A program made the position numbers and the translations under genes. A model generated the notes under the pieces. That model had not been told where the DNA came from. It did not search any database and saw nothing but the letters and a program-made list of their open reading frames with translations. Shown here one piece after another: positions 1 through 64,000 of a stretch of DNA of 64,000 bases (position 1 is the first letter of the stretch; each line of letters opens with the position of its first letter). The stretch is from Butyrivibrio sp. (GTDB lineage: Bacteria; Bacillota; Clostridia; Lachnospirales; Lachnospiraceae). The DNA lies in the NCBI GenBank assembly GCA_017470505.1, contig JAFUYO010000036.1, positions 1 to 64,000 on the forward strand. The letters are read 5' to 3'.

Positions 1-1
1 C

Positions 2-1054
2 TTACGGAAGCTGCAAAGCCCCATTTTTCAATAATCTCTTGACCAGCGGATCATATTTATCAATTCCATAGTCTTCCACTATACTGGTAATTCGCGCTCC
101 TGCATCTCTTGAGGACGCTCCGCAAAGGAAAACCCGTTCATCATTGGTTCCATAATCCAGTACAATGAATCTGTCGTGATACACGCCGCCGGTATGCTGC
201 ATAGTAAGCTTGATATTAGGGTATTCCTTACAAAAGTCGTTATATTCGACGTTATGAAGCTTACCGCTTCCGATATTATCGCTGAATATCTTAATATCAA
301 CGCCATCGGGAGCATTCTTAAGCAGCACCAGGGTCCTTAACCCGATATAATTGTCTATCAGGTAAACCGACTTCTTTGCCTGGCCGTATATGGAAGAATA
401 TGCAACATCAGCGCTGCAATACTTGGTGTTATACATAAGCCAGCCATTATCCTCTTCACTCACAAAACCATTCATCATTTCAGCCAGCTCCGATTTGGTA
501 ACCACATCACCCAGCTGCTCCATGACATCAGACATCTGTTTTTCAACAGAACCGAGATCCATGCGAAGCTTGCTTATTTCTGTGGTATTCTCCGCAGTCT
601 GCATAGAAAGCTGCATAACCTCGCGCTGTCCGATAAGGTTCTGATTGCCAAGGATATAGTCCTTCATTTTCTTAAATGTACGAATAAGGGCTTTGCTTTG
701 TTTGGCTGCAAGATCCCCTTTCAGTACTGTCATCAGCATATAAACGCCTTGTTCCGTATATACCATCGGAGGTTTTCTTCTACCGCCCCAACTTGATGTC
801 AAATTTTTTGATATCAAGTTATTGTATTCTTCCTTCGTTAGCCTAAAGGTGAAATCTTCATCAAATTTCTTTTGATTATTTCTTACTTGTTGATTCAACG
901 CAGTAGTCGTATATCCATATATTTCAGCAAGTTCAAAATCCAGCATCACCTTGACTCCACGTATTTCATAGAGCCTTTTCTTCAGAAGTTCCTCTGTAAC
1001 TTCGACTACCGCTATTTCAGCTTTCTCCGTAGCTTTTTTCTTCTTTTCGGCCAT
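2..1054 (-). CDS. ORF6N-domain protein with C-terminal phospholipase D-like region
   Basis: The 350-residue protein has an N-terminal ORF6N domain at about residues 25-120. Its signatures are the MLDFELAEIYG segment, SSWGGRRKPPM and TEQGVYMLMTVLKG. A helical, probably coiled-coil stretch follows (about 140-195). The C-terminal region (about 205-350) carries YLIDNYI and HDRFIVLD, typical of the PLD-like tails seen on many ORF6N proteins. ORF6N is a KilA-N-related DNA-binding domain of phages and mobile elements; the cellular role is unknown. The ATG has a GGAAGGG Shine-Dalgarno and the stop lies at position 2, so the gene is complete. A 27-bp near-palindrome lies inside the ORF6N coding part (792-818), with an inverted copy just upstream of the start (1072-1098). 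Confidence 0.85.
   Translation of the reverse strand: MAEKKKKATEKAEIAVVEVTEELLKKRLYEIRGVKVMLDFELAEIYGYTTTALNQQVRNNQKKFDEDFTFRLTKEEYNNLISKNLTSSWGGRRKPPMVYTEQGVYMLMTVLKGDLAAKQSKALIRTFKKMKDYILGNQNLIGQREVMQLSMQTAENTTEISKLRMDLGSVEKQMSDVMEQLGDVVTKSELAEMMNGFVSEEDNGWLMYNTKYCSADVAYSSIYGQAKKSVYLIDNYIGLRTLVLLKNAPDGVDIKIFSDNIGSGKLHNVEYNDFCKEYPNIKLTMQHTGGVYHDRFIVLDYGTNDERVFLCGASSRDAGARITSIVEDYGIDKYDPLVKRLLKNGALQLP
792..818. repeat. 27-bp near-palindrome, intragenic copy
   Basis: The two 12-base arms, CTTGATGTCAAA and TTTGATATCAAG on the plus strand, flank a 3-base centre with one mismatched pair. The exact reverse complement occurs at 1072-1098. In the ORF6N gene it encodes LISKNLTS. Confidence 0.85.
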
Positions 1055-1071
1055 ATTGTTTCCCTTCCAAT

Positions 1072-1098
1072 CTTGATATCAAAAAATTTGACATCAAG
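1072..1098. repeat. 27-bp near-palindrome, upstream copy
   Basis: This is the exact reverse complement of 792-818. It fills the gap between the small HTH gene's stop (1101) and the ORF6N gene start (1054), so it sits in that gene's immediate leader. It could be an operator or one end of an invertible 253-bp segment. Confidence 0.85.
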
Positions 1099-1100
1099 AT

Positions 1101-1307
1101 TTACTTCTTTTCCGTTTTCCCCTTCTTCGTCAGTTCCTCATACTTAAGCTGATATGCGATTAGCCGCGGTATGTATTCGGGTGGGGTACGCCGTCCGGCT
1201 TCCCAGTCCTCTATTGTGCGGACCGGGATACCGGTATGCTTTGAAAACTCTGATCTATTCTCACCGACGCTTTCACGAAGTTCTGTTATTCTTTCTGCTA
1301 TGCTCAT
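1101..1307 (-). CDS. small XRE/Cro-like helix-turn-helix protein
   Basis: The 68-residue protein is almost entirely one HTH domain. The stretch FSKHTGIPVRTIEDWEAG (about residues 22-39) reads as a Cro/C1-type recognition helix, followed by RRTPPEYIPRLIAYQLKYE, seen in many small Firmicutes regulators. It is expected to bind DNA as a dimer and may control the ORF6N gene that follows it in the same direction. GGAGGTG lies 7 bases before the ATG. A good promoter and a 9-bp inverted repeat lie upstream. The target is unknown. Confidence 0.75.
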   Translation of the reverse strand: MSIAERITELRESVGENRSEFSKHTGIPVRTIEDWEAGRRTPPEYIPRLIAYQLKYEELTKKGKTEKK

Positions 1308-1321
1308 GATTTTTCACCTCC

Positions 1322-1373
1322 ACGCATTGCTCCATTCATAATATATCACTTATCGACTCACTTCGCAATGCGT
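1322..1373. repeat. 9-bp inverted repeat flanking the HTH promoter
   Basis: ACGCATTGC (1322-1330) and GCAATGCGT (1365-1373) are perfect inverted repeats 34 bases apart. The right copy overlaps the -35 box and the left copy lies in the early transcript. The arrangement suits two half-operators bound by the HTH product. Confidence 0.5.
1340..1368 (-). promoter_or_regulatory. sigma-A promoter of the small HTH gene
   Basis: On the minus strand TTGCGA (1363-1368) and TATATT (1340-1345) are separated by exactly 17 bases, about 35 bases upstream of the ATG. Confidence 0.6.
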
Positions 1374-1423
1374 GAAGCATGAAAATCTGCATTTTTTCGT
1401 GGATAATCGGATCATATGCCTCT

Positions 1424-1660
1424 TTACTTTCTGTCCTTCATGAGCTGACAATATCCGAGTAACCGCTTGGAAAGTCTGCCATTATCCGCAGCAGAATCTA
1501 TCTCTGCCTTGATAAGAGCTTCAAGCTTTTCTCTATCCATCTTTTCAAGCAGTGCCGGACCGTATTTCATCATCAGTCTGCTCATGACCTCAATACAGCG
1601 CTCGAAGGCAAGATTATCCTTGGGGTTATCATAATAATTGAATGTTGTCGTAGGTTCCAC
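1424..1660 (-). CDS. small conserved-type hypothetical protein of the mobilisation region
   Basis: The 78-residue soluble protein has no motif that I recognise. It is rich in charged residues and helical in character (RLMMKYGPALLEKMDREKLE). The start is GTG, with GGAGAGGAGATAT directly upstream. It sits downstream of the mobilisation genes and may be the last gene of that transcript. Confidence 0.5.
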   Translation of the reverse strand: MEPTTTFNYYDNPKDNLAFERCIEVMSRLMMKYGPALLEKMDREKLEALIKAEIDSAADNGRLSKRLLGYCQLMKDRK

Positions 1661-1739
1661 ATATCTCCTCTCCTTCCCGCACTGTCGCTGTTATATTTCG
1701 GTGTATATGCCACCGATAGCATTTTGACAATAAATTCCA

Positions 1740-2225
1740 TTACTCTTCGCTGTCCTCGTCGTCAGGTTCGTCATAAGACTCCTCATCTTCTTCAAATTCT
1801 TCGTCCCCTTCATACTCTCCGGAATCTTCCTCCGCAATGGGATCATCCGCGTCCGATTCATCATCATTTTCCATATCTTCCGGTTCGGTGTTTTCTACCG
1901 TCTCCTGCTTATTCTTCAATGACTGAGACTCGGCCGTTCCAGTTAGGCCCTCTGCTTCTGCCCTGATTGCTTCGATCACGTTCCTGCAATCTTCACACTC
2001 CATTGCTGCAGCAACGATCCTCTCCATTTCAGCATCCTCATAAAGCATGTAATCGGGAAGATGCTTCACAAAAAGTCCTCCGATCAAAAGTTTCAATGCC
2101 TTCTCGCGTTCTCTCTGACGCTTCTCGTCCTTCTTGATCTGCTCACGGAGCTTCTGCTCATATTTGGCTCTCTGCTCCTCAAGCCTTATGCGTTCCTTAC
2201 TCTTACTGTTTTGTTCTTTTAACAT
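1740..2225 (-). CDS. coiled-coil protein with acidic tail, mobilisation accessory
   Basis: This 161-residue protein has a highly charged N-terminal coiled coil (about residues 3-45, rich in KER/EQ). A short globular part (about 45-95: LKLLIGGLFVKHLPDYMLY) follows, then a long acidic tail (about 110-161, mostly D and E). It starts 20 bases after the relaxase stop with AAGGAGGAATTC as Shine-Dalgarno, so it belongs to the mob operon. Small basic/coiled-coil proteins beside MobA/MobL relaxases often help assemble the relaxosome, which is inferred here from position only. Confidence 0.55.
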   Translation of the reverse strand: MLKEQNSKSKERIRLEEQRAKYEQKLREQIKKDEKRQREREKALKLLIGGLFVKHLPDYMLYEDAEMERIVAAAMECEDCRNVIEAIRAEAEGLTGTAESQSLKNKQETVENTEPEDMENDDESDADDPIAEEDSGEYEGDEEFEEDEESYDEPDDEDSEE

Positions 2226-2245
2226 GATAAGAATTCCTCCTTCAC

Positions 2246-3991
2246 TTATGATAGATTTGTCTCGTCGCGCTTACGGCCGGGCGTATTATAATGCTCCGCC
2301 TTATAAGCATCGACCTGTTTCTGGTAATGATCCATTTTCCCATGTACTGATGCGCGTTCCCGCTTTGGTATCTTCTGCACGCTCTGATGGTTCTGTCTTG
2401 CAAGCTGCTCTGACTGCATCTGCCGTGCGGCAGCCTGTGCCTGTTCTTCCGCCTGCTTTTTTTGTTGCTCTGCCTCTGAATCCTTACCGGACATTGCCGG
2501 CTCTTCACCGCCTCCGCTACTGCTTTCACCGGAGCTGCCGTTTGAATTAACACAGAATTCGATCGCCTTTTTGATGTCCTTTAGGATCTCAATTTCATCC
2601 TTAAGCGATTGAAGTTCTTCATCCTTCAAAGCCTCCGTTATCTCATCCTTAAGAGCAGCGATCTTCTCATTCCATAATTCCCTTGCAACATCCATACTTC
2701 CATCGACAAGATAAGTATCAAGTTCGCGCTCTGCCTTATGATACTGGTTCAGTTCTCTACGATGAATCTTCTGGAATTCAGCCTTTTTACTCTTGAAAAA
2801 TATCTTCTGCGACTCTTCAAATACAGGCTTATACTTCTCATAATTATCCAGAGACTTCAGGCGATCCTGATAGTCCTTTATCTTTACCCGCATATCCATG
2901 ATGTCTTTTTCCTTTTCGGACAGTGCCGTCTCTTTCTGTGCAATCATTTCTTCCAGTTCATCCGGTGTTGAGATTTTGTTCTCCATAAGATAGTTGCAAT
3001 CCTTATTCAGGCTCTTAAAGTTCTTCTCTTTCGCCTTTTGTGTCCCATGATCGTATGTAAGTGCAACTTTATCCCTATGCTCATAATACTTCATAACCAT
3101 ATCCGCAACGGTAGGCTCTTCAATCCGCCTGATCTCTTCGCGCATTTCCTTCATCCAGTCGGATATCTCACGGATGACGGATAAGATACGACGGATCGCA
3201 TCATTGGTTTTCTTAACCCAGCGGTTCCAGCTTCCTTTCTCTGTGACAATACCCCTTGCTTCCATCCGGCGGACAGCACTGCCTTCATGCACCTGCGGAA
3301 TCTCATCAATACCACGCTCGGCATTTGACCGATGATCTATACGACAGGACAGACCTTTCTCCTCAAATTTCGCATTGACCAGTTCCGCCCAGCGCTTACG
3401 CCAGTGTTCCAAAAGTGCGGGATCATTCCATCCGGTATTCGATACCGCCATGGTCTTATATTTCCCGTTTGCTTTACGGATCTTCTCACCGTCTTCATCA
3501 AGAACATACTCCTGATGTTGCTTATCTCCCCACTTGCCGCTCTCCAAAAACGGACGGATAGGAGAAGTGAGATGCCCGTGCGGATTCGGGATTCCGTACT
3601 TACCCTTATCAGGATCATGGATTGCCACATCAACGATCATCCCCCGTGATACCATCTCCTCACGGACAAATATATCCAGCAGCTCAATATTCTCTTCCAT
3701 GGTGAGCTCGTTCTGTAGTGCGATATCAAAACTATAAGCCAACTGGGCATCCTTACGGTTCTCGTTACGCTCAACCTCTGTCCAAAGTGTCTGACGGTCA
3801 TGGAGTCTCTCCGGCACATAGTCCGGCGCATAGATCATGGATGTGATCACTCCCTTTTTCCTGCTGTAGTCCTGAGTCTCTCCATAATATGCATCATACA
3901 ATTTTTCACCTGAACGATACGCCGCAGCAGCTATCGCCGTATGTCCCGCAGTACGCTTGATATGACCGAGGCTGAAATGATATAGTGCCAT
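2246..3991 (-). CDS. mobA: MobA/MobL family (MOBQ) relaxase
   Basis: The 581-residue protein has the MOBQ relaxase domain at about residues 1-230. Tyr25 in the AAAAYRSG segment matches the catalytic tyrosine position of the family. His138 and His140 in NPHGH, followed by SPIRP, form the metal-binding HUH-type motif. RIDHRSNAERGIDEIPQVHEG (about 215-235) is the usual domain-closing segment. The rest is coiled coil (about 330-480) and a Gln/Ala-rich tail with no primase or helicase domain visible. It nicks and carries the transferred strand of a mobilisable element. GGGGGAG precedes the ATG, and the DUF3847 gene ends 2 bases upstream. The likely oriT is at 4473-4525. Confidence 0.93.
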   Translation of the reverse strand: MALYHFSLGHIKRTAGHTAIAAAAYRSGEKLYDAYYGETQDYSRKKGVITSMIYAPDYVPERLHDRQTLWTEVERNENRKDAQLAYSFDIALQNELTMEENIELLDIFVREEMVSRGMIVDVAIHDPDKGKYGIPNPHGHLTSPIRPFLESGKWGDKQHQEYVLDEDGEKIRKANGKYKTMAVSNTGWNDPALLEHWRKRWAELVNAKFEEKGLSCRIDHRSNAERGIDEIPQVHEGSAVRRMEARGIVTEKGSWNRWVKKTNDAIRRILSVIREISDWMKEMREEIRRIEEPTVADMVMKYYEHRDKVALTYDHGTQKAKEKNFKSLNKDCNYLMENKISTPDELEEMIAQKETALSEKEKDIMDMRVKIKDYQDRLKSLDNYEKYKPVFEESQKIFFKSKKAEFQKIHRRELNQYHKAERELDTYLVDGSMDVARELWNEKIAALKDEITEALKDEELQSLKDEIEILKDIKKAIEFCVNSNGSSGESSSGGGEEPAMSGKDSEAEQQKKQAEEQAQAAARQMQSEQLARQNHQSVQKIPKRERASVHGKMDHYQKQVDAYKAEHYNTPGRKRDETNLS

Positions 3992-3993
3992 TT

Positions 3994-4326
3994 TTATGTA
4001 CTCCCCCTTTCCGAATGTACCGATGTGATCTGAGCCAGTATCTGATTCCTTACAACCGCATTCGCATTGAGGTTATCCATAAGCTGATAAAACTCCGGCT
4101 CTGTCATATCCTTTGTTTCCGGATAAAAATGCTCGATCACACCACCCTTGTTACATAATCTGTGAGTACGGGCAGCATACTCCGGATCATAGTCGGCGCG
4201 GTGACGGGACTTCTGATACTGTGCCCGCATCGTCAGTCTGGAGAGTCTGTGCCGTTCCTGATCCAGCTTCTCCTCTCCCTGCCGGTACTCCTGCTTTGCT
4301 TTTTCAATCTTTTCTGTTTCTTCCAT
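3994..4326 (-). CDS. DUF3847 family protein, first gene of the mobilisation operon
   Basis: The 110-residue protein has a coiled-coil N-terminus (about residues 1-40) and then RTHRLCNKGGVIEHFYPETKD (about 53-74), the hallmark of DUF3847. Members sit next to MobA/MobL relaxases in Firmicutes elements, where an auxiliary DNA-binding role resembling MobC is plausible but unproven. AAAGGAG lies 6-7 bases before the ATG. The 5' leader is about 310 bases and contains the predicted oriT. Confidence 0.8.
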   Translation of the reverse strand: MEETEKIEKAKQEYRQGEEKLDQERHRLSRLTMRAQYQKSRHRADYDPEYAARTHRLCNKGGVIEHFYPETKDMTEPEFYQLMDNLNANAVVRNQILAQITSVHSERGST

Positions 4327-4367
4327 TGATGAACTCCTTTCAAAAAATGAATGTTAACCTGGGGATA

Positions 4368-4416
4368 GCTGCCGCAGGCAGCGAAAGGGCGAAAGCCCTT
4401 TACCAGTGCGAAGCAC
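4368..4416. repeat. three consecutive small hairpins between oriT and the mob genes
   Basis: Three perfect stem-loops are packed into 49 bases: GCTGCC/GGCAGC (4368-4382), AAAGGGC/GCCCTTT with a GAAA loop (4384-4401), and GTGC/GCAC (4406-4416). They may be relaxosome binding sites or structure in the mob leader RNA. No T-run follows on either strand, so they are not terminators. Confidence 0.6.
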
Positions 4417-4472
4417 CGAATGCTTATCCATGCCAGGTCTCGGATAAGCTGCTCCATGCAATGGCGCGGTTC

Positions 4473-4525
4473 ATATTCACCCTCCGGGGTGAATATAGAA
4501 GTGCGCTATTACCTTACGGTAATAG
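4473..4525 (+). other. oriT: candidate origin of transfer (oriT) of the MOBQ element
   Basis: A perfect 10-base inverted repeat (ATATTCACCC 4473-4482, GGGTGAATAT 4487-4496, 4-base loop) is followed after 2 bases by AAGTGCGC (4499-4506). This is the layout of MOBQ oriTs, where a hairpin precedes a core like AAGTGCGCCC nicked after GTGCG, so the predicted nic is between 4505 and 4506. A second perfect hairpin, CTATTACC/GGTAATAG (4506-4525), starts at that point. The relaxase gene is about 480 bases away and would enter the recipient last, as is usual. Confidence 0.7.
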
Positions 4526-4645
4526 ATGGGCTCTGCTCGTTCGCCGATACCGCCTTTTCTGATCATGTGATGCATCTTCAACCCCTCCTTTTTATTTTCG
4601 TGCTACATCTCTTTTCAATACTCATTTCGTACTACGCGCATTTTT

Positions 4646-4674
4646 ATAATAGTACGCTTTTCGTAATATGTCAA
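4646..4674 (-). promoter_or_regulatory. promoter of the mobilisation operon
   Basis: On the minus strand a consensus TTGACA (4669-4674) and TATTAT (4646-4651) are exactly 17 bases apart. The resulting transcript would cross the oriT hairpins before the DUF3847 gene. Confidence 0.7.
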
Positions 4675-4708
4675 TACGATAATTTTATTGTTTATCTAAT
4701 TTTACGGA

Positions 4709-4737
4709 TTGCGTATCGATTCACATCATGATATACT
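4709..4737 (+). promoter_or_regulatory. promoter of the XRE regulator gene
   Basis: TTGCGT (4709-4714) and TATACT (4732-4737) are 17 bases apart. TG one base before the -10 makes an extended -10 element. The ATG at 4762 is 25 bases downstream. Confidence 0.65.
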
Positions 4738-4761
4738 GTTTACGAAAGGCAGGTATCGATC

Positions 4762-5226
4762 ATGGGATATGGACAGAATCTTAAGAATATACTTGATGAA
4801 AAGGGAATGACTGTAAAAGAACTCGCAAAAAAAGCCGGCATTGCACCGACTACTCTTTACTCTATTATTCAAAGGGATACCGCGATCAGATTTGATACTG
4901 CCCTTAAAATTTCAAACATCCTCAATATCCCGATCAACTCGATCTGCAAGGATAATCCATATGCACCGGGTGAAGCACTTCCAAAACTCCCGAAGGATAA
5001 AGAACGAATAATGATAAGTCTTCAAAAGAAAGCTTATTTTTCTGATCGCACATTGAAGATCATTGAAAAGTTTGATTATACGGATCTTCCCAAAGTAGAT
5101 CAGCTTATTGCGGATTTCTTTGTCTTAAATGATACCGCACGAAGCGATCTGTTTGAATACATTAAGATCATGAAAAAAAATCACTCAGACCATGAACGCA
5201 CGAGAATTCTGAGCAAAATCAAGTGA
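4762..5226 (+). CDS. XRE-family transcriptional regulator, divergent to the mob operon
   Basis: The 154-residue protein has an N-terminal Cro/C1 HTH at about residues 6-62. The stretch MTVKELAKKAGIAPTTLYSI and the RFDTALKISNILNIPINSI pattern are typical. The C-terminal part (about 80-154) is helical with no known domain and may dimerise. It is transcribed away from the mobilisation genes, and repeated TACGAAA boxes overlap both promoters, so control of the mob operon and of itself is likely. Its last 8 bases overlap the end of the convergent phosphatase gene. Confidence 0.85.
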   Translation: MGYGQNLKNILDEKGMTVKELAKKAGIAPTTLYSIIQRDTAIRFDTALKISNILNIPINSICKDNPYAPGEALPKLPKDKERIMISLQKKAYFSDRTLKIIEKFDYTDLPKVDQLIADFFVLNDTARSDLFEYIKIMKKNHSDHERTRILSKIK

Positions 5227-5959
5227 CATCATGATTTTTTAATACATGGGGATATGAATAATATTCATCCCCTGTATCCAAACATATAGCCGCAAGTCTG
5301 CCTCCCGACATATACGCACCACAGTCAATCGCTATGTGGTTATTTTTCCGATAAATATATCCGGGCTTAGGATTATTGTTAATACACTGCGTAGGTGTAT
5401 GACCGGTAATAACATATTTATCCAAATAGTAGCAGATATCATAGTCCGCCCTGTCCCAAACAAGTTCCTTAAGAGAATAATCCTCAATATCTTTTCCCGG
5501 ATAGAAACCTCCAAGACCTGCATGTACCAGCAAAAAGTCCCTTCCGGCAACTTCTATCTCCTCATAGACCAGAAAATCTCTCAGATATCCAATCACTTCT
5601 TTCTGATCTTCGAGGCTCAGCTCCCTAAACTCATCCATTGTAGTTTTACCACCATTATGCTCCACCCATACCAGAAATCCATCCAGCATTTCGGGATCCA
5701 ACTTTTTAAGGTTATCTGTCGTAACTTCCTGCATCAGAAATTTCAAGCTCTCCAGGGCCATAAGCTCATGATTTCCGACGAGACAGATCACATTTGGCAT
5801 CACCATAAGTTGTCTCAGTGTTTTTATAGGATGAGACCCTCTATCCAGGATATCGCCAAGGACATAAAGTGTATCCGATTCCTTCAGGGATATCTTCTCA
5901 ATCAGATCCATCAACATATCATATTCACCATGAATATCAGAAATCACATATGTTGCCAT
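5219..5959 (-). CDS. PP1-like metallophosphatase (calcineurin-type)
   Basis: The protein carries all metal-binding signatures of bacterial serine/threonine phosphatases: SDIHGE near the N-terminus, then GDILDRG (about residues 37-43), GNHE (about 65-68), and GHTP with a late histidine near the C-terminus. I place the start at the ATG at 5959, because GGAG lies 8 bases upstream; a longer reading from 5986 would add nine residues. Substrates may be phosphoproteins or dinucleotide polyphosphates. It follows the 352-residue gene by 16 bases, and its 3' end overlaps the XRE gene tail to tail. Confidence 0.85.
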   Translation of the reverse strand: MATYVISDIHGEYDMLMDLIEKISLKESDTLYVLGDILDRGSHPIKTLRQLMVMPNVICLVGNHELMALESLKFLMQEVTTDNLKKLDPEMLDGFLVWVEHNGGKTTMDEFRELSLEDQKEVIGYLRDFLVYEEIEVAGRDFLLVHAGLGGFYPGKDIEDYSLKELVWDRADYDICYYLDKYVITGHTPTQCINNNPKPGYIYRKNNHIAIDCGAYMSGGRLAAICLDTGDEYYSYPHVLKNHDVT

Positions 5960-5975
5960 ATCAATATCTCCATTA

Positions 5976-7034
5976 TTAGACTTCATTCAGAACATCGTGC
6001 TCTATGCCAAAAATAGCATCCTCTGCAGTCAATTCTCCCTTAAGTACCCCAAACACAAACGGAGCAAGCTTATCAAGCAATTTCGGCTGATATGCCGTAA
6101 TATAATCATTTGTTTCTAACTCCGCCGTCCTCCAAAACCTGTAATTCAACATAGTCGTAATAGATATATCATATCCGTCGTCTTCCGTCAGATACATACG
6201 CGGTGTGTAGAGTATCTGAGGATCGTACCATCTGTTGCCTCCATCGTTCAATTCCATAAAGACTCTCGCATTGATAAAATTTAATAGTCTGAGCAGTTCC
6301 TGTCTGTATTCACTTTTCCTGCATATATCCGCTCCCATTTGATTATAATACACTCGAGTTTCTGCAACTTTATCAAAAAACCATATACACCCTTCCGTAA
6401 ACCCTCCCGGTGCATTCTCACACATGAATACGAATGTAAATCTTGTAACTCCCAAATCAATATCTTTCTTATAAGGAACGGAGAAACTCCTTAAATACTT
6501 TTCCATCCAGTACGCTGCACGTTTCGAGTCATTACCAAATCTTTTCTTCGGATAAGAATGGGTAAGTTCTACTGGAAAATGATTTACAGGTAATTTTTCT
6601 ACAGTCAGATCAGTTCCCTTGCCGGAGTTATTCTCTTCATACTCTGCATCCTTAAGTTCATCTGCTTTCGGAATCCTGATATGATGCTTTTCAAGCAACT
6701 CCTCTACTGACAGAGTTTTCTTAAGCAGTGTATTCACTTCTATTTTTACCGTTGCCTTCTGCTTTCTACCATTTGCTATGTTTTCAAGAGAAAGATCTAT
6801 CCACTCATTCTTACTGCAGGGGAGCTGAATGCCCATACTATCCGGTGCTTCATAAAGCATACCGTCATCACCGATGGCAGTCCCGGCAAAATAAAATAAC
6901 TCCTCCCTATCTCGAGGAACCTCACACCTGTCATAAAACACATAATGCTCATCCAGTCCTTCAAACAGCTTATACAATTCCCAGATTTCATTGCTTGTGA
7001 TTTCCTTTGGTCTACTATCATCATTAATCCTCAT
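5976..7034 (-). CDS. uncharacterised 352-residue protein
   Basis: I do not recognise the family. The protein is soluble and acidic, with no signal peptide or membrane segment. A low-complexity linker (about residues 125-150) separates an N-terminal part from a Trp/Tyr-rich C-terminal domain (RFTFVFMCENAPGGF, WFFDKVAETRVYYNQ). The ATG overlaps the last 11 bases of the upstream gene, with AAGGAGG placed correctly inside that gene, so translation is probably coupled. The downstream neighbour is the PP1-like phosphatase, and the three genes look like one operon. Confidence 0.6.
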   Translation of the reverse strand: MRINDDSRPKEITSNEIWELYKLFEGLDEHYVFYDRCEVPRDREELFYFAGTAIGDDGMLYEAPDSMGIQLPCSKNEWIDLSLENIANGRKQKATVKIEVNTLLKKTLSVEELLEKHHIRIPKADELKDAEYEENNSGKGTDLTVEKLPVNHFPVELTHSYPKKRFGNDSKRAAYWMEKYLRSFSVPYKKDIDLGVTRFTFVFMCENAPGGFTEGCIWFFDKVAETRVYYNQMGADICRKSEYRQELLRLLNFINARVFMELNDGGNRWYDPQILYTPRMYLTEDDGYDISITTMLNYRFWRTAELETNDYITAYQPKLLDKLAPFVFGVLKGELTAEDAIFGIEHDVLNEV

Positions 7035-7866
7035 AACCTGTTACCTCCTTTTCCATAGCTTTCATACGGGTCTCCAACAGATTTATCATGTATGTTAATG
7101 CCTCTCTTATTTCAGTTTCTTTTCTCAGGCTTTTCCCTTTTCCTGGATGAAGATCCTTTATAAGCGGGATCACATGATCCTGATCTATGATTCCGTCACT
7201 GAATCCAGCCTCCAAGCGTTCACGTTTTACCCATTTTACAGGGTCAATCTGCAGAGTATTTTTCTCATGGCTCAATGCAAGCAAAGAATTTTCCATCCTG
7301 TTCCTTACATCTGCCCGGTCAAAATATTTTCCAAACCAGTTTTTATCAAACAGATGATAAAGCATGGGAGGTACTTCATCATATAACCTAACCCTTCCTA
7401 TGCCATCTACCTCACAGTTGTATCTTGCCCTGTTCATTGCTCTGTCGGGAAGAAGGATGTAATTGCATCTAAGCTCCGCAAGTTCAAGGAATCGGTCAAG
7501 TAAGAGCACTAGTTCGTGCTTTGGAGGAAGGTAAGCATCCCTGTCCTCTGCAAGAAGCCTTAGATAATAATTGGCATCATTACTCAGTTCTTTACAGAAT
7601 TTAATGCCATACTCTCTGTTAAGGCAATTTGCAACCCAACTGATCGGCGTCCAGGCACTCATAAGTGTATCTGCCCGAAGGTCTCCATTAAAATATAAGC
7701 AATCAAGATCATTCTGTTTCCTCCACTCATCGAATCGGGCTTTCCACTCTTCTGTACCATCCCACTTTGGTTTTGTCTCTCTGCCCTTCATCCAGTAAAG
7801 GCAGAAATTCTTAAGATGGTTGTCACTATAATCATTTCCAAGGTACTCTTTCATTATGTTTTTCAT
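7024..7866 (-). CDS. uncharacterised 280-residue protein
   Basis: The family is not recognised. The protein is soluble, rich in Trp and charged residues (EEWKARFDEWRKQ, SAWTPISWVANCLNREYG), with RFLELAELRCNYILLPDRA in the middle. I choose the ATG at 7866 because AAGGAG lies 9 bases upstream; a longer reading from 7926 has no Shine-Dalgarno. It is preceded by repeat copy A (7936-7979) and overlaps the next gene by 11 bases. Confidence 0.6.
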   Translation of the reverse strand: MKNIMKEYLGNDYSDNHLKNFCLYWMKGRETKPKWDGTEEWKARFDEWRKQNDLDCLYFNGDLRADTLMSAWTPISWVANCLNREYGIKFCKELSNDANYYLRLLAEDRDAYLPPKHELVLLLDRFLELAELRCNYILLPDRAMNRARYNCEVDGIGRVRLYDEVPPMLYHLFDKNWFGKYFDRADVRNRMENSLLALSHEKNTLQIDPVKWVKRERLEAGFSDGIIDQDHVIPLIKDLHPGKGKSLRKETEIREALTYMINLLETRMKAMEKEVTGYED

Positions 7867-7935
7867 AACTGTTTTCTCCTTTTCTTTATGGTTGTATTTG
7901 TCCGCAACTAAAGAGGACTGCACCATCGCAATCCG

Positions 7936-7979
7936 TTTTCACAATTATTATGGAATCTGATATCTTCAAAATCTTGAAG
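7936..7979 (-). repeat. 44-bp intergenic repeat, copy A
   Basis: This aligns without gaps to 8880-8923 and 9469-9512. The conserved core on the minus strand is TCAA, then ATTTTGA, then TCCATA, then GTG. It begins 5 bases after the stop codon of the 278-residue gene. Confidence 0.7.
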
Positions 7980-7984
7980 TCTCA

Positions 7985-8821
7985 CTATTTTCTATAACAG
8001 GTAAGCGACCATGAAAAGCCGAAATCATACCATAATCCGTAATTATTAAATATATTCGCAAATTCCGATTGCAGATATCCGGTAATCTCCGGAATTGATA
8101 TGATCCCCGTTTCATCCAAAGCACATTCCCTGATAAATTCAGTTTTTGCATCTGCAACCATTTGCTCCCAAACCGGTTTTACATCCTCCATACTAAGAGA
8201 TTCTGATATTTCCATATCAGCAAGGTATTCTTCATAGGTTCCGTATCTTTGATAGGCGGGCGTAAGTTTTTCTTCTCCATTCTCATACGCTTCTCCATTT
8301 ACAAAATCCTGATATTCTTCCCATGTATCGAAAACCAGTGGATCCCACGCTGTATAGTCAGGGTTGTCAAATCTATCCTCCAGAATCTGTGCCAGAAACT
8401 CTTCAGGTGATGCCAGCTCATATTTCTCATACATATAATCCTCAAGGATTCCCGTATGAGCAAAAATGTAATCCCATGCATCAGGAGAAATATCCGATTT
8501 CTTTACACCTTCATAAGTATCATGACGAAGCACCATGTAAAGCGGTCCCTCATATACCATATCAAGGATATGCTCAGGATTTGAAAAGCTCTTCCATACC
8601 GGGTGACGATTTCCATAACTGTCTGTTTCATCCGTAATACCGGTTGTATAATCTTCCGGATTCTCACAAACAGTTATCTTAATATTCGGCAAACCGCAAT
8701 ATAGATCTCCCTTATTATTACAGCCCGGGAAATACGCCTTGCCGTCCGCCAGAATAGTCACATCCTGCCACAGCCCCCACTTCTGCAGAAATCTTATCAG
8801 CTCGATTACCATTTTTTCCAT
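7985..8821 (-). CDS. uncharacterised 278-residue acidic protein
   Basis: The family is not recognised. The protein is strongly acidic and Tyr/Trp-rich (WEEYQDFVNGEAYENGEE, YGTYEEYLADMEI), with no membrane segment and no catalytic motif that I can name. The start is supported by GGAGGTGC directly upstream of the ATG. It is flanked by repeat copies B (upstream) and A (downstream), so it looks like a self-contained unit. Confidence 0.6.
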   Translation of the reverse strand: MEKMVIELIRFLQKWGLWQDVTILADGKAYFPGCNNKGDLYCGLPNIKITVCENPEDYTTGITDETDSYGNRHPVWKSFSNPEHILDMVYEGPLYMVLRHDTYEGVKKSDISPDAWDYIFAHTGILEDYMYEKYELASPEEFLAQILEDRFDNPDYTAWDPLVFDTWEEYQDFVNGEAYENGEEKLTPAYQRYGTYEEYLADMEISESLSMEDVKPVWEQMVADAKTEFIRECALDETGIISIPEITGYLQSEFANIFNNYGLWYDFGFSWSLTCYRK

Positions 8822-8879
8822 GCTGCACCTCCGATCAATTTTTATGCATCAAAAAAGAACTGCCTGCTATAGACAATTC

Positions 8880-8923
8880 TTTTCACGAATAATATGGAAT
8901 TTCCGGAGTTCAAAATATTGAAG
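8880..8923 (-). repeat. 44-bp intergenic repeat, copy B
   Basis: The repeat starts 10 bases after the HAD gene's stop codon. On the minus strand it shares TCAATATTTTGA with copy C and TCCATA and GTGAAAA with copy A. Confidence 0.7.
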
Positions 8924-8933
8924 ATGGCGATTT

Positions 8934-9440
8934 TTACAAAAGGTCTTTCTCCAACAACTGCAATCTTGTATCTTCGGAACTGATGTGGAGGATTCCGGTT
9001 CCTCCGTAGTTAACCCAGTCATCTATATTGGATTTAAGATCATCGATCAGAATGCTGTCCTTTCCTGTGCAGAAATTTTTCTTTTCTTCGCGATATACAA
9101 TATTTACCTTCAGTTCCGGTGTCAATAAGCGGTGCGCCCATGCTATCTTATCTTCTCCGGCAGTCGTTATCCCTCTTTTGGGTTTAGGAATCCCCGTCAG
9201 GATCTCGCATTTATCTCCGTATCTTTCGTATAGTTCTCTGAAAAGTTCTACTGCCCCCGGCATAGGCTCCAATCTGTCATAAAAATGTGGTACCCCCCGG
9301 ACCCTTTCCCACATCAGGTCGTCTTCTTCCTTAGAGCGATGTTCGCCTTGCTTAAGCGGCTTCAAACCGCAAAGTTCTGTTACGCCACCATCAAAATCTG
9401 CAAGAACGCCATCCATATCGAAGTATATTTTCCTTGCCAT
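8934..9440 (-). CDS. HAD-superfamily 5'(3')-nucleotidase-like protein
   Basis: The 168-residue protein has the HAD nucleophile motif FDMDGVLADF (Asp8 nucleophile, Asp10 acid/base). A Thr in ILTGIPKPKRG (about residue 81) matches motif II, and ILIDDLKSNI (about 131-140) matches the motif IV Asp pair. The length and the GAVELFRELYERYG segment fit the deoxyribonucleotidase (NT5C-like) group, so dephosphorylation of a nucleotide is the likely reaction. GAGGAGGTGC precedes the ATG. The gene is bracketed by repeat copies C and B. Confidence 0.8.
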   Translation of the reverse strand: MARKIYFDMDGVLADFDGGVTELCGLKPLKQGEHRSKEEDDLMWERVRGVPHFYDRLEPMPGAVELFRELYERYGDKCEILTGIPKPKRGITTAGEDKIAWAHRLLTPELKVNIVYREEKKNFCTGKDSILIDDLKSNIDDWVNYGGTGILHISSEDTRLQLLEKDLL

Positions 9441-9468
9441 AGTGCACCTCCTCGAATAATAATTTTCG

Positions 9469-9512
9469 GTTACACTTATATTATGGAGTTATTCATCGTC
9501 AAAATATTGAGT
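9469..9512 (-). repeat. 44-bp intergenic repeat, copy C
   Basis: This copy begins immediately after the TGA (9513-9515) of the 153-residue gene. TTGACG and TATAAG separated by 16 bases could serve as a promoter for the HAD gene. Confidence 0.65.
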
Positions 9513-9974
9513 TCAGCTTTCTAACAGACCAAATTTCTCTATTAAAAGTCTTTCAACTTTATATGCCTCATCTTTATCCTTTGTTTTTATCACGATTATG
9601 TGTGGATGATACCACCTCTTTTTATTATCATACAGCCACTTCTTTGCCTCTCCCGGTTTTGGATAATTCATAAATCTAACATCACTTCCATATGCATTTA
9701 CTTTCATTGACCCGGACTTACCGGCAACGATTGCAAACAAAGAATCGGCATTATAGTTATCTCTCTCTGATTCAAAAAATTTTATATACGCAAAGTATTC
9801 TATTCCCTTATCACATAAAGACTCTTCAAATTGTCTTTTTTTCCCTCTTTTATATCTTTCCTGGTTCTGTTCAAGGAAAGTTCCAACCATCTCATATGGT
9901 AATCCATCAACCTCAAGTTGAGTCTTTACTGCTTCTAAACTGTATTTAGGATTCCAACCATTATCTAAATGCAT
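9513..9974 (-). CDS. uncharacterised 153-residue protein, possibly GIY-YIG-like
   Basis: The family assignment is tentative. The segment YFAYIKFF followed by LFAIVAGKSGS (about residues 60-92) and the end KDEAYKVERLLIEKFGLLES resemble the strands and last helix of small GIY-YIG-type nuclease domains. I cannot identify the full catalytic set. The ATG overlaps the end of the sigma/WYL gene by 14 bases, so the two are co-transcribed. AAAAGG lies somewhat far upstream of the start. Confidence 0.5.
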   Translation of the reverse strand: MHLDNGWNPKYSLEAVKTQLEVDGLPYEMVGTFLEQNQERYKRGKKRQFEESLCDKGIEYFAYIKFFESERDNYNADSLFAIVAGKSGSMKVNAYGSDVRFMNYPKPGEAKKWLYDNKKRWYHPHIIVIKTKDKDEAYKVERLLIEKFGLLES

Positions 9975-11757
9975 ATTTTTGAGTCATCCTTTTCATTTCA
10001 ACCATAATTAGTGTTCTGATTTCCTCATCCATAATCTCCACCCTGCTTCCATACTGCATTGCCCAGTGTACGATCATTGTCGGGGAAGTCCGCACTTTTA
10101 CAATATCATGCTGTGTTTCTCTGCCCTTATCATCCGTTCCGGTGACTTCATCCACCTTTTCATAATGATTTCCGAACCAGTCGTGGATAATGGTATAATC
10201 CGTATTTCTTATCTTGATCCTGATATCCTGCGGCTCATCGTAAGCCATATTTAGATGCTCTGACATATATTTTTCCGGATCCCAGGTCGCATTAAAGATC
10301 GGAAGTCCTGCGAAATCCGTGATTTCGACAGGAACTACCCTGCCTTCCTCGTCCAGTATCAGTTCCATATCCGACATCAGATCAACCCGGTAATGCCACA
10401 CACGACGATCACCTTTTTTCAGTCCAATACAATAGTAATTGTCGTGATAAACCACCAGATGATACGGACTCAGCTCATGCACATATTCATCTGTCGGTAC
10501 CAGTTCGTGTTCCGCATTATAGCGGTTAAACTTAAATCTCACTTGCCCCAAATTATTTACCGCATATTGCAATGTCTTCAGATTCTCCGCAAAACCGGCT
10601 TTTTCATCAGTTGTCCTCCCGGTAAATCTCCCATGTACCGCTTTGGGGCTGAACTTAAGGCCTTTGCCATCCCAGTATGGAGTCGCGTAATATTTGCCGG
10701 CCGTACCAATGATCTTGCCTATCAATCTCTCCTTCTCCTCCATGGACAACATGTCCGTAAAACTTACAAGTTGTATCAGACGGTCTGTTTCCTCATAAGT
10801 AAAAGGATGTACATAAGAAAGGCCATTAAGAACCGGAGCCGAGCCGGACTCGACCTTCTGCGAGCTACTCTTATTCTGTTTAATGTTTTTATTCAACTTA
10901 TCTTCCGTATAGCCGTCGTACTTGATCCTGTAATCGCTGTCATTATCATCGCTGTACTCCCCCGGATTAAGCTCCAGCAGAATCTCAGCGATCGTTTTAT
11001 TGAATGTATTATCCGATTCAACAGAAGTACTGTTACTATATTTTCCAATTCGGTACAGACGAAGCAGGTACTTTAAGTCTTCCTTAGATACACTGTGCTT
11101 CTCATCCGTAGTCTGCTTTAATATTTCCAATATCTGGAGAGTGCTTCTTTCATTGCTGTATCCTCCGAGATCTGATATGCCGCCTTCTAAGTACAACTGC
11201 TCAAGTGCATCTTTATTGGCTTTTTCATCCTTAAGAAGCCCTGCTATCTCTGACATTCTGCTAAGATTTCCATCCTCAGACGTGTCTGTTTCAGTCTCAT
11301 CACTATGTTTCTCCCGCATGAGAGCATAAGACAGCACATTATCCGGTATTCCCCCGTCTTCATCTATTGAAATACGTGAAATAACACTGCTTTTAGTCTC
11401 GACCGATTTCCTCTTTTCAGTTTTCGGTCTCTCTGTAAGTCCCAGCGGATTCAGTTGAAGATCCAGTTCTTTTGATATCTCTCCATTTATATAATAGGTC
11501 GCATATGTCAGAAGTTTTCCATTTTCAGGGTCATAGTTCTTTATGGCAGATACAAAACCCTGCCATCCGGCTATATAAAGATCTTCTTCCAGTTCCATCC
11601 GAAAGGTATCTGACAAATCAAGTCTTCTTAACCTCTTCCAGCAGCACTCATGTATATAGCGGTCAAAGTTTCGGCAAATATCACCCCAAGCGTCGTTATT
11701 GCCGGCTTTGATATCACTTATCAGTACATCGATTTCCTGATCCGTTAAATAATTCAT
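9961..11757 (-). CDS. sigma-70 region 2 - winged HTH - WYL domain fusion regulator
   Basis: This 598-residue protein has an unusual order of domains. Residues about 20-105 resemble sigma-70 region 2: LEEDLYIAGWQGFVSAIKNY followed by DPENGKLLTYATYYINGEI. A polar linker follows (about 110-200). Then comes LQILEILKQTTDEKHSVS (about 206-223), the start of the winged HTH that precedes WYL domains. The WYL core is YHLVVYHDNYYCIGLKKGDR (about 432-451), and a WCX-like C-terminal domain ends the protein. No region 4 is seen. WYL domains sense ligands such as nucleic acids or nucleotides in other regulators. It starts 18 bases after rlmD and overlaps the next gene, and may regulate the cargo genes. Confidence 0.75.
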   Translation of the reverse strand: MNYLTDQEIDVLISDIKAGNNDAWGDICRNFDRYIHECCWKRLRRLDLSDTFRMELEEDLYIAGWQGFVSAIKNYDPENGKLLTYATYYINGEISKELDLQLNPLGLTERPKTEKRKSVETKSSVISRISIDEDGGIPDNVLSYALMREKHSDETETDTSEDGNLSRMSEIAGLLKDEKANKDALEQLYLEGGISDLGGYSNERSTLQILEILKQTTDEKHSVSKEDLKYLLRLYRIGKYSNSTSVESDNTFNKTIAEILLELNPGEYSDDNDSDYRIKYDGYTEDKLNKNIKQNKSSSQKVESGSAPVLNGLSYVHPFTYEETDRLIQLVSFTDMLSMEEKERLIGKIIGTAGKYYATPYWDGKGLKFSPKAVHGRFTGRTTDEKAGFAENLKTLQYAVNNLGQVRFKFNRYNAEHELVPTDEYVHELSPYHLVVYHDNYYCIGLKKGDRRVWHYRVDLMSDMELILDEEGRVVPVEITDFAGLPIFNATWDPEKYMSEHLNMAYDEPQDIRIKIRNTDYTIIHDWFGNHYEKVDEVTGTDDKGRETQHDIVKVRTSPTMIVHWAMQYGSRVEIMDEEIRTLIMVEMKRMTQKYAFR

Positions 11758-11775
11758 TTTAATTCTTCCTCATAT

Positions 11776-13452
11776 TCATATCATCTGAAAGTGTCTCAGG
11801 GCATCCTCAATCGCCTTAACCTTCTTCTCCGGACACCCCGGCTGCTTACTGTCCGGTGACTTCGGCTTATTATAATTCTCCCGCTCAATGATCCCGTGCT
11901 TCTGCTTAACCTGCGCGATATTGAGATTAGTCACCCGATAACCATATTTTGCTTTTATCCAATCCCGTATGGCGTTATATGTTGCACCCTTCTTAAAACC
12001 ATCCGTGTCCATATCCTCCAGACTGAATTCAACCCGCAATTTCTGTGACTTGACATCTCCCTTGGAAAGCAAACATACAGTCTCCACATGACTCGTCCAC
12101 GGGAACTGGTCGACGGCAACGGCTCTTGTCATGCAGTAGCCGCTCTCCTGCAGGACTTCGAGGTCCCTGGCGAGGGATGTGGGCTTGCAGGACACATAGA
12201 TCATGTACCGGACGCCGTAGCCGATTATCTTCTGGAGAGCCTTGGGATTGATGCCGTCGCGAGGGGGATCGAGGATGATGATGTCTGGCTTTTCTTCGAT
12301 CTCGTCAAGGACCTTCAGGACATCACCCGCGATGAACTCGCAGTTATCGAGGTGATTGAGCCTGGCGTTTTCTCTGGCTGCCCTCACTGCCTCCTCCACA
12401 ATCTCGACACCTATCACTTTGGTGGCAACAGGTGCCAAAAGCTGCGAGATCGTCCCCGTACCTGAATACAGATCGTAGATGACCCCGTCCTTCCTTATCT
12501 TCTTCTGATCGTAGAGACTCTTTATATAGCCGCGAACAGTCTGATAGAGGACCTCTGCGCTCAGCGAGTTGGTCTGGAAAAAAGAAAATGGTGTGATCCT
12601 GAATTTGAGTCCCAGAAGGTACTCATAGAAATAGTCCTGTCCATACAGAACTTCGGTTCCCTCATCGATGACCGCATCCGCAAGGGAGTCGTTTCTGGTG
12701 TGGAGTATACCTGTAATCTTACCCGTGAGATTAAGTGACAGGAGCATTTTGGTGTAGATTGAGAGATCGTGTTCCTCCTGAGTAGTCGTGACAAGGTCGA
12801 TCAGGATCTCTCCCGTCCTGACAGCCTTTCGCACAAGCAGGTGCCGCAGGTAACCTTTCTGCTTCATTCTGTGGTAAAAAGAAATATCTCCGCGCTCGTA
12901 CATCGGCGCAAAAAAATCCACAGTAGCGGATAGTATCGACCTGTAATCATCGTCGACTATACGGCATCCACTTACTGTGACTATATCGTAAAAGCTGCCT
13001 CTCTTGTGCATTCCAAGACAGAGGGAGCCTCCCATCACCTCGTCTCCGAAGGTGAATTCCATTTTATTTCTGTATGCAAACTTAACCGGGCTGGTCTTGA
13101 TGCCCTCCCAGGTAAATCTGCAGGACTGCCTCTCGATGGCAGGCGCAAGAAGCGTTCTGACCTGCTGCTCTTTGAGTCCCAGTTCCTTTACATAGGGCAT
13201 GGTGAGATAGCTGCATCCACCGCACTTTCCGAAGTGAATGCATGGACTCTCCACGGCATCTGCCGGCTCCTCGATGACCTCCAAAAGCCGTCCCTCCGCC
13301 CTGTCCTTGCGGACCTTCTGAATCTGTACAGATACCTTCTGATCGGGGAGGACGCCCTTGACGACGACCTTCCCCTCAGGAGTCTGTACAATTCCCTTAT
13401 TGGGGAATTCAACTTTCTTTACGATTCCCTCGATAATATCTTTCTTTTTCAC
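11776..13452 (-). CDS. rlmD: TrmA/RlmD-family 23S rRNA (uracil-5-)-methyltransferase with C-terminal extension
   Basis: The 558-residue enzyme has an N-terminal TRAM domain (about 1-62), a Cys cluster with CIHFGKCGGC for a 4Fe-4S centre (about 71-80), the SAM-binding DLYSGTGTISQ, and the catalytic-site motifs LDPPRDG and VSCKPTSLARD. It should methylate uridine in 23S rRNA; RlmD and RlmCD specificities cannot be told apart here. About 85 residues after the normal end form an extra domain (YNAIRDWIKAKYGYRV, then IIERENYNKPKSPDSKQPG). The start is GTG with a weak Shine-Dalgarno, 6 bases after the small membrane-protein gene. Confidence 0.9.
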   Translation of the reverse strand: MKKKDIIEGIVKKVEFPNKGIVQTPEGKVVVKGVLPDQKVSVQIQKVRKDRAEGRLLEVIEEPADAVESPCIHFGKCGGCSYLTMPYVKELGLKEQQVRTLLAPAIERQSCRFTWEGIKTSPVKFAYRNKMEFTFGDEVMGGSLCLGMHKRGSFYDIVTVSGCRIVDDDYRSILSATVDFFAPMYERGDISFYHRMKQKGYLRHLLVRKAVRTGEILIDLVTTTQEEHDLSIYTKMLLSLNLTGKITGILHTRNDSLADAVIDEGTEVLYGQDYFYEYLLGLKFRITPFSFFQTNSLSAEVLYQTVRGYIKSLYDQKKIRKDGVIYDLYSGTGTISQLLAPVATKVIGVEIVEEAVRAARENARLNHLDNCEFIAGDVLKVLDEIEEKPDIIILDPPRDGINPKALQKIIGYGVRYMIYVSCKPTSLARDLEVLQESGYCMTRAVAVDQFPWTSHVETVCLLSKGDVKSQKLRVEFSLEDMDTDGFKKGATYNAIRDWIKAKYGYRVTNLNIAQVKQKHGIIERENYNKPKSPDSKQPGCPEKKVKAIEDALRHFQMI

Positions 13453-13458
13453 AATGTA

Positions 13459-13719
13459 TCAGCTCTCTTTAATGAAATCTTCATCCTCGAAGTCGTCCTC
13501 GAAATCATCGAAGTCGTCATCATAATAATCGTCCTCAAAGGCAGGAGTCATGTAACGGTAAACGAGAAAAGAGATACATGCTACAGCTGATATAGACCCA
13601 AGCACAGCCAGAATCCAAAGGATCACGTTGCCAGGTTTCTTGGCATTAGCTGCCTCTCTCTTGTCAAGGAGATCATTGATTCGTGTCATCTCGATAAGAT
13701 CTTCAATTTTTGATTCCAT
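13459..13719 (-). CDS. small single-pass membrane protein with acidic tail
   Basis: The 86-residue protein has a polar N-terminus, one transmembrane helix (about residues 31-54, VILWILAVLGSISAVACISF) and a C-terminal tail made almost wholly of D, E, F and Y. The function is unknown. It lies 6 bases upstream of rlmD in the same direction and about 50 bases after pcrA. An outward or inward acidic tail could bind cations or partner proteins, which is speculation. Confidence 0.65.
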   Translation of the reverse strand: MESKIEDLIEMTRINDLLDKREAANAKKPGNVILWILAVLGSISAVACISFLVYRYMTPAFEDDYYDDDFDDFEDDFEDEDFIKES

Positions 13720-13770
13720 CTGTTAGCCCTCCATTTTTGAATTGATTAGTTCATTATATCATAAATTACT

Positions 13771-16266
13771 CTATTCTTTCTTAAGTTTGGCAATCGTGGC
13801 ATACATTATTTTCTGCCCGTACTGTTCAAATCTTACAGTCACAACGTAGTCCTTCGGCCCCTGCTCAAGAGCTGTGACAACTCCCGCTCCCCACTTTACA
13901 TGGGATACCCGGTCGCCCACTGTATAATCAGGCTTCTCTGTTTTCATTGGCATACCCTTGGAGAGCCCTTTAAGTGATCCCTTTGTATGCGTCGCCCCGA
14001 CACCTGCGATGTAAGGCTTGTTGGGAACCGCCCTCTTCTCGGGTTTCTTTGGTTTGGAAGAAGCCTTTATACGGTATGTCCCGGCAAGAGAGGATCTGTC
14101 ACTGCTGCCGGACACCCCGGCCTGCGCTCCTCTTTCTGTGCTGCGGTTACGGTTTAAGCCCTTTGCGTAGTTTGCCCTGATGCCGGAGTAGCCACTGTCG
14201 CTGTCGTCATCGTCGTCATCATAACCTGATGAGCGGTCTTTGTAAGTATCCTCGACTCCCTCGTATTCATCGAGGCTCTCGCCCCCGTCAAAAAGAAATG
14301 ACGCCGAAGTTAAGGTCTCAGCCGTATCTAAAAGCTCATCCGGGATCTCTTTGGCAAATCTGCTGAGCATGTTGTACCGGGTCTCTCCCCTTACCATCCT
14401 GCGCTTTGCCGCTGTCAGGGTCAGATTTCTCTTGGCTCTCGTTATGCCGACATAAGCCAGTCTCCTCTCCTCCTCAACAGCCTCGGGGTCAGTGTCCTCG
14501 TTCTGGGTGGTCATATAGCTTGGGAAAACTCCCTCCTCCATTCCTGTCAGATACACATTTTCAAACTCAAGTCCCTTCGCTGAGTGAAGGGTCATGAGCA
14601 ACACTTTCTCGTTGTCGTCGCCTATCCTGTCTATGTCCGCTACAAGAGCCACCTCCTCAAGGAATCCCGTGAGAGTAGGCTCCTGTGTCTCGTCGTCCTC
14701 CTCGTAGGCAGCCGCCTTGGATATGAGCTCGTCGACGTTCTGCACTCTGTCGTTGTCACCGCTATCGTCGTCCTCATCAATAGTCTTCAGGTACTGCAGG
14801 TATCCGATCACATCGATGACATCCTCAAGCAGCTCCTCAAGCGACATCTCTTTTGCCTTGGTCCGAAAGGCCCTTATCATCGTGACAAAATCCTTAAGCT
14901 TCGAAGTGCTCCTGCCTACGGCAACGATCTGATCCGCCTCGCATAGCGCGTCAAAAAAGCTTATCTGTCTCTCATTTGCATAGTTCTGGACGTGCTCTAT
15001 GGTTGTAGCGCCGATACCTCGCTTGGGAACGTTTATGATCCTCTTTACCGCGATGTCGTCAGAACCTGAATCTATAGTTTTGAGGTAGGCCAGCAGGTCT
15101 TTGATCTCGCGCCTTGAGTAGAAGTTCGTGCCACCGACGATATCGTACGGGATCCCCTCGTAGACAAAACGCTCTTCAAGCACACGCGACTGCGCGTTTG
15201 TGCGATAGAGTATCGCGGTGTCGCTGTAGCTGAGCTTCCCCTGCCTGTGGAGACGCCCTATCTCGGATGCGACAAACTCTGCCTCATCAAGAGCCGTGTC
15301 GAACTGCTTAAGGCGAACCTTCCCGCCGTCCCTGATATCCGTCCAGAGCGCCTTGTCCTTGCGGCCGTAATTATTCCTTATGACAGCGTTTGCGGCATCG
15401 AGGATCTGCTGCGTCGAGCGGTAGTTCTGCTCGAGCTTTATGACCGTGCAGTTCTTGTAGACATTCTCAAAATCAAGGATATTCCTGATATTTGCGCCCC
15501 TGAACCTGTATATGCTCTGGTCGTCATCTCCGACCACACACAGGTTTTTGTATCTGTCCGCGAGCAGCCTTATAAACTCAAACTGAGCGTTGTTGGTGTC
15601 CTGGTACTCATCCACCATGATGTACTTAAATCTCTCCTGATAGTACTCAAGCACATCGCTGTTTTTCTGAAAGAGCTCCACGCACTTCATGATTAGATCG
15701 TCGAAATCGAAGGCATTGTTCTTTTTGAGCGCGCTCTGATACTCCGTGTAGGCCTTGGATATCCTGCTCTTTATGTAGTCATCGGCTGCTGCCCGGGCAT
15801 ACTCATCAGGCCCCACCAGATTGTCCTTGCACCTTGAAATCGTACCCTGTATCTGGCGGAGCTTTAGAGTGGTTGTCTCAAGCTGGAATCTCTTGCATAT
15901 CTCTTTTAAAAGAGTCTTGGAATCGTCGGCGTCATATATCGTGAAGTTGGAGGTGTATCCAATCCTGTCCGCATACCTTCTGAGTATTCTTGTGCAGCTT
16001 GAATGGAAGGTAGAAACCCAGATGCTCTCCGCTCCGAAGCCCACAATCTTGTCAACCCTGTCCCTCATCTCGCCCGCAGCCTTGTTGGTAAAGGTGATGG
16101 CCATGATGTTCCAGGGATTAACCGAGCACTTATCGATCAGGTACGCGACCCTGTGAGTCAGAACCCTCGTCTTTCCGGAACCGGCACCTGCCAGTATCAG
16201 GACCGGCCCGTCTGTCTGAAACACAGCCTGCTTCTGCTGTGCATTTAAAGTATCGTAAATTCCCAT
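13771..16266 (-). CDS. pcrA: UvrD/PcrA-type superfamily 1 DNA helicase
   Basis: The 831-residue 3'-5' helicase has all SF1A motifs: Q-motif LNAQQKQAV, Walker A GAGSGKT (about 27-33), DEYQDTNNAQ (motif II), GDDDQSIYRFRGA (motif III), QNYRST (motif IV), LMTLHSAKGLEFENVY (motif V) and VGITRAKRNLTL (motif VI). The last 50 residues (YTVGDRVSHVKWGAGVV) form the PcrA C-terminal Tudor-like domain that contacts RNA polymerase. A Ser/Gly/Asp-rich linker sits before it. It acts in repair, replication restart and plasmid rolling-circle replication. It overlaps the DUF1836 gene by one base. Confidence 0.97.
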   Translation of the reverse strand: MGIYDTLNAQQKQAVFQTDGPVLILAGAGSGKTRVLTHRVAYLIDKCSVNPWNIMAITFTNKAAGEMRDRVDKIVGFGAESIWVSTFHSSCTRILRRYADRIGYTSNFTIYDADDSKTLLKEICKRFQLETTTLKLRQIQGTISRCKDNLVGPDEYARAAADDYIKSRISKAYTEYQSALKKNNAFDFDDLIMKCVELFQKNSDVLEYYQERFKYIMVDEYQDTNNAQFEFIRLLADRYKNLCVVGDDDQSIYRFRGANIRNILDFENVYKNCTVIKLEQNYRSTQQILDAANAVIRNNYGRKDKALWTDIRDGGKVRLKQFDTALDEAEFVASEIGRLHRQGKLSYSDTAILYRTNAQSRVLEERFVYEGIPYDIVGGTNFYSRREIKDLLAYLKTIDSGSDDIAVKRIINVPKRGIGATTIEHVQNYANERQISFFDALCEADQIVAVGRSTSKLKDFVTMIRAFRTKAKEMSLEELLEDVIDVIGYLQYLKTIDEDDDSGDNDRVQNVDELISKAAAYEEDDETQEPTLTGFLEEVALVADIDRIGDDNEKVLLMTLHSAKGLEFENVYLTGMEEGVFPSYMTTQNEDTDPEAVEEERRLAYVGITRAKRNLTLTAAKRRMVRGETRYNMLSRFAKEIPDELLDTAETLTSASFLFDGGESLDEYEGVEDTYKDRSSGYDDDDDDSDSGYSGIRANYAKGLNRNRSTERGAQAGVSGSSDRSSLAGTYRIKASSKPKKPEKRAVPNKPYIAGVGATHTKGSLKGLSKGMPMKTEKPDYTVGDRVSHVKWGAGVVTALEQGPKDYVVTVRFEQYGQKIMYATIAKLKKE

Positions 16267-16937
16267 TATATATTTCCCTTGGTCTTTTTCTTCTTTTCCC
16301 TGTCTGCCTTTTCCTTTCTCTTATCCGCATCCGTCTTCCTGCTCTCGGTTATGTTGTCGAGAATTTTCTCTATCAGAAGTTTTTTTACATAGACGTCGTA
16401 GGACAAAAGAGATATGAACGAAAAAACCTGCAGCTTCTTCCTCTCCTCATCATCTATATTCGCATCGAGGAATGTCTCCATCGACCTGTTGTACTTATCT
16501 TTCAGATCCTCGATACAGGGACCTAAAGCCTCAGTCTGAAGAGTGCACGCACTCTCATAGATGTCGCTTAGGTTAAATTCATCATCGCTTATCTTAAAGC
16601 GCTCCTTCAGCGGCCCTAAAAGCGTCTGAATGTCATTTATCGACAGGATATTCTTGTAGTAATAGATGAAAATAAGCAGGATCAGATGGTCCTTGCTGTA
16701 CTTCTTGCGCACCGGCGGAGGCAGAAGGTCATTCTTGGCATAGTTGTTGATCATGGTCTTGGTCAGGATCTTGTCCGACTCGGGATAGCGGGTGGACTTC
16801 TTGAGCCTCTCGCCCATGAATGACGTGAGCTGATCCATATACAGATCTATGTTGGGAAGCTCATCGAGCGATATGTTATCAATCCTGCCAAGTGAAGCTA
16901 TTATGCTGTTTATAAGGTCATCGTTGTCGATAGTCAT
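16266..16937 (-). CDS. DUF1836 domain protein
   Basis: The 223-residue protein has the DUF1836 core at about residues 50-160 (ILTKTMINNYAKNDLLPPPVRKKYSKDHL), a pattern similar to MerR-type HTH segments; the family may be DNA-binding. A highly charged Lys-rich tail (about 200-223) follows. Its role is unknown. Overlap by one base with pcrA and 3 bases from recN make an apparent recN-DUF1836-pcrA operon. Confidence 0.8.
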   Translation of the reverse strand: MTIDNDDLINSIIASLGRIDNISLDELPNIDLYMDQLTSFMGERLKKSTRYPESDKILTKTMINNYAKNDLLPPPVRKKYSKDHLILLIFIYYYKNILSINDIQTLLGPLKERFKISDDEFNLSDIYESACTLQTEALGPCIEDLKDKYNRSMETFLDANIDDEERKKLQVFSFISLLSYDVYVKKLLIEKILDNITESRKTDADKRKEKADREKKKKTKGNI

Positions 16938-16940
16938 ATC

Positions 16941-18632
16941 TTAACCCTTCTTGGAGGCGAGCGCCTTTTTCCGCATCTCCAGCGCATTTGAAAGAGCTGC
17001 CTCTGAAACCTCGTTGTCTCCCAAGAGCCTTGCAAGTTCCCTTATGGACGCATCCTCATCAAGAGCATGTATGTCCGTGACGGTCCGCCCTTCGACAAGC
17101 CCCTTCTCGATCATGAAATGAGTATCTGCCATCGCTGCAATCTGAGGCAGATGTGTGATGCATATGATCTGATGAGACGCCGCTAATTCTCCGAGCTTTT
17201 CGGAGACCTTCCAGGCGGTCTTTCCGCTGATACCGGTGTCTATCTCATCAAAGATAAGGGTGCTGATGTCATCCTTGTCGGCAACTACTGTCTTTAGCGC
17301 AAGCATGATACGGGAGAGCTCACCGCCGCTGGCTATCTGATTAAGAGGTCGCAGCTCCTCTCCCGGATTTGTGGAGATCATAAACTCCACATCGTCATAT
17401 CCGCTCTCACTTATCTTTTCTTCGTCCTCCCTGACGGCTATCTCAAACCTTACATCCAAAAAGTTCAGATCTACCAGGGCTTTCTTCAGCTTTTCGGCCA
17501 GCTCCAAAGCGCCGCGCTTTCTTATCCCGGATATCTTTTGGCAGGTCAAAAGAGCTTCTTTCCTTGTCCTGTCGTACTCGGATTTTAGTTTGCTCCTGTA
17601 GGCCGCGAGGTCATTCAAGGCATTCAGTCTCTCCTCTTTTTCTGAAAGAGCCTTACCGATAAGCTCGATGCTCTGACCGTACTTGTCCTTTAAATGGTTT
17701 ATCAGATTGAGCCTCTCCTCAACCTCGTTAAACTCCTGAGCGTCAAACTCAAGTCCCGACATATATCCGCTCAGAGCGTGATTAAAATCAGATAAGAGAT
17801 TGTCGATGTCGGAAATCTGTGCATGAAGATTTTCAAGCTCCGGGTCATAGGATAAAACCGATGACAGCTCTCTCACAGCGCGTCCTGTCATATCGGATGC
17901 GGACTCATTTCCTCCGCCTCCTGATAAGAGCTGCTCTGCCACGCCCACAGCCTCAGAGATTTTGCGGCTGTTGACCATTTTGCGGTAGCGCCCCTCAAGC
18001 TCCTCATCCTCTCCGCAAGTAACTGCAGCCGCTGTGATCTCGTCAGTCTCAAACTGCAAAAGTTCCTGCTCCCTCTTTCTCGAGTTCTCATCCATGTCAG
18101 TATCTTCGAGCTCTTTCTCAATACTCTTTAGCCTCCCGTAGGAGGTTCCCAGCACGTCAAAAAGGCCGCCCAGATCATCCATGCAGTAGCCGTCGAGTAT
18201 CTCCTTATGCTTTTTCTTGTGAAGAAGCTCCTGATGGTCATTCTGACCATGAATGTTGATAAGGATATTTGAGATATCCTTGAGCTGTCTTGCTGTCACA
18301 TTTTCTCCCGAGACCTTGGAGATGCTCCTTTTTGGCGATATCTTTCTCTGCAGAAGGAGCGTTCCGTCCTCCTCCAAGATAATATCCATTTCTTCAAGGA
18401 GTTCTTTCTGCAAAGGACTCAGTTGCCCAAAAACAAGCTCTACGAGAGCATATTCCTCGCCTGTCCTGATCAGCGAGGCATCGGCTTTTCCTCCCAGGGC
18501 AAGATTCACACTGCCGATGACGACGGACTTACCTGCACCCGTCTCACCGGTGAGAATGTTGAGTCCGTCAGTGAACTCAATCTCCTGCTCTTTTATAAGA
18601 GCAAGATTTTTTACATGCAAACTATATAACAT
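16941..18632 (-). CDS. recN: DNA repair protein RecN
   Basis: The 563-residue SMC-like ATPase has Walker A GETGAGKSVVIGS (about 30-42), a long central coiled coil, the signature ASGGELSRIMLALK and Walker B LIFDEIDTGISG. RecN tethers broken DNA ends during double-strand break repair. The ATG lies about 60 bases after argR. In many Clostridia recN is followed by spoIVB and spo0A, but here DUF1836 and pcrA follow. Confidence 0.97.
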   Translation of the reverse strand: MLYSLHVKNLALIKEQEIEFTDGLNILTGETGAGKSVVIGSVNLALGGKADASLIRTGEEYALVELVFGQLSPLQKELLEEMDIILEEDGTLLLQRKISPKRSISKVSGENVTARQLKDISNILINIHGQNDHQELLHKKKHKEILDGYCMDDLGGLFDVLGTSYGRLKSIEKELEDTDMDENSRKREQELLQFETDEITAAAVTCGEDEELEGRYRKMVNSRKISEAVGVAEQLLSGGGGNESASDMTGRAVRELSSVLSYDPELENLHAQISDIDNLLSDFNHALSGYMSGLEFDAQEFNEVEERLNLINHLKDKYGQSIELIGKALSEKEERLNALNDLAAYRSKLKSEYDRTRKEALLTCQKISGIRKRGALELAEKLKKALVDLNFLDVRFEIAVREDEEKISESGYDDVEFMISTNPGEELRPLNQIASGGELSRIMLALKTVVADKDDISTLIFDEIDTGISGKTAWKVSEKLGELAASHQIICITHLPQIAAMADTHFMIEKGLVEGRTVTDIHALDEDASIRELARLLGDNEVSEAALSNALEMRKKALASKKG

Positions 18633-18689
18633 ACTTTCCTCTCACTTTTTTGTCAAAATGAGAACCCCACCAAAACAATTTCCTTTATC

Positions 18690-19139
18690 TTATTTCACCA
18701 TTTCCTCGAACTCAAGGGCAACCCTTTGTGCCTCTTCAGTCGTCTTAATGGCGACAAATATAGTGTCGTCTCCTGCTATGCAACCTATGATTTCCGGGAT
18801 TTCCAGCGCATCTATGGCTGTTGCCAGCGCCATGGCCATCCCTGAAACGGTCTTCAGGACAACAAGATTCTGCGCGACCTGTGCACTCACAAAACCTGCC
18901 CTCAGTACATTCACATACTTATCGTGCATGACCTCAGGGTCGGCAGTTGTGTAAACATATATCTGCCTGCCGTCTTCAATCACCTGCTTGGTCAGTTTCA
19001 TTTGTCTGATATCCCTTGAAACAGTGGCCTGGGTGACCTCATACCCTGCATCCTTCAAAAGAGATGCGAGCTGCTCCTGCGTCTCAACCTCATGGTTGTT
19101 GATGATCTCGATGATCTTGTCGTGTCTGTTCTTCTTCAA
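18690..19139 (-). CDS. argR: arginine repressor ArgR
   Basis: The 149-residue protein has an N-terminal winged HTH (residues 1-70: ATVSRDIRQMKL) and a C-terminal hexamerising arginine-binding domain. The GDDTIFVAIKTTEEA stretch carries the arginine-contacting Asp pair. It represses arginine biosynthesis and activates catabolism when arginine is present. The start is TTG with AGAAGGGA six to seven bases upstream. It sits in the conserved tlyA-nadK-argR-recN block. Confidence 0.95.
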   Translation of the reverse strand: MKKNRHDKIIEIINNHEVETQEQLASLLKDAGYEVTQATVSRDIRQMKLTKQVIEDGRQIYVYTTADPEVMHDKYVNVLRAGFVSAQVAQNLVVLKTVSGMAMALATAIDALEIPEIIGCIAGDDTIFVAIKTTEEAQRVALEFEEMVK

Positions 19140-19166
19140 GTCAAATCCCTTCTTTCGCTGGCGTTT

Positions 19167-20012
19167 TTATCTTTCGAACTTCTTGCTGATCACATCAAGA
19201 AAGCTCACACGATTTAATCTGAGAATCTTAGTTGTCTTCTTGGACATCCTGATCTCAATCCTGTCCCCCGTTTCCATCAGCTGAGTGCCTCCTCCGTCAA
19301 AACTCGCAACAGCCTGCTGTCTCTGCCCGTCGTGACCCGGCAGGATCTCAACCTCTATCCGTGTCCCCGGTGAAAAGACAAGGCTCCTCGAGTTAAGTGT
19401 ATGCGGACAGATAGGTGTAAGCAGGATCATGTTTGCAAGGGGCTCTATGATAGGTCCCCCCGCCGACATATTGTACCCGGTGGAACCCGTGGGCGTTGCA
19501 ACCACAAGTCCGTCCGCATAATAACTGCACAAAAACTGATCGTTGATGTATATATTATAACCTATAGTGGTTATACCCTGATATTTACTGACTGTGATGT
19601 CATTTAATGAGTAGTCCTTTTTCCCCTCAAGGGCTCCCCTGAGCATCATCCTGTCTTCTATCACATAATCGCCTGCAAGGATCCTTCCAAGCGCTTCATC
19701 AACGGAAGCTTCCTCGACCTCGGACAAAAAGCCCATGGTCCCGAGATTAACTCCGACAAGCGGGATGTCCTGGTAGGCGATGCTCCTTGCTGCCTGCAGC
19801 ATCGTGCCGTCACCTCCAAGGACTATACACAGATCCGCATCCTCGGGGATTATGCTCAGATGCTTTCTTAAGACAAAGATATCGTCATCCGTGGTCTTGT
19901 CGGCCGCGATAACACATTCTTTCCCGCATTTGTCAAGATACTCGATTATGTGATTTGTGAGCCTGTAATCCCTGTCCTTGTTCTTGTTTGCAATGATGCA
20001 AAACTTATCCAT
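19167..20012 (-). CDS. nadK: NAD kinase
   Basis: The 281-residue protein phosphorylates NAD to NADP. The GGDGTMLQAAR motif (about 66-76) holds the catalytic Asp. LVGVNLGTMGFLSEV and ATPTGSTGYNMSAGGPI are the NAD-binding signatures. Length is normal for bacterial NadK. It follows tlyA by 20 bases and precedes argR. Confidence 0.97.
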   Translation of the reverse strand: MDKFCIIANKNKDRDYRLTNHIIEYLDKCGKECVIAADKTTDDDIFVLRKHLSIIPEDADLCIVLGGDGTMLQAARSIAYQDIPLVGVNLGTMGFLSEVEEASVDEALGRILAGDYVIEDRMMLRGALEGKKDYSLNDITVSKYQGITTIGYNIYINDQFLCSYYADGLVVATPTGSTGYNMSAGGPIIEPLANMILLTPICPHTLNSRSLVFSPGTRIEVEILPGHDGQRQQAVASFDGGGTQLMETGDRIEIRMSKKTTKILRLNRVSFLDVISKKFER

Positions 20013-20032
20013 ATCCTCTGTTCCTTAATCTG

Positions 20033-20932
20033 TCAGCCAAGCTCTTTGTGGGCTCTTGCGACTGTATCCTCAATGAGCCTTATGTTATCATCAAGGCGGG
20101 ATTCTCCTACGCCTCTCTCCGTGACATCTTTGAGGATCCTCTCCCCCTCAGCCTCTGTAAGCGCATCCGCACTCTCGTTCACAGCGCTGTCCTTCTCAAT
20201 ATAAATGAGGTACTCAATATTTCCCTCAGGTCCCTTGATGGGCGAGAAGTCAAGCCCAATGACTTTAAAGCCCGCAATATAGCAGTAGTCAAAGATCCTC
20301 TTCACAACTTCCAGGTGCACCTTCGCTTCTCTGACAACACCCTTCTTGCCGACCTTGTCCCTGCCGGCTTCAAACTGCGGTTTAATCAGACACACCATTC
20401 TTCCGCCGTCTGTCAGAAGCCTTCTTGCCGGAAGCAGTATCTTGGTAAGCGAGATAAAAGAAACATCACAGGAGGCAAAGTCCAGATCATTGTCGATGTC
20501 GCTGCGTACCATGTACCTGAAATTTGTCTTTTCCATGCAGACAACTCTCTTATCGCTCCTGAGCTTCCAGTCGAGCTGCCCGTGTCCGACATCGACGGAA
20601 TAAACCAGTGACGCGCCGTTCTGCAGCATGCAGTCGGTGAATCCTCCTGTGGATGCACCGATGTCCATACATATCCTGCCCTCAAGGTCAAGATTAAATA
20701 CGCTTACCGCTTTTTCAAGCTTCAGCCCACCTCTGCTCACGTAGGGAAGAGTCTCCCCTTTGACCTCAAGGCTCTTTATTTTGTCAGGCTCAAATACAGC
20801 TCCCGCCTTGTCCTCTCTCTGACCGTTCACAAAAACATTGCCGCTCATGATGAGGGCCTTGGCCTTCTCCCGGGAAGCTGCAAGTCCCCTCGAAAGCAAA
20901 AGGACGTCAAGCCTCTCCTTTTCTTTTGCCAT
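20033..20932 (-). CDS. tlyA: TlyA-family rRNA 2'-O-methyltransferase (hemolysin A family)
   Basis: The 299-residue protein has an S4 RNA-binding domain (about 5-65, SRGLAASREKAKALIMSGNVFVNG) and a FtsJ-like methyltransferase domain with DIGASTGGFTDCML (about 90-103) and IKPQFEAGRDKVGKKGVV. TlyA proteins 2'-O-methylate rRNA cytidines, although many Firmicutes homologues are untested. The C-terminus is about 30 residues longer than usual and charged. It lies 5 bases downstream of dxs. Confidence 0.93.
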   Translation of the reverse strand: MAKEKERLDVLLLSRGLAASREKAKALIMSGNVFVNGQREDKAGAVFEPDKIKSLEVKGETLPYVSRGGLKLEKAVSVFNLDLEGRICMDIGASTGGFTDCMLQNGASLVYSVDVGHGQLDWKLRSDKRVVCMEKTNFRYMVRSDIDNDLDFASCDVSFISLTKILLPARRLLTDGGRMVCLIKPQFEAGRDKVGKKGVVREAKVHLEVVKRIFDYCYIAGFKVIGLDFSPIKGPEGNIEYLIYIEKDSAVNESADALTEAEGERILKDVTERGVGESRLDDNIRLIEDTVARAHKELG

Positions 20933-20937
20933 ATATA

Positions 20938-22788
20938 CTACCTTTGTAATTCTCTGATTATTCTCTCAGCGACAGACTCAGCGTCCATCGACAGCTCTTT
21001 GAGGAGCTTGTCCACACTGCCGTGGGTCACGAACTGATCAGGTATTGCTATGCACAGAACAGAGCTCTTCAGCCTGAAGTCGTCCACGTACGCCCTGATC
21101 TTCTCGCCGAAGCCGCCCGATGCAACATTCTCTTCCATCGTAACAATGAGTTTGTGAGTCCTCGATGCCACATTCAGATAATCTGTGTCTATGGGTTTAA
21201 CAAATCTCGCGTTTACAAGAGAGCACCTGTATCCGCGCAGCTTCAAAAGACGCCTTACTTCCTCAGCTATCCTGACCATGCTGCCAACTGCCATGAGGCA
21301 GATCTCACTCTCCTCGTATATTGGCTCGCACTTTCCAAGCTCAATCCCGGATCTGAAGCCTTCAAGGCCGTCATAGGCGTTGCCCCTCGGGTACCTTATG
21401 GCGCAGGGTCCGTCATGTGCTATGGCAAATTTAAGCATATCCGAGAGCTCCCACTTGTTCTTGGGCGCGCAGACAACCATGTTCGGCATCGACGACATAT
21501 ATGAGAGGTCGAAAATACCCTGGTGCGTCTCTCCGTCGCTCCCCACAAGTCCTGCCCTGTCGATGGCAAAAACCACCGGAAGCTTCTGAAGGCACACGTC
21601 CTCCATTATCTGGTCATAGGCTCTCTGAAGGAAAGATGAGTACACCGCAAATACCGGCTTGTAGCCTCCTATGGCAAGGCCCGCCGCAAATGTAACAGCG
21701 TGCTCCTCCGCAATCCCCGCGTCAACAAACCTGTCGGGATACATGTTCTTGAATCTCTTAAGGCCTGTCCCGTCAGCCATCGCAGCTGTTATGGCCACAA
21801 CCTTCTCATCCCTGCCTCCAAGTTTGCACATGACAGTGGAAAAGATATCCTGGTAATTGGCAGTTGACCTGAGGTTCCTGGGAAGTCCGTTTTCCACAAT
21901 GAAGGGCTCGGTTCCGTGGAACCTTGCAGGGTGCTTTTCTGCGGGCTCATACCCCTTGCCCTTCTTGGTAACCACATGGACCATCACAGCCTTCTTGACC
22001 TTCCTGGCCTCTTTTATGGCTGTTATGAGGCCCTGCGTGTCGTGCCCGTCAACGGGTCCTAAATATGTAATCCCAAGGTTTTCAAAAACCATTCCGGGAA
22101 CAAAAAGCTGTTTAAAACTGTTCTTGGCTCTTCTGATGGAGGAAACAACCTTTGTGTTGCTGCGAAGCTGCGCATACACATCCTCCTTGAGGTTTAAGTA
22201 CCCCTGGGCAGTCCTGACGTTGTTCAGGTACTTGCCCATTCCGCCAACGCTCTCAGAGATAGACATCTCGTTGTCGTTTAATATGATTATATAATTGGTC
22301 TCGAGCTTGGATGCGTTGTTCATCGCTTCGTACGCAAGCCCACCGGTCAGTGAGCCGTCGCCGATGACAGACACAACGGCATAGTCCTCACCTCCGAGGT
22401 CCCTGGCCTTGACCATTCCAAGCCCCGCTGAAAGAGATGTGGAGCTGTGACCTGTGTCGTAACAGTCCGCGTCTGACTCCGACCTCTTAGGGAAGCCGCT
22501 CATCCCGCCAAACTGGCGCAGATGATCAAAGCCCTCTTTTCTCCCCGTGAGGATCTTGTGGGTATAGGACTGATGTCCCACATCCCAGATGATCTTGTCC
22601 TTGGGAAGATCGAGGGATAAATGGAGCGCCATGGTGAGCTCAACGACTCCGAGGTTTGAGGCCAGATGCCCTCCCGTCAGAGATATCCTGTCTATCAAAA
22701 ACTCCCTTATCTCTGCCGCAAGCTCTTTATAATCTGAAGGGGATATTTTCTTTATATCACCCGTTTTATTTATCTGATCAAGAAGCAT
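20938..22788 (-). CDS. dxs: 1-deoxy-D-xylulose-5-phosphate synthase
   Basis: The 616-residue thiamine diphosphate enzyme makes DXP from pyruvate and glyceraldehyde 3-phosphate, the first step of the MEP isoprenoid pathway. Visible motifs are GHQSYTHKILTGR, the ThDP/Mg motif GDGSLTGGLAYEAMNN (about 143-158), GPVDGHD and the transketolase-central AGIAEEHAVTFAAGLA. The C-terminal transketolase domain is intact. It lies between ispA and tlyA; ispH, the last enzyme of the pathway, is also in this window. Confidence 0.97.
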   Translation of the reverse strand: MLLDQINKTGDIKKISPSDYKELAAEIREFLIDRISLTGGHLASNLGVVELTMALHLSLDLPKDKIIWDVGHQSYTHKILTGRKEGFDHLRQFGGMSGFPKRSESDADCYDTGHSSTSLSAGLGMVKARDLGGEDYAVVSVIGDGSLTGGLAYEAMNNASKLETNYIIILNDNEMSISESVGGMGKYLNNVRTAQGYLNLKEDVYAQLRSNTKVVSSIRRAKNSFKQLFVPGMVFENLGITYLGPVDGHDTQGLITAIKEARKVKKAVMVHVVTKKGKGYEPAEKHPARFHGTEPFIVENGLPRNLRSTANYQDIFSTVMCKLGGRDEKVVAITAAMADGTGLKRFKNMYPDRFVDAGIAEEHAVTFAAGLAIGGYKPVFAVYSSFLQRAYDQIMEDVCLQKLPVVFAIDRAGLVGSDGETHQGIFDLSYMSSMPNMVVCAPKNKWELSDMLKFAIAHDGPCAIRYPRGNAYDGLEGFRSGIELGKCEPIYEESEICLMAVGSMVRIAEEVRRLLKLRGYRCSLVNARFVKPIDTDYLNVASRTHKLIVTMEENVASGGFGEKIRAYVDDFRLKSSVLCIAIPDQFVTHGSVDKLLKELSMDAESVAERIIRELQR

Positions 22789-22806
22789 GCTTTTCCACCG
22801 TTATCT

Positions 22807-23754
22807 TCATTTCTTTCTGTAGATCAGGTACTCAAATAAGCGTTTAAGGAATGAACTGTCGCCGTCAAACTCATCAAGGAGCGTTATCGCTTCCTGCGTA
22901 AGGCTGTAGACCTTTTCCTTTGCTTCGTCCATTCCGTAGAGGCTCACGTATGTGCTCTTCTCATTGCGGATATCAGAGCCTGTCGGCTTTCCGAGTTCGC
23001 TCATGTTCCCCTCGATGTCCAAAATGTCATCCTGTATCTGGAAAGCAATACCGATATCGGAGCCGATCTTTTCCATCTTTGATACTGCTCCAAAGTCAGC
23101 GCCTCCGAGCAGGGCTCCTATCATGAGACTGCTCTCTATGAGCGCTCCTGTCTTGTTCTCATCTATATATGAAAGAATTTCCTTTTCTTTGTCAGTATCC
23201 GGCTCATGCGAGTTCTCCGCGCAGATATCTGCGCACTGTCCGCCGACCATTCCGTAGATTCCGGCCTTTTTGGTAAGTATCCTAAGTGCAGCCAGATATC
23301 TGTCAGTGGTCTCCTCCCCGTCATAGGGCGAAAGCTTTTTGCCCTTTATCGCACCGAGAACGGCTGTCTCGTACGCAAGATTCAGAAGCCCGTCCCCTGC
23401 GAGGGTAGCCATTCCCGGTCCGTAAACCACATGTGTAGTCTTCCTGCCCCTCCTGTAGTCGTCGTTGTCCATTGCCGGGAGGTCGTCGTGCACCAGCGAA
23501 TAGGTGTGTATCATCTCCATGGCAACCATAAAAGGATATACCGTAAAGGCATCCTCCCTGCTGCCAAAGAGCCCATATGACTCGTACATCATCACCGGTC
23601 TCAGGCGCTTGCCTCCTGCTAAAAGACTGTAGTTCATCGCCTCTATCACAGTCCTGGCGCAGCCCTTCTCCTCAGGAAGAAATTCCTTTTTAAGTATATC
23701 CTCAAAAAAATCTGCTTTTGCCTGCAGCTCTTGTTCAATATCAGAAAGTCCCAT
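22807..23754 (-). CDS. ispA: polyprenyl (farnesyl/geranyl) diphosphate synthase
   Basis: The 315-residue prenyl chain elongase has the first Asp-rich motif HDDLPAMDNDD (about 90-100) and the second QIQDDILDIEG (about 230-240), plus GGKRLRPV near the N-terminus. It condenses IPP with allylic diphosphates. The ATG at 23754 with GAGG nine bases upstream is preferred over an upstream TTG at 23769. Only 20 bases separate it from nusB, with no xseA or xseB in between. Confidence 0.95.
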   Translation of the reverse strand: MGLSDIEQELQAKADFFEDILKKEFLPEEKGCARTVIEAMNYSLLAGGKRLRPVMMYESYGLFGSREDAFTVYPFMVAMEMIHTYSLVHDDLPAMDNDDYRRGRKTTHVVYGPGMATLAGDGLLNLAYETAVLGAIKGKKLSPYDGEETTDRYLAALRILTKKAGIYGMVGGQCADICAENSHEPDTDKEKEILSYIDENKTGALIESSLMIGALLGGADFGAVSKMEKIGSDIGIAFQIQDDILDIEGNMSELGKPTGSDIRNEKSTYVSLYGMDEAKEKVYSLTQEAITLLDEFDGDSSFLKRLFEYLIYRKK

Positions 23755-23774
23755 CGAAAGTAACCTCAAAATAC

Positions 23775-24185
23775 TTAATCCTGGCTATTGGCAAACCTGG
23801 CCAAAACACCGTTTACAAAGGCAGGAGATCCGTCCTGTCCGAATTTCTTGGCAAGTTCGACCGCTTCATTGATGGCAACCCCTGCGGGAACCGTGTCATC
23901 ATATCTGATCTCATAGACCGCAAGTCTTATGATTGCCAGATCAACCTTGGCAATCCTGGATGTGTTCCACCCTGTGGTCTTACTGTTTATGGCCTCGTCT
24001 ATCTCGGTGAGCTTCTCTGCGATGTGCTCATATCTGTCCCTGACAAAGTCCGCATCCTTAGAGGAAAACTCAATGTCCGAGGTCTGGGCAAAGAGCTCTT
24101 CCTGCTCTGCCATATCCTCCATAGAATTAAATTCAACACGAAAGAGCAGCTTAAAAACCTGCTCCCGTAGTTCTGTTCTGTTCAT
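23775..24185 (-). CDS. nusB: transcription antitermination factor NusB
   Basis: The 136-residue all-helical protein has the NusB pattern REQVFKLLFRVEF near the start and WNTSRIAKVDLAIIRLAVYEI followed by VAINEAVELAKKFG. It binds boxA RNA with NusE during rRNA transcription. AAAGGA lies 7 bases before the ATG at 24185; an in-frame TTG 6 bases earlier is less likely. It begins 11 bases after the Asp23 gene. Confidence 0.95.
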   Translation of the reverse strand: MNRTELREQVFKLLFRVEFNSMEDMAEQEELFAQTSDIEFSSKDADFVRDRYEHIAEKLTEIDEAINSKTTGWNTSRIAKVDLAIIRLAVYEIRYDDTVPAGVAINEAVELAKKFGQDGSPAFVNGVLARFANSQD

Positions 24186-24196
24186 AAACAATTCCT

Positions 24197-24550
24197 TTAT
24201 GCCTCAGGCATTGTGATGCCTGCAATCCTGATATTGACGTCTGTGACATGAAGCCCTGTCATATTCTCAAGGGAAGCCTTGACACGGGTCTGTGCCTGCT
24301 GGCATGTAGCAGGTATGTTAAATCCATAGGACATCATAAGTGCAAGATCCACCTTGACCTCGCCTCCGCCCACGACCACCTTGGCACCCTTGGAAAGATT
24401 CTTGCGGCTCACCTTCTCCAATATGTCGCTCGTGAAGTTCCCGGCCATCGCTGAAACACCGTCCACCTCAAGAGCTGCTAAAGCTGCAATCCTTGCAACT
24501 ACGTCATCCGCAATCTTAATTGTTCCTATCTCTGCTATCTCTTTTCCCAT
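24197..24550 (-). CDS. Asp23/Gls24 family protein (YqhY-like)
   Basis: The 117-residue protein is a single Asp23 domain: GTIKIADDVVARIAALAALEVDGV at the start, then KVDLALMMSYGFNIP and VTDVNIRIAGI. B. subtilis YqhY sits next to nusB in the same way and affects fatty acid synthesis regulation; the precise function here is not known. A TATAAT box lies upstream, so it probably begins the asp23-nusB-ispA-dxs-tlyA-nadK-argR-recN transcript. Confidence 0.88.
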   Translation of the reverse strand: MGKEIAEIGTIKIADDVVARIAALAALEVDGVSAMAGNFTSDILEKVSRKNLSKGAKVVVGGGEVKVDLALMMSYGFNIPATCQQAQTRVKASLENMTGLHVTDVNIRIAGITMPEA

Positions 24551-24582
24551 TTATCGCACCTCACTTACCTAATATCTTCATA

Positions 24583-24588
24583 ATTATA
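24583..24588 (-). promoter_or_regulatory. -10 element upstream of the asp23-nusB-ispA operon
   Basis: TATAAT on the minus strand lies about 33 bases before the ATG. The matching -35 region (T-rich) is weak. Confidence 0.4.
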
Positions 24589-24613
24589 CCATATTTATTT
24601 ACTCGAAAAAACC

Positions 24614-26050
24614 TCACAGCCAAAACATGATGGTTCTGGTGTCCTCAAAAGTCGTGTAGGAAATCTGTGATGTATCACCCTGCATATAATCAAAGACCTT
24701 GTGCTCTGTTATGAGCTGTTCAAAGAGCTCATCATACACCTCATCGGTTGCGCACTTTATAGTCACGTTGCCTGAGCCGTCCTTGTATCTTCTGTCGAAG
24801 AGTTCATCGACAAGGGTGAGCTCAGCCCGTGTGAAATACTCATCCTCTCTCACGTAAAAATTGTCCGTCAGGCTGCTGCATACAGGCATGTAGATCTCGT
24901 CGGAAATCCTGTGGGTTCTCTCGATCTCATCGGTAGTAACATTCAGATAGTCGTAATTTACATCGGGGAGCTTGCTCGCATCCGCGCTCTCTCCCGACAC
25001 TGTCTGATATGAGGCATCGCCCCATGTCACGTCAAAGTAGTAATACGCGTTGTTGCACCTGACCAGATTCCAGGCGTGCCTCACTTCGCTGCTGTTCTTG
25101 GTGTTTACAAATCCCGTGACCAGGGTACTGGATATACCGAGCTTTCCCAGCAGGTACTGCGCCGCCTTGGCGTAGCCGTTGCACACGCTCCTGCCATCTA
25201 AGAATACCGAGCAGATATTCTGATTGTCGTTTGCGGACATGTCGTAATCCGTGTTCTCTATCAAATATTCATAGACATATCTGATGGCGTAGTAGTCATC
25301 GTCCGAAGATGGAGCCTTTGCAAGAGCCCTGTTCACAACCTCGTTTATCCTTCTCTTCCTGCTCTTCACCTCATCGCTGTCATAGATGTAGTTTCCCGTA
25401 AAAGATATCTTGGTGATGGTATCTCCGACCGAATAATTGGTGTAGTGATATCCGTCCACGTAAAAAATTTCCGGATGATCTGCCATGCAGTAGTCAAACA
25501 CCAGCTCAATTGCCTCGTCGCTGGTTGTTGAGACGCATACATCCTCAGCCAGATTCTCCATTATAGTCAGGATCTCCACATATAATGTCTTTCCGGAATC
25601 CGTTAGCCTCTCATAGGCATACAGCCCCTCCTGCTGCCTCTTTTTGGCCTCCATCCCGTCATCGGTGATCCCGATATCCTCTCTCTTTTTCTTGTCGTCA
25701 GCATCGAGCCCGCTTCCCCCAAAGCCCTGATACCCCATGAAAAAATCCGCATCCGGCGCATGGAAATCAAAGCCCTCAAAAAGCGATGTCTCATCGTCCT
25801 TGGGCTCATCTGTACTCGAATACTCAGCGGCAGCCTCTTCTTCCTTGGTATCATCCACTACGATCGGCTCAAACAGATCGGCTGATGACACATCTTCAGT
25901 CTGTTCAATAACCACCTGGTCGTCGTACTCCATGGGATCGAGTATCCCGAGTGCCTTGAGATAATCCTCGAGGCTCTCGTACCTGCATCCTGTCAGGAGC
26001 GCCATAATGAGTATCAGCACCGCTGTAACAATCGCTGTTCTGGATTTCAA
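24614..26050 (-). CDS. transglutaminase-like lipoprotein
   Basis: The 478-residue protein starts with a signal sequence and lipobox LLTGC (Cys22), so it should be anchored outside the cytoplasmic membrane. An acidic low-complexity region follows (about 35-110). The transglutaminase-like core carries the Cys-His-Asp triad: GRSVCNGYAKAAQYLL, then VRHAWNLV and YYYFDVTWGD. Such domains act as cysteine proteases or cross-linkers at the cell surface. The gene sits about 35 bases after prfC in the same direction. Confidence 0.88.
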   Translation of the reverse strand: MKSRTAIVTAVLILIMALLTGCRYESLEDYLKALGILDPMEYDDQVVIEQTEDVSSADLFEPIVVDDTKEEEAAAEYSSTDEPKDDETSLFEGFDFHAPDADFFMGYQGFGGSGLDADDKKKREDIGITDDGMEAKKRQQEGLYAYERLTDSGKTLYVEILTIMENLAEDVCVSTTSDEAIELVFDYCMADHPEIFYVDGYHYTNYSVGDTITKISFTGNYIYDSDEVKSRKRRINEVVNRALAKAPSSDDDYYAIRYVYEYLIENTDYDMSANDNQNICSVFLDGRSVCNGYAKAAQYLLGKLGISSTLVTGFVNTKNSSEVRHAWNLVRCNNAYYYFDVTWGDASYQTVSGESADASKLPDVNYDYLNVTTDEIERTHRISDEIYMPVCSSLTDNFYVREDEYFTRAELTLVDELFDRRYKDGSGNVTIKCATDEVYDELFEQLITEHKVFDYMQGDTSQISYTTFEDTRTIMFWL

Positions 26051-26083
26051 AAAAACTCCTCCAAAGGGGCCGTGTTATTACAA

Positions 26084-27688
26084 TCAGTTCTTCTTGAACT
26101 CTGAAAGAACAAGCCCCTTGTTTCTCTCCATTGTCATACCGACACTCCACTCATTCACAAACAGAAGGAGCGGTCTGTCGTGCATATCCTTGATCTTCTT
26201 CATATCGGAAGTGCCGACAAGTGAAGACATATCCACGTCCTCGTTGTCTACCCATCTGATGTACTCATACGGAAGGGACTCAAGGATGATATCAACATTG
26301 TACTCGCTTTCAAGCCTGAACTTCAAGACATCAAACTGAAGTACGCCCACAACTCCTACTATGATCTCCTCAAGTCCTGTGTTGTACTCCTGGAATATCT
26401 GGATAGCGCCCTCTTGGGCGATCTGTGTGATGCCCTTTACAAACTGCTTTCTCTTCATGGTGTCCACCTGACGTACCCTCGCAAAATGCTCAGGTGCAAA
26501 GGTGGGGATTCCTTCGTAGGTCACGCTGTCCTTGGGCATGCAGACCGTATCTCCTATTGAAAAGATACCCGGGTCAAACACGCCCATTATGTCCCCGGCG
26601 TAGGCTTCGGAGAGGATTTTTCTCTCATCTGCCATCAGCTGCTGGGGCTGGGAGAGGCGCATGACCTTGCCGCTCTGCATATGCTTTACTTCCTTGTCGG
26701 CGTCGTACCTCCCGGAACATATCCTCATGAAGGCCACCCTGTCTCTGTGGGCCTTGTTCATGTTGGCCTGGATCTTGAAAACAAAGGCTGTAAAATCGTG
26801 CTCCAAAGGGTCTATGACCTCTCCCTCTGCCGACGACCTTCCCGTTGGCGGTGTCGCCATCTTGAGGAAGTGGTGCAAAAACAGCTCGACGCCGAAGTTC
26901 TGAAGTGCTGAGCCGAAAAATACCGGTGTCAGCTCTCCCTTTCTGACCTTTTCAAGGTCGTACTCAGCGCCCGCTCCGTCCAAAAGCTCGATCTCGGAGC
27001 TGAGCTTATCTAAAGCGTCCTGCCCGATTTCCGAGTCGAGCAGAGCCTTATCGTTCATTGTTATGATAGTCTCTTTTCCCTCTTTGGTTCCCTTCTGGGT
27101 CTCAGAGAAGGTGACTATATGAGCCTCACGCCTGTCGTAGATGCCCTTGAAATTCCTGCCCGATCCGATAGGCCAGTTCATGGGGCAGGTCGCGATTCCG
27201 AGGTTGTTCTCGATGTCATCCAAAAGATCGAAGGTGTCCATCGCATCCCTGTCCAACTTGTTGATAAAGGTAAAGATCGGGATATGGCTCATTGCGCAGA
27301 CCTTGAAGAGCTTTCTGGTCTGTGCTTCAACGCCCTTACCGGCATCAATTACCATGACCGCCGAGTCCGCAGCCATCAGGGTTCTGTACGTATCCTCCGA
27401 GAAATCCTGGTGCCCCGGGGTGTCAAGGATGTTGATGCAGCATCCGTCAAAATTAAACTGAAGGACGGAGCTGGTTACAGAGATACCTCTCTGCTTCTCA
27501 ATCTCCATCCAGTCAGATACCGCATGTCGTGCAGTTGCCTTGCCCTTGACAGAGCCGGCCATATTGATTGCCCCGCCGTACAGAAGAAACTTCTCCGTCA
27601 GAGTCGTCTTCCCCGCATCCGGGTGCGAAATAATGGCAAACGTACGCCTCTTATTAATTTCCTGTATCGTATCCTTACTATTGCTCAT
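26084..27688 (-). CDS. prfC: peptide chain release factor 3
   Basis: The 534-residue translational GTPase has G1 ISHPDAGKTTLTEKF, the switch I pattern KGKATARHAVSDWMEIEKQRGISV, G3 DTPGHQDF and G4 NKLDRD. The C-terminal domain has the RF3 pattern FQEYNTGLEEIIVGVVG. It recycles RF1/RF2 after termination. Length and domain order are normal. Confidence 0.97.
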   Translation of the reverse strand: MSNSKDTIQEINKRRTFAIISHPDAGKTTLTEKFLLYGGAINMAGSVKGKATARHAVSDWMEIEKQRGISVTSSVLQFNFDGCCINILDTPGHQDFSEDTYRTLMAADSAVMVIDAGKGVEAQTRKLFKVCAMSHIPIFTFINKLDRDAMDTFDLLDDIENNLGIATCPMNWPIGSGRNFKGIYDRREAHIVTFSETQKGTKEGKETIITMNDKALLDSEIGQDALDKLSSEIELLDGAGAEYDLEKVRKGELTPVFFGSALQNFGVELFLHHFLKMATPPTGRSSAEGEVIDPLEHDFTAFVFKIQANMNKAHRDRVAFMRICSGRYDADKEVKHMQSGKVMRLSQPQQLMADERKILSEAYAGDIMGVFDPGIFSIGDTVCMPKDSVTYEGIPTFAPEHFARVRQVDTMKRKQFVKGITQIAQEGAIQIFQEYNTGLEEIIVGVVGVLQFDVLKFRLESEYNVDIILESLPYEYIRWVDNEDVDMSSLVGTSDMKKIKDMHDRPLLLFVNEWSVGMTMERNKGLVLSEFKKN

Positions 27689-27722
27689 TTTGTTTTTCCC
27701 ATTTCACAGTTCATATGAGTAA

Positions 27723-27747
27723 GGGCTGTGGAAATTTTCCACAGCCC
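27723..27747. repeat. perfect palindrome between pnp and prfC
   Basis: GGGCTGTGGAA and TTCCACAGCCC form an 11-base stem (27723-27747). No clear T-run follows on either strand, so termination is uncertain. A weaker GTCATG/CATGAC stem lies at 27778-27805. These are the only structures in the 155-base gap. Confidence 0.55.
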
Positions 27748-27843
27748 GTATTATGTCAATAACCTCGCCAAGCGGAAGTCATGCTCTCGCTTCGCTCGCC
27801 ATGACAAGCTTCACACTAGGCTCGAAAGGACCTCGCCAAGTGT

Positions 27844-29934
27844 TCAGCTTTGTGCACAATCCTTGATTGAGAAGCTTATTCTGCCCATCTTGTCCTTGCC
27901 AAGGCATACAACCCTTACTGTGTCACCGAGAGTGAGCACATCCTCAACACGGTCAATCCTCTCCTTGGAGATCTTGCTGATGTGTACCATTCCCTCTTTT
28001 CCGGGTGCAAACTCAACGAATGCTCCGAACTCCTTGATGCTCACAACCTTACCTGTGAAGATCTGTCCTTTCTCAAAGTCTGTAACGATGGTCTTGACCA
28101 TATCAACAGCCTTTGCGATCGCATCCTTGTCCTCCCCGCAGACTGAAACCTTGCCGTCATCCGTGATGTCGATCTTGACACCTGTGCGTGCGATGATCTC
28201 ATTGATCGTCTTGCCGCGCTGTCCGACAACATCTCCGATCTTCTCGGGATCAATCTGGATAAACTCAATCTTGGGAGCGTACCTGGACACTTCCTTGCGG
28301 GGCTCGGCAATCGCCTTGCTCATGCACTCATCCATGATGAAGAATCTGGCCTCGCGGCACTGTGCAATAGCTGTCTCAACGATAGGCTTTGTGAGACCGT
28401 GGATCTTGATATCCATCTGGATAGCTGTGATACCGTCTTTGGTGCCTGTTACCTTAAAGTCCATGTCTCCGAAGAAATCCTCAAGACCCTGGATATCTGT
28501 AAGTACGATGAAATCATCGTCTGTATCGCCTGTTACAAGACCGCATGAAATACCTGCAACCATCTTCTTGATCGGAACACCTGCTGCCATGAGTGACATG
28601 CAAGAAGCGCAGGTAGAAGCCATTGATGTTGATCCGTTTGACTCAAAGGTCTCCGATACTGCACGGATGGCGTAAGGGAACTCCTCAACGCTGGGAAGTA
28701 CAGGAAGGAGTGCTCTCTCGGCAAGTGCGCCGTGACCGATCTCTCTTCTTCCGGGACCTCTTGAAACCTTCGTCTCACCTACTGAATATGCAGGGAAGTT
28801 GTACTGGTGTACATATCTCTTGTCTGCTGCAAAAGCGTCGAGTCCCTCAACCTTCTGAGCCTCTGAGAGAGGTGCAAGCGTTACAACGTCACAGATCTGT
28901 GTCTGTCCACGGGTGAACATTGCGCTTCCGTGTACTCTCGGAACTGTGTCAACCTCTGCTGAAAGAGGTCTGATCTGCTTGATGTCACGTCCGTCGGGTC
29001 TCTTGTGATCCTTTAAGATCATCTTGCGGACTGTCTTCTTCTCATACTGATAGATAGCCTCTCCGAGGATTGCAAGCCACTCCTCGTTATCAGCAAACTT
29101 CTCTGTGAGCCTGTCTGTGATCTGTGCTATATTGTTCTCCCTTGTCTGCTTGTCGTCTGTAAATACAGCCTTCTCCATCTCCTCGGGAGGAACAACCTCT
29201 TTGATTGCAGCAAAGAGCTCCTCAGGTACTGCGCAGCTGGTGTACTCATGCTTGGGCTTTCCAACCTCAGATACGATCCCCTTGAAGAACTCGATGATCT
29301 GAAGGTTTACGTCGTGTGCCTTGTAGATGGCTTCCTTCATCTTTTCCTCGGGTATCTCGTTGGCTCCGGCCTCGATCATGATGACCTTCTGTCCTACAGA
29401 AGCAACGGTGAGCTTTAAGTCTCCCTTGTTCCACTGTTCCTGAGTGGGGTTTACGATGAGTTCTCCGTCGATCATACCGATCTGTGTCATTGCGCAGGGA
29501 CCATCAAAAGGAATATCTGAAATTGAAACAGATACAGAAGCGCCGAGCATTGCTACAAGCTCCGGACGCGCCTCGGGATCAACAGCCATTACCATTGTCT
29601 CGATCGTCACGTCGTTTCTGTAATCCTTGGGGAAAAGAGGACGCATAGGACGGTCAATTACTCTGCTGGTCAGTATAGCGTTCTCTGAGGGCTTACCCTC
29701 TCTCTTGTTGTATCCACCGGGGAATTTTCCGACTGCATAGAACTTCTCGCCGTACTCAACTGAAAGCGGGAAGAAATCAATTCCGTCTCTGGGCTTTGCT
29801 GAAGCTGTAGCCGTGCAGAGAACCGTCGTGTCTCCGTACTGCATGAATGCGCATCCGTTAGCCTGTTTTCCAACCTTGCCGATCTCAACCTTGAGAGTGC
29901 GGCCTGCAAGTTCCATTGTGTAAGTTTTTACCAT
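27844..29934 (-). CDS. pnp: polyribonucleotide nucleotidyltransferase (PNPase)
   Basis: The 696-residue 3'-5' phosphorolytic exoribonuclease has two RNase PH domains, the second with FTRGQTQICDVVTLAPLSEAQ and GRREIGHGALAERAL. KH (IDPEKIGDVVGQRGKTINEII, about 560-580) and S1 (FTGKVVSIKEFGAFVEFAPGKEG) domains close it. It degrades and tails mRNA. A large hairpin in the rpsO-pnp gap (30034-30079) may be the site of autoregulation, as in E. coli. Confidence 0.98.
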   Translation of the reverse strand: MVKTYTMELAGRTLKVEIGKVGKQANGCAFMQYGDTTVLCTATASAKPRDGIDFFPLSVEYGEKFYAVGKFPGGYNKREGKPSENAILTSRVIDRPMRPLFPKDYRNDVTIETMVMAVDPEARPELVAMLGASVSVSISDIPFDGPCAMTQIGMIDGELIVNPTQEQWNKGDLKLTVASVGQKVIMIEAGANEIPEEKMKEAIYKAHDVNLQIIEFFKGIVSEVGKPKHEYTSCAVPEELFAAIKEVVPPEEMEKAVFTDDKQTRENNIAQITDRLTEKFADNEEWLAILGEAIYQYEKKTVRKMILKDHKRPDGRDIKQIRPLSAEVDTVPRVHGSAMFTRGQTQICDVVTLAPLSEAQKVEGLDAFAADKRYVHQYNFPAYSVGETKVSRGPGRREIGHGALAERALLPVLPSVEEFPYAIRAVSETFESNGSTSMASTCASCMSLMAAGVPIKKMVAGISCGLVTGDTDDDFIVLTDIQGLEDFFGDMDFKVTGTKDGITAIQMDIKIHGLTKPIVETAIAQCREARFFIMDECMSKAIAEPRKEVSRYAPKIEFIQIDPEKIGDVVGQRGKTINEIIARTGVKIDITDDGKVSVCGEDKDAIAKAVDMVKTIVTDFEKGQIFTGKVVSIKEFGAFVEFAPGKEGMVHISKISKERIDRVEDVLTLGDTVRVVCLGKDKMGRISFSIKDCAQS

Positions 29935-30033
29935 TTTCTCTCCTTCTTAGCTCATCCGCGATCCCTCATCCGAAATAAAGTTTCGCTTCGGGGGCGTGTG
30001 CATTAAATAAAATTTTTTTCTTTTATAAACACC

Positions 30034-30079
30034 AAAAGACGGAATAGAGCTGACATGTGCCAGCCATATCCCGCCTTTT
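30034..30079 (-). terminator. long hairpin between rpsO and pnp
   Basis: On the minus strand a 22-base stem, AAAAGGCGGGATA pairing with TATTCCGTCTTTT plus an inner GGCTGGCA/TGTCAGC part, contains several G-U pairs and starts 13 bases after the rpsO stop. TTTT closes the stem and U-rich sequence follows. It can act as a partial terminator or as a double-strand RNase target. Confidence 0.7.
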
Positions 30080-30092
30080 ACAGTTTCAAAAA

Positions 30093-30359
30093 TTACTTTC
30101 TCAGACCAAGGTCTGCTATAAGCTTACGATAGCTCTCGATATCCTTCTTCTTGAGGTATCCTAAAAGGCTTCTTCTCTGACCTACCATCTTGAGAAGTCC
30201 TCTTCTTGAGTGGTGATCCTTGGGGTTCTTCTGAAGGTGGTCGTTGAGCTCCTTGATCCTCTCTGTGAGGATAGCTACCTGAACCTCAGGTGAACCTGTG
30301 TCTCCCTCTTTTCTTGCAAACTTGCTGATAACTTCTGTTTTCTTTTCCTTTGTGATCAT
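30093..30359 (-). CDS. rpsO: 30S ribosomal protein S15
   Basis: The 88-residue protein matches S15 over its length: [42 protein letters not shown]. It binds the central domain of 16S rRNA early in 30S assembly. AAAAGGAG precedes the ATG. The 170-base gap upstream, to ribF, is long and GC-rich. It could carry an S15-binding leader, but I could not fold a convincing structure by eye. A small ACAGAA/TTCTGT hairpin sits near its ribF end. Confidence 0.98.
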
Positions 30360-30529
30360 TTTCTTCTCCTTTTAAATCTGTGTTTCAAAATCCGCCTGTT
30401 ACCAGGGCCCGGTTGGAGTTTCCGCCGCCGTAGTAAAGGTAAACTCTGTACCATCTGCGCCCGCATGACTGTTTTTCGGACGCCAGCCTACTTATGTTAG
30501 CACAGAACTCTTCTTCTGTAAAGGACTAT

Positions 30530-31432
30530 TTATGTCTTCTTTATATCTTCCTGCATCCGGGCCTTTAACGCTTCTATGCTGTCAAACTTCATCTCCGGGC
30601 GCATGAACCTCGTCAGCTTAAGGCTCATAAACTTCCCGTAGACATCGCTGTCAAAGTCGTAGATATATGTCTCTGCGCCAACCCTCTCCCCGTCGGAGAT
30701 AGTCGGTTTTCTCCCGATATTGGTCATACCCCTGTAGCTTTTGCCATCGAGAGTAACTATACTGCTGTAGACTCCGTAGGGCGGAAGGAGCTTGTTGTCG
30801 GGAGGAAGCAAATTCACTGTCGGAATGCCGATAGTGTGCCCGAGATGCCTTCCGTGCTCAATTATCCCCGAGATGCTGTAGTAGTCGCCAAGGAGTCTTT
30901 TGGCCATCTCCATGTTTCCGTCCGCGACTTCCCTTCTGACTCTAGACGAGCTGACTTCCTCTCCGTCAACCCTCACCTTGTCGATGAGCTCAAGGTCGTA
31001 CCCAAGCTCCCTCGAGAGATTCCGCAAAAGAAAGCAGTCTCCCCTTCCCTTGTCGCCGAAGCTCACATCCACTCCCGCGGCAATATAGGAGGCTCTGAGT
31101 TTTCCCACCAGTATTTCCCGGACAAAGGTATCCGGGGGCGTCGCCGCGCTCTCCTTCGTGAGCGGAAATTCCAGCAGGTAGTCGATCCCCATCTCCTCAA
31201 AGGCCCTGCGCTTTTCATCCCTTGTGAAGAGCTGCGGTATCTTCCTGCCGGTGAAGAACTCCTCGGGTGATGGCTCAAACGTGAATACCACGCTCGCAAG
31301 AGAGTCCGCTTTTTCATTGGTAATAAGCGACAACAGCTTTTTATGACCGATGTGGATACCGTCAAACTTGCCCATAGCAACCGCGCATCTGCCATCTGTA
31401 TTCAGTTCGCCGGGATCTGATAATATCTTCAA
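30530..31432 (-). CDS. ribF: bifunctional riboflavin kinase / FAD synthetase
   Basis: The 300-residue enzyme has an N-terminal nucleotidyltransferase domain, with MGKFDGIHIGHKKLL (about 20-34) and SSSRVRREV, and a C-terminal flavokinase domain with GRHLGHTIGIPTVNL and GVYSS. It turns riboflavin into FMN and FAD. Its product FMN is the cofactor of RnfG and RnfD encoded further along. It follows truB by 35 bases. Confidence 0.97.
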   Translation of the reverse strand: MKILSDPGELNTDGRCAVAMGKFDGIHIGHKKLLSLITNEKADSLASVVFTFEPSPEEFFTGRKIPQLFTRDEKRRAFEEMGIDYLLEFPLTKESAATPPDTFVREILVGKLRASYIAAGVDVSFGDKGRGDCFLLRNLSRELGYDLELIDKVRVDGEEVSSSRVRREVADGNMEMAKRLLGDYYSISGIIEHGRHLGHTIGIPTVNLLPPDNKLLPPYGVYSSIVTLDGKSYRGMTNIGRKPTISDGERVGAETYIYDFDSDVYGKFMSLKLTRFMRPEMKFDSIEALKARMQEDIKKT

Positions 31433-31467
31433 AACATCTCTCCAAATCTCAGAAAATGCACTGCCTG

Positions 31468-32427
31468 TCAGCTCTCGTAAAAAAACTTTTCGACGTCAAA
31501 CACTCTGGTCCGTCCGTTGTATCTGTAGATACCGAAAAAAACTCCATCCTCTGAATAGACTCTCACCCTGTCGCCGCCCTTGTACATCTCACCTGAGTAC
31601 TCCTCATCGGAAATACCTTCAGGGTCCTCACAAAATACGTTGTCAATCCTGAAGCTGTTGCCGTTTACAAGGAGCTTGTAAGCGCTGTCCTTGACCTTGA
31701 TGGCATCGAGGTCCCTGAAGATGTACTCGGGTGATTCTATGATTTCAAAAATCGTTCCATCATCCCGCATCTGCTCGATCTCTTTGAGCGTATGCGCACT
31801 TTCAAGGTGAAATGCCCCGACGCTCGTCCTCGTCAGATGCTGCATGGCCGCCCCGCACCCGAGCCTTAGACCTATATCGTGGCACAGGGTCCTGATATAT
31901 GTCCCCTTCGAGCACTTGACTTCCATGGTAAAAAGATGCTCCGAATCAAGCAAAGAATCGTCAAGGACAGAGATTGCTCCAATATGTACCTTCCTCGGCT
32001 CTCTCTCAATCTCTTTTCCCTCCCTTGCAAGCTCATAGAGCTTTTTGCCGTCCTTCTTAATGGCCGAAAACATGGGAGGTACCTGGTCATAGTCGCCGAC
32101 AAAGGCCTGCACCGCGCCGTGAAGCTCATCTCTTGTGACGTTAACATCCTGCATATCAAGAACTTTTCCCGACATGTCCTGAGTGTCAGTCGTAACTCCA
32201 AGCCTGCAGACGCAGATGTACTCCTTGTCGTGGTCGGTCAGCATCTGCACGAGCTTCGTCCCCGTCCCAAGGCACACAACAAGGACTCCGACCGCATCGG
32301 GGTCAAGTGTCCCGGTGTGACCTATTTTTTTCTGGTGCAGGATCCCGCGAAGCTTTGCGACCACATCGTTCGATGTGTATCCCGCCTCTTTATATACATT
32401 AATCAGACCATTGTACTTATTAGCCAT
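31468..32427 (-). CDS. truB: tRNA pseudouridine-55 synthase
   Basis: The 319-residue enzyme has the catalytic Asp in HTGTLDPDAVGVLVV (about 37-51), GDYDQVPPMFSAIKKDGKKLYELAR and the CSKGTYIRTLCHDIG motif. A PUA-like C-terminal part (about 245-319) is present. It isomerises U55 in the T-loop of tRNAs. Confidence 0.97.
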   Translation of the reverse strand: MANKYNGLINVYKEAGYTSNDVVAKLRGILHQKKIGHTGTLDPDAVGVLVVCLGTGTKLVQMLTDHDKEYICVCRLGVTTDTQDMSGKVLDMQDVNVTRDELHGAVQAFVGDYDQVPPMFSAIKKDGKKLYELAREGKEIEREPRKVHIGAISVLDDSLLDSEHLFTMEVKCSKGTYIRTLCHDIGLRLGCGAAMQHLTRTSVGAFHLESAHTLKEIEQMRDDGTIFEIIESPEYIFRDLDAIKVKDSAYKLLVNGNSFRIDNVFCEDPEGISDEEYSGEMYKGGDRVRVYSEDGVFFGIYRYNGRTRVFDVEKFFYES

Positions 32428-32478
32428 GCATTTCTCTCTTCAAAACGATCATTCAGAACACTTCTCTGAACAGTTATC

Positions 32479-32514
32479 AAAAAACAGATAAATGCAAAAA
32501 GTCACATTTATCTG
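32479..32514 (-). terminator. Rho-independent terminator between nrnA and truB
   Basis: On the minus strand CAGATAAATG and CATTTATCTG form a perfect 10-base stem with a 10-base loop, followed by six T. It lies 8 bases after the nrnA stop, so some transcripts of the operon should end here. Confidence 0.75.
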
Positions 32515-32521
32515 TCTGTTC

Positions 32522-33472
32522 TTATCCCTCTAACTGTCTGTGAATATATTTCGTGATATTGTTGATGACATCGTGCTGTGTTCCGTTGACAATGCACCCT
32601 GCGGCTCTCACGTGTCCGCCGCCTCCGAGCATCTTGGCAACCTCTTCCACATTCACTATGCCGCTTGAGCGCAGAGAGACCTTGTACTCCAGGGGCGCTA
32701 TCTCATACATGAATATGGCACATTCGACACCGACAGTCAAAAGCAGCTGATTGACAATGCCGTCGAGATCATTGCTCTCGGCGCCGTAGAACTCCATGTT
32801 CTGTCTCGATACCACTGAGACAATGCACTTTCCGTCCATCAGCATGATGCTCTCCAAAAGAGCTCTTCCGAGTATCTGGTTCTGGAGATATGTCTTTTCA
32901 TAAAAGACGTGATCGATAAGTTTCCCAAAATCAAAGCCGTAGGAAATGAGCTCTGCCGCAACACGCAATGTCTTGGGCGAAGTGTTGTTGTACTTGAATA
33001 CACCCGTATCCGTCACAATTCCCGTGTAGATGGCCTTGGCGATATCAAGGTCAATCCTGTCTTTGTCAAGCACATCATATACCAGCTCACAGGCGCTGCT
33101 GGCATCAGGTACGATATAGACCTCGTCACCCGTGCCAGTGTTTGATACATGATGGTCAATATTTACTGTTTTTTTGGCCGCGTCAAAAAACTTTTCAGCT
33201 TCGCCAATCCGATCCTTGGAGCAGTCCACAACTATAAACAGATCGTAGCTCTTTACATCCGTCTTAAACTCCGTATTAACTATGTCTGAACCCTCAATAA
33301 AAGTTAGCTCCGGCAAAACCTTTTCAAGGAATACATCCACCCTGACCTTTGGATAGTTCTTTTTGATGTAAAGGTACATAGCAAGTGACGATCCTGTTGC
33401 ATCCCCGTCAGGCCTGACATGGGAGCTGATCCCTATGGTCTTTGCGCCGCCAATGAGCTGATCAATATTCAT
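32522..33472 (-). CDS. nrnA: DHH/DHHA1 phosphoesterase, NrnA-like
   Basis: The 316-residue protein has SSHVRPDGDATGSSLAM (about 16-32), VDCSKDRIGEAE, the DHH motif NIDHHVSNTG and a DHHA1 C-terminus with MLGGGGHVRAAG. NrnA enzymes degrade nanoRNAs and pAp or cyclic dinucleotide products. It overlaps rbfA by 4 bases in the standard infB operon order. Confidence 0.95.
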   Translation of the reverse strand: MNIDQLIGGAKTIGISSHVRPDGDATGSSLAMYLYIKKNYPKVRVDVFLEKVLPELTFIEGSDIVNTEFKTDVKSYDLFIVVDCSKDRIGEAEKFFDAAKKTVNIDHHVSNTGTGDEVYIVPDASSACELVYDVLDKDRIDLDIAKAIYTGIVTDTGVFKYNNTSPKTLRVAAELISYGFDFGKLIDHVFYEKTYLQNQILGRALLESIMLMDGKCIVSVVSRQNMEFYGAESNDLDGIVNQLLLTVGVECAIFMYEIAPLEYKVSLRSSGIVNVEEVAKMLGGGGHVRAAGCIVNGTQHDVINNITKYIHRQLEG

Positions 33473-33894
33473 TCATCCTCCTGATTCGTAAATGAGGCAT
33501 CGGCATCATCTATTTCTTCCCCTCTTGCCAGTCTCGCCTCATTGTCCCTGGCTGTCACTTCATCAATCTTTTTGGACATGTTGATCGCATATTCAATGGA
33601 ATCGTCCATGATGAAACGAAGCTCAGGTGTATATCTCATGTTTAGTTCTTTTGCAAGGGTACTGCGTATGTAACCCGCAGCCGATCCAAGTCCCTCCTCG
33701 CATCTCTTTCTCTCCTCGTCATCCCCCATGACGCTGACCCACACCTTGCAGGTCTTGAGATCCGGTGCGACCTCCACATCCATAACGGAAGTGAAGGGGC
33801 TGATCCTGGGATCCTTGCTGTATCTGATGGCTTCTGAGATCACCTTCATGACCTCGCCATTGATTCTTCTGTTCTTGTTGCTGTTTTTACGCAT
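33469..33894 (-). CDS. rbfA: 30S ribosome-binding factor A
   Basis: The 141-residue KH-fold protein has INGEVMKVISEAIRY, DPRISPFTSVMDVEVAPDLKT and LRFIMDDSIEYAINM, all typical of RbfA. It matures the 16S rRNA 5' end during 30S assembly. The C-terminal 20 residues are acidic. It overlaps nrnA by 4 bases. Confidence 0.97.
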   Translation of the reverse strand: MRKNSNKNRRINGEVMKVISEAIRYSKDPRISPFTSVMDVEVAPDLKTCKVWVSVMGDDEERKRCEEGLGSAAGYIRSTLAKELNMRYTPELRFIMDDSIEYAINMSKKIDEVTARDNEARLARGEEIDDADASFTNQEDE

Positions 33895-33950
33895 AATGAT
33901 TACCTCCGTAATAAACGCAGCGCTCCGCGAAGGTCTGCGGGAACAGGTAG

Positions 33951-36785
33951 TTACTCCCGAGGTACCTCTACCATCTCGTATGCCTCTACCAGGTCGCCCT
34001 CGTTTATCTGGTCAAAGCCGTCAAAGACAAGACCGCATTCGAAGCCTTCCTTGACCTCCTTGACATCGTCCTTGAATCTCTTCAGGGATGCAAGGTCGCC
34101 CTCGAAGATCTGTTCTTCGCCCCTTGTAATACGAACCTTGCAGTCTTTCTTGATGACACCGTCCCTGACAAAGGCACCTGCGATATTGCCGACCTTGGAG
34201 GCCTTGAATATCTGGCGGACCTCTGCGTGTCCGGTTATCCTCTCTTCATAGACAGGAGCAAGCATACCCTTCATGGCATACTCGATCTCCTCGATAGCCT
34301 GGTAGATTACCTTGTAGAGCTTGATCTCGACGCCCTCGTGCTCCGCCATTCCCTTTGCTGTGGCATCGGGGCGAACGTCAAATCCGATGATGATCGCATT
34401 TGAAGCAGCAGCCAGCGTCACGTCGGACTCGTTGATGGCACCTACGCCGCCGTGGATGACCTTGACTACAACCTCGTCGTTGGAGAGCTTAAGAAGGCTC
34501 TGCTTGAGTGCTTCTACGCTGCCCTGTACATCAGCCTTGATGATGATGTTGAGCTCCTGAAGCCTGCCCTCCTCGATCTTGGAGTACAGATCATCAAGAG
34601 ACATCTTGGCTTTGGTCTCCTCAATAAGATCCTTCTTGTGCTGCTGAAGGTAGGTGTTCGCGTACTGCTTGGCCTCCTTGTCTGTCTCGTGGCCAAGGAA
34701 TACCTCTCCGGCGTTTGGAACGTCCGAGAGTCCGAGTATCTCGACAGGCTGTGAAGGACGGGCTTCCTTAAGCTTGTTGCCCTTGTCGTCAACCATGGCC
34801 CTCACCTTACCTGAACTTGCACCGGCAGAGATGAAATCTCCGACGTGTAGTGTACCCTTCTGCACAAGCACGTTGGCAACAGGGCCTCTGCCCTTGTCGA
34901 GCCTTGCCTCAAGCACAAGGCCTCTCGCCTCCCTGTTGGGGTTGGCCTTGAGCTCTAAGATATCCGCTGTGAGGATGATCGTCTCCAAAAGGGTCTCAAT
35001 TCCCTCTCCTGACTTGGCTGATACAGGTACAAACTCTGTTGTTCCGCCCCAGTCGGTGGATATGAGGCCGTACTCTGTCATCTCCTGTTTAACCTTGTCT
35101 ATATTTGCATTTGGTTTATCAATCTTGTTGACTGCGACGATTATCTCAACCTCTGCTGCCTTTGCGTGATTGATAGCTTCAACAGTCTGAGGCATCACGC
35201 CGTCGTCGGCAGCTACAACCAGGACCGCAATATCCGTTGAATTGGCACCTCTCATACGCATTGCTGTGAATGCCTCATGACCGGGCGTATCAAGGAATGT
35301 GATCTTCTGGTCATTTACCGATACTGTATAAGCACCTATCCTCTGTGTGATTCCGCCGGCCTCTCTGTCAGTGACGCTCGTCTTACGGATGGCATCGAGA
35401 AGTGATGTCTTACCGTGGTCAACGTGACCCATTACGCAGACAACCGGAGGTCTCTTTTTGAGTGTCTCGGGTGCGTCCTCATCCTCTTTTAAGAGTTCCT
35501 CGATGATGTCAACGGGAACCTCCTTCTCGCAGATGATGTCGTACTCGATTGCAATATTCTCGGCTTCCTCGTAGGAAAGCTCTGTATTTACCGTAGATAC
35601 CCGGCCTGCCATAAAGAGCTTTTTGATGATGACAGAAGGCTGCATCCTCATCTTCTCGGCGAGCTCCTTGATGGAAACCTTCTCCGGGATGGAGATTACC
35701 TTGATCTGCTCCTCGGGCTCTGCAGCTTTCTTGACCTCAGGCCTTATGAACCTGCCGACGCGCTTGCTTCTTGGCATCATCTCTTCCTGATCATAGGCGA
35801 GGTCCTTTTTGTTTCTCTTGTCCTTGTCCTGACTTCTTCTCCTGTCATCGTGACCTGAGCCGGGCTTTTCTGAATGAGCGTCAAACCCTCCGCGGCCGCC
35901 CTGACTCTTGTCAAACTTGCCGCCAGACCTGTTGTCGTTCTTGCCCTGGAACTTGCCGCCCTGGCCGTTTCTGTCGGGGCGCTCTGACGGATTTCTGTCT
36001 CCCCTGTTCTGGAATTGGGCGTTTCTGTCAGGCCTTGCACTGCCTCTGTTTTCTCTGTTGTCTCTGTTATTATCTCTGTTATTGTCCCTGTTCTCTCTCA
36101 GCTTAACATCAGCCTGTACAGCTGCAGGAGCCTTGGAAGGAGCGCTGCTCTGCGCCGGAGCCTGTGGCTGAACCGGAGCCTCCTTCCTGGGTGCCGGCTT
36201 TGGCGGCGTCACAGACTTTGGAACAGTCGTGTTGTAGCTGTCCAGCTGTGATGGTGCCGTCAAAGGCTTTATAGGATGATAGACGTTCTGCGACTGGGCA
36301 AAGGTTCCTCTCCTCTGGCCCTGACCGCCCTGGTTATTATTTCTGTTGTCGCGCCTTTGGCCGCCATTTCCCTGACCGCCCTGTGGCCTGTTCTGAGAAT
36401 TGCCGGTGTTTGTGACAACAATGATCGTCTTCTTTTTCTTTGGCGCAAGAGGCTTTGAGCCATCCTGCCTCACCTGTCCTTTTCCCTCGGGAGCCTTTTC
36501 ACTTTTCACAGCTGCCTTGCCTTCAGGTTTTGCCATGGCCATTTCTGTATCCTTCCTCGGTGCCTTTTTGGGCTCTTTATCTTCCTTTTCTTCTTTGGGC
36601 GAAGCTTCACTGCCAGAGGGTTTCTCCGACGCACCGAAATGCTTCCTCGCAATAAGCGCATCTGCGTCCTCGATAGAACTGTTTGAACGTTTTGCCTCTA
36701 TCCCCTTTTCCTGCAAAAAAGCTATCAGCTCCTTTGACTCGCATCCTAGCTCTGTTGCAAGTTCGGATATTTTAATCTTTGCCAT
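33951..36785 (-). CDS. infB: translation initiation factor IF-2
   Basis: The 944-residue GTPase has an N-terminal IF2N domain (1-55), a very long low-complexity region (about 60-350) rich in Gly, Arg, Asn and Gln with [14 protein letters not shown]-type repeats, a second IF2N segment (about 370-420), and the G domain with [23 protein letters not shown] and NKIDKP. The ATG at 36785 has GGAGG eight bases upstream and gives the usual [10 protein letters not shown]; an ATG two codons earlier is too close to it. It overlaps the L7Ae-like gene by 14 bases. Confidence 0.98.
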
Positions 36786-37113
36786 TAACATTTCCTCCGT
36801 CTGATTTTTCTACGGGTAAGTTCTTCAAAAGCGCATCTGCCAGTCCCTTGTCTGTTATCGCCAGACTTGTCCGGACTTCCTTACCTATTGCGTGCCCGAT
36901 GTCATCCTTGAGTCCAAAAATGACGATCGGAATATTATAATACTTACATTTATCAGAAAACTGCTTGGTGGTATTATCTGAGGCATCCTCGCTCACTATC
37001 ACCAGTCGGGCAGTCCTTTTACGGATTGCTTCCATCACAGGAAGCTCGCCGCTCTTTAACTTGCCGGCTCTCTGACAGAGCCCCAAAAGTGAATATGTCT
37101 TATTCAGATCCAA
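36772..37113 (-). CDS. L7Ae-like ribosomal protein (YlxQ type)
   Basis: About 113 residues with the L7Ae/L30e pattern: [54 protein letters not shown] and [17 protein letters not shown]. YlxQ proteins bind kink-turn RNA. No ATG fits; the likely start is TTG at 37113, with AAAAGGAG inside the end of ylxR, consistent with coupled translation. The open frame continues to 37185 but that part lies within ylxR. Confidence 0.88.
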
Positions 37114-37117
37114 AATA

Positions 37118-37375
37118 TCAGATAAGCTCCTTTTCCATTCGCTCGTAAACGTCCTGTGGCAGCTTTGACTTAAGCGACCTCTCAAGGCCTTTGTTTTTGA
37201 GAGCTTTCTTCAGGCATTCAGCGCTCCTGCACATATAGGCGCCTCTCCCGTTAGCCTTGCCCGAAAGGTCTATCATGATCTCGCTATCAGGCGTCTTTAT
37301 GACCCTTATAAGATCTTTCTTTTCCTTCATCTCGCCGCAGCCGACGCATTTTCTCATGGGAATTTTCTTTTGCAT
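37118..37375 (-). CDS. ylxR: YlxR/RnpM family protein (DUF448)
   Basis: The 85-residue protein has the family signature PMRKCVGCGEMKEKKDLIRV and KANGRGAYMCRSAECLKKA. B. subtilis YlxR (RnpM) modulates RNase P. It sits between nusA and the L7Ae-like gene, as in most Firmicutes. Confidence 0.95.
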   Translation of the reverse strand: MQKKIPMRKCVGCGEMKEKKDLIRVIKTPDSEIMIDLSGKANGRGAYMCRSAECLKKALKNKGLERSLKSKLPQDVYERMEKELI

Positions 37376-37429
37376 AAGCTGTTACTCTTTGTAAATTACT
37401 GCAAGCATACTAATTGCTCGCTGTAACTT

Positions 37430-38617
37430 TTATTCCTCATCAGTAATTTCTGTATCTGTATCGGCGATATCCTCAGAGTACTCCTCATCGTACTCGCCCT
37501 CTTCGTATTCCTCGTCGTACTCATCATCGTACTCGTCATCCATGTAGTCTTCCATACGGAATCCCGGAGTATCCTTGGCGTGAGTCTCGTCCTTGATATC
37601 GATCTTGTAGCCCGTAAGTCTGGCTGCAAGCCTCGCGTTCTGTCCCTCCTTGCCGATTGCAAGTGAGAGCTGGTAATCGGGAACTACTACCTTGGCGCTC
37701 TTCTCCTCAGGATCGGCGAACACCGCAACGATCTTGGCAGGTGAAAGAGCATTCTGTATAAGATTTCCGGGATTCTCATCCCAGTTGATGACATCTATCT
37801 TCTCTCCGCCGAGCTCGTCGACGATGAGGTTGACCCTGTTTCCGTTGACACCGACACATGCACCTACGGCATCGACGTTGGGGTCCCTGGAGTAAACAGC
37901 AATCTTGGTTCTTGACCCTGCCTCTCTTGCGATCGACTTGATCTCAACGGTTCCGTCCTGAATCTCTGCAACCTCCTGTTCAAATAGCTTCTTGACAAGA
38001 TCGGGATGTGTGCGGGAAACAAGGATCCTCGGCCCCTTTGAGCCGTTGTTCTTTACCTCCAGAACATATACCCTGAGGCGCTGTGTAGGTCTGTAGACCT
38101 CAGTCCTCACCTGCTCGTTCTCGTTGAGAATGGCATCTGCGCGCCCTAAGTTGATGCTGATGTTCTTTCCGATAAATCTCTGAACTACGCCTGTTACAAT
38201 GTCGTGCTCCTTCTCGAAGTACTCGTTGTAGATAGCGCCCCTCTCCTCCTCGCGGATTTTCTGGAGGATGACGTTCTTGGCGTTCTGGGTGGCAATACGT
38301 CCGAACTCCTTGGAATTTAAGGGAACACTGACGATATCTCCTATCTCAGCCTTTTTGCTGATCTTTTTGGCATCGTCCAGAGATATCTCGATCGCGGGAT
38401 CCATTACGTCGTCCGCTGTCTCAACGACCTCTTTCTCCTGAAAGCACTTGAAATCACAGTTTTCCCTGTCGACTTCCACCCTGATGTTGTCGGTCTTGCC
38501 GAAGTTGTTCTTGCACGCTGTCAGAAGAGAAGTCTCAATAGCATCAAACAGTGAATCCTTGCTGATGTTCTTCTCCTTTTCCAAAAGCTCAAGGGCATCC
38601 ATTAATTCTTTACTCAT
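37430..38617 (-). CDS. nusA: transcription termination/antitermination factor NusA
   Basis: The 395-residue protein has the N-terminal RNA polymerase-binding domain (1-125), an S1 domain (about 130-200), and two KH domains with DPNVDAVGACVGVNGNRVNLIVDEL and LSLAIGKEGQNARLAARLTG. The final 50 residues are almost all Asp, Glu and Tyr. The ATG at 38617 with GGAG six bases upstream is chosen over upstream ATGs. It lies in the rimP-nusA-ylxR order. Confidence 0.97.
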   Translation of the reverse strand: MSKELMDALELLEKEKNISKDSLFDAIETSLLTACKNNFGKTDNIRVEVDRENCDFKCFQEKEVVETADDVMDPAIEISLDDAKKISKKAEIGDIVSVPLNSKEFGRIATQNAKNVILQKIREEERGAIYNEYFEKEHDIVTGVVQRFIGKNISINLGRADAILNENEQVRTEVYRPTQRLRVYVLEVKNNGSKGPRILVSRTHPDLVKKLFEQEVAEIQDGTVEIKSIAREAGSRTKIAVYSRDPNVDAVGACVGVNGNRVNLIVDELGGEKIDVINWDENPGNLIQNALSPAKIVAVFADPEEKSAKVVVPDYQLSLAIGKEGQNARLAARLTGYKIDIKDETHAKDTPGFRMEDYMDDEYDDEYDEEYEEGEYDEEYSEDIADTDTEITDEE

Positions 38618-38640
38618 CGTAGTCTCCATTTCCGTCCGGA

Positions 38641-39105
38641 TCAAAAATCCAGAGCAAGCTTAATAACTGAAATTTCTTTTCTTATAAAAACTTCGTCTTT
38701 GTCGTTTATAGTTACGGTAACCTCTGTGTCGCTAAAGCTTTTAAGGATACCGGAAAACTCCTTCACACCGTCCCTTGGCTTAAACAGCCTTAGCTCAACT
38801 TCGCTTCCAAGGCTGTTCTCAAAGTGCCTGTCCTTTTTCAGTTGCCTCCCGAGTCCCGGGCTGCTCACTTCCAGCGTGTATGCCTCATCGATGAAATCGT
38901 CCTCATCAAGGGCATCCGAGAGCGCATGATTCACATCAACACAGTCGTTGATGTTCACTCCGCCTTCCTTGTCAATATAGGCCCTGAGATACCACTCACC
39001 ACCTTCCTTGACAAACTCAACGTCGTAGATGGACACACCGCATTTTTCCGCAATCGGCTCCAAAAGAGCCTCTGTCTTTTTTTCTATCTCGCTTTTTTTT
39101 GACAT
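38641..39105 (-). CDS. rimP: ribosome maturation factor RimP
   Basis: The 154-residue protein has KCGVSIYDVEFVKEGGEWYLRAYIDKEGGVNINDC and YTLEVSSPGLGRQLKKDRHF, both RimP hallmarks. It acts in 30S maturation. It is the first gene of the nusA-infB operon; a promoter (39221-39249) and a hairpin (39179-39198) precede it. Confidence 0.96.
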   Translation of the reverse strand: MSKKSEIEKKTEALLEPIAEKCGVSIYDVEFVKEGGEWYLRAYIDKEGGVNINDCVDVNHALSDALDEDDFIDEAYTLEVSSPGLGRQLKKDRHFENSLGSEVELRLFKPRDGVKEFSGILKSFSDTEVTVTINDKDEVFIRKEISVIKLALDF

Positions 39106-39178
39106 CAGATTGCCTCTCTTAAAACTATTCAGAAACAGTTACAGCGCAAATAGCGCTGCGCAACCGCACATAAAAATA

Positions 39179-39198
39179 GTGAGCTCCGAAAAGCTCAC
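39179..39198 (-). promoter_or_regulatory. leader hairpin of the rimP-nusA operon, possible attenuator
   Basis: GTGAGCT pairs with AGCTCAC; on the minus strand TATTTTTA follows the stem. It begins about 15 bases after the predicted transcript start. A second small stem AGCGC/GCGCT lies at 39143-39157. Confidence 0.45.
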
Positions 39199-39220
39199 TT
39201 TCTAACCTGTCACTTTATGT

Positions 39221-39249
39221 ACAATACCACAGGAATCAGCTTCCGTCAA
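39221..39249 (-). promoter_or_regulatory. promoter of the rimP-nusA-infB operon
   Basis: On the minus strand TTGACG (39244-39249) and TATTGT (39221-39226) are 17 bases apart, about 115 bases before rimP. Confidence 0.65.
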
Positions 39250-39302
39250 GGGGATAATCACACAGTACCTTCAATCTGTATTAATTTTTTTGAAAAAAGT
39301 AC

Positions 39303-39331
39303 TTGCATTCTTTTTTAATTTGTACTATGAT
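39303..39331 (+). promoter_or_regulatory. promoter of the tRNA-Glu gene
   Basis: TTGCAT (39303-39308) and TATGAT (39326-39331) are 17 bases apart, 33 bases before the tRNA. Confidence 0.65.
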
Positions 39332-39363
39332 AATCAAGTCGCGACAATACGACGGAAACAAAT

Positions 39364-39435
39364 GCCTCGTTGGTCAAGCGGTTAAGACGCTGCCCTCTCA
39401 CGGCAGAATCAGCGGTTCGATTCCGCTACGAGGTA
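39364..39435 (+). tRNA. tRNA-Glu (CTC anticodon)
   Basis: The 72-base cloverleaf has acceptor GCCTCGT/ACGAGGT (first pair G-U), D-arm GTCAAGCGGTTAAGAC, anticodon stem CTGCC/GGCAG with loop CTCTCAC (anticodon CTC, reads GAG), and T-arm AGCGG-TTCGATT-CCGCT. The discriminator is A and CTA follows, so CCA is not encoded. It is a single gene with its own promoter and terminator. Confidence 0.93.
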
Positions 39436-39463
39436 CTACCTGTTTTAGCAGCCCAACCCTAAG

Positions 39464-39495
39464 CCTGAAACATAAACGTTTCAGGTTATTTTTTT
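39464..39495 (+). terminator. terminator after tRNA-Glu
   Basis: CCTGAAAC and GTTTCAGG form an 8-base stem with a 6-base loop, followed by TTATTTTTTT. Confidence 0.85.
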
Positions 39496-39550
39496 GCAAT
39501 CGCGCTCGGCGCAAGAATGCTGCGAGCGACATTCTCATTATATTCCAAGG

Positions 39551-39925
39551 TCAGAAAAACTCCCGTGAATAATAAGGAACAATCAGACTCTCACCTGCAT
39601 AAATGCAATCTGCATCCTCGAGGTGGTTGATTGACATAACCTCGGCTACGTACTCCTCTATGTTCCTGTAGTCATCGGTTATATATTCGCCGGCAATACT
39701 GCACAGGGTATCACCGCTGTGAACGGTTATCTGCCTGTAATACTTGTAGGAGACATCTCCTGTCTTTGCTTCAAGCATCAGAACAGCCCCAACAAAAATG
39801 AAGAGAAACAACAGTACCGCTGCCACAGCAAAAAGAATCAGCCTCTGGCGCGCAACTATTCTCTCTCTTCTCTTTTTGTTTTTGATAATAGCGATTTCTC
39901 TGTAGGTCATATATGCAGTGTCCAT
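39551..39925 (-). CDS. single-pass membrane protein with LysM domain (YneA-like)
   Basis: The 124-residue protein has a basic N-terminus, one transmembrane helix (about 29-50, LILFAVAAVLLFLFIFVGAVLM) and an extracellular LysM repeat (about 67-118: ITVHSGDTLCSIAGEYI to IYAGESLIVPYY). LysM binds peptidoglycan. The layout is like YneA, the SOS division inhibitor, but no lexA lies in this window, so the role is open. GGGAGG precedes the ATG. Confidence 0.85.
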   Translation of the reverse strand: MDTAYMTYREIAIIKNKKRRERIVARQRLILFAVAAVLLFLFIFVGAVLMLEAKTGDVSYKYYRQITVHSGDTLCSIAGEYITDDYRNIEEYVAEVMSINHLEDADCIYAGESLIVPYYSREFF

Positions 39926-39948
39926 ACCTTACCTCCCTGACAACATCC

Positions 39949-39984
39949 GTGAGATGATTATTTCTGATGATGAAATCATCTCAC
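39949..39984. repeat. perfect 11-base inverted repeat upstream of the LysM gene
   Basis: GTGAGATGATT (39949-39959) and AATCATCTCAC (39974-39984) flank a 14-base loop. It has no T-run and is probably an operator or leader hairpin of the LysM gene. Confidence 0.5.
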
Positions 39985-40053
39985 ATAAGCTGTCCTATAA
40001 ATGACACTTAATGCCCTCTTTCAAAATCTTTTTCAAAGTATTTGAATATCCGA

Positions 40054-40608
40054 TCAGTTTTCTTTTTCTGTCACAAAGCATGCCACCAGGCCGTAGATGA
40101 TGGTCGGTCTGATCCAGATCTCGGTGAGCAGATAGGTTGTATATTCATTTATGGGATTAAAATAAATGACAAAGTTGTACAAACCGGCGATGACCATGTC
40201 AATGATAAACATCGCCATCAGATTTCCTCTGGTGTAGCTCTTGTAGTCCTTGCGGGCGTAAAAGTAAGTCAGCATCAAAAGAAGCGTCACCGAAAGCGTA
40301 AGGCAGATCAGGTGTACTGCATAGTTTTCAAGAGGCGGCTGAAAGAGAATATCCCGAAGCAGCACTGTGATACCTATACATACAGAACTAAGGTAGTTGA
40401 AGTGCCTTGTGTCGAGCCGCCTGAAAAAATACATCACCATCATAACAATACAGGCAATATAGAACAGATTGAGCACAAGTTCGGGCCACGCCTCCGATAA
40501 TCCGAAATGAGCTACCGCATAGAGCATGACGCCCACTGAAAAAACAGCACCTATCGCAGTAACTGCGATGTCAAAAATCCGGGACTTCTGAGTGAATCTT
40601 GTTTTCAT
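40054..40608 (-). CDS. uncharacterised multi-pass membrane protein
   Basis: The 184-residue protein has about six hydrophobic helices and short polar loops. I do not recognise the family. The ATG at 40608 has GAGG eight bases upstream; an in-frame GTG at 40617 is less likely. It follows the Rnf operon in the same direction but is separated by a probable terminator (40636-40686). Confidence 0.65.
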   Translation of the reverse strand: MKTRFTQKSRIFDIAVTAIGAVFSVGVMLYAVAHFGLSEAWPELVLNLFYIACIVMMVMYFFRRLDTRHFNYLSSVCIGITVLLRDILFQPPLENYAVHLICLTLSVTLLLMLTYFYARKDYKSYTRGNLMAMFIIDMVIAGLYNFVIYFNPINEYTTYLLTEIWIRPTIIYGLVACFVTEKEN

Positions 40609-40635
40609 AAAATGCACCTCGCCTTATTTGTAAAA

Positions 40636-40686
40636 ACAGAAGAACACTTATTTCTTTGAATGACATGAAATGAGGTGCTCTTCTGT
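40636..40686 (-). terminator. probable terminator of the Rnf operon
   Basis: On the minus strand ACAGAAGAGCAC and GTGTTCTTCTGT form a 12-base stem with one G-U pair and a 27-base loop, followed by TTTT. It lies 10 bases after the rnfB stop. Confidence 0.6.
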
Positions 40687-40695
40687 CTTTGTTTT

Positions 40696-41490
40696 TTAAA
40701 CAGCCTTTATTACCTTCTTGGGGCACTTTGTTACACAAATGCCGCAGTGTGTACACTTCTCCTGATCGATCCTCGCCACGTTGTTCTCGACAGTGATAGC
40801 GCCGGACGGGCAGTTCTTTTCGCAGATGTGGCATGCTATGCAGCCGACCTTACAGTACTGATTGACAAATTTGCCCATATCCTGTGACATGCAGGATACG
40901 ACCTCTTTTGCCTCGTAGGGAACAAGGTCAATAAGGTGTCTGGGGCAGATCTCGATACATTTGCCGCAGGCCTTGCACTCCTCCTTGTCCACTACTGCCA
41001 CGCCGTTCACTACATGAATCGCATCAAACTGGCAGACAGATACGCAGCTGCCGCCGCCCAGGCACCCGAATGAGCAGGTCTTTGCTCCGCCTCCCGGAGC
41101 CTGAGTCATCAGTCTGCAATCTGAAACTCCGTTGTATTCATACTTGCTTGTCGCTTTTTCGCAGTCACCCTGACAGTGAACATATGCGACCATTTTCGCC
41201 GCTTCTCCTGCCTCAACTCCCATGATCTCGGAGATAGCCTTTGCTACAGGTGCTCCTCCGACGGGACACTGATTGACTGCCGCCTCACCCTTGGCAATTG
41301 CCGCCGCACATCCCGAGCATCCCGGGAATCCGCAGCCGCCGCAGTTGTTGCCGGGGAGGGCTTCCAAAATAGCCTGTTCTTTTTCATCTACATCAACATG
41401 CAGCTTCATGTCCGCAACGCCCAGGATCATGCCAATTATTATTCCGGCGCCGGCGACCACCAAAGTTGCAATGATTATTCCAGTGATCAT
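40696..41490 (-). CDS. rnfB: Rnf complex subunit B, ferredoxin-interacting
   Basis: The 264-residue protein has an N-terminal membrane helix (about 2-25), the Fe-S domain CGGCGFPGCSGCA (about 50-62), and four further cysteine clusters: CSFGCLGGGSCVSVC, CKACGKCIEICP, CKVGCIACHICEKNCP and CTHCGICVTKCP. It is the entry point for electrons from reduced ferredoxin. It is the last gene of rnfCDGEAB, as in Clostridia. Confidence 0.97.
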   Translation of the reverse strand: MITGIIIATLVVAGAGIIIGMILGVADMKLHVDVDEKEQAILEALPGNNCGGCGFPGCSGCAAAIAKGEAAVNQCPVGGAPVAKAISEIMGVEAGEAAKMVAYVHCQGDCEKATSKYEYNGVSDCRLMTQAPGGGAKTCSFGCLGGGSCVSVCQFDAIHVVNGVAVVDKEECKACGKCIEICPRHLIDLVPYEAKEVVSCMSQDMGKFVNQYCKVGCIACHICEKNCPSGAITVENNVARIDQEKCTHCGICVTKCPKKVIKAV

Positions 41491-41502
41491 ATATAAATCT
41501 CC

Positions 41503-42090
41503 TTATTTCAATGCACTAAATCCGGTAAACGCTATTGCCATAAGTCCGGAGGTCAGAAGTACCATGGGCATTCCCTTGAATGGCGCAGGTATGTCGTTGT
41601 ACTCCATCTTCTCACGGAGTCCCGCGAGGATAACGATTGCGATCGTAAATCCTACTGCCGTCGCAAAACCGCATACTGTACTCTCTAAGATTGAATATCC
41701 GTCAGTTACATTGTTGAGTGCAACACCCAAAACCGCACAGTTGGTTGTGATCAGGGGAAGGTAAACACCCAGAGCCTGATACAGTGAAACCACGTACTTT
41801 TTGAGTACCATCTCAACAAACTGAACCAGCATCGCAATAACAAGGATGAAAACGATGGTCTGGAGGTATGAAAGATCCAGAGGATTCAATATGAACTTAT
41901 AGATGATGCTGCAGACCAGGGAAGCCATCGTGATTACGAAGATACATGCGGCTCCCATGCCCAGGGCCGTGTCAGTCTTCTTGGATACTCCAAGGAAAGG
42001 GCACAGACCAAGGAACTGGCTGAGTACTACGTTATTTACAAGTGAGGCCGTTATCATAAGGCCAATAAGACTTACTATTGTTTCTCCCAT
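41503..42090 (-). CDS. rnfA: Rnf complex subunit A
   Basis: The 195-residue integral membrane subunit has about six helices and the conserved NNVVLSQFLGLCPFLGVS segment with Cys, which with RnfE holds a membrane Fe-S cluster. It overlaps rnfE by one base and is 12 bases from rnfB. Confidence 0.97.
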   Translation of the reverse strand: MGETIVSLIGLMITASLVNNVVLSQFLGLCPFLGVSKKTDTALGMGAACIFVITMASLVCSIIYKFILNPLDLSYLQTIVFILVIAMLVQFVEMVLKKYVVSLYQALGVYLPLITTNCAVLGVALNNVTDGYSILESTVCGFATAVGFTIAIVILAGLREKMEYNDIPAPFKGMPMVLLTSGLMAIAFTGFSALK

Positions 42091-42875
42091 TACTTAGCCT
42101 CCTTTCCTGCTTCTTTATCTGCCATGATCTTGTCGGCAGCTGCCTCCTCTGCCGATGAGCAGCACCCGTTTCCGAACTTGGAGGTATCCTTTCCTTTGGC
42201 AGAAAGGTTACTCTTAACCTTGTTCATGATTGCAATGAGGAAGGCGAGTACGAAGAACGCGCCAGCCTGCTGTATGAAGATGCTGATGGGCTGATAGCCT
42301 GAGAGTAACGAGCCGACCACACCGGGAACAACCGTGCCCTCTCCTAGTATCTGTACATCAAAAGCAGTTCCTGCACCAATAAATTCCCTGACAAGACCGA
42401 TGCAGGTGATCGCGCAGGTAAAGCCCAGGCCCATGCCGATACCGTCAAAGAACGAAGGCACGATGCCGTTTTTGCTTGCGTAGGCTTCCGCTCTTCCGAA
42501 GATGATACAGTTAACAACGATCAGAGGTATATACACTCCGAGTGCATTGTTAAGCGAAGGAAGATATGCCTGCATAAGGAGCTGTACCAGCGTAACGAAT
42601 GAAGCTATAACTACGATGAAGGAAGGGATCCTGACTGTAGAGGGGATCGTCTTCCTGAGGGCTGCTATAACCGCGTTTGAAAGAGCGAGAACGAAGGTTG
42701 TAGCAAGTCCCATGCCGAGTCCGTTGATGGCTGATGAGGTTACCGCCAGCGTAGGACACATACCTATCATGAGAACAAGAGTAGGGTTTTCAGCAATGAG
42801 ACCGTTGAAAAATCTCTCGGCAGGTGTATTTGCCTTAAAGCCTAATGCACCTTTTTTAACTTCTGAGCTCATCAC
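42090..42875 (-). CDS. rnfE: Rnf complex subunit E
   Basis: The 261-residue membrane subunit, homologous to RnfA, contains NPTLVLMIGMCPTLAVTSS with the cluster Cys. About 45 hydrophilic residues follow the last helix, including CCSS and many Lys/Ala; most RnfE proteins end earlier. It overlaps rnfG by 4 bases and rnfA by 1. Confidence 0.97.
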   Translation of the reverse strand: MMSSEVKKGALGFKANTPAERFFNGLIAENPTLVLMIGMCPTLAVTSSAINGLGMGLATTFVLALSNAVIAALRKTIPSTVRIPSFIVVIASFVTLVQLLMQAYLPSLNNALGVYIPLIVVNCIIFGRAEAYASKNGIVPSFFDGIGMGLGFTCAITCIGLVREFIGAGTAFDVQILGEGTVVPGVVGSLLSGYQPISIFIQQAGAFFVLAFLIAIMNKVKSNLSAKGKDTSKFGNGCCSSAEEAAADKIMADKEAGKEAK

Positions 42876-43480
42876 TGTCCTCCTTTCAGTACATTTTCAA
42901 AATATGAGACCGCTGCATTTACACCGTTTGTCACCGCTCTTGATGTGATGGTGGCACCGGAGATAGCCTCTATCTGTGATGCGGGATCTGAGAGCTGTCC
43001 GCTCTTTGCCACGGTAAACTCTGTAGCTGCCTTGTCTGCAAACTGGGGAACGATGACCTTGTCAGCGTTCATTCCAAGTCCGGGAGTCTCGGCGATGCTG
43101 ATGATGGAAATGCCGTTGATATTTCCTTCGTTCGTAATACCTACCGTGTAGGTGATGAAATCTCCGTATCCCTTTGACTTAACCTGTATTACGTACCCAA
43201 GGGTATTTCCCGATGAGTCCATGGCTTTCTTGACTGACTCTATCGAAACTCCCGCAAACTCAGATGATGCCGAGAGAGCGGCCGCCTCATCAAGAGCAGC
43301 GTCATCAAATGTATCTGCCAAAGCAAACACCGACTGATTGGCCTTGTCCTGCGCAAGCTTTTCCTGATAGGCGATAGGGTCCTTGGTTATCTGGTACACA
43401 ACGCCCAGAAGAACGCCCGCCACAAGAGTTATCGTAAAGAGGATAAGAGCATTTTTTATCATTGTTTTTGTGTCGTTCAT
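42872..43480 (-). CDS. rnfG: Rnf complex subunit G, covalent FMN protein
   Basis: The 202-residue protein has one N-terminal membrane helix (about 9-29) and an outer FMN-binding domain. SGATITSRAVTNGV near residue 175 carries the threonine that FMN is attached to by phosphoester. It overlaps rnfD and rnfE by 4 bases each. Confidence 0.97.
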   Translation of the reverse strand: MNDTKTMIKNALILFTITLVAGVLLGVVYQITKDPIAYQEKLAQDKANQSVFALADTFDDAALDEAAALSASSEFAGVSIESVKKAMDSSGNTLGYVIQVKSKGYGDFITYTVGITNEGNINGISIISIAETPGLGMNADKVIVPQFADKAATEFTVAKSGQLSDPASQIEAISGATITSRAVTNGVNAAVSYFENVLKGGQ

Positions 43481-44427
43481 GCCTTCTTAACCTCCTTCCT
43501 TGCAGCTTTCTTGATACCGAAGGCTCTCGGGATCGTGAACTTCTCGATAAGCGGAACCAGAAGGTTTGTGATGATGATAGCGTATGACACGCCCTCTGCG
43601 TTGGCTCCGAATATTCTGAATATTCCCGTCAAAAGACCTAAGATCACGCCGTATATAACCTTGCCTTTTGGCGTTATCGGACATGTGACATAGTCAGTTG
43701 CCATGAAGAAGGCACCCAGCATAAGTCCGCCGCCTGCCAGGTGTGCGGAGATGTATGAGAAGTTAAGCCCATATCCTCCGAACAGCGCAACGAATACTAC
43801 AAATGTGATGATATAGGTAAAAGGGATCACGTAGTCAATGATGCCTAAGATGAACAGGATCATCGCGCCTATCATGATGCAGAGCATTGAAGTCTCACCG
43901 ATGGTACCGCCTGTCCTTCCGATTATCATATCCATCACGTTTACCTCAACACCGTTCTTTAAATTGGCAAGAGGTGTTGCACCGGTATATGTATCTGTTA
44001 TGAAATTGGTCATGATCGCCGGGAAGGAGATCATGAGGAAACACCTGCCGCCGAGGGCGGGGTTCATGAAGTTCTGACCCAGTCCTCCGAATATCTGCTT
44101 CACCATGATGATCGCAAATATGCTGCCCAAAACCGGTATCCACCACGGCACTGTGGAGGGGAGGTTTAATGCCAGCAAAAGACCTGTCACTACTGCCGAG
44201 AAATCTCCGATGGTGATAGGTTTTTTCATGGCCTTCTCATAGCAAAACTCGGCCAGTACCGCAGTACCCACCGAAAGAACAACTGTAATAAGTGCATTCA
44301 GTCCAAAGTTATATATACCAAAACCTGTTGCAGGGAGCAGTGCAATTACAACCCACATCATGATATTGGATGTGGTCGTCTTGGATCTCACATGCGGATT
44401 GGATGACACTTTTCTCATATCACTCAT
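43477..44427 (-). CDS. rnfD: Rnf complex subunit D, covalent FMN membrane protein
   Basis: The 316-residue protein has eight to ten membrane helices and the flavinylation motif TYTGATPLANLK (about 166-177). With RnfG and RnfE/A it moves electrons across the membrane, coupled to Na+ or H+ export. Confidence 0.97.
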   Translation of the reverse strand: MSDMRKVSSNPHVRSKTTTSNIMMWVVIALLPATGFGIYNFGLNALITVVLSVGTAVLAEFCYEKAMKKPITIGDFSAVVTGLLLALNLPSTVPWWIPVLGSIFAIIMVKQIFGGLGQNFMNPALGGRCFLMISFPAIMTNFITDTYTGATPLANLKNGVEVNVMDMIIGRTGGTIGETSMLCIMIGAMILFILGIIDYVIPFTYIITFVVFVALFGGYGLNFSYISAHLAGGGLMLGAFFMATDYVTCPITPKGKVIYGVILGLLTGIFRIFGANAEGVSYAIIITNLLVPLIEKFTIPRAFGIKKAARKEVKKA

Positions 44428-44440
44428 TCAAATGTCCTCC

Positions 44441-45754
44441 TTATTTCTTTCTCTTGCCGAGCTGGATCTTTCTCATGCCCTTTATCAGCTGTGTCAGCTG
44501 ACGCCTTGCAGGGCAGATAAAGCTGCAGCATCCGCACTCGCAACATTCCATTCCGTACATGGCAAGGAACGTCTTCTCATCGTTGTGTTCCACCGCATCT
44601 GCAAGATTCTTGGGAACAAGTCTCTCAGGGCAGACCTCAACACACCTCGCACAGTTGATGCAGGCTGAGGGCTCAAGCGCTGACACCTCATCACTTGACA
44701 GGCACGTCAGAGCCGATGCAGTCTTGGTCGTAGGAACGTCCAGATCAAATACTGCAAAGCCCATCATGGGACCGCCCGAGATGATCTTGGCTGGCTCAGA
44801 CTTAAGTCCTGCATCCTCCAAAAGCTCGCGGTAATTGGTTCCGATCCTTACTTTATAGTTCTGAGGATTCTCGACAGCCTCACCGGTTATGGTAACTATC
44901 CTCTCCATGAGGGGTCTTCCCTCTTTTACAGCCCTGCATACCGCGCAGAGTGTATCCACGTTATCGACGATACATCCGGCATCCGCCGGGAGCATGGAGG
45001 AGTTGATCTCCCTTCCCGTGCAGGCATAGATAAGCATACGCTCAGCGCCCTCAGGATACTTGGTCTTGACGGCCTTTACGCTTATCTTGTCCTCATCTTT
45101 GGTTAATTCAGTGAATTTGGCGATCGCATCGGGCTTGTTGTCCTCAATTGCAAGAATGCCCCTTGCATTCGGGAAAATGCTGACTGCGATCTTGAGACCT
45201 TCCAAAAGAAGCTCCGGCTCTTCTATCATCCTCCTGTAGTCAGATGTGAGGTATGGCTCACACTCTGAACAGTTGGCTATAACATAGTCGATCCTGTCCG
45301 GCTCCTTTGGAGAAAACTTGACAGCGGTAGGGAATCCTGCACCGCCCATTCCAACTACGCCTGCGTTTCTGACTGCGTCGATCTTGTCCTGAGCAGTCAT
45401 CTCCTCGTACGGCTTCATTGGTTTAAACTCTACTTCTTCATACTTTTCATCGTTCTCCACGATGATGCTGTTGCACATAGCCCCGGTAGCGAGGCGTCTC
45501 GGTTCGATTGCCTTGACAGTTCCCGAAACGGTTGCAAAAATTGGAGCGGATACAAATCCGCCGGCTTCTGCAATCATCTGGCCCGTGAGGACGTGGTCCC
45601 CAACCCGGACTACCGGCTTAGCAGGTGCGCCAATGTGCTGTGATACCGGATAAACCAGTTCACCCTTTGGCATAACGATTTTGATGGGCTTATCCTTGGA
45701 AAGCTCTTTGCCTTCGTAAGGATGAATACCACCAGTGAAAGTACCTCTTGCCAT
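44441..45754 (-). CDS. rnfC: Rnf complex subunit C, NADH-binding
   Basis: The 437-residue peripheral subunit has the glycine-rich flavin/NADH site RNAGVVGMGGAGFPTAVKF (about 131-149) and two 4Fe-4S clusters, CINCARCVEVCP and CCECGCCSFICP (about 367-420). It passes electrons to NAD+. It is the first gene of the operon; GGAGG lies before the ATG. Confidence 0.97.
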   Translation of the reverse strand: MARGTFTGGIHPYEGKELSKDKPIKIVMPKGELVYPVSQHIGAPAKPVVRVGDHVLTGQMIAEAGGFVSAPIFATVSGTVKAIEPRRLATGAMCNSIIVENDEKYEEVEFKPMKPYEEMTAQDKIDAVRNAGVVGMGGAGFPTAVKFSPKEPDRIDYVIANCSECEPYLTSDYRRMIEEPELLLEGLKIAVSIFPNARGILAIEDNKPDAIAKFTELTKDEDKISVKAVKTKYPEGAERMLIYACTGREINSSMLPADAGCIVDNVDTLCAVCRAVKEGRPLMERIVTITGEAVENPQNYKVRIGTNYRELLEDAGLKSEPAKIISGGPMMGFAVFDLDVPTTKTASALTCLSSDEVSALEPSACINCARCVEVCPERLVPKNLADAVEHNDEKTFLAMYGMECCECGCCSFICPARRQLTQLIKGMRKIQLGKRKK

Positions 45755-45825
45755 TTCCTACCCTTCCTCCGATTATTTAGATAATTGGTAACTCTACAGC
45801 GCAAAGAAACTGTACAGATACACAT

Positions 45826-45831
45826 ATTATA
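45826..45831 (-). promoter_or_regulatory. -10 element of the Rnf operon
   Basis: A TATAAT on the minus strand lies about 70 bases before rnfC. The -35 is poorly conserved. It is back-to-back with the exonuclease promoter. Confidence 0.45.
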
Positions 45832-45871
45832 ACTGATTTTGCTCAAAAAATTACGATTTATATCAACTTTT

Positions 45872-45900
45872 TTGGTTATTATTTTCACATGTGATATACT
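45872..45900 (+). promoter_or_regulatory. promoter of the YprB-like exonuclease gene
   Basis: TTGGTT (45872-45877) and TATACT (45895-45900) are 17 bases apart. This rules out the GTG at 45891 as the start codon. Confidence 0.6.
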
Positions 45901-45935
45901 TGAGCAGTAAGAGTTTTTTGGAAAGAGAGAAAAAT

Positions 45936-47147
45936 ATGATCAGAGCAGACGATACATTTACCGGAATAGATGAAAAAGCATTGAAGATCCTCACCGATTT
46001 TGCCGGGTGCAAAAAGGAGGACCTGCTTTTTATCGACATTGAGACGACAGGGCTCTCAGCAAAAAGCGCTGATATCTATCTCATAGGGTGCGCTTGTTTT
46101 TCAGACGGCACCTGGCTGATAAACCAGTTCTTTGCGGAGTCACATGAAAACGAGGAGGAGATTCTCTCTGCGTTCTCGGATTTTTCGCGCCCTTTTGGCA
46201 AGGTCGTACACTTCAACGGAGACAAGTTTGACATTCCCTTCCTGCAGGCCAGGTACGAGCAGCACATGCTGTCAGACCCCTTTGCAGGCAAGGAGTCCAT
46301 TGACCTCTACCGCCTGATACGCCCCTTCAAGACTCAGCTCGGACTCCCCGACTGCAAGCAAAAGACAATCGAGCTCTACCTCGGCATAAACAGGGAGGAC
46401 AAATACAGCGGAGGAGGGCTGATCCCCGTCTATCAGGAGTTTTTGAAAACAGGCAACGAGAACCTTCTCATGCTGCTGCTCCTTCACAACTTCGATGACA
46501 TAAGGGGCATGATGCAGCTGCTTCCCATGCTGTACTACGACGCCTTCTTCAATATGTTCAGAAATCTGCCCCAAATATCCGTCAGGACAGATGAAGCCAT
46601 TGATGAGAGCGCATATATGGCTGAAGGCAGCGCTGAAAGTGATCTGGCGGGTCTTCCCTTGCGCGCTCTCAAGGTCCAGGCCAACAAGTACAAGGACTTC
46701 GACGGCACAAACAAAAAGGAAGTCTACATGAAGCTCTCGCTTCCATTCTCACTTCCTGCATCGCTTTCAGGCAACGAGAACGGATGCTTTTTCAAGACGG
46801 AAGGAAATGAGGCGACTCTCAGGGTTCCTCTGTATGAGACTGAGCTCAAGTACTTCTACTCAAATTACAAAGACTACTACTATCTTCCAAAAGAGGATAT
46901 GGCAATCCACAAGTCTCTCGCAACCTTTGTTGACGCCTCTTTCCGTGAAAAGGCAAGCCCCGAGAACTGCTACACCAAAAAACAGGGACAGTACCTCATG
47001 GAGTGGGATCTTGTCTTTGCCCCCTTCTTTAAGCGCGACTACGGGGACAAGAGCTTCTTCTTTGACCTGAACGAGAACATGAAAAAGAGCCGCTTTGCAA
47101 TGAGTCTCTACGCGTGCCATGTGATATCGCACGTCCTCGACCTTTGA
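45936..47147 (+). CDS. YprB-like ribonuclease H-like 3'-5' exonuclease
   Basis: The 403-residue protein has the RNase_H_2 fold. LLFIDIETTGLS (about residues 30-41) holds the DxE metal ligands, FNGDKFDIPFLQARY is the second motif, and HNFDDIRGMMQLLP the last. It is related to B. subtilis YprB and is probably a nuclease of DNA or RNA processing. The C-terminal 190 residues are not recognised. The start is fixed by the promoter; the Shine-Dalgarno is purine-rich but weak. Confidence 0.85.
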   Translation: MIRADDTFTGIDEKALKILTDFAGCKKEDLLFIDIETTGLSAKSADIYLIGCACFSDGTWLINQFFAESHENEEEILSAFSDFSRPFGKVVHFNGDKFDIPFLQARYEQHMLSDPFAGKESIDLYRLIRPFKTQLGLPDCKQKTIELYLGINREDKYSGGGLIPVYQEFLKTGNENLLMLLLLHNFDDIRGMMQLLPMLYYDAFFNMFRNLPQISVRTDEAIDESAYMAEGSAESDLAGLPLRALKVQANKYKDFDGTNKKEVYMKLSLPFSLPASLSGNENGCFFKTEGNEATLRVPLYETELKYFYSNYKDYYYLPKEDMAIHKSLATFVDASFREKASPENCYTKKQGQYLMEWDLVFAPFFKRDYGDKSFFFDLNENMKKSRFAMSLYACHVISHVLDL

Positions 47148-47170
47148 ACACTGCATGGCAGTTTTCCTGT

Positions 47171-47206
47171 AAAAAAAAGTCCGACTCGGCGGTCGGACTT
47201 TTTTTG
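47171..47206. terminator. bidirectional terminator between the exonuclease gene and cheR
   Basis: GTCCGAC and GTCGGAC form a stem with a 6-base loop, flanked by eight A on the left and eight T on the right, so it works on both strands for the converging genes. Confidence 0.9.
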
Positions 47207-47208
47207 CT

Positions 47209-47994
47209 TTATGCCTTGGGCTTTTCGTAGTAGAAAGAATTCTTTCTCACAAAACCGATTTCCTTATAGTTGATGATCTGCTCTGTGCTGCCGATGAAGA
47301 GGATTCCGCCGGGCTGAAGTGTCGCAAAGTACTTTCTGAAAATGTCGTCCTTGGCCTCCTCAGTGAAGTAGATCAGAACGTTTCTGCACACTATCAGGTG
47401 GCAGTCCTTCGGATAAGGATCACGGAGAAGGTCAGCCTGCTTGAAGGTTACTCTTGACTTGATCTCATCAGATACCTTCATCTTGCCGTCTGCAGTCTCT
47501 GTGAAGTATTTCTTTTTGAATTCCTCGGGAACTCCCGCAACTTCCTTTTTGTCATAGATGCCGGCCTTGGCCTTGGCAAGTACAACCGCGTCGAGGTCTG
47601 TCGCCATAACGCTTATCTGGTTGAGAGGAAGATGCTTTGAGAGCATCATAACGATAGTGTAGGGCTCGTCACCTGTTGAGCACGCAGCACTCCAGATCTT
47701 AAGGTTCTTGCCGAACTTGCTCATGAGCTCCGGAACCATCTCCTTGTCCATGAGCTGCCACTGCTCTTTATTTCTGAAGAACTCTGATACGTTAATTGTC
47801 AGATACGATACAAATGCATCAAGAGCCTCTCTGTCCTTCTTTATCAGATCAAGGAACCCGTCATAGCCCTTGACCTCATATTTACCGATAAGGGTGTCGA
47901 TCCTTCTCTTCATCTGCTTCTCTTTGTAAGCATTGAGATCGATCTTAGTGAGGTCATAAACTCCCTTTTTAAACCACTCGTAATCAGCTGCCAT
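47209..47994 (-). CDS. cheR: chemotaxis protein methyltransferase CheR
   Basis: The 261-residue SAM enzyme has the N-terminal helical domain (1-75), SAM motif KIWSAACSTGDEPYTI (about 96-111) and HLIVCRNVLIYFTEEAKDDIF (about 200-220). It methylates glutamates of chemoreceptors. It stands alone, without other che genes in the window. GGAGGAA precedes the ATG. Confidence 0.95.
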   Translation of the reverse strand: MAADYEWFKKGVYDLTKIDLNAYKEKQMKRRIDTLIGKYEVKGYDGFLDLIKKDREALDAFVSYLTINVSEFFRNKEQWQLMDKEMVPELMSKFGKNLKIWSAACSTGDEPYTIVMMLSKHLPLNQISVMATDLDAVVLAKAKAGIYDKKEVAGVPEEFKKKYFTETADGKMKVSDEIKSRVTFKQADLLRDPYPKDCHLIVCRNVLIYFTEEAKDDIFRKYFATLQPGGILFIGSTEQIINYKEIGFVRKNSFYYEKPKA

Positions 47995-48086
47995 AAAGCT
48001 ATATTCCTCCTATGGGTTAATTTTTTGTCACTATACTAATTCTAGCTTAATAAAGATTGTATGTAAAATTAAATAATTCTTAAATA

Positions 48087-48126
48087 AAAAAACGTAAAAA
48101 GAGAGACGGAAAGGTTTCCGTCCCTC
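48087..48126 (-). terminator. terminator of the cmk-ispH-rpsA operon
   Basis: On the minus strand GAGGGACGGAAA and TTTCCGTCTCTC form a 12-base stem (one G-U pair), followed by TTTTTACGTTTTTT. Confidence 0.88.
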
Positions 48127-48143
48127 ATGAATATACCGCTTAA

Positions 48144-49289
48144 CTATGCATTCTCTTCGCTCTGCTCAGCGATAACCTTGTCGATATTTACAGATACAAC
48201 ATCGCCGTCATCAGCGGCAGGTGCCTCTTCCTGGACAGGAGCAAACATAGCCTTGATAGAAAGACTGATCTTCTTGTCCTCCTCGTTGAAGTCAACAATC
48301 TTGGCCTCAACCTCCTGACCTACCTTGAGAACGTCAGCAGGCTTCTCGATGTGCTCTCTGGCAATCTGAGATACGTGGAGAAGTGCGTCAATTCCCGGCT
48401 CAAGCTCAACAAAAGCACCGAAGTCTGTCATTCTTGCAACCTTGCCCTTCACAACATTGCCGACTGTATACTTCTCAGTTGCGTCCTTCCAGGGATTCTC
48501 ATCCTCAAACTTCCTGGAGAGAGCAATCTTGCTGCCGTCGATGCTCTTAACGAGAACCTTGACTGTATCTCCGATCTTGAATACCTTCTTGGGGCTCTCA
48601 ACTCTTCCCCAGCTCATCTCTGAGATGTGGAGGAGTCCGTCTGCTCCGCCGAGGTCAATGAATGCACCGAAATCTGTGACGTTCTTGACTACACCCTCTA
48701 CAACGTCGCCGGCCTTGATCGTCTCAAAGAGCTTTCTGGCAGCTTCAGCCTTCTCAGCTGTCACAAGCATCCTTCTGTTTCCGATATATCTTCTTCTCTT
48801 GGGGTTGTATTCAGTTACAACAAACTGGATATCCTGATCCTGATACTTGGTAAGATCCTTCTCATAGCTGTCTGATACGAGTGATGCGGGAATGAATATC
48901 CTGACCTCATCAACAACTACTGTGAGTCCGCCCTCGAGTACCTGTACAACCTTGGCTGTAAGTACCTCTTTGTTGTTGAATGCCTCTTCAATCCTCTTGT
49001 TGCCTCTGTCGATTGCAAGTCTCTTGTATGAAAGAATGACCTGACCGTCTGCATCATTGGTCTTGAGGACCTTGACGTCCATAGTGTCGCCAACCTTAAC
49101 GGCGGTTGTAAGGTCAATGCTATTGTCGTTCGAGTATTCGTTCTTGGTTAATACACCGTCGGACTTGTAACCAATGTTAAGGATTATCTCGTCAGGCTTA
49201 ACGTCAATAACAGTTCCCTCTACTACCTCCCCTGTGTGAATTGTTTTGAACGATTCGTTAAGCATCTGTTCAAAAGTTTGTTCTGACAT
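48144..49289 (-). CDS. rpsA: S1 RNA-binding protein (ribosomal protein S1-like, four S1 domains)
   Basis: The 381-residue protein has four S1 repeats (about 18-85, 100-170, 190-260 and 272-345). The third and fourth show DFGAFIDLGGADGLLHISEM and DFGAFVELEPGIDALLHVSQI. Four domains rather than six is the Firmicutes form. The ATG at 49289 with GAGGAGG nine bases upstream is chosen. It overlaps the end of ispH by 20 bases; in some Clostridia the two are fused. Confidence 0.93.
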   Translation of the reverse strand: MSEQTFEQMLNESFKTIHTGEVVEGTVIDVKPDEIILNIGYKSDGVLTKNEYSNDNSIDLTTAVKVGDTMDVKVLKTNDADGQVILSYKRLAIDRGNKRIEEAFNNKEVLTAKVVQVLEGGLTVVVDEVRIFIPASLVSDSYEKDLTKYQDQDIQFVVTEYNPKRRRYIGNRRMLVTAEKAEAARKLFETIKAGDVVEGVVKNVTDFGAFIDLGGADGLLHISEMSWGRVESPKKVFKIGDTVKVLVKSIDGSKIALSRKFEDENPWKDATEKYTVGNVVKGKVARMTDFGAFVELEPGIDALLHVSQIAREHIEKPADVLKVGQEVEAKIVDFNEEDKKISLSIKAMFAPVQEEAPAADDGDVVSVNIDKVIAEQSEENA

Positions 49290-50121
49290 GTTTCTGAACC
49301 TCCTCAATAATGTTCTTTGGGGTTGAAGCCCCGGCGGTAATGCCCACCAGTTTCGCTGAAGACGGAATATTCATCTCCAGGTCCTCCGGTGTATGAATAA
49401 AATATGTATTCAAACAGCTCTCTTTGCATATTTCATACAGTTTTCTTGAATTGGAGCTGTTCTCGTCACCGATTACGATCATGGCATCTGCCCTCGCCGC
49501 AATTTCACGCGCTTCGGACTGCCTCTCATCAGTGGCGTTGCATATAGTATTCACAATATTAATATTGTAACCATAATTATTAAAGATTTCAATGGTTTCT
49601 TGAAATTTATTCTTGTTAAAAGTGGTCTGGGATACAACAGTGTAATTCAGTTCCCTGTTTTCGTTAAAATTTCGGGCTTCCTCAGGCGACTCCACTACGT
49701 ATACCGGTCCGTCGGAATAGCTCACGATTCCCTCGACCTCGGGGTGAGTGCTGCTGCCCACAACTATGATGCTGTTGCCCTTTCTGCTCTCCTCCGAGAC
49801 GATCTTGTGTATTCGCTTCACAAAGGGGCAGGTGGCATCAATTATATCAAGTCCTGTCGCCTTCAGATCCTCATAGACCTGTCTCGTAACACCGTGGGAC
49901 CTGATGATCACGACGCCCTCTGATACGCCTTTAAGCTCAGAGACATCGCTTATGACCTTTACGCCCTTATCCTTTAAATCATTAACGACAATGTCATTGT
50001 GGATTATCGGACCGTATGTATAAATATTCGTCTTTTTTTCTTTTATCTTCTCATACACGGTCTCAACCGCCTTGGTGACGCCAAAGCAGAAGCCCGCGTG
50101 AGCGGCAAGTACAACTTCCAT
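49270..50121 (-). CDS. ispH: 4-hydroxy-3-methylbut-2-enyl diphosphate reductase
   Basis: The 283-residue Fe-S enzyme makes IPP and DMAPP in the last MEP step. It has the three cluster cysteines, in GFCFGVTKAVE, DATCPFVK and NTICNATDERQ, plus the conserved IIRSHGV and VVGSSTHPEVEG. It lies in the cmk-ispH-rpsA order common in Clostridia. Confidence 0.97.
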   Translation of the reverse strand: MEVVLAAHAGFCFGVTKAVETVYEKIKEKKTNIYTYGPIIHNDIVVNDLKDKGVKVISDVSELKGVSEGVVIIRSHGVTRQVYEDLKATGLDIIDATCPFVKRIHKIVSEESRKGNSIIVVGSSTHPEVEGIVSYSDGPVYVVESPEEARNFNENRELNYTVVSQTTFNKNKFQETIEIFNNYGYNINIVNTICNATDERQSEAREIAARADAMIVIGDENSSNSRKLYEICKESCLNTYFIHTPEDLEMNIPSSAKLVGITAGASTPKNIIEEVQKHVRTNF

Positions 50122-50168
50122 TTGTGCCTCTTTTTATACAGGAAAACAAAGATTAAGTTTCCATAGTG

Positions 50169-50828
50169 TTATCTTGAAAAAAGCTGAAGTATTCTCTCTT
50201 TTACATCCTCAACAGTCATATCCGAGGAGTCAAGGTAAACTGCGTCATCAGCCTGTCTGAGCGGGGATATCTCCCTGTGCATATCGCGGTCATCCCTCTC
50301 GATTATGTCCTTCTCGATCACATCGAGGTCGCACTCCTGTCCCTTCGCCGTGAGCTCATCATACCTTCTCTTCGCCCTCACCCCGGAGCTCGCAGTCAGA
50401 TATATCTTGAGATCGGCACCTGGTAGTACGACCGTTCCGATATCCCTTCCGTCCATGACAACGTCTGTTGTCGCGGCAAGCTTCTGCTGCAGCTCCACAA
50501 GTTTTTTCCTCACGTCGCCGTTTACGGAGCTGGCTGATGCCATCTGCCCGACCTCCTCGGTGCGGATGAGGCCGTTTACATTCTCTCCGTTTAAAAAGAC
50601 AACCTGCTCACCGTTTTCATGCCTGATGGTGATGTCCGCATCCGTGCAGGTCTTACTTATCTTCTCCGAATCCGATGGTTCAACATTATTCTTTATCATA
50701 TAGAGCGCCATCGCCCTGTACATTGCACCTGTATCAACATAAATAAAGCCAAGTTCCTTTGCAACCATTCTTGCGATGGTGCTCTTTCCGGCGCCTGCCG
50801 GCCCGTCAATGGCTATGCTCTTGCTCAT
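50169..50828 (-). CDS. cmk: cytidylate kinase
   Basis: The 219-residue kinase has the P-loop IDGPAGAGKSTIARMVA (about 7-23), YVDTGAMYRAMAL and DGRDIGTVVLPGADLKIYLTA. It phosphorylates CMP and dCMP. It follows the HI0933-type gene by about 40 bases. Confidence 0.97.
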   Translation of the reverse strand: MSKSIAIDGPAGAGKSTIARMVAKELGFIYVDTGAMYRAMALYMIKNNVEPSDSEKISKTCTDADITIRHENGEQVVFLNGENVNGLIRTEEVGQMASASSVNGDVRKKLVELQQKLAATTDVVMDGRDIGTVVLPGADLKIYLTASSGVRAKRRYDELTAKGQECDLDVIEKDIIERDDRDMHREISPLRQADDAVYLDSSDMTVEDVKERILQLFSR

Positions 50829-50869
50829 TTTGTATCTTCCTTCCTTAAACTATATTCGGCGATATCTTT

Positions 50870-52126
50870 TCACCCGCCTGCTGCGCACTCGCCGGCCAGA
50901 TGTCCCGTGGACCAGGCTGCCTGAAGGTTAAAGCCCCCGGTCTCAGTGTCGATATCTATGACCTCGCCTGCAAAAAAGAGCCCCTTTATGATCTTTGACT
51001 CCATCGTGGACGGGTCGATTTCCTTAACGCTGACGCCTCCCCTTGTGATAATCGCCTCAGCAAAATCCCTTGTACCGGTGACCGTCATCGGAACGCTCTT
51101 AATCAGGGATACAAAGGAGAGCCTCTCCTGCCTTGTCACGTTGTTTACAGATTTTTCCGGATCGATACCTGAGAGCTTTATCATAACAGGTATGAGCCTC
51201 ACCGGGAAAAGACCTCCAAGCGCGTTCTTAAACTGTTTGTTCGGGGCATCATCGAAGTCCCTCAGAATCCTCTTATCCAGCTGCTCCGGTGAAAGAGCAG
51301 GTTTGAGGTCAAGAAGGAGCCTTCCCTGCTTTCCCGCCTCGTAGTAGGAGCTTGCTGTCAGTATAAGCGGCCCGCTCACGCCAAAGTGCGTAAAGAGCAT
51401 CTCGCCAAAGCCCTCATATACAGGCTTTATTCTCCCTTTGCCCTCCCTGTCGAAAAAGAGCTTAACGCTCACGTTTTTAAGTGACAGGCCCTGGAGATCA
51501 AAAACCCACTCATCAGTTGTGACAAGAGGAACCAGTGACGGGTACGCCTTCACCACGCTGTGTCCGAGATCCCTGGCAAACCTGTAGCCGTCTCCCGTAG
51601 AGCCGGTTGATGAGTATGAGAGTCCTCCCGTGCAGATGATGACGCTCTCAAACTCCTCTCTCGTCATCGGGTCGTTCCCGACAGAGTAAACGACCTCGCT
51701 GACTCTTCCCATCGACGCCTCAACGGAATGAACCTTTGCTCCGAACAGGATGTTTACACCTGCCTTTTTGAGTGCATTAAAAAGCGTCTTAATGATATCA
51801 GATGAGTGGTCGGATACGGGAAATACCCTCTCTCCCCTCTCAACCTTGAGCCTGCAGCCGTTGTTCTCAAAAAAATCCATGACAGCCCTGTTGTCAAAGC
51901 TGTAGACAGCGCTGTACAAAAATCTTGGATTTCTCCTGACGTGATCAAAATAATCCGCCACATCACAGGCATTTGTCACATTGCATCTGCCCTTGCCTGT
52001 TATGTATATTTTTTTTCCGGGCTTGTCATTCTTTTCAAAAACAGTGACGCTTCCTCCGCTCTTTGCAGCAGAAAGCGCCGCCATCATACCGGCTGCGCCG
52101 CAGCCGATCACTGCTACTTTTTTCAT
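50870..52126 (-). CDS. HI0933-family NAD(P)/FAD-dependent oxidoreductase
   Basis: The 418-residue flavoprotein has the N-terminal dinucleotide-binding KKVAVIGCGAAGMMAALSAA, the family motif YITGKGRCNVTN and the C-terminal AGEVIDIDTETGGFNLQAAWSTG. The substrate is unknown. The ATG at 52126 is chosen because the Rossmann strand begins there; the upstream frame overlaps the RpiR gene. It lies just upstream of cmk. Confidence 0.92.
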   Translation of the reverse strand: MKKVAVIGCGAAGMMAALSAAKSGGSVTVFEKNDKPGKKIYITGKGRCNVTNACDVADYFDHVRRNPRFLYSAVYSFDNRAVMDFFENNGCRLKVERGERVFPVSDHSSDIIKTLFNALKKAGVNILFGAKVHSVEASMGRVSEVVYSVGNDPMTREEFESVIICTGGLSYSSTGSTGDGYRFARDLGHSVVKAYPSLVPLVTTDEWVFDLQGLSLKNVSVKLFFDREGKGRIKPVYEGFGEMLFTHFGVSGPLILTASSYYEAGKQGRLLLDLKPALSPEQLDKRILRDFDDAPNKQFKNALGGLFPVRLIPVMIKLSGIDPEKSVNNVTRQERLSFVSLIKSVPMTVTGTRDFAEAIITRGGVSVKEIDPSTMESKIIKGLFFAGEVIDIDTETGGFNLQAAWSTGHLAGECAAGG

Positions 52127-52127
52127 A

Positions 52128-53069
52128 TCAGGTCTCTTCCTCCGGCTCTTTGGCGCCGCTACCCAGATGTATTGTAAGGTCGTCGGAGGCAAAATCTATC
52201 TCATCGTTCAGGTAGACCTGATAGTTGTTCCAGGTCTCCTCGAGCATCTTAAGTCCCGCTTTTACTTCGTTTGGATTTCTCATGCAAAGGGCGACAATAA
52301 GCGCATTTATGACTGACAAAGGAGCCACGAGTGAATCCACGATGGAAGCCATCTCGCTCCTTGCCAAAATGTTGCAGGACGAGTACAGATTCATGGGTGA
52401 ATGTATGGAGTCCGTTATCGTGATGACCTTGGCATTTCTGTCGTTGGCAAACTCAAGGCACTTAAGCGTGCGCATCGAATACCTCGGGAAGCTGATGCCG
52501 ATAATGCAGTCCCTGTCGCCTATCCGTATCATCTGCTCGAACATCTCGGAGACGCTTGTCGTCCTCAGAAGAACGTTGTTCCCTCTTATCATATTCAGAT
52601 AAAAATGGAGAAAATCCGCGAGGGGCTCACAGCTTCGAAGTCCGACTATGTATACGCACCTCGCCTTCAGGATGATATCGACAGCTGTCTTAAAAGCAGC
52701 TACGTCGATACTGCTTATCGTATTTTCTATATTTGAAATATCAGACTTTAGAATAGCCCCGAGTATTTCTCCCTCGTTGCTCTTTCCGAAGCGTTTGCCC
52801 ACCTTCTCGACTGAGCCGAACCTGTCTGAAACCCAAGTGGCAAGTGCCTTCTGAAACTCCGGATAGCCCTCATAGTCAAGGCTCATAGCAAATCTCACGA
52901 CGGTGGATTCACTCACCCCGACCACCTTCCCAAGCTCTGCCGCAGTCATGAAAACCGCCTGCTCGTAGTGCTCGGTGATGTAGGACGCAATGTTCTTCTT
53001 GCCCTTGCTCATCCTGGAGTAGCCTTCATTTATTCTGGTTAAAACATCCAAATCCTGATCAAACTTCAT
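52128..53069 (-). CDS. RpiR/MurR-family transcriptional regulator
   Basis: The 313-residue protein has an N-terminal HTH_6 domain (about 10-80, ASYITEHYEQAVFMTAAELGKVVGVSESTVVRFAMSL cut across residues 28-64) and a SIS sugar-phosphate-binding domain (about 115-250, ARCVYIVGLRSCEPLADFL). It probably senses a sugar phosphate. The ATG at 53069 is preferred over one at 53111, which overlaps the TetR gene. Confidence 0.88.
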   Translation of the reverse strand: MKFDQDLDVLTRINEGYSRMSKGKKNIASYITEHYEQAVFMTAAELGKVVGVSESTVVRFAMSLDYEGYPEFQKALATWVSDRFGSVEKVGKRFGKSNEGEILGAILKSDISNIENTISSIDVAAFKTAVDIILKARCVYIVGLRSCEPLADFLHFYLNMIRGNNVLLRTTSVSEMFEQMIRIGDRDCIIGISFPRYSMRTLKCLEFANDRNAKVITITDSIHSPMNLYSSCNILARSEMASIVDSLVAPLSVINALIVALCMRNPNEVKAGLKMLEETWNNYQVYLNDEIDFASDDLTIHLGSGAKEPEEET

Positions 53070-53079
53070 ATTATTACCG

Positions 53080-53631
53080 TCAACGGCTGAAAGCCATATA
53101 CGCAGATTCAAGCATCTTCACCGATGAAGCCTCATCAAGATCGTAGTCACCCGTGACAGCCATGCAGCCTGCCCCGTGAATGAATATCCACATCTGCATA
53201 AAGAGATTCTGGGCATTTGCAGCGCCCTGCGAAGAGGCGCGGTTGATCTCCCTTACAACATTCTCAGAGTTTCCGTTAACGAGATCATACATGCTCTTTC
53301 CTTCAGTTCCCTCATGCGATATGAAAAGAAGTCTGAAAAGATGAGGGTATTTCTCGGCAAAGCCGATATATGCAAGCCCAAGGTCCACAAACGGAACGTC
53401 GTGTGTCTTCTTGTACTCGTCGTAGAACTCAAGGTAAAACTCGGCAGCCTTGTCATACAGGTCCTTCTTGAGCTCATCCATGTTCTCATAGATGCGGAAA
53501 ATAGGCTGGGTGGAGCACCCTGCCGCCGCTGCGAGTTTCCTGGAAGTGATCGCCTCAAAGCCTTCCTTTTTGGTTATCTTGAACGCTGCATTAACTATTT
53601 CCTTCTGCGTTATAGTCGCTTTCCTTGCCAT
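53080..53631 (-). CDS. TetR-family transcriptional regulator
   Basis: The 183-residue protein has an N-terminal HTH (about 5-55, ITSRKLAAAAGCSTQPIFRIY) and a C-terminal TetR_C-like helical part with WIFIHGAGCMAVTG, often seen in Firmicutes TetRs. GGGAGG lies before the ATG at 53631. Target and ligand are unknown. It is 10 bases upstream of the RpiR gene. Confidence 0.88.
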   Translation of the reverse strand: MARKATITQKEIVNAAFKITKKEGFEAITSRKLAAAAGCSTQPIFRIYENMDELKKDLYDKAAEFYLEFYDEYKKTHDVPFVDLGLAYIGFAEKYPHLFRLLFISHEGTEGKSMYDLVNGNSENVVREINRASSQGAANAQNLFMQMWIFIHGAGCMAVTGDYDLDEASSVKMLESAYMAFSR

Positions 53632-53706
53632 AGCATCCTCCCTGTACATATCACACAGATAATATAATTGCGTGCGTTATTATTTTACCTTGTGGCAAAA
53701 AAGGTG

Positions 53707-54792
53707 TCAAATTTTATCAATAATCCCGCCGCCAAGCACCGTGTCGCCGTCGTAAAAAACCGCGCTCTGTCCCGGGGTTATGGCTCTCTGCGGCTCATCA
53801 AACAAAACCCTTGCTCTGCCATCTCCAAGGATTGTTACATGGCAGGGCTTTTCGGGGTGTCTGTACCTTATCTTGGCAGAGCAGTCAAAATCGCCTTCCG
53901 GAATGTCACCCGTAATCCAGGAGAAGTCCCTGACAACGAACTCCCTGCTGAACAGGTCCTCATTATCAGCAAGTACAACTCTGTTACCTGCGGCATCTAT
54001 TTTCTTAACGTAGAGCCTCTTCTCTGCGGGGATTCCAAGTCCTCTTCTCTGCCCTACCGTGTACCCGATTATGCCGCTGTGCTCACCCAGGACCTTTCCC
54101 TCAGGGTCGACAAAGTCGCCGTGGGGGTAATCCTTTTTCCTGTATCTTCTGATCATCCCGGCGTAGTCTCCGTCGGGGACAAAGCAGATGTCCTGACTCT
54201 CCTTTTTGTGGGAGGTAACAAAACCGTTCTCCTCGGCAATCCTGCGCGCATCAGCCTTGGTGATGTCTCCGAGAGGAAAGTAAGTGTGCCGCAGCTGCTC
54301 CTCTGTAAGATTATACAGCACATAGCTCTGATCCTTTGACAGATCAACGGCTTTTTTCAGATAGAGATGACCGTCATTCTCCTCAATTCTTGCGTAGTGG
54401 CCGGTCACTATGTTGTCGTACCCAAGCTCTTTCGCCTTCTCATAGAGGATGTCAAACTTGAGATACCTGTTGCAGAGAGTGCAGGGGTTCGGGGTCTCAC
54501 CTCTCTCGTAGCTGCACACAAAGGGCTCTATCACCTTCTCCCTGAACTGGGACTCATAGTGGAAGATGTTGTAAGGGATCCCTATCCTCTCACAGACAGC
54601 CCGCGCATCCTGCGTGTCAGACAAAGAGCAGCAGGTGCCAAAGATGTCCTCTCCTATCATGTCATTTTCATACAGACGCATGGTGCAGCCCATGCAGTCA
54701 AAGCCGTTTTTTGCCATAATAAAAGCGGCGACGGAACTGTCAACGCCACCGCTCATGGCAATCAGAGCTTTCTTTTTGCCTTCATTTCGCAT
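53707..54792 (-). CDS. mnmA: tRNA-specific 2-thiouridylase MnmA
   Basis: The 361-residue enzyme has the PP-loop MSGGVDSSVAAF (about 13-24), CTLCNRYLKFD with a catalytic Cys, GHYARIEE, and SQDICFVPDGDY, followed by CVT-like FDCSAKIRYRHPE with the second region Cys. It thiolates U34 of tRNA Glu, Gln and Lys. The tRNA-Glu in this window has a CTC anticodon and would not be a substrate. Confidence 0.96.
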   Translation of the reverse strand: MRNEGKKKALIAMSGGVDSSVAAFIMAKNGFDCMGCTMRLYENDMIGEDIFGTCCSLSDTQDARAVCERIGIPYNIFHYESQFREKVIEPFVCSYERGETPNPCTLCNRYLKFDILYEKAKELGYDNIVTGHYARIEENDGHLYLKKAVDLSKDQSYVLYNLTEEQLRHTYFPLGDITKADARRIAEENGFVTSHKKESQDICFVPDGDYAGMIRRYRKKDYPHGDFVDPEGKVLGEHSGIIGYTVGQRRGLGIPAEKRLYVKKIDAAGNRVVLADNEDLFSREFVVRDFSWITGDIPEGDFDCSAKIRYRHPEKPCHVTILGDGRARVLFDEPQRAITPGQSAVFYDGDTVLGGGIIDKI

Positions 54793-54798
54793 AGTATA

Positions 54799-55734
54799 TC
54801 ATCCATTTAATATCCTGATGATCTCCGGAAGGAGCTCATCGACCTTGTCGTTGTCAATCTGGCAGGTTCCCGCATTGGCATGTCCGCCTCCGCCGTACTC
54901 AAGGCACAGATCACCAATGTTGAAGTTTGAAGCCTTATTGATGATCGACTTTCCGATCATGACGGCAGTGTTCTGCTTTTTAAAGCCCCAGGCCACATGG
55001 ACAGAAATCTCAGCCTCGGGATACATGGCGTAGATCATGAAACGGTTGCCGGCGTAGATAATATCGCCTGCTGCCTTCTGATCCACAACAACAACCTTGC
55101 CCTCCATATGTGATATATCCTTTAACTGCTGCTTGAAGAGCTCAGCCTGCTCCATGTAAAGATCAACTCTCTCCTTGACATCGGGGAGCTCCAGAACATC
55201 CTTGATGTTGTGGTTTACACAGTATCCGATGAGCTCCATCATAAGGTCGTAGTTGGAGATCCTGAAGTTGTGGAACCTTCCAAGTCCCGTCCTCGCATCC
55301 ATGAGGAAGTTCATGAGAACCCAGTCCTTGGGATCAAGTATCTCCTCCTTGGTAAAGTCAGCTGAGTCGCCCTTGTCGACAGCTGTCATAATTTCATCGG
55401 AGATGCCGCCGAGATCGTACCCCGCCTCGATATAGTAGTTGTATACAACTCTTGCAGCCGACTTGGCATAGCCGTCGATATGCCAGTTGGTATTGTTCTT
55501 CATGTCAGCATTTCTGGTAAGCTCTGACTCGTGGTGGTCAAAGCACATATACACCCTTGAATCGTAGGGAAGGTTTGTGGTTATGTCGTTTCCTGAGAGT
55601 TCGATCTTGCCATCCTGAACATCCTTGGGATGAACAAATTTGATTTCCTCGATAAGGTCGCACTCCCTCAGGATCATTGCGCAAACCAAACCGTCAAAGT
55701 CACTTCTGGTTACAAGTCTCATTTTATCGCTCAT
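54799..55734 (-). CDS. DHH-family phosphoesterase
   Basis: The 311-residue protein has RSDFDGLVCAMIL (about 10-22), CFDHHESE (about 64-71), DKGDSADF and GGGGHANAGTC, so all DHH/DHHA1 metal ligands are present. It is shorter in its linker than NrnA (also in this window), and the substrate is not clear. It is 6 bases upstream of mnmA. Confidence 0.9.
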   Translation of the reverse strand: MSDKMRLVTRSDFDGLVCAMILRECDLIEEIKFVHPKDVQDGKIELSGNDITTNLPYDSRVYMCFDHHESELTRNADMKNNTNWHIDGYAKSAARVVYNYYIEAGYDLGGISDEIMTAVDKGDSADFTKEEILDPKDWVLMNFLMDARTGLGRFHNFRISNYDLMMELIGYCVNHNIKDVLELPDVKERVDLYMEQAELFKQQLKDISHMEGKVVVVDQKAAGDIIYAGNRFMIYAMYPEAEISVHVAWGFKKQNTAVMIGKSIINKASNFNIGDLCLEYGGGGHANAGTCQIDNDKVDELLPEIIRILNG

Positions 55735-55770
55735 AAGTCCCTCTCAAAATAAATTTTTGTACTAACATAT

Positions 55771-55797
55771 AGTATATCACTGAACACGGCTTTTCAA
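55771..55797 (-). promoter_or_regulatory. promoter of the DHH-mnmA operon
   Basis: On the minus strand TTGAAA (55792-55797) lies 15 bases from TATACT (55771-55776), or 17 from the overlapping TACTAT. Confidence 0.45.
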
Positions 55798-55820
55798 AAT
55801 AATAAAGTTAATTATTATTG

Positions 55821-55849
55821 TTTACTTCAGCACTTTATTGTGGTAAACT
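55821..55849 (+). promoter_or_regulatory. possible promoter of putP
   Basis: TTTACT (55821-55826) and TAAACT (55844-55849) are 17 bases apart. If used, translation must begin at 55882 or 55888. Confidence 0.4.
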
Positions 55850-55887
55850 ATCACGTGTTAAAAAAGTATAAAAAGGGGAAAATGCAT

Positions 55888-57441
55888 ATGACAACTGCAC
55901 AAATTGGTATTGTTATCTCTATCTTTTTGTATCTGGCAATGATGCTCCTTGTGGGCTTTGTCAGTTCAAGAGAGACAAACGATGTAAAAGATTTTTACCT
56001 CGGAGGGCGAAAGCTCGGCCCGCTGGTTACCGCCATGAGCGCCGAGGCCTCCGACATGAGTTCCTACCTTCTGATGGGCGTCCCGGGACTTGCTTACCTG
56101 ACCGGTATCGCAGATGCGGGCTGGACAGCTGCGGGACTGATCGCAGGAACTTACCTGAACTGGCTCTTCACGGCGAAGAGACTCAGAAACTACACTGAAA
56201 AGCTGGACGCAATTACCATTCCCGATTATTTCAAAAAGAGGTTTAAGGATGACAGCAACATAACCCTCTGCATAGGAGCAATCTTCATCCTTATCTTCTT
56301 CGTTCCGTACACGGCGTCGGGATTCTCTGCCTGCGGAAAGCTCTTTTCATCACTCTTTGGCATAAACTATCAGCTGGCAATGATAGTTTCGGCGGTCATT
56401 ATCGTAGGCTACACTACGACAGGAGGGTTCCTCGCGGCATCCAAGACAGACTTTATCCAGTCGATAGTAATGACACTGGCTCTTTTATTTGTCCTTGGCT
56501 ACGGCATAGTGACGGCCGGCGGACTTGGAGCGGTTATTGATAACGCAGGCGCTCTTCCAGGGTTCCTGAATATAAGCGCTACCTATGACAACGCTGCAAA
56601 TGCTGCTGCGCCCTATGGGATATTCAACAAGATCACGATGTTCTGCTGGGGACTTGGATACTTCGGAATGCCACATATCCTCCTCAGATTCATGGCGACC
56701 AGGAAGGCGAGCGAACTCACCTTATCGAGGAGGATCGCCTCAGTGTGGGTTCTTGTATCCCTTGGCATCGCTGTATTCCTCGGAGTCGTAGGAAGGGCAA
56801 TGACTCAGTCAGGGGTGCTCACAAGCCTTGTCGATCCTGCAAATCCCGGAAGCTCATCCACCGCCGAGACTCTGATCGTAGTGCTCGCGCAGCAGATAAG
56901 CGAAAACGGATTCTTCTTTGCGCTGATCGCGGGACTCGTCCTTGCGGGTATACTGGCATCTACCATGTCAACTGCGGACTCACAGCTTATCGCAGCTTCC
57001 TCCGCAGTATCCGAGAACATCGTACAGGAGACCATCGGAATCAAGCTCTCCGAGACAGCTGCCATGCTGACAGCAAGGGCGACACTCATAGCCGTTGCAA
57101 TATTCGGAATACTCATTGCGTGGAATCCCAACAGCTCGGTATTCGGAATCGTCTCCTTTGCCTGGGCCGGTTTCGGAGCAGTGTTCGGTCCCATCATGAT
57201 TCTCTCACTCTACTGGAAGCGCACAAACCGGGCAGGCGCCATCGCCGGCATGATCTCGGGAGGTCTCATGGTATTCATCTGGAAGTACCTCGTTCGCCCC
57301 ATGGGCGGCGTGTGGGATCTGTATGAGCTGGCTCCCGCCTTCCTCGTAGCCATTATCGTCATCGTGGTTGTGAGCCTTCTCACCAGGGAGCCCGAAAAAG
57401 AGATCATCGACAAATTTGACCAGGTCGCCAAGATGAGCTGA
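55888..57441 (+). CDS. putP: sodium/proline symporter PutP
   Basis: The 517-residue SSS-family transporter has about 13 membrane helices. FYLGGRKLGPLVTAMSAEASDMSSYLLMG-type sequence (about residues 34-62) holds the Na+-site Ser residues, and ASTMSTADSQLIAASSA (about 354-370) is the family signature. It imports proline with Na+. AAAGGGG lies nine bases before the ATG at 55888; an ATG six bases earlier is possible. It is one of few plus-strand genes here. Confidence 0.93.
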   Translation: MTTAQIGIVISIFLYLAMMLLVGFVSSRETNDVKDFYLGGRKLGPLVTAMSAEASDMSSYLLMGVPGLAYLTGIADAGWTAAGLIAGTYLNWLFTAKRLRNYTEKLDAITIPDYFKKRFKDDSNITLCIGAIFILIFFVPYTASGFSACGKLFSSLFGINYQLAMIVSAVIIVGYTTTGGFLAASKTDFIQSIVMTLALLFVLGYGIVTAGGLGAVIDNAGALPGFLNISATYDNAANAAAPYGIFNKITMFCWGLGYFGMPHILLRFMATRKASELTLSRRIASVWVLVSLGIAVFLGVVGRAMTQSGVLTSLVDPANPGSSSTAETLIVVLAQQISENGFFFALIAGLVLAGILASTMSTADSQLIAASSAVSENIVQETIGIKLSETAAMLTARATLIAVAIFGILIAWNPNSSVFGIVSFAWAGFGAVFGPIMILSLYWKRTNRAGAIAGMISGGLMVFIWKYLVRPMGGVWDLYELAPAFLVAIIVIVVVSLLTREPEKEIIDKFDQVAKMS

Positions 57442-57459
57442 TCAATTTCCTATTGGATT

Positions 57460-57508
57460 AAAAAATCTGACTTCTGAATGTGATGTCTTATCAGAAGTCA
57501 GATTTTTT
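57460..57508. terminator. bidirectional terminator after putP
   Basis: TCTGACTTCTGA and TCAGAAGTCAGA form a perfect 12-base stem with A6 before and T7 after, so it serves putP and the converging rnhA-side transcript. The stop of the metallophosphoesterase remnant lies inside it. Confidence 0.9.
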
Positions 57509-57767
57509 TGTTTTCCTCAAGTCTTATCCACTCGGAAAGTGACAGCGGCTCGTAGTCACTTCTCTTGCAGAAGCAGTTTATCAGGTTGCATGGAATGAAG
57601 CTCTCATGCTCCGAGTGGACCGGCGTAAAGGCGGTGTCCCTGACCTTGTCGTTCCACCTTTTTATCATGTATTCGTTCATCTCTTCCGCGCCGGCAAAGC
57701 CCCGCTCATCCATCCTGGTGTTGAGCGCCTCGTGGAAAAAATGGCAGTCTGCTATATAGTAGATCAT
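57498..57767 (-). pseudogene. metallophosphoesterase remnant with internal in-frame deletion
   Basis: The 89-residue frame has the N-terminus of a calcineurin-like phosphoesterase ([20 protein letters not shown], then EEMNEYMIKRWNDKVRDT) joined directly to what looks like the same family's C-terminus (HSEHESFIPCNLINCFC, SDYEPLSLSEWI). The middle, which should carry the GDF, GNHD and GHVH metal motifs, is missing after about residue 48. It should be inactive. It begins within the rnhA stop (4-base overlap). Confidence 0.7.
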
Positions 57768-58258
57768 CTTAAGTAGAGCCCTTCCCCGTCGTCGTGCAAA
57801 AGAGCCCCGGGGACGGAGTCAGCGGCTCTTGTGGCAAGACTGTCACATCTCTCGTTCTCGGGGTGGCCGTTGTGTCCCTTGACCCATATCCAGGTTATGT
57901 TGTGGGGCTTTGCTGCATTTAAAAGCCTCTTCCAGAGTTCCACGTTCTTTACCGGCTTTTTGCCGGCGGTCTTCCAGCCGTTCTTAAGCCAGTTGTCAAG
58001 CCAGCCCTCATTGAAGGCGTTTACGACATACTTGGAGTCTGAGTACATGTCAACATCGCAGGGGCGGTTCAGGTTCTCCAGCCCGATGATGGCGCCCATG
58101 AGCTCCATTCGGTTATTTGTGGTCTTGTCGTACCCTGCGCTTATCTCTTTTTCATGGACCTGCCCCCCGGCATCGACATAGCGCATCACAACACCATATC
58201 CGCCGGGTCCCTCAGGGTTTCCGCGCGCTGAACCGTCTGAAAAAATGCTTACCTTCAT
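57764..58258 (-). CDS. rnhA: ribonuclease HI
   Basis: The 164-residue enzyme has the catalytic acids in [18 protein letters not shown] (Asp), NRMELMGAI (Glu), [12 protein letters not shown] (Asp) and ENERCDSLA (Asp), with the basic handle [11 protein letters not shown]. It removes RNA from RNA-DNA hybrids. The ATG at 58258 overlaps the MutS-like stop (ATGA) with GGAGAAGAC upstream. Confidence 0.96.
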
Positions 58259-59934
58259 GTCTTCTCCCATTTTCCTTCTCTTGTGAAAGCATCAGCTTTT
58301 TTCTGTGCTTTCTCAACTACCCTAAGGTCGTAACCAAGTACTCCCAAAAGCTTTATTGCATTTCTCGTAGTGGCGGCGCCGATCCGTATCCTGTAGTCAA
58401 ATTTAACATCGTCACCCGAGATGTCTCCCTCAAAGTGACAGACATCGAAGCAGTCATCCAAAAGAGCTGTGAGCTCAATATCGTGCGTCGCAGCAAAGCA
58501 GGTGACGTTCCTTGCTGAGAGCTCCCTTAGTATCTCCGTCGATGCCGCTATCCTCTCAACGGTATTGGTGCCGCGAAGGACCTCGTCGACAAAGCACAGA
58601 ACTCTTCTGCCCTCCTCCCCCGCTGCGTCAAGTATCCTCTTAATAGACTTGATCTCAACCATGTAGTAGCTCTCGCCCATAAAGATGTCGTCGCGAAGAG
58701 CCATTGATGAGTACACCCTGTAAAAAGGCGCCCTGTAGGATGACGAAAGGCTCGTGTGTATGCTCTGTGAAAGACATGCATTTATGGCGCAGGTCTTAAG
58801 GAAGGTGGATTTTCCCGAGGCATTTGAGCCTGTAAGGAGAACTCCCCTTTTTGTAGTGATGTCGTTTGGAACCGCCGACTCAATAAGAGGATGGATCAGT
58901 TCTTTTGCGTCGTAACCTGATCCCGTAAATTCGGGCAGAGAGTATCTGCCGTCAAACGATGCGCGAAAGCATGCGACAGAGATTTCCGCCTCTATCCTTC
59001 CCGTGATCCTAAGAATATCGTCGAGCCTGTCCTTTTTTTGCATGATCTGACGGTACATCTGGTTGAACTTTATTATGTCGATGTGGGTCACCATCCTGAC
59101 ATAGTCCATGACAAGGTCCACGGGGTTTCCGCTTGAGTTCATCCCGGTGGGCGACAGGATTATGTCCGCCCCCGCCTTAAAAGACCCGAGCTCGGATGCC
59201 GCTTTCTTCAGCTCCTCCATGTCTTTGGCAAAAGCCGCCTCTCTTACTCCCGAAAAAGAGCCGACTCCCTTTATCACCCTCATTATGTAGCCGTAGGTCA
59301 CAAGATACGGATCGATCTGCGCCTTTATCTGAAAGTACATGACGATCTGAGCGAGCATCAGCACGATCAGAGCCACAAATCCAAGAGCGAAATTAAAAAA
59401 GCATAAAAGGACAGAGAGCGCCATGAGAAGGAGCATCACAAAGTGCCTTGCGTTTGTGCTTATCCTGGCGCTGTCCAGAAAATCAAGATAGTCATATATT
59501 GAATACTTGCTGCTCTTACCTATATCCGCGTAGATGAGCTGCATCCTGAGCCTGAAGTCCCTGTTCTTCAAAAAGACCTGAACCTGCTCCTCAAAGAACG
59601 CAAAATCATCTTCCATCTCAGGGCACCTCAGCATATAGTAGAGGTACTCCTCGCCCGCAGCAGAGAGGCAGTAGTTCATCCTCTTGTAGACGCTGTCCAT
59701 GTCAAGGTCGTTCCAGGTGATGTCGTCAATGTAAAAGCTCTCCGTGTGCTTTTTGAAATAGCCCGTGATATGGGACAGCTCCCCCTCTTTGTACTCTCTC
59801 TCAGGTGCCTTTCCGTAGTTGTTATTCAGTTTTTCCGTGAGCCTTTTTCTGGCATTTTGTCTGTCGCGCAGCCCCAATAAAAAAGCTGCGACTATGACCG
59901 CCAGAATAACGCCCAGAATTGTATATAGGTCCAT
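58255..59934 (-). CDS. membrane-anchored MutS-like ATPase
   Basis: The 559-residue protein has one N-terminal membrane helix (about 5-22) and two adjacent helices in the middle (about 165-205). The MutS domain V ATPase follows, with Walker [17 protein letters not shown], then [17 protein letters not shown], Walker [16 protein letters not shown] and FAATHDIEL. There is no mismatch-recognition or Smr domain. Membrane MutS homologues are common in Clostridia and Bacteroidetes but their role is unknown. It lies 2 bases after mtaD and overlaps rnhA. Confidence 0.88.
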
Positions 59935-59936
59935 TG

Positions 59937-61238
59937 TCAGGCGTATATCCTTTTACTTATTCTCATGGCCTCTTCGTATATCTTCGAAGGCTCCTCTCCG
60001 ATAAAGAACTCCCCGTTCTCGTAGCGGATTATACCGCCTATCATGGTCAGCTTCACGTTGTCCTTGCTGCCGCTGTAGACGATGTTCTTAACTATATTGT
60101 TGACAGGCTGCATGTTTGGCCTGTCCATATCGAGCATTATTATGTCCGCCTTTTTGCCCGGTGCAAGTACGTCGCAGTCATAAAGCCCCATTGCGTGAGC
60201 TCCGTTTACGGTGGCCATCTTAAGGACCTCCGTTGCGGGAACGCTCTTTGCATTCATGTCCTTTAACTTGGCAAGTCCCGTCACAAGGAACATCTCCCTG
60301 AACATATCAAGGCAGTTGTTGCTGGCAGGACCGTCCGTCCCGATCGCGACCGGTATCCCCTTCTCAAGGTATTTGGCGATCGGTGCGATGCCGCTTGCAA
60401 GCTTGGTGTTGGAGCCGGGATTTGTCACAACATAAAGGCCTCTATTTTTCATGATCTTTCTGTCATTGTCGCTTGTCCAGACCATGTGATATCCGCCGCC
60501 TCCAAAGTCAAAGAGGCCAAGTGAGTCAAACAGTTCAACCGGCGTGCATCCGTACCTGTCCATGCACTCCCTTGTCTCTTTCTCAGTCTCCTGGATGTGA
60601 GCCCAGAAGGGCGCCTTGTACTTATGGACGAGCTTTGCGGTATCCTCCAACAGCTCCCTCGAGCAGGTGTACTCTGCGTGAAGCCCCAGGATAAATGAGT
60701 TGTAATCATCGATGCCGTTTATCTTGTTGTAGTAATCTTCCAACAGTTCCAGCGACTGGCTGAAGTTGTTCACGCAGCTGGTCTGCACGCACCTGAAGCC
60801 GCACTCCGCGAACGCTTTTGCGACCGAGTACGGCGTCAGGTACATCTCAAAAGCTGCTGTCATGCCGCTTGTGAGGTACTCCATGATAGATATCTTGGAC
60901 AGGTGGCAGATGTCCTCGGCAGTCATCTTCGCCTCAATTGGGAATATCGCATTATTCAGCCACTCATCGAGAGGAAGGTCGTCGGCCTTTGACCTCATGA
61001 GTGTCATCGCAGAGTGGGTGTGGGCATTCTTAAAGCCGGGCATCAAGAGATTCCCCCTGCAGTCGATCTTCCTGTCCCACTCTATGTATCTGCCCTCTTT
61101 GGTCTGTGCAAATTCATCTGCCTCCGTGTCACTTCCGACAAACAGTATACTGTCACCCGTAACCCATATCTGACCGCAGAAGACGTCTTCATCATCTCTC
61201 ATGGTTAAAATTCTTGCATTGTAAAAAAGTATATTCAT
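59937..61238 (-). CDS. mtaD: amidohydrolase, MTA/SAH deaminase-like
   Basis: The 433-residue enzyme has the metal site PGFKNAHTHSAMTLMRS (about 68-84), GLHAEYTCS, a late His in GYHMVWTSDND and GTDGPASNN (metal Asp, about 302). This is the ATZ/TRZ pattern of 5-methylthioadenosine / S-adenosylhomocysteine deaminases, although other amino-purine substrates remain possible. The purine nucleoside phosphorylase gene upstream supports a purine salvage role. Confidence 0.85.
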   Translation of the reverse strand: MNILFYNARILTMRDDEDVFCGQIWVTGDSILFVGSDTEADEFAQTKEGRYIEWDRKIDCRGNLLMPGFKNAHTHSAMTLMRSKADDLPLDEWLNNAIFPIEAKMTAEDICHLSKISIMEYLTSGMTAAFEMYLTPYSVAKAFAECGFRCVQTSCVNNFSQSLELLEDYYNKINGIDDYNSFILGLHAEYTCSRELLEDTAKLVHKYKAPFWAHIQETEKETRECMDRYGCTPVELFDSLGLFDFGGGGYHMVWTSDNDRKIMKNRGLYVVTNPGSNTKLASGIAPIAKYLEKGIPVAIGTDGPASNNCLDMFREMFLVTGLAKLKDMNAKSVPATEVLKMATVNGAHAMGLYDCDVLAPGKKADIIMLDMDRPNMQPVNNIVKNIVYSGSKDNVKLTMIGGIIRYENGEFFIGEEPSKIYEEAMRISKRIYA

Positions 61239-61241
61239 ATG

Positions 61242-62066
61242 TCAGAACCTCTTTATTGACTCTGAAACAAGTTTTGTGAAAAGCGGTGCCGCCTTGTCAG
61301 CCGCCTCCTGTACCTCCTCATGTGAGAGAGCCTCACCGTTTATCCCTGCTGCCAGATTGCTGATACAGGATACTCCGCACACCTTTATCCCCATGTGGTT
61401 GGCGGCGATTGCCTCGACAACCGTGCTCATGCCAACTGCCGATACTCCAAGTTTTCCAAGAAGGCTTATCTCAGCAGGCGACTCGAAGGACGGGCCGGTG
61501 AGCTGGCAGTAAACTCCCTCCTTGAGGTCGATATTATTTTCATGCGCGATGGTTCTTATTTCGTCGCACAGATCCTTTTGGTAGACACTGCTCATATCCG
61601 GGAATCTGGGCCCGAGCTCGTCAAAGTTTGCACCGATCAGAGGGTTGGGCGCAAAGATGGAGACGTGGTCAGTTATCAGCATCAGATCTCCCGCATTAAA
61701 GCCCTCTCCGAGTCCTCCTGCGGCATTTGTGAGGAAAAGAACTTTTGCTCCGAGAAGCCCCATAAGCCTTATGGGAAGTACGACATCACTGATGTCATAT
61801 CCCTCGTAGAAGTGAACCCTTCCCTTCATGCAAACTATTTTTTTATCGCCGAGGCGCCCGAAGATAAACTTTCCGGCGTGTCCCGGAACAGTCGACACAG
61901 GAAATCCCGGGATGTCACTGTAGGAAACCTCTGTCTCCACATCTATGTTGTCAGCAAAAGCCCCAAGGCCGGAGCCCAGTATGAGGGCAACCTCCGGCTC
62001 AAAGTCAGTGACCTTCCTCACTGCCTCTTTACACTTTATAAGTTTTTCATAAGCTTCATTCTGCAT
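61242..62066 (-). CDS. punA: purine nucleoside phosphorylase
   Basis: The 274-residue enzyme has ILGSGLGAFAD (about 30-40), STVPGHAGKFIFG, VHFYEGYD, LTNAAGGLGEGFNAGDLM and GMSTVVEAIAANHMG, the trimeric PNP-I signatures. It splits inosine and guanosine, or a deaminated methylthio-nucleoside made by the neighbouring deaminase. A hairpin (62105-62127) lies in its leader. Confidence 0.96.
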   Translation of the reverse strand: MQNEAYEKLIKCKEAVRKVTDFEPEVALILGSGLGAFADNIDVETEVSYSDIPGFPVSTVPGHAGKFIFGRLGDKKIVCMKGRVHFYEGYDISDVVLPIRLMGLLGAKVLFLTNAAGGLGEGFNAGDLMLITDHVSIFAPNPLIGANFDELGPRFPDMSSVYQKDLCDEIRTIAHENNIDLKEGVYCQLTGPSFESPAEISLLGKLGVSAVGMSTVVEAIAANHMGIKVCGVSCISNLAAGINGEALSHEEVQEAADKAAPLFTKLVSESIKRF

Positions 62067-62104
62067 GCAATCACCTCTCTAAATAAATGGTATGATGAGC
62101 GGGC

Positions 62105-62127
62105 CAAAAGTCCGACCCGGACTTTTG
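62105..62127. repeat. hairpin in the punA leader
   Basis: CAAAAGTCCG and CGGACTTTTG form a 10-base stem with a 3-base loop, between a predicted -10 (TATACT, minus strand, 62142-62147) and the gene. It has no T-run. Another small stem, GCAAGG/CCTTGC, lies at 62172-62187 after the serine hydrolase stop. Confidence 0.5.
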
Positions 62128-62196
62128 ACCCTGACATCATTAGTATATCATAATTGAAATGGTGAGTGGCAGCAAGGTGCGCCTTGCCTGCTTAAA

Positions 62197-64000
62197 TCAA
62201 ACACCACCGGGCTTTCCCCTGGCGACCGGCTGCATCGTGCCCGTCAGGGCAAGGCTTAGCGCCTCCTTCATTCCGCCCTTCATAAATCTTGCTATGAACG
62301 GATTTGCAGATTCAATTCCGTCGGTTGCAAGGCTCTCTATGGCACTCTTTAACATATCCGTGCCCGGAGTCTCAAAGAACCTCACTTCTATTCCGGAAGG
62401 AGCTGATGAAATCTTTTCTGTTTCTGCAGCTGTATGCGGGCCGGTTTCCTGATTGTCCTCAAAGTACACATTCAGTATGCGAAGGCACGCCTCCTCGAGG
62501 AAATATATCTCATTTCGCAGAACCGCCCTGCCGTACTCATCCCTTGTAAGGCAGGACTTAACCGCCACCTTGTAGTTCTCGCCGTGCATGTTGATGTCGC
62601 TCACATATCTTTTGCCGCTAAAGCTGCACCTTAAGCGAAATATGTTCTCGCCCTCATATATGTCCATGAAAAAAGCTCTGTCGCTCTCAAGTCTGAAGCC
62701 GATGCTCCTGATGCCGTCAGTGAAGTTGTTGTGGACCACCTGCATCATTATGGGAAAGATACCGACTCCCGTTGTCTCAAGGTCATACTTTGAGTCTGAT
62801 ATTCTCTTTAGAAAAGCCTTTGACATAGTGTTTCCGATATTTCCAAAAGGAACAGGTCCTCTTCTTCCCTCAGCCAAAACTCCCGGCAAAAAGACTTCCG
62901 GAGGAAAAGCGCTTATCCTGCCGGGCCTTGCTGCCCTTCGCACGTGCCTTGTGCGCCGGGTACTTCCCGAAGTCATGGCTGAGCTTTTATCTCTCCAGCC
63001 GCCTCCTGTTATGGAAAGCATGCAGGTCTCACCCTTTCCCTCAGCCAGGACTATGGCGCGCCTTAGTCTTTCAGAGGCTTTACTCTCTTCGGGTAGTGGT
63101 TCATCTGATACCTTAAGCTCTTTCATGGCAGCCCTTACCTTAAGCGCCATGTTGCTCGTCTGGAATATCTCCCTGTTACCGGCGTTTGTGACAATTACCA
63201 TATCGAGGTCAGGATAAACAAAGACGTTCTGCCCGAGCATGCCGTTGAAAGCATATGAGCCCTTCCTGTCGTCATTGATCCAGATCTGGTATCCGTAGTG
63301 AGGATTGTCCTCGCTGTCCGTGACGATCTGCCAGGCCGTCGACTCGACGATCCACTGCCTTGGGATTATCCTTTTTCCATTGTAAACGCCGTTATTCAGG
63401 TACATGACTCCGAGCTTTGCCATGTCCTCTGCTCTCATGAAAAGACCCCAGCCGCCCTTTGTTATGCTCTGAGGGCAGCTCTCCCAGAACACTCTCTTTA
63501 TGCCCATGGGATCAAATATCCTCTCCCTGCAGAAGTCAAAGAGCGACTGCCCTGTTATCTCAGTAACGATTGCCGAGAGCATATAGGAATTCATGCTGTT
63601 GTATTCAAATCTTGTCCCCGGCTCAAATTTGACAGGTGACTCAAAAAAGCTCCTTCTCCAGTCGTTGCCGCTCACAGCGCCCGCCTCGTTGAACTCGACG
63701 CCGCTCGACATGTCGAGAAGATTTTTGACCGTGATGGGTCTTTTGAACATATTGAAGGTTCCCATCCTGGCTCCGAATATGTCGCTCAGCCTATCTTCAA
63801 GGGAGAGCTTTTTTTCGCTAACCAAAAGACCTATCGCCATACCTGTGATGCTCTTGCACATCGAGTAGGTGACATGCCACATATCCATGTCGTAGGGGTA
63901 AAAGGCGCACTCTGCTATCACCCTGCCGTGGCGCAGGGCAATAAACTTGTGGATGTGCGAATCCTTATCCTCAGAGAGCTCTTTTATCAGGTCAGCAAAA
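62197..64000 (-). CDS. beta-lactamase-fold serine hydrolase, 5' end outside the window
   Basis: The frame stays open to the end of the window, so the true start lies beyond it; the GTG at 63921 is internal. The serine hydrolase domain has SMCK (SxxK nucleophile) in VTYSMCKSITGMAIG, the YNS motif in FEYNSMNSYML and FNGMLGQNVFVYPD near the KTG position. The 300-residue C-terminal part after it is not recognised, with a basic patch (about residues 310-330 of the visible part). It may act as an esterase or peptidase; no signal peptide can be judged. Confidence 0.85.
   Translation of the reverse strand, partial: FADLIKELSEDKDSHIHKFIALRHGRVIAECAFYPYDMDMWHVTYSMCKSITGMAIGLLVSEKKLSLEDRLSDIFGARMGTFNMFKRPITVKNLLDMSSGVEFNEAGAVSGNDWRRSFFESPVKFEPGTRFEYNSMNSYMLSAIVTEITGQSLFDFCRERIFDPMGIKRVFWESCPQSITKGGWGLFMRAEDMAKLGVMYLNNGVYNGKRIIPRQWIVESTAWQIVTDSEDNPHYGYQIWINDDRKGSYAFNGMLGQNVFVYPDLDMVIVTNAGNREIFQTSNMALKVRAAMKELKVSDEPLPEESKASERLRRAIVLAEGKGETCMLSITGGGWRDKSSAMTSGSTRRTRHVRRAARPGRISAFPPEVFLPGVLAEGRRGPVPFGNIGNTMSKAFLKRISDSKYDLETTGVGIFPIMMQVVHNNFTDGIRSIGFRLESDRAFFMDIYEGENIFRLRCSFSGKRYVSDINMHGENYKVAVKSCLTRDEYGRAVLRNEIYFLEEACLRILNVYFEDNQETGPHTAAETEKISSAPSGIEVRFFETPGTDMLKSAIESLATDGIESANPFIARFMKGGMKEALSLALTGTMQPVARGKPGGV

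Follow-up and report, generated by a model that had tools for sequence, protein, structure and literature searches.

A sigma-70 region 2-WYL fusion protein from Butyrivibrio sp. and the promoter-like element that accompanies it: a candidate one-component sigma factor

In the genome of Butyrivibrio sp., we have identified a protein in which a sigma-70 region 2 is fused to a HTH-WYL-WCX-like part, and which is accompanied by a promoter-like element lying ahead of the genes that follow it. Judging from sequence and predicted fold, this protein is likely a one-component sigma factor that would drive the genes directly behind its own. The window, that is the whole 64-kb stretch of DNA analysed, covers the opening 64 kb of contig 14; the genome measures 2.75 Mb at 84% completeness. 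An RlmD-like methyltransferase gene lies 18 nt ahead of the sigma-WYL gene, and downstream of it lie five genes, of which the last three overlap each other, plus a small gene at 9513-9974. The features of the locus are:

9961-11757, minus strand: sigma-WYL gene, 598 aa (open reading frame; homologues found, 36 aligned)
11452-11757, minus strand: sigma-70 region 2, residues 1-102 (profile and fold matches)
11164-11451, minus strand: linker, residues 103-198 (pLDDT below 50 at 104-141 and 147-160; much shorter in many homologues)
9964-11163, minus strand: HTH, WYL and WCX-like region, PafBC/DriD-like, residues 199-598 (fold matches; a stand-alone gene in split homologues)
10363-10587, minus strand: WYL domain PF13280, residues 391-465 (Pfam E 5.8e-7)
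9513-9974, minus strand: small gene that begins within the 3' end of the sigma-WYL gene (open reading frame; no Pfam match)
9470-9514, minus strand: element copy 1, before 8934-9440 (PWM score 41.1; pattern match 9479-9511)
8934-9440, minus strand: NT5C/HAD nucleotidase-like gene after copy 1 (Pfam NT5C E 1.1e-7)
8881-8925, minus strand: element copy 2, before 7985-8821 (PWM score 46.6; pattern match 8890-8922)
8855-8881, minus strand: terminator-like hairpin right after copy 2 (-10.9 kcal/mol, followed by a T-run)
7985-8821, minus strand: gene of no assigned family after copy 2 (no Pfam match; cluster common to 12 loci)
7937-7981, minus strand: element copy 3, before 7024-7926 (PWM score 45.2; pattern match 7946-7978)
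7915-7934, minus strand: terminator-like hairpin right after copy 3
7024-7926, minus strand, likelier start 7866: gene of no assigned family after copy 3 (no convincing Pfam match; cluster common to 19 loci)
5976-7034, minus strand: gene of no assigned family overlapping the gene before it (open reading frame, Pfam scan)
5219-5986, minus strand: calcineurin-like phosphoesterase gene overlapping the gene before it (Pfam Metallophos E 1.7e-16)

Small genes starting within the end of the sigma-WYL gene recur at L030:9791, L034:9793, L036:9649, L050:9652, L059:1920 and L066:9172, with differing families; their products could be co-translated partners or sensors. Elsewhere in the window, a perfect 27-nt inverted repeat is found at 792-818 and 1072-1098, its arms 253 nt apart, and a 581-aa open reading frame resembling a MobA/MobL-type relaxase was noticed by eye at 2246-3991 on the minus strand, close to the base-1 edge of the contig. 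Rfam gave no match in window positions 1-20000.

Domain make-up and split relatives

A preliminary description of this DNA had read the N-terminus of the protein as sigma region 2, and the range of residues 20-105 does match this region by profile and by fold. The Pfam match is over the cut-off in L045 and L122 and under it in the window protein. Among the 36 aligned homologues, the core-binding segment keeps its L and its G in 36/36 each, the melting segment keeps T in 35/36 and Y in 33/36, and the residues facing sigma70 W433 and Q437 are unconserved. A sequence search against solved structures returned a sole match, which was discarded (E 0.57). By the sequence or fold of its region 2 the protein belongs to the sigma-70 family, and core binding and transcription start are predicted from the kept motif residues.

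The second half had been described as a WYL regulator, in agreement with its PF13280 match and with a fold search using residues 199-598, where PafBC on RNA polymerase came at the top (E 4.1e-10) and DriD second; CapW and BrxR were also among the fold matches. The HTH-WYL-WCX layout of the PafBC/DriD class is seen in the fold alignments over 199-598 and 201-598 together with a WYL match above cut-off, while the WCX profile matches only below cut-off, and in relatives. Region 4, said earlier to be missing, is found by Pfam in none of six fused proteins (the window protein, L122, L059, L034, L045 and L121). Because ECF (group 4) factors need region 2 and region 4, the fused proteins were not classed among them.

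Six loci are of a split type, with the sigma and WYL parts in neighbouring genes. Region 4 scored 1.3e-6 in the split sigma gene of L016 (above cut-off), 3.8e-5 in L061, 8e-4 in the fragment of L060, 0.0033 in L063 and 0.012 in L065; Pfam finds no region 4 in those of L068 and L002. TIGR02937, a profile ending in region 4, was matched to its last positions above cut-off in L063, L068 and L061 and below it in L002. On the basis of these Pfam scores and the TIGR02937 coverage, region 4 is kept in the split forms and absent from the fused ones. In L060, the sigma gene (6026-6406) comprises the C-terminal 99 residues only, region 2 being lost, and a carB-like gene lies directly ahead. Since this locus has the element and a WYL gene without region 2, region 2 is maybe dispensable in places, or L060 has decayed.

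In a tree of the WYL part, rooted at its midpoint, the fused L122 groups with the split L068 and L002 (100/99) and the other 37 fused rows stand apart (100/97). The placement of L122 therefore implies at least two changes between the split and fused states. One reading of these sequences is that two fusions took place, with region 4 lost each time; fission is the alternative reading of the same tree.

The element and its association with the protein

The element is composed of a 20-bp palindrome, ATCTTCAAAATTTTGAAGAT, followed by CTCCATAATATA-GTGTAA. Its consensus, derived from 37 distinct sites, is ATCTTCAAAATTTTGAAGAT, then CTCCATAATATA..TG.AA, with a 9-nt gap counted from the 14-bp core; this gap was 9 nt at 35/35 sites when 3-20 nt were permitted. 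The CATAAT box shares 5/6 letters with the sigma-A box. With CATAAT placed at -12 to -7, the palindrome centre would lie 19.5 bp upstream of -12, which is the position of the middle of a -35 box. The window genome holds three copies in total, each ahead of a gene right behind the sigma-WYL gene, and a general repeat finder run on the window did not show the element.

Loci were scored with a PWM trained without each locus's own and similar sites, at a cut-off score of 14; the null maximum was 9.3 over three order-1 shuffles of 0.8 Mb, and for L120 one shuffle scored 18.4, over the cut-off. Scores above 14 were obtained at 32/39 fused, 4/6 split and 0/28 WYL-only loci, 25 of the last being just 2-4 kb long and many of the compared loci being close relatives of each other. 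The repeats are thus present near homologues, a point on which the preliminary description had also staked its reading; the observation made there is confirmed as real, and its interpretation is supported. The fused loci below 14 are L039, L042 and L053, which stop at or within the gene, L035, which by eye has a CCTCCATAATTAGGTGTAAC box ahead of a KptA gene, L047 and L048, both scoring 10.3, and L067, in whose 17.6 kb no element was found. The split loci below 14 are L061 (9.3; box visible by eye) and L124 (115 nt of downstream sequence). Left out before counting were L016 (split, contig ends), the fragments L058, L071 and L072, the duplicates L079-L081, L125, L126, L118 (WYL fragment, element 49.8) and L123 (element at contig edge). 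Of these, L071 bears an element scoring 23.9, and at L118:4745-5086 a short WYL fragment adjoins an exact element copy.

Whole genomes were searched as well. Among 194 relative genomes, the window genome (G000) has 3 matches, all local, and three others have one 3-mismatch match each, the reversed control matching in 2 genomes. Among 397 family genomes, the pattern matches in 4/5 carriers of the full-length protein, and the fifth, G509, has diverged PWM copies. With up to 3 mismatches, 17 of the 397 match, namely the four full-length carriers, G482 (exact, beside a WYL fragment), G404 (1 mismatch, contig edge) and 11 with 2-3 mismatches; the reversed control pattern matches in 8 genomes. In G000, G487 and G288, every match is local. 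Among the genomes searched, the protein occurs mostly in Lachnospiraceae, with some Oscillospiraceae and others, and in 3/391 class genomes. Relatives of the protein were not found in phages, nor in viral contigs either by protein or by exact element pattern, and the plasmid search gave two weak partial matches.

The palindrome itself varies with the protein. The main group has TTCAA..TTGAA, L059, L064 and L066 have TGCAA..TTGCA, L047 and L048 have TACAA, and the clade of L060, L063, L065, L068 and L122 has AACAT centres. With type labels assigned by hand from the located elements, palindrome type requires 13 changes on the protein tree versus a mean of 22.2 after shuffling, and as few were reached in 0/200 shuffles. 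The earlier proposal that protein and repeat form one regulatory system is strongly supported by the co-occurrence, the fixed 9-nt gap, the placement before start codons and the tree-following palindrome. Since the element stands ahead of neighbour genes here and beside most relatives, protein and element together look like a gene switch complete in itself.

Neighbouring genes and their leaders

Fifty-nine elements were located in 40 loci; 58 of them run in the direction of the sigma-WYL gene. A start codon on the same strand follows within 25-160 nt for 51 of them, versus 7.2% for random positions. One of the 59, at L034 position 6001, lies within a gene and is a false match. In the loci examined, the sigma-WYL gene has no element upstream of itself, with the exception of the split L068, where one lies 252 nt ahead of the sigma gene.

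Same-strand runs of up to 8 genes were collected downstream, and 107 of the 137 genes were searched with Pfam. They include 19 calcineurin-like phosphoesterases, 6 NT5C, 5 GNAT, 2 HAD_SAK_2 (RNA repair; "Swiss Army Knife" HAD), 1 KptA, 2 AAA_33 kinases and 2 HD proteins, and many have no Pfam match. The gene at L035:10468-11004 encodes a KptA/Tpt1 RNA 2'-phosphotransferase (Pfam E 2.5e-45) behind a CATAAT-type box. Because the families are phosphoesterases, nucleotidases, KptA and HAD_SAK, RNA or nucleotide damage and repair is hinted at, and these gene products may serve RNA or nucleotide repair. The suggestion of a link to defence gained no support; the neighbours resemble phosphoesterases, nucleotidases and RNA-end enzymes, and PADLOC run on the 107 gave few, scattered and weak matches, mostly to AAA ATPases.

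Terminator-like hairpins lie a few bases past the likely start site at 15/58 elements (a raw count), two window copies included. A read-through model was scored on 33 leaders with a start codon 25-60 nt downstream of the element. In the read-through RNA of 11/33, no more than 10% of the ribosome site is unpaired, the box region pairing with it; comparing own start with read-through, the unpaired ribosome site goes up by more than 0.2 in 16/33 and down by more than 0.2 in 3/33. The window copy scored has no such effect (0.71 vs 0.77). Read-through pairing, with 11/33 leaders and none at the scored window copy, is therefore a feature of a subset only. Some target-leader hairpins may silence read-through transcripts while those from the element's own promoter stay active.

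Proposed mechanism and alternatives

We propose that the HTH-WYL-WCX part, similar to PafBC and DriD and probably dimeric, would bind the palindrome, whose centre would lie some 31-34 bp ahead of the likely start site, where region 4 reads the -35 box; the winged HTH would hence stand in for region 4. The N-terminal region 2 would bind core RNA polymerase and read CATAAT 9 nt further downstream. A ligand of the WYL domain, a nucleic acid or nucleotide, would probably gate this activity, so that the sigma-WYL protein would then transcribe the adjoining genes with their RNA- or nucleotide-end processing likeness. The fullest version, a new sigma architecture in which a WYL dimer replaces region 4 and a single chain does the sensing, the upstream DNA reading and the promoter opening, fused from a split pair probably at least twice, sensing broken nucleic acid to switch on repair genes, with leader hairpins, has in our view slightly less than an even chance of holding in all its parts.

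Perhaps the WYL part is instead an ordinary activator recruiting the sigma-A holoenzyme, region 2 serving just for docking or regulation while CATAAT is read by sigma-A. PafBC, the closest fold, works with sigma-A, the box is close to that of sigma-A (5/6), and L060 keeps the element without region 2. Yet two region 2 domains are not known to share one core polymerase site, the core-binding and melting motifs of region 2 are kept, a promoter search at the three copies in the window gave none of sigma-70 type, and the element is seen at 0/28 loci of WYL-only relatives (25 of these being 2-4 kb). We consider this explanation unlikely. The protein might also be a repressor covering the palindrome and CATAAT of sigma-A promoters, released by ligand in the manner of CapW and BrxR; these two WYL proteins of CBASS/BREX systems are repressors and appear in the fold list. 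However, the fold is nearer to the activators PafBC and DriD, the element offers sigma-A no -35 box, and a kept region 2 would serve no clear purpose, which makes repression improbable. More improbable still is that region 2 acts as a PhyR-like decoy titrating an anti-sigma factor or the core enzyme. PhyR is a known sigma mimic, but according to passages of PMC8103513 it is degenerate at the core and promoter contacts, segments that are largely kept in sigma-WYL. A decoy would also leave the dedicated promoter-like element that accompanies the protein to be explained.

Returning to the candidate sigma factor, it can be set beside several established systems. The late sigma factor gp55 of phage T4 reads a -10-like box only and needs separate coactivators; it is sigma-like in the same way and lacks a sensor domain. 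DriD, a WYL homodimer activated by ssDNA, shares the single-chain HTH-WYL-WCX layout but is without a sigma domain. PafBC, the HTH-WYL-WCX activator acting by sigma adaptation and the best fold for residues 199-598, is alike in that a WYL protein takes over upstream promoter reading; passages of PMC11804915 describe it as having no sigma domain and as partnering housekeeping SigA at a -26 motif, whereas sigma-WYL has region 2 covalently joined and a palindromic upstream site. In the SigO system, as presented in part of PMC8103513, region 2 and upstream reading are split over unlike units, but SigO provides region 4, in place of which fused sigma-WYL has the WYL protein. ECF sigma factors with a fused regulatory domain exist (passages of PMC8999054), yet these have region 2 and region 4, the latter absent from fused sigma-WYL. 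A search over partial texts in an open collection of 5.4 million papers found no sigma-WYL fusion, and none is named in passages of PMC4012209, PMC11804915, PMC6789036, PMC8999054 and PMC8103513.

If the proposed mechanism is true, a sensor could take the place of the half of a sigma factor that reads upstream DNA, giving a ligand-responsive sigma factor without need of an anti-sigma partner, and sigma-WYL would link PafBC-type sigma adaptation with true sigma factors. Because the promoter layout is shared by split and fused forms, the two would constitute a natural experiment on the purpose of region 4. Moreover, the element offers a handle for finding regulon genes of unknown function.
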